Virus record (IMG/VR): IMGVR_UViG_3300046330_000547
Location: 1-22,469 of that record
DNA from: a virus
Direction: 5' to 3' (one strand)
DNA length: 22,469 nt
The translations under genes were made by a program, and so were the position numbers. Positions 1 through 22,469 of the stretch are shown here, piece after piece. The notes under the pieces were generated by a model. That model worked only from the letters and a program-made list of their open reading frames with translations, did no database searches and had not been told where the DNA came from. The number at the start of each line of letters is the position of its first letter. The first letter of the stretch is position 1.

Positions 1-148
1 GCAATTCTGGAACCGTTACTTCAACATTTGCAATTTGTGGTTCAGGATTTGAACTTGTACATCCTCTAAGCCATAGGAACGCGAATACTATTGCTGTAAC
101 TATAGAAAATACCTTTACCCAGTCGAGTTGTTTTGTTTGTGTATTCAT
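1..148 (-). CDS. Membrane-anchored spanin-like protein, 3' part outside window
   Basis: The first 49 residues are visible; the C-terminus lies beyond the left edge. The N-terminus is MNTQTKQLDWVK, followed by one hydrophobic stretch at about residues 13-27 and then L-R-G-C at 27-30 and a Ser/Asn/Pro-rich segment. The layout suits a protein anchored in the inner membrane with a periplasmic part. A lipoprotein is also possible because Cys30 follows the hydrophobic segment, but Arg at -2 is a poor lipobox. The ATG lies 3 bases after the endolysin stop, so it is probably translated with it. A small membrane-anchored protein straight after an endolysin is the usual place for an Rz/spanin gene, which would disrupt the outer membrane at the end of lysis. 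This role is inferred from position and topology only; a coiled coil would be expected in the missing part. Confidence 0.5.
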   Translation of the reverse strand, partial: MNTQTKQLDWVKVFSIVTAIVFAFLWLRGCTSSNPEPQIANVEVTVPEL

Positions 149-151
149 GAT

Positions 152-652
152 CTATTTTTTCGGTAAACGTTTAACAACAGACTTCATAACTTGTTTTAAT
201 TGATTTGCATAATCAGGAGCTGTTGCATAACCTGCTTTTGCTATTTCTTCAAAAAATCTTTCAGGGTTTGATTTATAATTCAAAGCATTCGAATACCTTC
301 TATTTTTCAAATAGAAATTAACATGATCCTCAAATGCTAATTGTGCAGAAGGATATTTTCTAAACCAATCTTTGACCGTGTACTTAAATTTTCTTCCTAC
401 TTTAACAATTTTAATAACAACAGGGAATTTTACTTTATCTGATGCTAAAAATTCAGTCGTTGTTATTAATTGCTCATTGCCATTAACACCATCGGTATCT
501 TTAATTCCAAAGAAATTATTTCCAACTGCTTTTTGTCCCCAACCGCTTTCAAGCGCTCCTTGTGTAAGCGGAATTAAATAATGAAATCCTGTTTTTGCTT
601 CTACTTTTTTAGCTTCCGGCAAATATATTTTTACAAATTTTTCTGGCGTCAT
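152..652 (-). CDS. Endolysin, glucosaminidase (GH73-like)
   Basis: A 166-residue protein predicted to hydrolyse the N-acetylglucosaminyl bonds of peptidoglycan and lyse the host. It is compact, spanning about one GH73/FlgJ-type domain. The motif A-L-E-S-G-W-G-Q at 33-40 gives Glu35 as the likely catalytic acid, followed by N-N-F-F-G-I-K at 45-51. Further family features are the F-R-K-Y-P-S segment at 97-102, an R-Y-x-x-A-L segment at 119-124 and G-Y-A-T-A-P-x-Y-A at 141-149. There is no signal peptide or membrane segment, so release to the periplasm must depend on a holin, which fits the run of small membrane proteins just upstream. Its ATG lies 2 bases after the stop of the 59-residue gene. 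Family assignment is good; substrate linkage is inferred from the family. Confidence 0.9.
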   Translation of the reverse strand: MTPEKFVKIYLPEAKKVEAKTGFHYLIPLTQGALESGWGQKAVGNNFFGIKDTDGVNGNEQLITTTEFLASDKVKFPVVIKIVKVGRKFKYTVKDWFRKYPSAQLAFEDHVNFYLKNRRYSNALNYKSNPERFFEEIAKAGYATAPDYANQLKQVMKSVVKRLPKK

Positions 653-654
653 AT

Positions 655-834
655 CTATTTATTTTCTTTTTCTTTTTTTATCTTGATCAAATGGAGACGT
701 ATTTGCAATGAAAGCAGTATAATACCACCAATGAATAGTATAAAGCTTTTTATATCTCCGAATGAAATAGCTATGCCACTAACAGTGAATCCATAGGTAA
801 CAAAATTGTAAAGTCTATCGCTTATGTGTGACAT
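655..834 (-). CDS. Small two-helix membrane protein, holin candidate
   Basis: A 59-residue ORF, MSHISDRLYNF... to a charged Lys/Glu tail (KIKKEKENK). It fills the space between the 104-residue membrane protein and the endolysin. Its ATG lies inside the end of the upstream gene (20-base overlap, different frame) and its stop is 2 bases before the endolysin ATG, a spacing typical of translationally coupled phage genes. Two hydrophobic stretches are visible: a weak one at about 11-25 and a stronger one at about 30-49. Size, topology, basic tail and position directly before the lysin match class II-like holins. No sequence family is recognised, so holin function is inferred from context. Without this gene about 160 bases would be empty in a region with almost no spacers. 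Confidence 0.6.
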   Translation of the reverse strand: MSHISDRLYNFVTYGFTVSGIAISFGDIKSFILFIGGIILLSLQIRLHLIKIKKEKENK

Positions 835-1129
835 AGTCGTAACGTATTAATGTGATTAAACAAATAATGAAAGGAATGAGCGTGTAATACAAGATTACTT
901 CTAGGTGAATGAAATATTTTAACACAACATAAATTAAAATTGAAATGTTTAGCGAAATCCCTCCAATTCTAATGATTTTATTTTTGTAGTCGTTAAACAG
1001 CCATAGCTGCGTAAGATAATTAACGAAAAAATAAAGCCCAGACCAAACCTCACTATCTTGATCTCCAACAGCCGTATACAACAAAGTAAACAGCATTAAA
1101 AGCACTAAAGGAATTTCGCTATACTTCAT
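815..1129 (-). CDS. Polytopic small membrane protein, lysis region
   Basis: A 104-residue, strongly hydrophobic protein with about three to four membrane segments (about 5-20, 27-46, 55-74 and 76-95), ending in a short polar tail with R-Y-D-Y-V-T-H-K-R. It has no recognised family. It starts 1 base after the stop of the 84-residue gene (TAAGATG) and overlaps the 59-residue gene by 20 bases at its end, so it sits in the middle of a coupled chain leading to the endolysin. It may be a holin, an antiholin, or an accessory membrane protein; the sequence does not discriminate between these. Confidence 0.65.
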   Translation of the reverse strand: MKYSEIPLVLLMLFTLLYTAVGDQDSEVWSGLYFFVNYLTQLWLFNDYKNKIIRIGGISLNISILIYVVLKYFIHLEVILYYTLIPFIICLITLIRYDYVTHKR

Positions 1130-1130
1130 C

Positions 1131-1385
1131 TTACAAACCTTTTCTTGGGATTACGGCACCATTGCCTTTTTCGATAGCAGAGGTAGCACTCAACCTGTTA
1201 ATTGAACTTTTTTTAGGGTTCCATAAATACCCCACCACAATCACTCCCAATCCTTTAATTAGATCAACTTCGGTTAGTGATAATCCTGAATTTTTTAGAA
1301 TGTCAAATGAGTGATCAACCACAAACGCAGCTATCAATCCAATCAAAGCCCAGTGCTTTGCTACTAATTTTTTAAGTGTTTTCAT
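1131..1385 (-). CDS. Small membrane protein, holin candidate
   Basis: An 84-residue protein with a basic N-terminus (MKTLKKLVAKHW), a first hydrophobic stretch at about 12-23, a short amphipathic turn, a second stretch at about 43-55 and a basic, polar C-terminal tail (NPKKSS onward). This arrangement of two helices and a charged tail, three genes before an endolysin, is common in phage holins, but I cannot name the family. Its ATG lies inside the last codons of the preceding 114-residue gene (14-base overlap), suggesting coupled translation. Of the five small membrane proteins here, this one and the 59-residue one are the most holin-like by topology. Confidence 0.65.
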   Translation of the reverse strand: MKTLKKLVAKHWALIGLIAAFVVDHSFDILKNSGLSLTEVDLIKGLGVIVVGYLWNPKKSSINRLSATSAIEKGNGAVIPRKGL

Positions 1386-1716
1386 GTGTTTTTTTGTTTT
1401 TAAAAATTAATTCTATTAAAGTTATTGCGATAGTTAAAAAATCATTCCAAGACCAATCTGTATATCCAAAATACCTATCAACAAAGTTGTTTATTAGTAT
1501 ATTTTTTAACACTACATATAAAGTATTTCCTATTATTAATTTAACTCCATCTCTTAGTGCAATAATTGCTATTAAAAAAGCTAATCTATATAGGTCTAAA
1601 GCCAATTCATAAGCGTTTATAAGATATTGATAGTATGCAAAATCACTAATGTTTTTAACGAATAGAAAAATTGAAATACTTAATAACAATAATAATAAGT
1701 TACTTAATTGGCCCAT
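1372..1716 (-). CDS. Small membrane protein of lysis region
   Basis: A 114-residue hydrophobic protein. I place the start at the ATG at 1716 (MGQLSNLLLL), which overlaps the end of the upstream 91-residue gene by 17 bases. The open frame continues upstream to 1851, but that extension lies fully inside the other gene, is rich in Lys and looks like out-of-frame shadow. Hydrophobic segments lie at about 5-20, 44-54, 59-72 and 93-105. There is a Trp-rich turn Y-T-D-W-S-W-N at 85-91 and a polar C-terminus. No family is recognised. It belongs to the chain of membrane proteins between the last fibre gene and the endolysin. Confidence 0.6.
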   Translation of the reverse strand: MGQLSNLLLLLLSISIFLFVKNISDFAYYQYLINAYELALDLYRLAFLIAIIALRDGVKLIIGNTLYVVLKNILINNFVDRYFGYTDWSWNDFLTIAITLIELIFKNKKTHENT

Positions 1717-1975
1717 TAGGCGGCGGACCAGATGGATTTGGAATTGCTTTAGCTTGAGCATCTTGCTTGATTTTAGGATTAATTTGAATTTCTTCGCACT
1801 CAACTCCAGCCATATATTTATCGTCTGGTTTTTCGACAGCATATCTGCCATCTTCCAGTTCTACTGGATTGACATTTTCCTTTTTTGGCACATTCTTTTT
1901 TCTGAAAAAATTCCAATAAATTAAAAATGCCGCTGTAATCGCAAAAGGCAAGCCTTTAAAAATTAAGTATTCCAT
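1700..1975 (-). CDS. Single-span membrane protein with proline-rich tail
   Basis: A 91-residue protein with one membrane segment at about 8-24 (F-A-I-T-A-A-F-L-I-Y), then a basic patch F-R-K-K-N-V-P-K-K and an acidic, soluble domain ending in a Pro/Gly-rich tail (N-P-S-G-P-P-P-N-G-P). It starts 11 bases after the large fibre gene and overlaps the next gene by 17 bases. The N-in or N-out orientation is not certain, but the positive patch after the helix suggests that the soluble part stays in the cytoplasm. The protein is unrecognised; it could be a lysis regulator or a host-interaction protein. Confidence 0.6.
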   Translation of the reverse strand: MEYLIFKGLPFAITAAFLIYWNFFRKKNVPKKENVNPVELEDGRYAVEKPDDKYMAGVECEEIQINPKIKQDAQAKAIPNPSGPPPNGPIK

Positions 1976-1986
1976 AGTTATAAAAA

Positions 1987-4299
1987 TTAAATATTAGTTT
2001 TATGTGATTTAAATTGTGAAGCTTTCTGTAATCCTTGATTAACAATATTCAATGAAGCTTCTTTCGCTGTTAAATCTATTTTAGCACTCAAAGAAGCTAA
2101 CTGTGCAGTCGTTCCTAAATCGACTAAATTGTCGCCAAGAACTATTACTTTGTTTATATCAAACGGAATACCACCAGCTACACATCGCAAATACAATGTG
2201 CCGCTCATTAAACTTCCGTTGATAGTTGACCCAAATTTGAATGCAGTTGAACCTGTAAACGTACCCGAAGCATTTAAGTTTAAATCTCGGTCATTTGCTG
2301 TTGGGTGGAACGAAACGGTATCAGCGCCAATAACAGAAATAGTACTATCGATGAAATTAATTTCGGCATCGGTATAATTGACAATTGTCGAGTTGACTCT
2401 GTTAATCGTAACTATTCCTGTTCCAATATTTACGACTGTATTAATTCCGGTATTGGTTATAGTATTAGATAGATTCGTATTGGTATTGTAAGTTAAAGTT
2501 CCTGAAATACTTACTCCTGACAAATCCGTTGGAATATCTTGAATTACATTTCCAATAATTGCAATGTTAGAAAAAGCCCCATTTGCAGTTGCGTTAGCTT
2601 GTATTTTTTTAAACTTGGGTCCAGCGGTTAAAAATTCCAAACCAACTATACCCATAGCAGTTACTAAAGTATCACCGTTTGCCGTTACTGGTTGTGTTCC
2701 TATTGTTGGATACTCCAATTGAGATTGAACATTTCTTGTTTTCCAAGCCTTCATAACATCATATAAATCATCCAAAGTGCTATTTGCAGTAACGGTTATT
2801 GTGTTTGTTACGGTATTTACGGAAAAAGACGAGGCTAATTTTGCTACAGCTGCAGCTTCTGAAAGAGTTACGTTTGCATCTAATTTATGGTCTAATGAAG
2901 TGGTTTTTGTGAGATTACCTTTAAGCTCAAAATTTGGCTGATAAACAATTTCATATAAGTAATTGAAACTATAAATGTCTATTAAGTCTGTATTATTGTT
3001 GTTTTTAGAAAAATATACATCAGATGAAGGAGTTGTTGCTCCTTGATAGATTGTTTCTCTTAATAAAAACTTATCAGTAGTAGTTGAGCCATTTGTAGAA
3101 GAAAGTGTTTTTTGAGTTCCAGATTTACCAATAACATAAACAACGCTTGATATATTACTACTAGACACTCCTTTTGTCTGAACGATATAGTTTTTTGTTG
3201 CTCTTACAGTATTTGACCTTCCAGAAGTTGTAGCTGCGATTAAAAAATCACTACCTTTTTCATAATTTAAAAACTCAACAATTCTGTCTGATCCAGTTCC
3301 TCCAACTGAAAATAAAGGTCTTCCTCTTGTATCTCCAATATTTGAAAAAACATAAGTTCCAGGATTCATTAAACTACTAGCAAGAAATGCAGCAAAAACA
3401 TATTTAAACTCAATTCCTGTCAATACTGTTGGCAAAGATAATTGCGCAAAACCAGCGCCACTTCTAGGAGCAGCATTTTTTCTTCCTCCAAGCAATATCA
3501 TACCAAAAATATTTGTAGTGCCTTGTGAATACCACTGCTGCGCTCCGTCTACTGTTCTAGAAACACGCATGTAGTCAAGTACTGGCTTTCTAGTCATACC
3601 TGTAAAACCAATATTTAAAGTAGAGCCCGCATTTGTTACTATACCTCCCCAAACATTTATAACTCCTGACATCCAATTAAAAGTACCTCCCGAATTAACC
3701 CTTAAAAAAGCAGTTGCTGTAGTAAATCCGTTACTTTCGTCAAATCCTTTATTAGCCCCAGGCTCAAAAATTAATATTTGAGAAGTAACACTATCAATAA
3801 CACCGTCAGAAGTATATTGATGTCCTAATGTTAAAACACCACCATTTAAAACATCAATGTCAGGAGCAGTTGAAGGACCAGCATCTTGACCAATAATTAT
3901 TTGTTCAAATGGAGCGACTTCTGCTCCAATAGATAAATTGCCAGTTACTATTAATCTTAAAACTCCAAAATCATACGTTGTAAATCCTCCAACTCTTGCA
4001 GTTGTTATAATGGCTGGAATTGAACTTAATGCAGCTAAAGAGGCATCTGTAAATGACTGCGTAACAGTTGTATTGTAAGTTCCAGCTACCGAAGTAGCAG
4101 ATACCGTAAAAGCTTGCGTAACGGTTATCGATGTAGCGCTAACAATAGTTGCTACGAATCGAGTTTGTCCTGAAATAACAATTGGGCTACCAACAAGCAG
4201 TTGAGTATTATAAGCAGAACCTACACCAGTGACAGATGTTGAGCCATTTGTAATTGTATGTGTGCCTGTCAGCGTAAGAGAGTTAATAGAAAATGCCAT
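1987..4299 (-). CDS. Large beta-rich tail fibre or spike protein
   Basis: A 770-residue protein very rich in Thr, Ser, Asn, Gly, Ile and Val, as in extended or beta-helical receptor-binding fibres. The N-terminal segment at about 15-64 (V-T-G-V-G-S-A-Y..., G-S-P-I-V-I-S-G-Q-T, ...A-T-S-I-T-V) resembles a small beta domain common near the N-terminus of phage tail fibres. Residues about 130-250 read like stacked beta-helix coils (repeated N-G-G, N-S-G-G, N-A-G-S turns). The second half has further short-period repeats of Ile/Val/Thr/Asn. The last about 37 residues are helix-forming (A-Q-L-A-S-L-S-A-K onward), possibly a trimerising tip or stalk. There is no signal peptide and no S74 chaperone. 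It starts 1 base after the 99-residue gene. It is the most likely terminal receptor binder, but no enzymatic (depolymerase) motif is visible. Confidence 0.75.
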   Translation of the reverse strand: MAFSINSLTLTGTHTITNGSTSVTGVGSAYNTQLLVGSPIVISGQTRFVATIVSATSITVTQAFTVSATSVAGTYNTTVTQSFTDASLAALSSIPAIITTARVGGFTTYDFGVLRLIVTGNLSIGAEVAPFEQIIIGQDAGPSTAPDIDVLNGGVLTLGHQYTSDGVIDSVTSQILIFEPGANKGFDESNGFTTATAFLRVNSGGTFNWMSGVINVWGGIVTNAGSTLNIGFTGMTRKPVLDYMRVSRTVDGAQQWYSQGTTNIFGMILLGGRKNAAPRSGAGFAQLSLPTVLTGIEFKYVFAAFLASSLMNPGTYVFSNIGDTRGRPLFSVGGTGSDRIVEFLNYEKGSDFLIAATTSGRSNTVRATKNYIVQTKGVSSSNISSVVYVIGKSGTQKTLSSTNGSTTTDKFLLRETIYQGATTPSSDVYFSKNNNNTDLIDIYSFNYLYEIVYQPNFELKGNLTKTTSLDHKLDANVTLSEAAAVAKLASSFSVNTVTNTITVTANSTLDDLYDVMKAWKTRNVQSQLEYPTIGTQPVTANGDTLVTAMGIVGLEFLTAGPKFKKIQANATANGAFSNIAIIGNVIQDIPTDLSGVSISGTLTYNTNTNLSNTITNTGINTVVNIGTGIVTINRVNSTIVNYTDAEINFIDSTISVIGADTVSFHPTANDRDLNLNASGTFTGSTAFKFGSTINGSLMSGTLYLRCVAGGIPFDINKVIVLGDNLVDLGTTAQLASLSAKIDLTAKEASLNIVNQGLQKASQFKSHKTNI

Positions 4300-4300
4300 T

Positions 4301-4600
4301 TTAAATCGTTATTTTTTTAGTTGCTACTAATCCAGAAAATACACCATTTGAGTAGTTTAAATAAAAACTATCTTCGCTATCGTCATTAGCAATGAATCTG
4401 TATCTAATCGCTCCACCTTGGTAGGTATATTTTAAAACTTCGCCTGTTGGTATTGGAGCCAAATCTTCAACACTTAAATAACCCGAAACAAGCGTAAACC
4501 AGTTTTCTTTTTCAGCTTTTTTATCAATAGAAACAGCCATCGCTTTCATTAAAGTAGCGATGTGAGTAGAAAGAGCGGTTATGCGTTCAGATAGTTTCAT
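4301..4600 (-). CDS. Small fibre- or baseplate-associated protein
   Basis: A 99-residue protein with an N-terminal amphipathic helix (about 1-30, MKLSERITALSTHIATLMKA) that could trimerise, followed by a small beta domain at about 35-99 with many aromatic residues (Y-T-Y-Q-G-G-A-I-R-Y-R-F). It lies between two clear fibre proteins with 1-base gaps on both sides (168-residue gene stop, 770-residue gene start). The helix-then-beta layout is typical of short trimeric fibres or fibre tips. I do not recognise a family. A role as a fibre subunit or fibre chaperone is inferred from position and shape. Confidence 0.6.
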   Translation of the reverse strand: MKLSERITALSTHIATLMKAMAVSIDKKAEKENWFTLVSGYLSVEDLAPIPTGEVLKYTYQGGAIRYRFIANDDSEDSFYLNYSNGVFSGLVATKKITI

Positions 4601-4601
4601 T

Positions 4602-5108
4602 TTAGTTTAAATAAGCAGTGTTGAAATCAGCTACAAAGTCTCTATCTGTGTTGCCAATATTTGTAGTTAATGTTGCTAAATCGTTAGCCGAAGCTGCTCC
4701 GATATTAGTTCTAGCCTGTGCTTTTTGAGTGTCGCTAAACGCTTGAGCCAAAGCTGTTGAAACTAAGCCATTGTCAGTTTGAGCCAAAGCCACAATCTTA
4801 TCGGCTAGCTCCTTAAGCGTATCACTATCGCTTCCAGCACCATTTATCAAATTAGCTACTGCCGTTGTAATCAACGAAGTGATTTTGGTAGAACTATATG
4901 TTTTGTTTAAGGCTGGAGTGGCATCATCAATTACCGAGCTTGGCGCTGGCAATGCATTGATATTGGATTTCAACTCATTTAAAGCCGCAACAATACTTGT
5001 TTTATCAGTAGTCGATAAATTAGCTATATTACCAATTTTTGCATTTACTGCTTTGATTGTATTAGCCGCTTGAACCGCTAAGTCTACTATTCTTTGTTCC
5101 TGTGTCAT
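4602..5108 (-). CDS. Tail fibre stalk-like protein
   Basis: A 168-residue Ala/Thr/Asn-rich protein with features familiar from phage tail fibres: N-L-S-T-T-D-K-T-S-I-V-A-A-L-N-E-L-K at 30-47, a D-D-A-T-P-A-L-N-K-T-Y-S-S-T-K-I segment at about 61-76, and S-D-T-Q-K-A-Q-A-R-T-N-I-G-A-A at about 125-139, the last two being recurrent fibre motifs. It is probably a trimeric helical and beta stalk. The final 16 residues (153-168) match the final 16 residues of the 94-residue protein two genes of sequence upstream (R-D-F-x-x-D-F core). Gaps to neighbours are 1 and 5 bases. There is no obvious receptor-binding head, so it may be a linker subunit. Confidence 0.7.
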   Translation of the reverse strand: MTQEQRIVDLAVQAANTIKAVNAKIGNIANLSTTDKTSIVAALNELKSNINALPAPSSVIDDATPALNKTYSSTKITSLITTAVANLINGAGSDSDTLKELADKIVALAQTDNGLVSTALAQAFSDTQKAQARTNIGAASANDLATLTTNIGNTDRDFVADFNTAYLN

Positions 5109-5113
5109 AATTT

Positions 5114-5398
5114 CTATGTATTAAGTGCTATTAAAAAATCTTGTGCAAAATCACGCTCGTAGTTTCCTAGAACGGATAAATCTTGTAAACTAGCAATCCA
5201 TTCTGGCTCTGAACCTACAAATCCATTCTGTAAAGCAATTTCATAAGCCGAATAGCCTCTAAATCCACGTTTACCAAGCGGAGCAACTGTTATAGTAGTT
5301 TGTTTACGAGCGCTACTCACAACTACCTTGTATTGCCTTGGCTTAGTTGTAGCTACTACAGTATATTTTCGAATATTTTGAATGGCTGTTATTTTCAT
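5114..5398 (-). CDS. Small fibre linker with collagen-like stub
   Basis: A 94-residue protein. After a basic beta-rich N-terminus (1-40), residues 42-71 contain a very short collagen-like run (G-K-R-G-F-R-G) joined to S-A-Y-E-I-A-L-Q-N-G-F-V-G-S-E-P-E-W-I-A-S-L. That S-A-Y-E-x-A-x-x-N-G-F-x-G-(S/T)-E-x-E-W-x-x-S-L block is a recurrent linker in phage fibres and collagen-like phage proteins, where it normally joins longer domains. Here the protein ends 23 residues later with the motif Y-E-R-D-F-A-Q-D-F at 80-88, which is shared with the C-terminus of the 168-residue protein. The small size and lack of a head suggest a modular subunit assembled with its neighbours. Confidence 0.65.
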   Translation of the reverse strand: MKITAIQNIRKYTVVATTKPRQYKVVVSSARKQTTITVAPLGKRGFRGYSAYEIALQNGFVGSEPEWIASLQDLSVLGNYERDFAQDFLIALNT

Positions 5399-5402
5399 TT
5401 TC

Positions 5403-5771
5403 CTAATTTGTTATATTCCACCAAGCCTCTAAAATTGGATATACATCTTGATCAGATTGCTCTTCAGATAACTCAAAATAGTAGTCTCTAGCTGGGACAT
5501 CAATTTTTCTCTTTTTTAAAACTATTTCTCCCGTTGTAGGATCTGAAATAGCACCTGTGCCAAAAACGATCGAGCCGTCACTTGTTTTGAATTCTAAAAC
5601 AGTAGAACCTGTTTTACCTTGTTTTAGTCGAGCTACAAGTGAGCAACCTGTATAATCAACTGGTTGCTCTACATTGTTATCGTCAGGTTCAGTAACTAAA
5701 AAAGATATACCGTCCCAAGTTTTACCTCGCTTGTGATCGGGAATTCTAAAGTCTTCAATTTCGCAATTCAT
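5403..5771 (-). CDS. BppU-like N-terminal-domain baseplate or fibre-attachment protein
   Basis: A 122-residue, beta-rich soluble protein. The start D-F-R-I-P-D-H-K-R-G-K-T-W-D-G-I (7-22), the P-V-D-Y-T-G-C-S-L-V-A-R-L-K stretch (37-50) and the F-K-T-S-D-G-S-I segment (61-68) resemble the immunoglobulin-like N-terminal domains of phage baseplate upper proteins, which attach fibres to the tail tip. In many phages this domain is the first part of a longer fibre; here it is a free-standing protein. It starts 11 bases after the 351-residue gene and ends 4 bases before the 94-residue gene. Family placement is by recognised pattern only and should be confirmed by profile search. Confidence 0.6.
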   Translation of the reverse strand: MNCEIEDFRIPDHKRGKTWDGISFLVTEPDDNNVEQPVDYTGCSLVARLKQGKTGSTVLEFKTSDGSIVFGTGAISDPTTGEIVLKKRKIDVPARDYYFELSEEQSDQDVYPILEAWWNITN

Positions 5772-5782
5772 ATTCTATTTTT

Positions 5783-6838
5783 TTAATAAAGTCCGCAAGG
5801 GGATATTGTAGTTCCATAATAAGGCTCAAAAACTCCTTCATATAAATATCGTACCTCCCAATCAAACCAATTATACACATCTTGAGATGGTCCTACGTAA
5901 GAATATACATATCCGGCGTACAATTCATAGCCGTTATTATACCAATACAATTTTCCATCACTACCATCATATAATTGTTGTGAAAAACAAGGGTTTGTCT
6001 TATAATAATAATTTGGCTCGTAGGTAATATCTGCAAAAGTTGTCCCCGATGTAGTATTACTATCATTAGAGAAAGAGCCACTACTGCCATTTATTCCTGC
6101 CGCTCTAACCATAAAATTATATGTAGTCGATGCGGCAAGTCCCGTAACGGTATAATTATTTACATTTCCTGGTATAGTTGCATGTAAATTTCCATTAAGG
6201 TAAACGTATTGATTAGTAGCTGTTCCTCCAGAAGGGAATGGCCCAGTACTCGGAGTCCACCACAGGTAAACACTACTTGAATTACTTACTGAGTTATTAA
6301 GATTAGTCGGCGGATTAATTGCAGTTGTAAAGCCAACCTGCATTCCACTAGTAGACGTGTTGCCAGCAGCATCTATAGCCCTGACTGCCAAAGAATATCC
6401 TGTAAGAGCTGACAATCCAGTTAATGCGTAAGAATTTATTAAACCAACATTAGCCAGTAACGATCCATTCATAAATATTTTATAACCTGTTACTCCGACA
6501 TTGTCACTTGCTCCGCTCCAAGTTATTGTGGCAGTATTTGTTCTTATACTGTTCCAATCTACATTAGCATCTGCGCCAAGTGGCAGTGTAATATCACCAC
6601 CAGTAGCCCAAACACTTCTAGGCACTAATTGATTAGAAGCATAAGCACTCATAGAACCTGCATTAAGATTGTATTTGGCTAATGCTTGTGCCTTAGTAAG
6701 ACATTCATTAGAGTTTACACTAGATTGCCCTGCATTCAAAGCAAAACCCAATGATTGCGCTTGTGTAAAGGTTACCATTTGATTGGATGCTTGACCAAAA
6801 GCCAAAGAGCAAAATAAAATTAATAAGTACTTTTTCAT
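5783..6838 (-). CDS. Secreted-type fibronectin type III tail or surface protein
   Basis: A 351-residue protein. It begins with a Sec signal peptide (MKKYLLILFCSLAFG, cleavage likely near residue 15-17). Residues about 22-78 contain T-Q-A-Q-S-L-G-F-x-L-N and S-N-E-C-L-T-K-A-Q-A then Y-A-S-N-Q-L-V-P, a pattern I associate with Flavobacteriia phage or surface proteins. Two fibronectin type III domains follow, about 101-173 (...Y-x-L-T-G-L-S-A-L-T-G-Y) and about 175-268 (Y-T-V-T-G-L-A-A-S-T-T-Y-N-F). The C-terminus, 271-351, is Tyr/Trp-rich with two Cys (284, 348). No type IX secretion C-terminal domain is seen. It starts 1 base after the S74 fibre gene. In a phage operon it could be an adhesin, but the signal peptide is odd for a virion protein. 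Confidence 0.7.
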   Translation of the reverse strand: MKKYLLILFCSLAFGQASNQMVTFTQAQSLGFALNAGQSSVNSNECLTKAQALAKYNLNAGSMSAYASNQLVPRSVWATGGDITLPLGADANVDWNSIRTNTATITWSGASDNVGVTGYKIFMNGSLLANVGLINSYALTGLSALTGYSLAVRAIDAAGNTSTSGMQVGFTTAINPPTNLNNSVSNSSSVYLWWTPSTGPFPSGGTATNQYVYLNGNLHATIPGNVNNYTVTGLAASTTYNFMVRAAGINGSSGSFSNDSNTTSGTTFADITYEPNYYYKTNPCFSQQLYDGSDGKLYWYNNGYELYAGYVYSYVGPSQDVYNWFDWEVRYLYEGVFEPYYGTTISPCGLY

Positions 6839-6839
6839 C

Positions 6840-9143
6840 TTACTTCAATTTTTCTTTAAGTGATTTAACTTCTAACTCCAAAGCGTTTACTTTAGCTACT
6901 AACACTTCTATATAATTAACACTCATATACCCTTGCTCATCTCTATTAACTTGCTCTGGCATCTTTTTTCTAACCTCTTGTGCCACATAACCAAAGTGAG
7001 TTTTATTGTCTCTTTTGTCCTTCCAAGTAAATTCAATCATATCGCCTGATCTAGAAATAATATTCTTTAATCGTCTGTCAGATGAAGCGTAAAAAGCTGT
7101 AGCGGTAATTGTGCCTGAAACCGTACCGCCTGATAACGGCAAATAACTACCAGTGATAAATCCAGCTCCGTTAGTCAATTGATTTGTGTTAGTTGGAATA
7201 GTAATTACACCCGTGGATGAATTATAGGCTCCACTTCCAGCGGTAAAACTAAGAGCTGTTCTGGCTCCTGATGTATTAATATACCCGCTGTCGTTTGTAA
7301 AACTCGAAACATTTGTAGGCCTTCCAGAAACGTTCGTCCAAGCTACCGAACCAGCAGATCCAGTAATACTTCCTGTTGATGTAATGTATCCATTGGGATT
7401 AGTACTATTATAAGGTGTGAATCCTAAAGCTCCTGTAACTTGCGCTGAACTAATTCCTGTTAAAAATCCACTAGGATTTCCACTTAAAGGATAAGCATCA
7501 GTTATACCAAAACCAGCCAATGTAGTTGGTTTACTTGAGAGACCTGCCCAACTCAAACCAGTAATATATCCACTTGGGTTGGTGGAGTTATAAGGAGTAA
7601 AACCAAGTGCGTTTTGCTTTCCGTTAAAAGTATTCCAATCTGTTGAAGACAAAGCCCCGTTTGATGTGCTACTTGCCAGACCGAGTGATAATACCTGAGT
7701 ACTTAATGACAACCCATTAGCGGTACCTATAGTAACAGCGTTATGCCTTGCGGCTGTATTTGCCGACACATTAGCATTTGCATTTACGCGCGCATCAGTG
7801 TAATATAAATTTCCTATCTCTGTTACTTGACTAGTATTATAATCTCCAGCGTTAGCAACTACAGATCCAGTTCTTCCAAAAACAGAAGTTGCACCTCCAG
7901 TAGGGCTTAATAACTCCTGCCAGTTGCCCAATACACTTGCGGTTGCACCTTGAAGAATATAGCTTTTATTCAAGTCTGTTCTAATTGCTACATCGCCAGT
8001 TTCGGCAGTCAAAGCTAGCATTGCAGCTTGTGTATTTATTACATAAGTATCAGTTATAGCTATAGCAGGTAGCTGATTAGATATTAATTTTCCGTCTGCG
8101 CCTAGTCCCGCATATCCATTTGCAACATTTTTACTTGACGTATTTTCTTTTAAATTCAAAGCCGTTTGTGTAGCAGTTGAAACAGGCTTTGCGGCATCGG
8201 TAGTATTATCAACATTGCCTAAACCAACCGAAGTTTTATCTAACGTTTGCCAAGTTTTATCTCCTCTATAATATTGCGAAGTAGTACCGGAAGTAATTAA
8301 TGTCTGACCATCGGTAATTCCATATCCACTTAAAGTTGTGGGCTTTCCTGACACTGCTGTAAAAGAAATTCCTGAAATATAGCCATTTGGATTAGTGGAA
8401 TTATAAGGGGTATATCCTAAAGCAGAAGTAACGTTAGCACTTGTTATGCCTGTTAAATAAGAGTTAGTATCTAAATCCCAAGTATTAGCCGCAGTTTTTT
8501 TCAAAAAACCACTTGTTCCAGTCAGGCCTGCAATAGCTGTTAAATCGGAATTTAATGGTTGCCCGCCCAATCCACTCAAAGTATAAGCAGGTAGTGTTTG
8601 CCATGATTTATCGCCTCTCCAATACTGAGATGTCGTGCCTGCGGTGATAGTATTTTCTTTTGTTGATACTGCCGAATTAACGTATGTTTCTGTAGCTAAT
8701 CCTGAAATACTTGGAATGATAGGCTTGTTTAAAATTTGAGCGTCACCACTTGAAGCATTCCAATCAGCATTGACATTTACTTCTGCTCCAGACGCAATTC
8801 CCGAAAGTTTTGTTTTATCAGCAGTAGTGTAATCATTTGAAGACAAACCTTTACCAGCTTCCTTATCTACTTTATTAACTAATCCAGGAATAGTTGGCGA
8901 CGTTGCGGTACCTCCTAAATCTCCTGATAGTTGGATTTTTCCCAGAGTAGTTGTGGTAGCGTTTGGAGTTTCCAAAGAGTTTTTAGTCACATAACCAACC
9001 TCTTTAGTTGTAGCGTCTTGAACCATTACTCTAGTTGCGGTTGTATTTTCAGGATTTGATGTAATCTTGAGTTTTGTTACTCCTGTTGTTTGGGCTTGTA
9101 ATGTAATTGCCGTGAATAGCAATAATAAAAAGTACTTTTTCAT
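6840..9143 (-). CDS. Tail fibre with C-terminal S74 chaperone domain and N-terminal signal peptide
   Basis: A 767-residue fibre. Residues 1-18 look like a Sec signal peptide (K-K-Y-F-L-L-L-L-F-T-A-I-T-L-Q-A-Q). The body is beta-rich with repeats: A-L-G-(Y/F)-T-P-Y-N-S-T-N-P at 241, 512 and 572, and T-S-Q-Y-(W/Y)-R-G-D-K-x-W-Q-T-L at 171 and 288. It also holds V-F-G-R-T-G-S-V-V-A at 421-430 and Y-Y-T-D-A-R-V at 447-453, known fibre motifs. The C-terminus, about 683-767, is a peptidase S74 intramolecular chaperone: S-S-D-R-R-L-K-N (687-694, S688 the likely self-cleavage serine), H-F-G-Y-V-A-Q-E-V (716-724), Y-M-S-V-N-Y and a final coiled coil (745-767). Such domains trimerise fibres and then cut themselves off. 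It follows the 135-residue gene after 16 bases. Fibre identity is firm; location (virion or cell surface) is open because of the signal peptide. Confidence 0.88.
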   Translation of the reverse strand: MKKYFLLLLFTAITLQAQTTGVTKLKITSNPENTTATRVMVQDATTKEVGYVTKNSLETPNATTTTLGKIQLSGDLGGTATSPTIPGLVNKVDKEAGKGLSSNDYTTADKTKLSGIASGAEVNVNADWNASSGDAQILNKPIIPSISGLATETYVNSAVSTKENTITAGTTSQYWRGDKSWQTLPAYTLSGLGGQPLNSDLTAIAGLTGTSGFLKKTAANTWDLDTNSYLTGITSANVTSALGYTPYNSTNPNGYISGISFTAVSGKPTTLSGYGITDGQTLITSGTTSQYYRGDKTWQTLDKTSVGLGNVDNTTDAAKPVSTATQTALNLKENTSSKNVANGYAGLGADGKLISNQLPAIAITDTYVINTQAAMLALTAETGDVAIRTDLNKSYILQGATASVLGNWQELLSPTGGATSVFGRTGSVVANAGDYNTSQVTEIGNLYYTDARVNANANVSANTAARHNAVTIGTANGLSLSTQVLSLGLASSTSNGALSSTDWNTFNGKQNALGFTPYNSTNPSGYITGLSWAGLSSKPTTLAGFGITDAYPLSGNPSGFLTGISSAQVTGALGFTPYNSTNPNGYITSTGSITGSAGSVAWTNVSGRPTNVSSFTNDSGYINTSGARTALSFTAGSGAYNSSTGVITIPTNTNQLTNGAGFITGSYLPLSGGTVSGTITATAFYASSDRRLKNIISRSGDMIEFTWKDKRDNKTHFGYVAQEVRKKMPEQVNRDEQGYMSVNYIEVLVAKVNALELEVKSLKEKLK
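7380..7430 (-). repeat. Fibre repeat copy 3 (ALG-x-TPYNSTNP unit)
   Basis: Third copy in the S74 fibre gene, residues 572-588, A-L-G-F-T-P-Y-N-S-T-N-P-N-G-Y-I-T. The downstream part diverges from copies 1 and 2. Repeats of this type form stacked beta units along trimeric fibres and are substrates for recombination that changes fibre length. Confidence 0.9.
7560..7610 (-). repeat. Fibre repeat copy 2 (ALG-x-TPYNSTNP unit)
   Basis: Second copy in the S74 fibre gene, residues 512-528, A-L-G-F-T-P-Y-N-S-T-N-P-S-G-Y-I-T. The following residues S-S-K-P-T-T-L-A-G-F-G-I-T-D also match those after copy 1 (S-G-K-P-T-T-L-S-G-Y-G-I-T-D), so the duplicated unit is about 40 residues long here. Confidence 0.9.
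8370..8423 (-). repeat. Fibre repeat copy 1 (ALG-x-TPYNSTNP unit)
   Basis: The first of three copies of an 17-18-codon unit within the S74 fibre gene, encoding A-L-G-Y-T-P-Y-N-S-T-N-P-N-G-Y-I-S-G (residues 241-258). The other copies are at 7560-7610 and 7380-7430. They differ at the Tyr/Phe, Asn/Ser and Ser/Thr positions and vary in third-codon bases. Confidence 0.9.
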
Positions 9144-9159
9144 ATTTGTATAATTAATT

Positions 9160-9567
9160 TTAAGTTCCTATTTCTGTAAATTGTAAAACTGTATAGTTGG
9201 TCCTGTCACTTCGATTTCCTCCATTCCAAATTGCCTTATCCCAATAAACTCCAGTATTTGTATCTGAATCCCAAGTTCCCCAACCTGATACAAAATCTCC
9301 TGGTTGATCCGTTCCTGTAGTATTGCCTCCTCCACGAGCGATAATTCGAAGCTCCATGAAATCAATAGGTCTTGAATCTGCTTTTGAAACTATATCTTGT
9401 ATGGTTAAATGTTGAGAAACTCCAGCATTTGAAACATGAACTTTTGATAATGGATTATAAATATCTTGATGTGGTAAGTCTTCAATATTCTTTGCATTAG
9501 TAACAATTGAATTAATTGCACTAGTTAGAGCAGTTAAACGACCAATGACAAAATTTTGAAAACTCAT
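9160..9567 (-). CDS. Small fibre-associated protein, first gene of fibre operon
   Basis: A 135-residue protein starting at the ATG at 9567 (MSFQNFVIGRLTALTSAINS). A TTG 33 bases upstream is also in frame, but it overlaps the predicted promoter, so the ATG is preferred. The first about 25 residues form an amphipathic helix like that of the 99-residue protein; then come a segment with H-L-T-I-Q-D-I-V-S-K-A-D (54-65), an R-I-I-A-R-G-G-G stretch and a C-terminal half rich in Gly, Asn, Asp and Trp (G-W-G-T-W-D-S-D-T-N-T-G). The protein is soluble and beta-rich and has no signal peptide. As the first gene after the AT-rich spacer it is likely to be co-transcribed with the S74 fibre gene. It could be a small fibre tip or fibre-attachment protein; not recognised at family level. 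Confidence 0.6.
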   Translation of the reverse strand: MSFQNFVIGRLTALTSAINSIVTNAKNIEDLPHQDIYNPLSKVHVSNAGVSQHLTIQDIVSKADSRPIDFMELRIIARGGGNTTGTDQPGDFVSGWGTWDSDTNTGVYWDKAIWNGGNRSDRTNYTVLQFTEIGT

Positions 9568-9588
9568 GATACTGAATGTTTTATTTGA

Positions 9589-9596
9589 CAAATGTA
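9589..9596 (-). promoter_or_regulatory. Bacteroidota-type promoter -7 element for the fibre/lysis operon
   Basis: On the minus strand this octamer reads TACATTTG, an exact match to the TAnnTTTG -7 element of Bacteroidota vegetative promoters. It lies 21 bases before the ATG at 9567, giving a predicted untranslated leader of about 15-20 bases. No good TTTG at the -33 position is present; the upstream stretch is almost pure A/T. It would start transcription of the genes from the 135-residue protein leftward. The position after the terminator at 9888-9919 supports a real operon start. Confidence 0.45.
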
Positions 9597-9663
9597 ACAA
9601 AATATGTTCTATTTATAATTATTCTAAATAATAAAATTTAAATTTATTTAAAATCAATTTTTG

Positions 9664-9671
9664 TAATTTTG
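9664..9671 (+). promoter_or_regulatory. Bacteroidota-type promoter -7 element for the divergent small gene
   Basis: The plus strand reads TAATTTTG, an exact TAnnTTTG match. A degenerate -33 candidate TTTA lies 17 bases upstream at 9643-9646. The element ends only 4 bases before the ATG at 9676, so a start site at the usual distance would fall on or next to that ATG, giving a leaderless or nearly leaderless transcript. This is a prediction from motif spacing only. Confidence 0.4.
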
Positions 9672-9675
9672 AAAG

Positions 9676-9888
9676 ATGTTTATATTTCTACTTATACTTT
9701 TCATAGTTCTTGTTGGAGGAGGTTATTCTATTGGAAAATCTATTGGAAATACTTTGTTTCCAGACGAAAAAACAACCTATATAGATAGATCAGTTCACCA
9801 TCACTATCATGAACATAAAAGCATTAATATTATTGATGAAGAAACGAGGAAGAAAGTTTTTGAATTGAGAGAAAAAAAAGTAAAATAA
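9676..9888 (+). CDS. Divergent His-rich single-span membrane protein, possible moron
   Basis: A 70-residue protein and the only convincing plus-strand gene. Residues 1-27 form a membrane segment with a small-residue face (F-I-V-L-V-G-G-G-Y-S-I-G-K-S-I-G-N), followed by L-F-P-D-E-K-T, a His-rich stretch H-H-H-Y-H-E-H at 41-47 and a charged helix I-I-D-E-E-T-R-K-K-V-F-E-L-R-E-K-K-V-K. It has its own promoter motif and ends right at a bidirectional terminator, so it forms a separate transcription unit inserted between the tail-tip and fibre genes. That is the layout of a moron gene, one expressed independently of the late genes. The His cluster could bind metal. No function can be given; a host-surface or superinfection role is a guess. 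Confidence 0.65.
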   Translation: MFIFLLILFIVLVGGGYSIGKSIGNTLFPDEKTTYIDRSVHHHYHEHKSINIIDEETRKKVFELREKKVK

Positions 9889-9919
9889 AAAAGCCGCTAA
9901 ACTTAATTAGCGGCTTTTT
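9888..9919. terminator. Bidirectional intrinsic terminator
   Basis: A perfect hairpin: GCCGCTAA at 9893-9900 pairs with TTAGCGGC at 9907-9914 around a six-base loop (9901-9906), and the stem is extended by five A at 9888-9892 facing five T at 9915-9919. Both strands therefore show a GC-rich stem followed by a T run. It starts at the last base of the His-rich gene's stop codon and lies 19 bases past the stop of the 663-residue tail gene, so it should end transcription arriving from both sides. Confidence 0.92.
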
Positions 9920-9937
9920 ACTTAAATAAGGTTAGTT

Positions 9938-11929
9938 TTAATAACTAATAAATCCAGTATTAGTAGTTATTAAGTTTGGTGCCTCAATAGCATCATCAAC
10001 TAATTCAATTGAACCTCCAGAAGTTTTAGAATTATAAACATTACCCGTTTTAATCATAGTAGCGGTTAATACGTAAAGATTTGAATCATTCAATGGTCCT
10101 TCAGTATTGAAATTACCACTTTTAACATATCCAACGCCATCAATTGTCACTTTCTCATGAGATAGTGCCTGAGCTAGCTTGCGCCACATTTCTTTAGTTA
10201 ATGGCTCAAAAATAAAATCGTCAACCTCAAATAAATCGGCATTCAATAATTTTGCATTGGTATCTGTTTTATAAGTTTCAGATTCTTCTTCTGTTTTCCC
10301 TTTGATATTTGTATAAAAAACCCTGATTAAATGCTCTATTCCTGTAGAATAAAAAATATCCGTATTAGTGGAATTACTGTATCGTATTTCGAGCGTATTT
10401 TTATGCCTATCTAAACAATAAATCTTTTCACTTAAATGTGTTTTAGTTCCAAAATTAGGGTCTGAATTAATAATTTTCACCCTAAAATATTCATTTTCAT
10501 AAAGCGACATATCAACCTGAAATTCATAAACTTCATATTCAAAACGATTATAAATTGCACCTACTATTATAGGAGTATCGGCACCGGTGTAATTATCTGA
10601 AAACACAATAACATCTGCGCCCTTATTTTCATCAAAAACAATTTGGTCTATTTTATACCAAATATTATTTATACTGAAATAAGTTCCTATTTGAGCCCAT
10701 TCTGGCAATAGTCCGTTCAAAGAATATGGTTCGGTAACGGCATCCGTATTATAGTCGTATTTATTTCCAGAAGAAAAATAAATACCGCTTTGACCTCCGC
10801 CTAAACTGTACTTAATCGAGTCTCGTTTATCTTTAATACCGATGTTATTTGATTTTCTCTCAACTATCAAATTGACCTCTGAATTATCTGACTTTATTAG
10901 TTTAGCAGAAATGTTTTTATAATTGGATTTAAATTGTGTTGTGATTAAATCAGATGTTTGGAAAGGTTGTATTTCCATGTATGGAAGTTTAGCATCAACC
11001 TCGCAACTTAATGTATTCTCATCATTTTTATAATTAGTACTATTACCAAATGTTACTCTTTCAGCAAATCGAATTGAATTGGATTTTGAGATATAAAAAA
11101 AAGGATCTGTAATACCTAATTCATCTACCAAATATTCTTTTTCAAATGAACAACCATATTGGTCCTTTACATAAATTGTGTGGGTTCCTGCTGTAATTCC
11201 TGCAAAAACATTTGAAGATTGCCAATTCGTGCCATCTTTTGAGTATTGCAAAACCAATCCGTTTATCAAAGTGCTGTTTACAATTACAGAAGCGCCATTA
11301 GGACTATTATTTACTTGAATTGTAAAATTGGCAGCATTAAGCGCATTTGGAAAAGTTAATGATTTTGTTACTTTTCCTCCACTACTGTTTTCTACTTCTA
11401 AAGTGATTATCTGCCCACGAACCCATTCGAAAGTAAAAGGATTTTCAGTATTTCCATTTAATTGAAAAGGCGACGTTATCTTACTAGCCAATTCACTTGT
11501 GGTAACTGTAGCCTTTACTTTTTGGCATTTATTTGTTGTGGCTTCTGAAAAAACTACGTTTGTAACGCTTATAGGGTTTTCAACCTCAGCAAAATTAGAG
11601 CTAAAAACAAAATTGAAAAGTTCTTCTTCTGGGTGTATTGAATCTAATATCATCCATCCAGCTTCTTCAGAATAAATATAACCATCAGATGATTCTCCAA
11701 TAAAAACAGGAAAATCAGCATTGATTTGATTTAAAGTTTGAACCGCTTGTTGTCCTAAACTTCCAGCATGTATTGACAATGTTTGAAGCGGTCTATTTGG
11801 ATAATAATTACTATCGTAAGTAAATGTATAGACTGCACCTAAAGACCCACCCACATTTGAAGAATATCTTTCAAATTGGATAAAATCCCCATTAACCGGT
11901 TTACTATTAAATTTTATTTTAGTTGCCAT
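9938..11929 (-). CDS. Large tail-tip protein with Ig/SprB-like insert
   Basis: A 663-residue, beta-rich protein that ends the upstream virion operon, just before the bidirectional terminator. The N-terminus (MATKIKFNSKPVNGDFIQF) resembles tail-tip or baseplate proteins that start with a short beta domain. At about 202-262 an Ig-like module is visible: L-Q-Y-S-K-D-G-T-N-W-Q-S-S-N (227-240), F-A-G-I-T-A-G-T-H-T-I-Y-V-K-D-Q-Y-G-C (242-260), the same pattern as repeats in gliding adhesins such as SprB. Several more Tyr/Asn-rich beta domains follow; near the C-terminus L-T-K-E-M-W-R-K-L-A-Q-A-L marks a helix. It begins 11 bases after the 741-residue protein. A role in the tail tip or host adhesion is inferred from position; no enzymatic motif is seen. 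Confidence 0.65.
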   Translation of the reverse strand: MATKIKFNSKPVNGDFIQFERYSSNVGGSLGAVYTFTYDSNYYPNRPLQTLSIHAGSLGQQAVQTLNQINADFPVFIGESSDGYIYSEEAGWMILDSIHPEEELFNFVFSSNFAEVENPISVTNVVFSEATTNKCQKVKATVTTSELASKITSPFQLNGNTENPFTFEWVRGQIITLEVENSSGGKVTKSLTFPNALNAANFTIQVNNSPNGASVIVNSTLINGLVLQYSKDGTNWQSSNVFAGITAGTHTIYVKDQYGCSFEKEYLVDELGITDPFFYISKSNSIRFAERVTFGNSTNYKNDENTLSCEVDAKLPYMEIQPFQTSDLITTQFKSNYKNISAKLIKSDNSEVNLIVERKSNNIGIKDKRDSIKYSLGGGQSGIYFSSGNKYDYNTDAVTEPYSLNGLLPEWAQIGTYFSINNIWYKIDQIVFDENKGADVIVFSDNYTGADTPIIVGAIYNRFEYEVYEFQVDMSLYENEYFRVKIINSDPNFGTKTHLSEKIYCLDRHKNTLEIRYSNSTNTDIFYSTGIEHLIRVFYTNIKGKTEEESETYKTDTNAKLLNADLFEVDDFIFEPLTKEMWRKLAQALSHEKVTIDGVGYVKSGNFNTEGPLNDSNLYVLTATMIKTGNVYNSKTSGGSIELVDDAIEAPNLITTNTGFISY

Positions 11930-11940
11930 AATTATATATT

Positions 11941-14166
11941 TTATCTGTTAGACTTTAATACTTTCCATTGCCCCTTGCCGTTTGGCTTTACGCTAAACAA
12001 AAAACCTTTTTCGGTTTCGTTTCGCTCGTTTGTAAATTCGATTAATCCGTAAAAATTAGGTATTTTTTTTCCTAAAATAGTGGATGATCCATCCAACTGT
12101 TGAGTAATGTCAAAATCAACAATATGCTCAAATTCTATCCATTCTGGGAAGAATCTTGCTTTTGATAATTCTGAATTGATAATAGTTCCATTTTCCGCAT
12201 ATTCGTTTTTTCCAATCAATTGTGTTTTCAATTGGCTATTGGCTACCGAACTACCATAGCGAACATAATCAGTTATGTATTTTTGAAAACCTCCAGAGAA
12301 CCACCAAGAATGACGAAGCAAACAATTAAACGGAGAAAAACGCAAGTTTGTCGCTGATGAAGGATCAAACACTCCTGTAGGTTCTTTAATAAAATCATCC
12401 TGCCACTTACGTTGGTCATAGGTATTTGAAGTTTCCTTTTTTAAGTCTAAAATAAAGACATCACTATCGTATTTTGTATCGGCTGTATCATCTAAAAACT
12501 TTGGCTTTCTTCTTGCAAACTCCAACCCATAAGAATCAAAACGGTACTTAGAAATCATAGAATATGTTTCTTTAATTCGATTGATTACAGTGGTGTATGT
12601 TGACTTGGTATTGTATTCATCTAGTCCGTTTGCTTCTTCGTAATCTCCTCCTTTTTCGGGTCCGAATTCTAAAGAGGAATAGTAATATTGAGCAGCTACT
12701 GATCTCTTAACATTTTTTACTTGATTTGGAAGTCGAATAGTTACATTGTTATTAAAGAAAAATGATTTTTCTTCTAAACGTAATACTTCTTTGTAACCAA
12801 CTCTTTCAATTCCAACACCCACATTCCAAAGCGCATTTAAGGATTGAACTGCGTCTCGAAAAGAAGTGGTTAAAGGCTTGAAAAGGTTTTCTACTTTTGG
12901 GTTTTCTGTTGGAATTGGAAACTTATCAAATTGACGTACCCAAAACCCATGTGTTAGACCCATAAAAGCTCCTACTCCATCATTGGTGTATCCTAAATCT
13001 TTGCGGCCTAGAAATTCAGAATAAAATGCTTTTTGCTTATTAGTATTTATTGCTACTAGTCTTTCCATGAACTCATGCGCCAAAATTGCTTTTGTTGTTG
13101 ATAATTCTTGAGAAGAATTTTCTTCTAGTGTTAAATTTGCCTTAATGTCGCTTAGATTGATTCTCAAATGAGAACTTCTTCCGTTCTTACCATCGTGGTT
13201 TTGATCAACAATCAAACCTAAGCTTTCTCCCGCCAAAACTGTAATATTTTGGTCTATAGAAATTGTGATATTTCTATTATTTAAAGAACTAAAACTATCT
13301 GTTGTAAATAAAATATTATTTGATTTAAAAGTATAATCTGAGGATCCGTTATAAGTTGCGAGTCTAAGCCAAAATCTAAAAAAATTAATGTCATCATATT
13401 CCAATATTTTAGCTCTAAATGAAATATCAAGCTTTAACCTAAAAGTTCTATCTCTATCGTTTACTGCGAAAAAAAGTAATCCTAATTCTCCAGGACCGCT
13501 TCTATCCCATGAATCTTCATCTACTCTACTTGAAACAATAGGGCTTTGTGCTACTTCATGTGATTTAGTTTCTAATACTAATGGAATTGGCGCAGATTGA
13601 CCCCTTGTTTGTCCGTTAGTTTGTCTGTATAATTCAACTGTATTTTCTAGGTCTGAAATTCCAAATTTTGTTTTCAGAAAAACTTTTCTACCTTCTAAAT
13701 TAACGGTAATTGGATTTAGAGCTGGAATTGTTTTTCCATCTATAGAAGTTTCTCTATCAATTTCAACTTGCTCTGATTCTCTAGATTTTAAAGCCTGTTC
13801 TAATCCACCGGAATTGAATTTTATAGCTATTTTATCGTCTTCAGTTTCCCAAGTTGATAGATCTAGATAACCTGAATAACTCAAAGTCCAAACATCTGTT
13901 TGAGGATGTCTTTCTTCTCTTTTTAATTGAATTTCAGCATTGATTCCCTCAATGTCATACACTAATTGTATGAACTCTTTTCCGCTACCTACAAACTTTG
14001 AAGAATTCGAAAATCTGGAAACAATACCAAAATATTGTTCGTTTCTAGCTAGTTCTTTTTCATCGCTATTCCATCCCTCTGGCTCGTCAATTATTAATGA
14101 CCCTTGTGATTTGCTATAAAGAGTATAACGAACTCTATCCGTGTATGCTGGATTTATGTTTCCCAT
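11941..14166 (-). CDS. Tail-tip / baseplate hub protein following the tape measure
   Basis: A 741-residue protein that starts 2 bases after the tape measure stop. Its N-terminus (V-R-Y-T-L-Y-S-K-S-Q-G, then D-E-P-E-G-W-N-S-D-E-K-E-L-A-R at about 28-42) and continuing beta domains are of a type I associate with proteins directly downstream of the tape measure in Flavobacteriia siphophages. The gene order is that of Dit/Tal or lambda M/L/J tail-tip proteins, so it probably belongs to the hub at the distal end of the tail. Residues about 390-440 and 590-650 are rich in aromatic residues (S-W-W-F-S-G-G-F-Q-K-Y). No protease, lysozyme or glycosidase motif was seen. Function is inferred from order. 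Confidence 0.65.
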   Translation of the reverse strand: MGNINPAYTDRVRYTLYSKSQGSLIIDEPEGWNSDEKELARNEQYFGIVSRFSNSSKFVGSGKEFIQLVYDIEGINAEIQLKREERHPQTDVWTLSYSGYLDLSTWETEDDKIAIKFNSGGLEQALKSRESEQVEIDRETSIDGKTIPALNPITVNLEGRKVFLKTKFGISDLENTVELYRQTNGQTRGQSAPIPLVLETKSHEVAQSPIVSSRVDEDSWDRSGPGELGLLFFAVNDRDRTFRLKLDISFRAKILEYDDINFFRFWLRLATYNGSSDYTFKSNNILFTTDSFSSLNNRNITISIDQNITVLAGESLGLIVDQNHDGKNGRSSHLRINLSDIKANLTLEENSSQELSTTKAILAHEFMERLVAINTNKQKAFYSEFLGRKDLGYTNDGVGAFMGLTHGFWVRQFDKFPIPTENPKVENLFKPLTTSFRDAVQSLNALWNVGVGIERVGYKEVLRLEEKSFFFNNNVTIRLPNQVKNVKRSVAAQYYYSSLEFGPEKGGDYEEANGLDEYNTKSTYTTVINRIKETYSMISKYRFDSYGLEFARRKPKFLDDTADTKYDSDVFILDLKKETSNTYDQRKWQDDFIKEPTGVFDPSSATNLRFSPFNCLLRHSWWFSGGFQKYITDYVRYGSSVANSQLKTQLIGKNEYAENGTIINSELSKARFFPEWIEFEHIVDFDITQQLDGSSTILGKKIPNFYGLIEFTNERNETEKGFLFSVKPNGKGQWKVLKSNR

Positions 14167-14168
14167 TT

Positions 14169-17100
14169 TTAATTCCAGTTTAAATTATTGTTTCTCCATA
14201 AATGATAATTAATATCAATTTTAGGGTTTTTGACAATTATATTTCCTTTGTTTTTTTCAATAGCCTTTCTGGTTAATTGCATTTCTAATACCAATTTGTC
14301 ATTATTGTTTTGGAACAATATATCTTTTTGGAAGCCCTTAACCATTTCATTATCCCTGGTAAACTTATTCAAAATAGAAGCTCTCATATAGCGGTTATAA
14401 TCATCTACAGATTTATGCACAATATCACCTTGTTCAAGAAAGGTAAGAGTTGGTTTGTTTGGGGTAATTCTTGGACTAGAACCATCGGCTTTGGTAATAA
14501 CCTCACTCACGTATCCGTCACCAACTTCTGCAAATTCAGCTTTCCCACCTTTACGACCATGTTTATATTTTGGTATTGGAGTTGCTAAAATTGCTCCTAT
14601 TTGAATAGCTCCCATAGCTCCAGCTACAGTTGCCATTATAGGACCCAATGGTAAAAATGGTTGAGTATTTAATGCGCTAAGAATTGCTAATGCGGTACTA
14701 ATTCCTGCTTGAGCCACAGCTGAAGCTTTATTAAAAATAGCCTGTTTGTGCTGTTCTTTCCTTTTTTTCTTTTCTAATTCATCGTTATTTTTATCGCGCT
14801 CTTTTTCAATTAAATCTTTTTGCCTTTGGTCGTTACCAGCTAACTCCAACTGCCTATCGTAATACTCATTGTTTTTAGAAATTTCATCATCAATTTGTTG
14901 GATTTTTTTATCAAAAAATGCATTTCCTAAATCAGTCAATGCTCCAGTCATATCAGAAGAAATTTGAAGTATCAAAGTAGCCTGTTCTTTGGCTGACAAA
15001 ACTTTCTCTTTTTCTCCTTTATCAAAATTGCTAACCTCGGTTTGTTTTAATTTTAATTTTGCATCTGATATTTTTTTCTCTGTTTCAAGAATAATCGCAT
15101 TTGATTCTTTTGAACCGTCTGATTGTAATTTGAATGCAGATAATTCAGCTTCTAAATTTGCTATTTGAAGTTTAGCAGTGGCAATTGCAAATTCTTTTTT
15201 GATGTCAAAAATTCTTTCTTCGTGAGCTCTAGTGGCACTTTCTTTTTCTCTTTCATTTTTAAAACCTAGCTCTTGAAGTAATCTAAACTTTTCTTCCTCT
15301 GCTGCCAATTCTTCGTTCATGGCGATTTCTAGCTTTGAAACCCCTTCTTTTAAGTTTTCTGCGTAAATACTAGGATCAAATTGATTTATTTTGTCAATTT
15401 CTTCAGCTGTTTTCTTTTCAATATCAACGATTTTATTTGCTGCTTCTTCTTTAATCCTTGTGCGTTCACTTGATGTTAATTTAGAGTTTTCAAGTACAAA
15501 TTTATCAGCGTCTAATGAGTGTTGTTTGCTTAAATTAGCAAGTTCAATTTGTTTTAATTCGCTTTGTTCTAAAGCCGCTATTCTAACATCGTCAGCCTCT
15601 TTATCGTCTTTGGCAACCTCATTGTTCAGCTGAATACTTCTTTCTAATCTTTGCTTTTCTAAATTGTAAAGGTCATCCGATGCCTTTTTTTCTCGATCTA
15701 ATTTTTCTTTTAATGCTTTTTTTTCAGCAGCTTCTCGTTTTTTTCTTTCGGCATCTGTTTCTGTAGCTGTAGTAACTGTGGATGGAGTTACCTTTAAATT
15801 AGATTTACTAATGCTTTTTAATATTTGAGCTGATTTACCAATTTGTACTAAAGCGTCTTCTTCTTGTTTTGTTTGTAAATGAAATAGCGCTCTATCCCCA
15901 CCCATAATAGATTCTCTTTTCTCTTTTTCTGCTTTTATAATCGCTTGATTTACACGAATGTTCTCTCTTTCTCTTGCAATCATTTCTTTTTTAACTGCTT
16001 CTTGATTTTCTTTTGAGGTATTTGAAATATTTTTCATCACATTCTGATATTGCTCAAGACCCTTTGATTTGCCAATATCTTGGAATTGTTTTTGAAGCTG
16101 TTTTTCGTCTTTAAATAACATACCAGTCAATGTGATGATATTAGTAAGGCCGCTGGTTATTTCTTTTACAAATAATGAAAATCCGCTTGAACTAGAATTA
16201 TTTATAGAACTGATCATTTCAGTCCAAGAATTAGATAATCTATTAACTGACTTAGTGATAGTTTCCATTCCTTGAGCCTTATCAGCACCGGTTAAAATCA
16301 CCAACTGACGTGCTGTCTCTGGAAGAACTTCGCTTGCTAAAATCTTACCGCTTTTAATCATTTCAAAAAGTCCTTTTTCGGTAAGGTTTTTGATTTCGGG
16401 ATGTAAGACCTGAACTGCTTTTGTCATGGCCTGAACTGCTCCTGGCAAGGCTTCTGCCAATTGCCCTCTTAGCTCCTCACTTGCAACAGTTCCTTTTGAT
16501 AACATTTGATTAACGGCAACAAATGAACGCTCCAATGTTTCATTTGATAACCCTAAAGCCGAACCTGATTTAGCAATGTTTTCAAACAAATCTTGTATTT
16601 CTTGAGCTGCTAATTTGTCTTTAGCTGCAACATAAAAGGCGGTGTATTGCTTTGTTAGATTCTTAATTTCAAGACCATATTTTTCAGCAATAGTATTTAA
16701 GAATGTTTGTTGGGCATTGAAGTTTTCTTGACTTCCAGTAACAGATTTTAATGCTAAATCAAGTGATTGTAATTCTTTAGTAGTGCTAAAAATATCTTTG
16801 GTAATTGCAGCAAAAGCTGTAACACCTCCAACAATTCCAAAGGCACCAAAAATGTCTTTTATACCAGAAAAAGCGCTTTTATAATTTCCTACATTTTTAG
16901 AAAAATCGCCAACTGCTCTGTCTGCTTTCCTTACTTTATTGTCAAGTATATCAAACTCTTTTTGAGCTTTTTTAATTTCAGCAGTAGAGGCTTTTTCCGA
17001 AGCAATTAAATCACGAAGCTTGTTTTTTGCTTCGGTTCTTGCGTTATTTAATTTAGTGTAAGCAGAAACTAAACCTAATCTTTCAAGAGTTTCCTGTTTT

Positions 17101-17459
17101 ATCTCTTTGTTTATTAGGGACAATTCTAAACGCTCTTTCACCAAGGCTCTATTAGTTCCTTCTGATGCCAATTCTACTTTCTTTTTAGTAGAAACTAAAG
17201 AGTTTTCTAATTGAATTTGCTCCTTCCAAATCCCAATCGCCTCATTGTTCGCTGCATTTATTTTTTTTTGATTTTCTGTAAAATCAGCCGCATTGAAAGA
17301 GCCACGCAATTTGTTATTAGCATCTGCAAGAGACACAATAGCTGTTACAAATTCTTTGTTCTTTCCAATTGCTGCATCAACTGTTTTTGCATATTCGACA
17401 CCCCAATTTAGGGCGTCATCTGATATTACATCTTTGCGCGTGATTGTTCCTTCGGCCAT
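14169..17459 (-). CDS. Tail tape measure protein
   Basis: A 1096-residue protein that sets tail length and occupies the tail lumen. The N-terminal 60-200 region is helical. Residues about 224-420 form a tape-measure domain of the TIGR02675 type: L-A-L-K-S-V-T-G-S-Q, A-E-K-Y-G-L-E-I-K-N-L-T-K-Q-Y, and G-T-V-A-S-E-E-L-R-G-Q-L-A-E-A-L-P-G-A (323-341). Residues about 580-915 are Lys/Glu/Ala-rich coiled coil. A hydrophobic segment at about 918-963 precedes a C-terminal H-G-R-K-G-G-K and E-V-G-D-G-Y-V-S-E-V-I motif, typical of tape measure C-termini. With about 0.15 nm per residue the tail would be about 160 nm long (inference). It starts 5 bases after the 194-residue protein. Confidence 0.93.
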   Translation of the reverse strand: MAEGTITRKDVISDDALNWGVEYAKTVDAAIGKNKEFVTAIVSLADANNKLRGSFNAADFTENQKKINAANNEAIGIWKEQIQLENSLVSTKKKVELASEGTNRALVKERLELSLINKEIKQETLERLGLVSAYTKLNNARTEAKNKLRDLIASEKASTAEIKKAQKEFDILDNKVRKADRAVGDFSKNVGNYKSAFSGIKDIFGAFGIVGGVTAFAAITKDIFSTTKELQSLDLALKSVTGSQENFNAQQTFLNTIAEKYGLEIKNLTKQYTAFYVAAKDKLAAQEIQDLFENIAKSGSALGLSNETLERSFVAVNQMLSKGTVASEELRGQLAEALPGAVQAMTKAVQVLHPEIKNLTEKGLFEMIKSGKILASEVLPETARQLVILTGADKAQGMETITKSVNRLSNSWTEMISSINNSSSSGFSLFVKEITSGLTNIITLTGMLFKDEKQLQKQFQDIGKSKGLEQYQNVMKNISNTSKENQEAVKKEMIARERENIRVNQAIIKAEKEKRESIMGGDRALFHLQTKQEEDALVQIGKSAQILKSISKSNLKVTPSTVTTATETDAERKKREAAEKKALKEKLDREKKASDDLYNLEKQRLERSIQLNNEVAKDDKEADDVRIAALEQSELKQIELANLSKQHSLDADKFVLENSKLTSSERTRIKEEAANKIVDIEKKTAEEIDKINQFDPSIYAENLKEGVSKLEIAMNEELAAEEEKFRLLQELGFKNEREKESATRAHEERIFDIKKEFAIATAKLQIANLEAELSAFKLQSDGSKESNAIILETEKKISDAKLKLKQTEVSNFDKGEKEKVLSAKEQATLILQISSDMTGALTDLGNAFFDKKIQQIDDEISKNNEYYDRQLELAGNDQRQKDLIEKERDKNNDELEKKKRKEQHKQAIFNKASAVAQAGISTALAILSALNTQPFLPLGPIMATVAGAMGAIQIGAILATPIPKYKHGRKGGKAEFAEVGDGYVSEVITKADGSSPRITPNKPTLTFLEQGDIVHKSVDDYNRYMRASILNKFTRDNEMVKGFQKDILFQNNNDKLVLEMQLTRKAIEKNKGNIIVKNPKIDINYHLWRNNNLNWN

Positions 17460-17464
17460 AGCTA

Positions 17465-18049
17465 CTATTTTTTTGAATTTTGCTTTTCAATAGCTGTTAT
17501 TTTACTTTTTACTTGATTTTCTAATGAATAGTACTTCTCAACAGAAATACTATAAAAATCAAAGTCAAACCCTAAAATAGCAGCATATCCAGCCATTACG
17601 TTAATAATTGAATTGCTCTGTTTTTGGTCTTTTTTTTCTTCGCTTTGTTGTGGAAGTTGTGACTTGAAAAGGGATATTTTTTGTTCAATTCCTTTTGATT
17701 CGCGATCTATCTTTTCAAGTTCTTCGAAGTATTTGCTTTTGTCAAATGAATAGCCATAGTCATTTAATATTTGAATCAATTCATCATTAACTTCAAATTT
17801 TAAAGCCTCTATTGACATTTTAATTATCAAATACTTTTGTTCTAAATATTCAATCTCTTTTGAGAGGTTAAATATTTTTCTAGTATTATCTGAATCAAAT
17901 CTATTTTTATAGTCTTCAAAAATTATTTCCCATAATTCAACCAGTTCTTCAATTGGAGTACTTTCGTCTGACAACAATGAAATATCCCCTGTCTCGATTA
18001 TTTCGATTAGAGTTACCATTGGTAGTGTTCGTAGTGTTTTATAAATCAT
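17465..18049 (-). CDS. Probable tail assembly protein upstream of tape measure
   Basis: A 194-residue, mostly helical protein rich in Lys, Glu, Ile and Leu. It starts with M-I-Y-K-T-L-R-T-L-P, then I-I-E-T-G-D-I-S-L-L at 17-26, continues with long amphipathic helices (about 50-135), and ends with a helix containing Y-S-I-S-V-E-K-Y-Y-S-L-E-N-Q-V-K. Its ATG overlaps the stop of the upstream gene (ATGA) and its stop is 5 bases before the tape measure ATG. That location is where siphophages keep the tail assembly chaperone (lambda G/GT). No slippery heptamer giving a frameshifted second product is evident. Assignment is from position and helical character. Confidence 0.55.
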   Translation of the reverse strand: MIYKTLRTLPMVTLIEIIETGDISLLSDESTPIEELVELWEIIFEDYKNRFDSDNTRKIFNLSKEIEYLEQKYLIIKMSIEALKFEVNDELIQILNDYGYSFDKSKYFEELEKIDRESKGIEQKISLFKSQLPQQSEEKKDQKQSNSIINVMAGYAAILGFDFDFYSISVEKYYSLENQVKSKITAIEKQNSKK

Positions 18050-18495
18050 AGGTCTAATTTTTGTCTGTAATAATCCAATACAAAAGGTTTCAGTCGTGAT
18101 TCAATCAAAAGGTTTAAATTCTCATCTGTCAATCCAAAAAGACTTGAAGAAAGCCAATGTGGAGAATCTAAAATATCATCTGTCTTTGGGTCAGTAGACC
18201 CAAAATAAAAGGTGTTATCCTGTACTGTTACATAAAAACTATTAAGCCAATTGCCAGTATCTTTACCCGTGAATGGTTCGCCAGCTCCTTTTGCGCCATT
18301 AGTTATTATTTCTGTAGCTTTCGAATAGAACCCAATAGCCTTTCCATAGATATCCTTGCTATCTTCATTGATCTGTTTCTTATTCATTTCAACCATGTAA
18401 GCACTTAAAGACTTAATGAATTGGAATAATTCATTTGATAGTTTTTCTGGCTGAATAGCTGTTGATTTTTGTAATTGTTGGTGGAATGATGCCAT
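18046..18495 (-). CDS. Putative minor tail or neck protein
   Basis: A 149-residue protein starting at the ATG at 18495 (MASFHQQLQKST). A TTG at 18522 is in frame but sits inside a hairpin terminator, so it is rejected as a start. The N-terminal half is helical (Q-P-E-K-L-S-N-E-L-F-Q-F-I-K). A central G-E-P-F-T-G-K-D-T-G-N-W-L-N-S-F-Y-V-T-V stretch and the F-Y-F-G-S-T-D-P-K-T pattern suggest a mixed alpha/beta fold as found in HK97 gp10-like neck or tail-completion proteins, but this is weak. It follows the terminator at 18507-18541 and overlaps the next gene by 4 bases. No firm function can be assigned. Confidence 0.5.
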   Translation of the reverse strand: MASFHQQLQKSTAIQPEKLSNELFQFIKSLSAYMVEMNKKQINEDSKDIYGKAIGFYSKATEIITNGAKGAGEPFTGKDTGNWLNSFYVTVQDNTFYFGSTDPKTDDILDSPHWLSSSLFGLTDENLNLLIESRLKPFVLDYYRQKLDL

Positions 18496-18506
18496 AATTT
18501 TTAAAC

Positions 18507-18541
18507 AAAAAAAGGTCGCCAAGGAAAATTTCCCTGCGACC
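18507..18541 (-). terminator. Hairpin with T tract inside the late operon (terminator or attenuator)
   Basis: Reading the minus strand, GGTCGC (18541-18536) pairs with GCGACC (18519-18514), with additional partial pairing of AGGGAAA to TTTTCCT inside, followed by seven T (18513-18507). It lies in the 69-base spacer between the 70-residue and 149-residue genes, the largest gap in the virion operon. A terminator here would lower expression of the tail assembly and tape measure genes relative to capsid and tail tube, in line with their copy numbers in the virion. Confidence 0.7.
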
Positions 18542-18564
18542 TCTTCTACAATAAAATTTAATTT

Positions 18565-18777
18565 TTACTTTGCTTTAACTACTTCAATACCTTTAACTTC
18601 TATATCGCTAACATTTTTTGTTGTTGCAATTTTAAAGGCTTTTTTTAGTTCTGATAAGCGTTCCTTTTCTGGCATTTGCACAAAAATCCAAACATTTTCA
18701 AATTCTGCTCTGAACTGCTCAAAAGTTCTTGAATAATTGGGCTCAAATGCAATACCCTTGTATTTAAGTCTAGGCAT
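18565..18777 (-). CDS. Small protein downstream of tail tube, unrecognised
   Basis: A 70-residue soluble protein: MPRLKYKGIAFEPNYSRTF, then F-R-A-E-F-E-N-V-W-I-F-V-Q-M, a charged helix P-E-K-E-R-L-S-E-L-K-K-A-F-K-I-A and a basic end. It begins 1 base after the tail tube stop and ends at a spacer containing a hairpin terminator, so it is the last gene of the highly expressed head/tail-tube part. Small proteins in this spot can be tail assembly chaperones or tube-associated factors, but nothing in the sequence confirms either. Confidence 0.6.
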   Translation of the reverse strand: MPRLKYKGIAFEPNYSRTFEQFRAEFENVWIFVQMPEKERLSELKKAFKIATTKNVSDIEVKGIEVVKAK

Positions 18778-18778
18778 A

Positions 18779-19648
18779 TTAAATACCTGAAATTACTAAG
18801 GTATCGACTGCTTCGTAAGAGGCTTCGGTTTGAGCTACCACGCCATTTAACCCTAAGATTAATCCATTTGCAAAGCCAGTACCTGTTAATTGATAAACTC
18901 CGCTTGAATCGGCAGGAACAAACGTATGTGTAACTGGTGCTCCCAAAGCTGTTTTCAAAGTCACATCTGAATCAGTCAATGATTTCACAACTTCTCCAGC
19001 ACAACCAGCATCTACTTTGAATTTAATCGAAGTAGCGCTTGCGCTAACTAAAGTAATATCAACATCGAAAATTCCTTGAAGTTCAACGTGGCTCCATGTT
19101 GGTTTTAACACAACTCCGTTGTCTTCAAAATCGTTGTAATCAGAATAAGTTAAAGTAACCGGTGTGTGAGCTGGTTTGTCTCTCATTGCGTCAACACGTT
19201 TCCCAACTTCAATAGTCACTAACTGTCCTTTCACTTTAACTCCGTCTGGAGTAACTGCTTTGATTTCTTGAGTTTCTGTAAACTCATAAATTCTCATTTC
19301 TCTACCTGAATATGATTTCAAAGCGTTGTGAGAACAAAGTCCTAAGAATAAATTGAATGTTCTTACCTTTTTCCCTGCTGCAGTTTTATATTTTTTAATT
19401 CTACCTTCAAAATAGGTATCCTCTGTATCTGCTGAAGCTAACTCTTCGATTTCAAAAAGAGGAAAAATATGCTTTAGATTTACTTGTTCTTTCCACTTCG
19501 CCAATGACTTTGCATCGGCTACAGTAGTGAATTCTTGCGCATCGATAGCTAAGGCATGGCGAACTACCATTCCCTCAAGGCATTGCTCGTTTGCGCCTGT
19601 ATTTTTGTTTTTTGTCTCGTCTTTTGAGCACTCTACAATTAAACTCAT
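18779..19648 (-). CDS. Major tail tube protein with C-terminal Ig-like domain
   Basis: A 289-residue protein between the tail-completion gene and the tape measure cluster, the place of the tail tube subunit. Residues 1-185 are a beta-rich body with Q-C-L-E-G-M-V-V-R-H-A-L-A at 22-34 and a long F-E-G-R-I-K-K-Y-K stretch at 80-88. Residues about 192-289 form a separate Thr/Val/Gly-rich domain (V-D-I-T-L-V-S-A-S-A-T-S-I-K-F, then G-V-Y-Q-L-T-G-T-G-F-A-N-G-L) with the look of an Ig-like fold, as on other tail tube proteins such as lambda gpV, where it decorates the tail surface. No signal peptide is present. Identity is from gene order and domain shape. Confidence 0.7.
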   Translation of the reverse strand: MSLIVECSKDETKNKNTGANEQCLEGMVVRHALAIDAQEFTTVADAKSLAKWKEQVNLKHIFPLFEIEELASADTEDTYFEGRIKKYKTAAGKKVRTFNLFLGLCSHNALKSYSGREMRIYEFTETQEIKAVTPDGVKVKGQLVTIEVGKRVDAMRDKPAHTPVTLTYSDYNDFEDNGVVLKPTWSHVELQGIFDVDITLVSASATSIKFKVDAGCAGEVVKSLTDSDVTLKTALGAPVTHTFVPADSSGVYQLTGTGFANGLILGLNGVVAQTEASYEAVDTLVISGI

Positions 19649-19659
19649 AGTGTATTTTT

Positions 19660-20196
19660 TTATTGGTTACAATTAAATTGATATTTCAAATCCCCATTAA
19701 TTGAGAATATGTGATAAGGATTTGTGTCACTCAATTTGATACGTGTGGTATCAAAATCTTTCAACACATTTTTAATCCCTTTTTCTAAGCCTGTAATCTC
19801 AATTGCTTTAGATTTTTGAATTAGTTTCATGCAATTGTCATGAATCTCTGAATCCACTCGATATGATTTGCCTGGTATTTGTTTTTCCAAGTTCAACATG
19901 AAAACAATTTTAATTTTTGCTGTAAATAATTTTCCGTCTTTTGTTTTATGCTCGTCATCTGATTCGATGAAAAACACATTTCCACCAGCTGCATTAATGT
20001 CATCATAATACACTTCTTTTCTTTCTGAATTAGAAGTATATATCTCTGGAATCAATGATTTACCATCTTTTGAAATTGACTTAATTACACGACCATAATA
20101 ATTGACATCTTTTAAACAAAGATTAGTTGCCAAAATATTTTGGATGATCTTAATTTTATTGTCTATTCCTTTTGATGGATATTGATTATAATTCAT
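19660..20196 (-). CDS. Putative tail completion / head-tail joining protein
   Basis: A 178-residue soluble alpha/beta protein. Y-Y-G-R-V-I-K-S-I-S-K-D-G-K at 33-46 is followed by Y-Y-D-D-I-N-A-A-G-G-N-V-F-F-I-E at 63-78 and by F-M-L-N-L-E-K-Q-I (99-107), a strand pattern seen in tail-terminator or tail-completion proteins. Position between the connector-like gene and the tail tube gene fits this role. It starts 1 base after the 193-residue gene and is followed by an 11-base gap. The function is inferred from order; I do not recognise a family name. Confidence 0.55.
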   Translation of the reverse strand: MNYNQYPSKGIDNKIKIIQNILATNLCLKDVNYYGRVIKSISKDGKSLIPEIYTSNSERKEVYYDDINAAGGNVFFIESDDEHKTKDGKLFTAKIKIVFMLNLEKQIPGKSYRVDSEIHDNCMKLIQKSKAIEITGLEKGIKNVLKDFDTTRIKLSDTNPYHIFSINGDLKYQFNCNQ

Positions 20197-20197
20197 A

Positions 20198-20779
20198 CTA
20201 CCAAGATTTACCAGATTGAACTGAAATAGGTTTTGGAAAAATTATTTTTTTAGCAGTTTTTATTGCTATTTCATACTTGCTTTGAATCCCTTGAGCCATT
20301 ACAATTCCATTGTCATTTTTAACGCCTTCTAGTTCTAGCTTAAGCGATTGAAACGATAGTTTAGCATTTCTTTCTTGAAGATTACTTCTACTAGATGAAA
20401 TGAATAGTTCTAACATTTTAATGGCGATACAATAACCAATGGCATCTTCAAACAAAGCTTTTTTATCTAAAATTGTTTGAGAATAATCTATTGAAGCATT
20501 ATACAATTCACTTTTATCGATAATATTTGTAACTACCTCCTTTGTGCATTGTTTCCTAATAGAAGAAAGGAACTCGTTAAATTTAACGAGTTCCATGTCT
20601 ATTTCAGATACTGCAGAATAAACATTCTCAACCGTAACTAGTTGGTGAAACATATTAACTTTTCGACCAGAATTAGCCGTTAAATTCCCTTCTGATAATT
20701 CAATACCGAATTGACTATTTAACGGCTTCTCCCAACCAATTCTAGTTTCTAAAGCCAATATGGATTCATTACTATACAT
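20198..20779 (-). CDS. Putative head-tail connector protein
   Basis: A 193-residue, mostly helical protein. A short N-terminus is followed by V-N-M-F-H-Q-L-V-T-V-E-N-V at 41-53 and a set of helices at 60-150 (F-N-E-F-L-S-S-I-R-K-Q-C, A-I-G-Y-C-I-A-I-K-M-L-E-L-F). The end is basic (S-G-K-S-W). Its start codon shares one base with the capsid stop (TAATG), indicating translational coupling to the capsid gene. Small helical proteins at this place in siphophages are usually the adaptor (connector) ring that bridges portal and tail. I recall a family of unknown function (DUF6712) with this context in Bacteroidota but cannot verify it here. Confidence 0.5.
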   Translation of the reverse strand: MYSNESILALETRIGWEKPLNSQFGIELSEGNLTANSGRKVNMFHQLVTVENVYSAVSEIDMELVKFNEFLSSIRKQCTKEVVTNIIDKSELYNASIDYSQTILDKKALFEDAIGYCIAIKMLELFISSSRSNLQERNAKLSFQSLKLELEGVKNDNGIVMAQGIQSKYEIAIKTAKKIIFPKPISVQSGKSW

Positions 20780-22065
20780 TAGGCAGCAACAATATTAGCT
20801 TCAAAGATTAATACTTGCTCTTCAGAAAGCTCATCAATATACTTAGCTAATGTAGCATCAGTGTTATTTGCTTTTGCTTTGTTAGATCCTAAAGCAATGT
20901 TAATCGCAGCGATTACAGAAGCTTTTGTGTAGTTTACTTCTTTATAAGAGAAACCTGTATTTCCTTCAACTTGAGCATCTTGAGAAGCTGTTGCTTCTTC
21001 ACAATCCAAAATGTAGATATTATCAATGTTGTCAATGACAGGTAATACAATTGCTTGAGAAGAAGTAAACTCTTTAATTGGATCGTTTTTATGGTACTTA
21101 GAAACCAAAATAAAGTCATCTACTTTTTGGTAATCAACAGCTTTGTCAGGGAAAGTTTCTTCAGCTAATCTACCATAAGTCAAAGAACCTACATTCAAGT
21201 CAGTTAAGAAAACAACTGCATTATCAGCCCAAGGCTTAACAGATTTTTGTTTTCCGTCTTTTTCAACTAAAACATGTCTGTCTACAACTTGAATTGTAAT
21301 TCCGTAAGCAGCCTGTAAGAACTCATTTGCTTTTTCAACAGATTGAACCGGTGGAATATTTGATCCAACGAAATCACGATAGAAAGCATATTGCTCACGT
21401 ACTTGTTGATTAACTTTAAATTTATTCCAAGTAGCTTTATCCATTAAGACATATCGGATTGTATTACCAGCTGGACGAGCTGCTTCGATAACTCTATCTA
21501 TGTCATCAATTGGCTTAGCATCTGAATCCGACCATCCTTTTGTTACTCCAAATTTATTCGATGCAGGATGATTGAAGTTTACTCTAATACCAAGACCAGG
21601 ATTATCATCATCAGCAACTAAAATCATTCCTGTCGATAAAGCTTGATGAAACATGTATTCAAGACGCTCCCAAATACCTGAAACTACTTTATTAGTATCA
21701 GCAAAAAGCTTTCTTAAAACCTCTGAATCTTGACCTCCAACAGCTAAAAGAATGTTTAATTCATTCATTGTAGTTTCGTTCAAAGCCAATTTCATTCCGA
21801 TTTTCGGAATCTCACCATCTGCCTTTTTGATAGAATCTCTTTTTTTCAATGGTAAGCTAGAATCCATTGCTACTACATCAGCAGATACAACGGTATTTGA
21901 TGAAGATAAAGAACCCCAACGAAGTGTTGGCGAGTATACTTTTTTCAACATAGTTCTGTGAAAATAAGTTAATGGATTTGTTGTTCCATTAAGTTTTTCA
22001 ATAATTTTTTGGGCAAATATTTTGAAGTATTTATCCACCCATTGTGGGAATAATGATTTTTCCAT
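20779..22065 (-). CDS. Major capsid protein (HK97-fold, phage capsid E-like)
   Basis: A 428-residue protein that forms the icosahedral shell. A helical N-terminus (MEKSLFPQWVDKYF) is followed by the pattern M-D-S-S-L-P-L-K-K-R at 67-76, D-G-E-I-P-K-I-G-M-K at 83-92 and N-E-T-T-M-N-E-L at 96-103, characteristic of the Phage_cap_E type. D-K-A-T-W-N-K-F at 209-216 and the beta-rich A-D-N-A-V-V-F-L segment at 280-287 belong to the axial and peripheral domains. A C-terminal extension (about 352-428) carries an acidic linker and a small helical domain (Y-T-K-A-S-V-I-A-A-I-N-I-A-L) beyond the expected core. It lies 10 bases after the upstream partial gene and is coupled to the connector gene. No cleaved propeptide is obvious. 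Confidence 0.85.
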   Translation of the reverse strand: MEKSLFPQWVDKYFKIFAQKIIEKLNGTTNPLTYFHRTMLKKVYSPTLRWGSLSSSNTVVSADVVAMDSSLPLKKRDSIKKADGEIPKIGMKLALNETTMNELNILLAVGGQDSEVLRKLFADTNKVVSGIWERLEYMFHQALSTGMILVADDDNPGLGIRVNFNHPASNKFGVTKGWSDSDAKPIDDIDRVIEAARPAGNTIRYVLMDKATWNKFKVNQQVREQYAFYRDFVGSNIPPVQSVEKANEFLQAAYGITIQVVDRHVLVEKDGKQKSVKPWADNAVVFLTDLNVGSLTYGRLAEETFPDKAVDYQKVDDFILVSKYHKNDPIKEFTSSQAIVLPVIDNIDNIYILDCEEATASQDAQVEGNTGFSYKEVNYTKASVIAAINIALGSNKAKANNTDATLAKYIDELSEEQVLIFEANIVAA

Positions 22066-22075
22066 AATTCAATAA

Positions 22076-22469
22076 TTAATCTTGAGTGAATAAAATGTGT
22101 GATAATGCAGTTTTTGCTCCAGAAGGAATTGCAGGTAAACCATTATTGATTACTGCTCCTTGATTAACATCTCCCGCTAACATAATAGACGCAAATGGTC
22201 TTTTAGTTAGAATAGTAGCAGTTAAAATTCCTTTGTAAGAATGACCTGAAGGTAAACTTACATAAGCCCCATTTGAAATAGCTAATGGCTTGTAAACTCC
22301 TGTTGCATCTTCAACAATGATAACTCTACCAGCTTTTAATACTTCTTCAGTAACACCTGATACATCCAATGTTTTACCTCCTGGAATATCATGGTCTACT
22401 TTTTTGATAATAATACAGTCCAAAGTTGTGTCAACTTGAATAGGTGTATTAGTTAGATCGCCCTTTGTG
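22076..22469 (-). CDS. Partial capsid-associated protein (decoration-like), 5' part outside window
   Basis: The reading frame is open through the right edge of the window: residues T-K-G-D-L-T-N-T-P-I-Q-V-D-T-T precede the internal Leu-Asp-Cys-Ile segment, so the true start lies outside and a TTG at 22423 is not it. The visible C-terminal 131 residues are beta-rich (I-P-G-G-K-T-L-D-V, R-V-I-I-V-E-D-A-T-G-V-Y-K-P-L, S-Y-K-G-I-L-T-A-T-I) and end S-H-I-L-F-T-Q-D. A small beta-rich protein directly upstream of the capsid gene is typical for head decoration or head fibre proteins. A scaffold or protease is less likely because the visible part is beta-rich. Function inferred from position. Confidence 0.55.
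   Translation of the reverse strand, partial: TKGDLTNTPIQVDTTLDCIIIKKVDHDIPGGKTLDVSGVTEEVLKAGRVIIVEDATGVYKPLAISNGAYVSLPSGHSYKGILTATILTKRPFASIMLAGDVNQGAVINNGLPAIPSGAKTALSHILFTQD

Follow-up and report, generated by a model that had tools for sequence, protein, structure and literature searches.

Two adjacent genes of the 22,469-base virus record analysed here (the window) encode a tail fibre with a C-terminal S74 chaperone domain and a companion protein with two FnIII domains, and both products begin with a predicted Sec signal peptide. Sequence comparison confirms these predicted signal peptides as real, and by analogy with cultured relatives the analysis supports a probable export of the pair as well as its probable membership in the virion. 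The reading that we favour, with moderate confidence, is that both proteins are virion fibres which would leave the cytoplasm through Sec, be cleaved by signal peptidase I (SPI) and become attached at lysis to a tail built in the cytoplasm. The usual view is that fibres of tailed phages fold and are assembled inside the cytoplasm, and their export is not foreseen by the textbook account of assembly.

The minus strand carries nearly all of the 24 genes of the window, and their order is that of a tail operon: capsid protein E, tail genes, the tape measure protein (14169..17459, homologous to gp96 of phage phi19:1, E 7e-15), tail-tip virion protein 1 (11941..14166, phrog_15220, homologous to phi19:1 gp97, E 6e-84), tail-tip virion protein 2 (9938..11929, phrog_26672, homologous to phi19:1 gp98, E 1e-54), a short gene, the S74 fibre and the FnIII protein, the last six of these on the minus strand. 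Homologues of tail-tip protein 1 were found in 31 phage records, for the most part flavobacterial. The short gene, termed adaptor below, has no signal peptide and lies immediately upstream of the fibre (9160..9567 if translation begins at an ATG; the gene list gives a TTG at 9600 as the start). The fibre (6840..9143, 767 aa) and its companion (5783..6838, 351 aa) are spaced by 1 bp. Five more genes between 1987 and 5771, the majority of them fibre-like, form another fibre set, which is untagged, and the lysis region with the endolysin, a glucosaminidase (152..652, minus strand; PF01832, E 4e-27; phrog endolysin), lies downstream of the fibres. The pair is thus placed after the tail tip and before the lysis genes, as distal fibres of virions are.

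Signal peptides were called by a rule describing the n-, h- and c-regions, which was run on all 24 genes. Both N-termini fit the pattern of a Sec/SPI signal peptide. The fibre reads MKKYFLLLLFTAITLQA over residues 1-17 (17 codons, 9093..9143, minus strand), followed by QTTGV, and the companion MKKYLLILFCSLAFG over residues 1-15 (15 codons, 6794..6838, minus strand), followed by QASNQ. With predicted cuts at A-Q and G-Q, glutamine occupies position +1 in both proteins, in agreement with the Q-rule of Bacteroidetes, where on average over species about 71% of SPI substrates have Gln at this position (PMC5837995). Only these two of the 24 genes combine the complete pattern with Gln at +1; the sole further match to the rule is a 104-aa membrane protein of the lysis region (815-1129), which has no Q site. 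A first-pass annotation of this DNA had proposed Sec signal peptides on the two fibre-like proteins and their absence from all other virion proteins, and both statements are upheld. Its further suggestion that one signal sequence was duplicated between the genes did not hold, as the two are 56% identical at the DNA level, and 19% of the signal sequences drawn from different loci are as similar as this. Shuffled N-termini passed the rule in 5% of the draws, and with Q at +1 in 0.8% and 2.6%; since these rates are low, two adjacent matches are not due to chance. Wrong start codons or accidentally hydrophobic N-termini are also refuted by the conservation of the tag, and this explanation is hardly credible. 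The case for the signal peptides is built on the fit to rule and Q-rule, on the conservation of the tag in homologues and on its joint absence from both genes elsewhere.

This joint behaviour became visible when, across 335 loci, each distinct complete S74 gene was paired with its next gene. Where the S74 gene has a signal peptide, the next gene is also tagged (14/14), while an S74 gene without one is followed by a tagged gene in one of 117 cases, the exception (L120) being cut off by the contig end. Both or neither gene is therefore tagged in 130/131 pairs. The association is strong over all pairs (Fisher p 6e-18) and persists when C-termini are clustered at 70% identity (1e-7) or at 50% (3e-4); clustering at 45% leaves 8 clusters, too few for any statement. 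The two-gene cassette is also present in further virus contigs (L082-L087), mostly from different genomes, with both genes tagged and touching. On the best tree of 86 S74 C-termini the tag label changes 9 times, of which the starred branches force 1, the forks being weak.

Homologues of the companion's first domain are found without a signal peptide (L179, L184, L189, L190, L192, L194, L198, L199, L200 and L205). These domains are 33-53% identical to that of the window and begin like MAWSDL-ASNQMV where the window has MKYLLILFTVFTFGQASNQMV; no hydrophobic replacement is seen at their N-termini, and the S74 fibres preceding them are also untagged. The first-pass annotation had held that close homologues lacking the hydrophobic N-terminus would speak against its reading. 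Such homologues do exist, but presence and absence of the tag are concordant in both genes. Since untagged companions go with untagged fibres, the comparison argues for a tag that acts as a functional targeting switch: the two proteins would share a compartment, and the tag would determine which one. The same distribution bears on the idea that the genes were captured from secreted proteins of a host and that their signal peptides are relics of no use to the phage. Recombination between phage fibre genes is indeed unrestrained, and tagged as well as untagged versions of the same domains exist for fibre and companion alike. However, the tag is intact across many divergent sequences and follows the host rule, and unused tags would decay independently rather than be kept or lost in both genes together. 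We regard useless relics as very improbable.

Evidence on the virion comes from cultured Cellulophaga phages, whose records carry the depositors' MS/MS notes on virion proteins; these notes are silent on whether an N-terminus was cut. Eleven proteins labelled in this way carry Q-rule signal peptides, distributed over four phages: gp91-94 of phi10:1, gp101 and gp102 of phi19:1, gp25 and gp26 of phi39:1, and gp085-087 of phi18:3. In each phage, these are the labelled genes that close the tail module. Within the stretches scored, they make up 11 of 59 labelled proteins, the remaining ones having no Q-rule signal peptide. A twelfth match to the rule, phi39:1 gp17, lacks the Gln and was judged spurious, while phi39:1 gp25 is missed by the rule and its A-Q site was recognised by eye. 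Window and phi19:1 have the tail chassis in common: tape measure protein, tail-tip 1 and tail-tip 2 are homologous and identically ordered in both, and in phi19:1 this block stands shortly before its two signal-peptide fibres. In phi19:1, the positional counterparts of our pair are labelled as virion proteins by MS/MS. In addition, the S74 C-terminus of the window fibre is homologous to phi40:1 gp085 (E 1e-18), which has no signal peptide and is likewise recorded as a virion part by MS/MS. Carry-over of free secreted protein may underlie such labels.

A signal peptide alone already means export, and the first-pass annotation had accordingly considered surface display, adhesion or superinfection exclusion. 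Export is supported, as real signal peptides imply it. A destination at the cell surface, where the two proteins would act as adhesin, decoy or receptor mask and would enter the virion secondarily or not at all, is in our view unlikely. FnIII and fibre folds would suit adhesion, and the phage has further fibres without signal peptide. Moreover, adhesion is mediated by PblB, a tail protein of a pneumococcal prophage for which a signal peptide is predicted (PMC4508584), and five Q-rule genes of unknown function are present in Porphyromonas phages (PMC10367356). Against this, the pair belongs to the late tail operon, where tail-tip genes precede it and lysis genes follow. The MS/MS notes on four cultured phages count its counterparts among the virion proteins, and in phi10:1, phi39:1 and phi18:3 no candidates for distal fibres were seen besides the tagged proteins. 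Together with the presence of an S74 fibre in the virion of phi40:1, these observations leave a surface function unsupported as the main role. Superinfection-exclusion factors of the Llp/Cor type are small lipoproteins with a lipobox and Cys at +1. The window proteins, of 351 and 767 aa, have no lipobox at their cleavage sites and do not belong to this class, and the Pfam matches of both proteins include no C-terminal sorting domain as carried by type IX secretion cargo. A pair that is secreted only would be conceivable in a phage with other, untagged fibres, but this is not seen in the relatives, and the two proteins can be accounted for without adhesion or superinfection exclusion.

The MS/MS labels could also be reconciled with an uncut N-terminus, serving as a membrane tether or hydrophobic plug that holds the fibres and attaches them to the virion. 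The tagged proteins of the relatives are indeed virion-associated, and cleavage in our pair is predicted. However, Gln at +1 occurs in 13 of the 14 tagged S74 fibres and in all 11 accepted virion examples, which would be senseless if nothing were cut there, and untagged homologous companions manage without any hydrophobic substitute. An uncut anchor is thus less likely still than a surface role.

In the preferred reading, export followed by attachment to the tail, the product of the short gene is a candidate for the place at which the fibres dock. A short gene without signal peptide stands directly before the tagged S74 fibre in 14/14 cases. The adaptor of the window is homologous to the genes preceding signal-peptide fibres in three relatives of the window (L049, L078, L085); these and a fourth relative (L067) carry signal-peptide fibres at the same place, L067 with six consecutive signal-peptide genes. 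In two of the cassette-bearing contigs (L086, L087), the short gene has an N-terminus that resembles a tail fiber connector of the T4 gp9 type (phrog_677, E 5e-7 and 5e-6) as well as the N-terminus of a tail-fibre family of 708 positions (phrog_6942). These matches suggest that the adaptor may be a socket left on the tail for the docking of exported fibres. An origin of the window's own adaptor by separation from the N-terminus of a one-piece fibre was considered and rejected, its homology to fibre N-termini not being significant. Five cultured phages have a homologous tail-tip 1 and fibres without signal peptide (Tenacibaculum phage JQ, Leeuwenhoekiella phage Arctus_1 and the Polaribacter phages P12002L, Freya_1 and Danklef_1), so that export is not needed for tails of this kind.

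The fibre matches Peptidase_S74 in Pfam with 24.5 bits (cut-off 22), and its S74 domain contains a conserved SDRRLK, corresponding to the self-cleavage motif SDxRxK, in which Ser and Lys are the key residues. At its C-terminal end, the protein has this domain together with a tail resembling a coiled coil. No relative of the fibre was found in the PDB by sequence search. In the companion, Pfam identifies two fn3 domains, and its first domain has the conserved motif NQMVTFTQA...NQCMTK...NQLVPRSVW; no relatives of this domain turned up when bacterial and archaeal genomes were scanned twice. Its homology to companions of the TWAG...NQ kind is weak, and homology to the phi40:1-type companion (MAVPNTTTF) was ruled out by hhalign. 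The AlphaFold model of the companion (pLDDT 56) showed nothing beyond FnIII-like parts, and that of the adaptor (pLDDT 45) was uninformative. Neither the avoidance of Cys nor O-glycosylation motifs mark a change of compartment, an initial hint being lost once one Cys-rich family was left out and the test was made per gene.

Taken together, the pair would represent the distal tail fibre of a flavobacterial siphophage and its companion, which may be a tip protein. Synthesised late in infection with host-type signal peptides, the two proteins would cross the inner membrane via Sec, signal peptidase I would cut before the Gln, and the host would cyclise this residue. Both would fold after leaving the cytoplasm, and the S74 domain could then trimerise and trim the fibre, while head, tail, tail tip and the untagged adaptor would be assembled inside. 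The exported fibre may then meet the adaptor at lysis, when the inner membrane is breached, or at a later stage. In this scheme, cleavage, folding in the periplasm and docking at lysis, and hence the route of the fibre back to the virion, are what we infer. In flavobacterial phages with tagged fibres, the distal fibres probably leave the cytoplasm before they are attached. Whether many tailed Bacteroidota phages build their particles in two compartments in this way is, in our judgement, an evenly balanced matter: capsid, tail and socket would be cytoplasmic, distal fibres would be exported by Sec and processed by SPI, assembly would be finished at or after lysis, and a fibre cassette would acquire or shed the export tag as a whole, in every one of its genes.

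If virion fibres of flavobacterial phages do pass through Sec, their folding, their possible N-terminal cyclisation and their attachment obey other rules, and recombinant fibres for host typing need to be produced as exported proteins. Annotation that equates a signal peptide with a non-virion protein would then misfile receptor-binding proteins. As several Cellulophaga phages are in culture, the question of fibre export is directly testable.

Secretion-tagged virion fibres in tailed Bacteroidota phages are provisionally new. Among the openly available papers that were searched, none describes such fibres as carrying signal peptides, most subscription journals being outside the search. The Cellulophaga phage records with tagged virion proteins do not mention signal peptides, and phages are not mentioned in the 2018 Q-rule paper (PMC5837995), while signal peptides have been counted in the Bacteroides phages phiBrb01 and phiBrb02 (PMC5723332). 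The Q-rule substrates of SPI in Bacteroidetes share with our pair the signal peptide and the Gln at +1, but they are envelope and secreted proteins of the host (PMC5837995, PMC10653852). Q-rule genes of Porphyromonas gingivalis phages are likewise phage-coded with host-type signal peptides; unlike our pair, they are of unknown function, have been proposed to modify the host outer membrane and are not described as fibres (PMC10367356). PblB of Streptococcus is also a phage tail protein, with a signal peptide predicted in one species, but its host is Gram-positive, and the PblB of S. mitis is freed by phage lysis and binds other cells (PMC4508584). The fibre gp085 of phi40:1 has a homologous C-terminal S74 domain and is followed by a small companion gene (1-bp overlap); neither of the two has a signal peptide, and the companion domain has no detectable homology to that of the window. 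Although the tagged proteins of phi10:1, phi19:1 and phi39:1 differ from the window fibre in having no S74 match, the distal fibres and pectate lyase-like proteins of these three phages and of phi18:3 resemble the pair both in their Q-rule signal peptides and in their position at the end of the tail module.

Among the S74 gene/next-gene pairs of 335 loci, a single one was discordant: in L120, an S74 fibre without signal peptide is followed by a companion (the product of the next gene) that carries one. This companion is truncated (6345-6518), and its predicted signal peptide is MQAIRGLITAVFVIIAVSGYS, with QVPDN following the cleavage site. By eye, it resembles the untagged companions starting with MAVPNTTTF. 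The small-companion family M[AS]VPNTTTF...GSKN.LLNFR.Y comes after S74 fibre genes in many phages (L165, L166, L256-L335), and a BACON domain was found in one member. Some companions may be membrane-anchored, since the signal peptide of the L178 companion at about 5270, MKKLLIIAIVIIACSF, resembles that of lipoproteins.

In the window, the signal peptide-bearing pair is followed by a second set of five mostly fibre-like genes without signal peptides (1987-5771), and one operon of this phage therefore holds both types of fibres. Between tail-tip 2 and the adaptor, a small membrane-type ORF with the His-rich stretch HHHYHEH is located on the plus strand (9676-9888), opposite to both flanking genes; a small antisense gene also occupies the corresponding gap of Arctus_1 (L339, 13446-13670).

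In L067, all six successive genes immediately after the tail-tip genes (7659-14301; 78-780 aa) encode signal peptides with Gln at +1 of the cleavage site (Q-rule). Outside the tail module, small proteins with Q-rule signal peptides are encoded in two different Cellulophaga phages, phi46:3 (L170, 558-848) and phi19:1 (L171, 323-604), and are alike, with MKKVLLLSCFL..SSMEA as the predicted signal peptide and QRSRQ after the predicted cleavage site.
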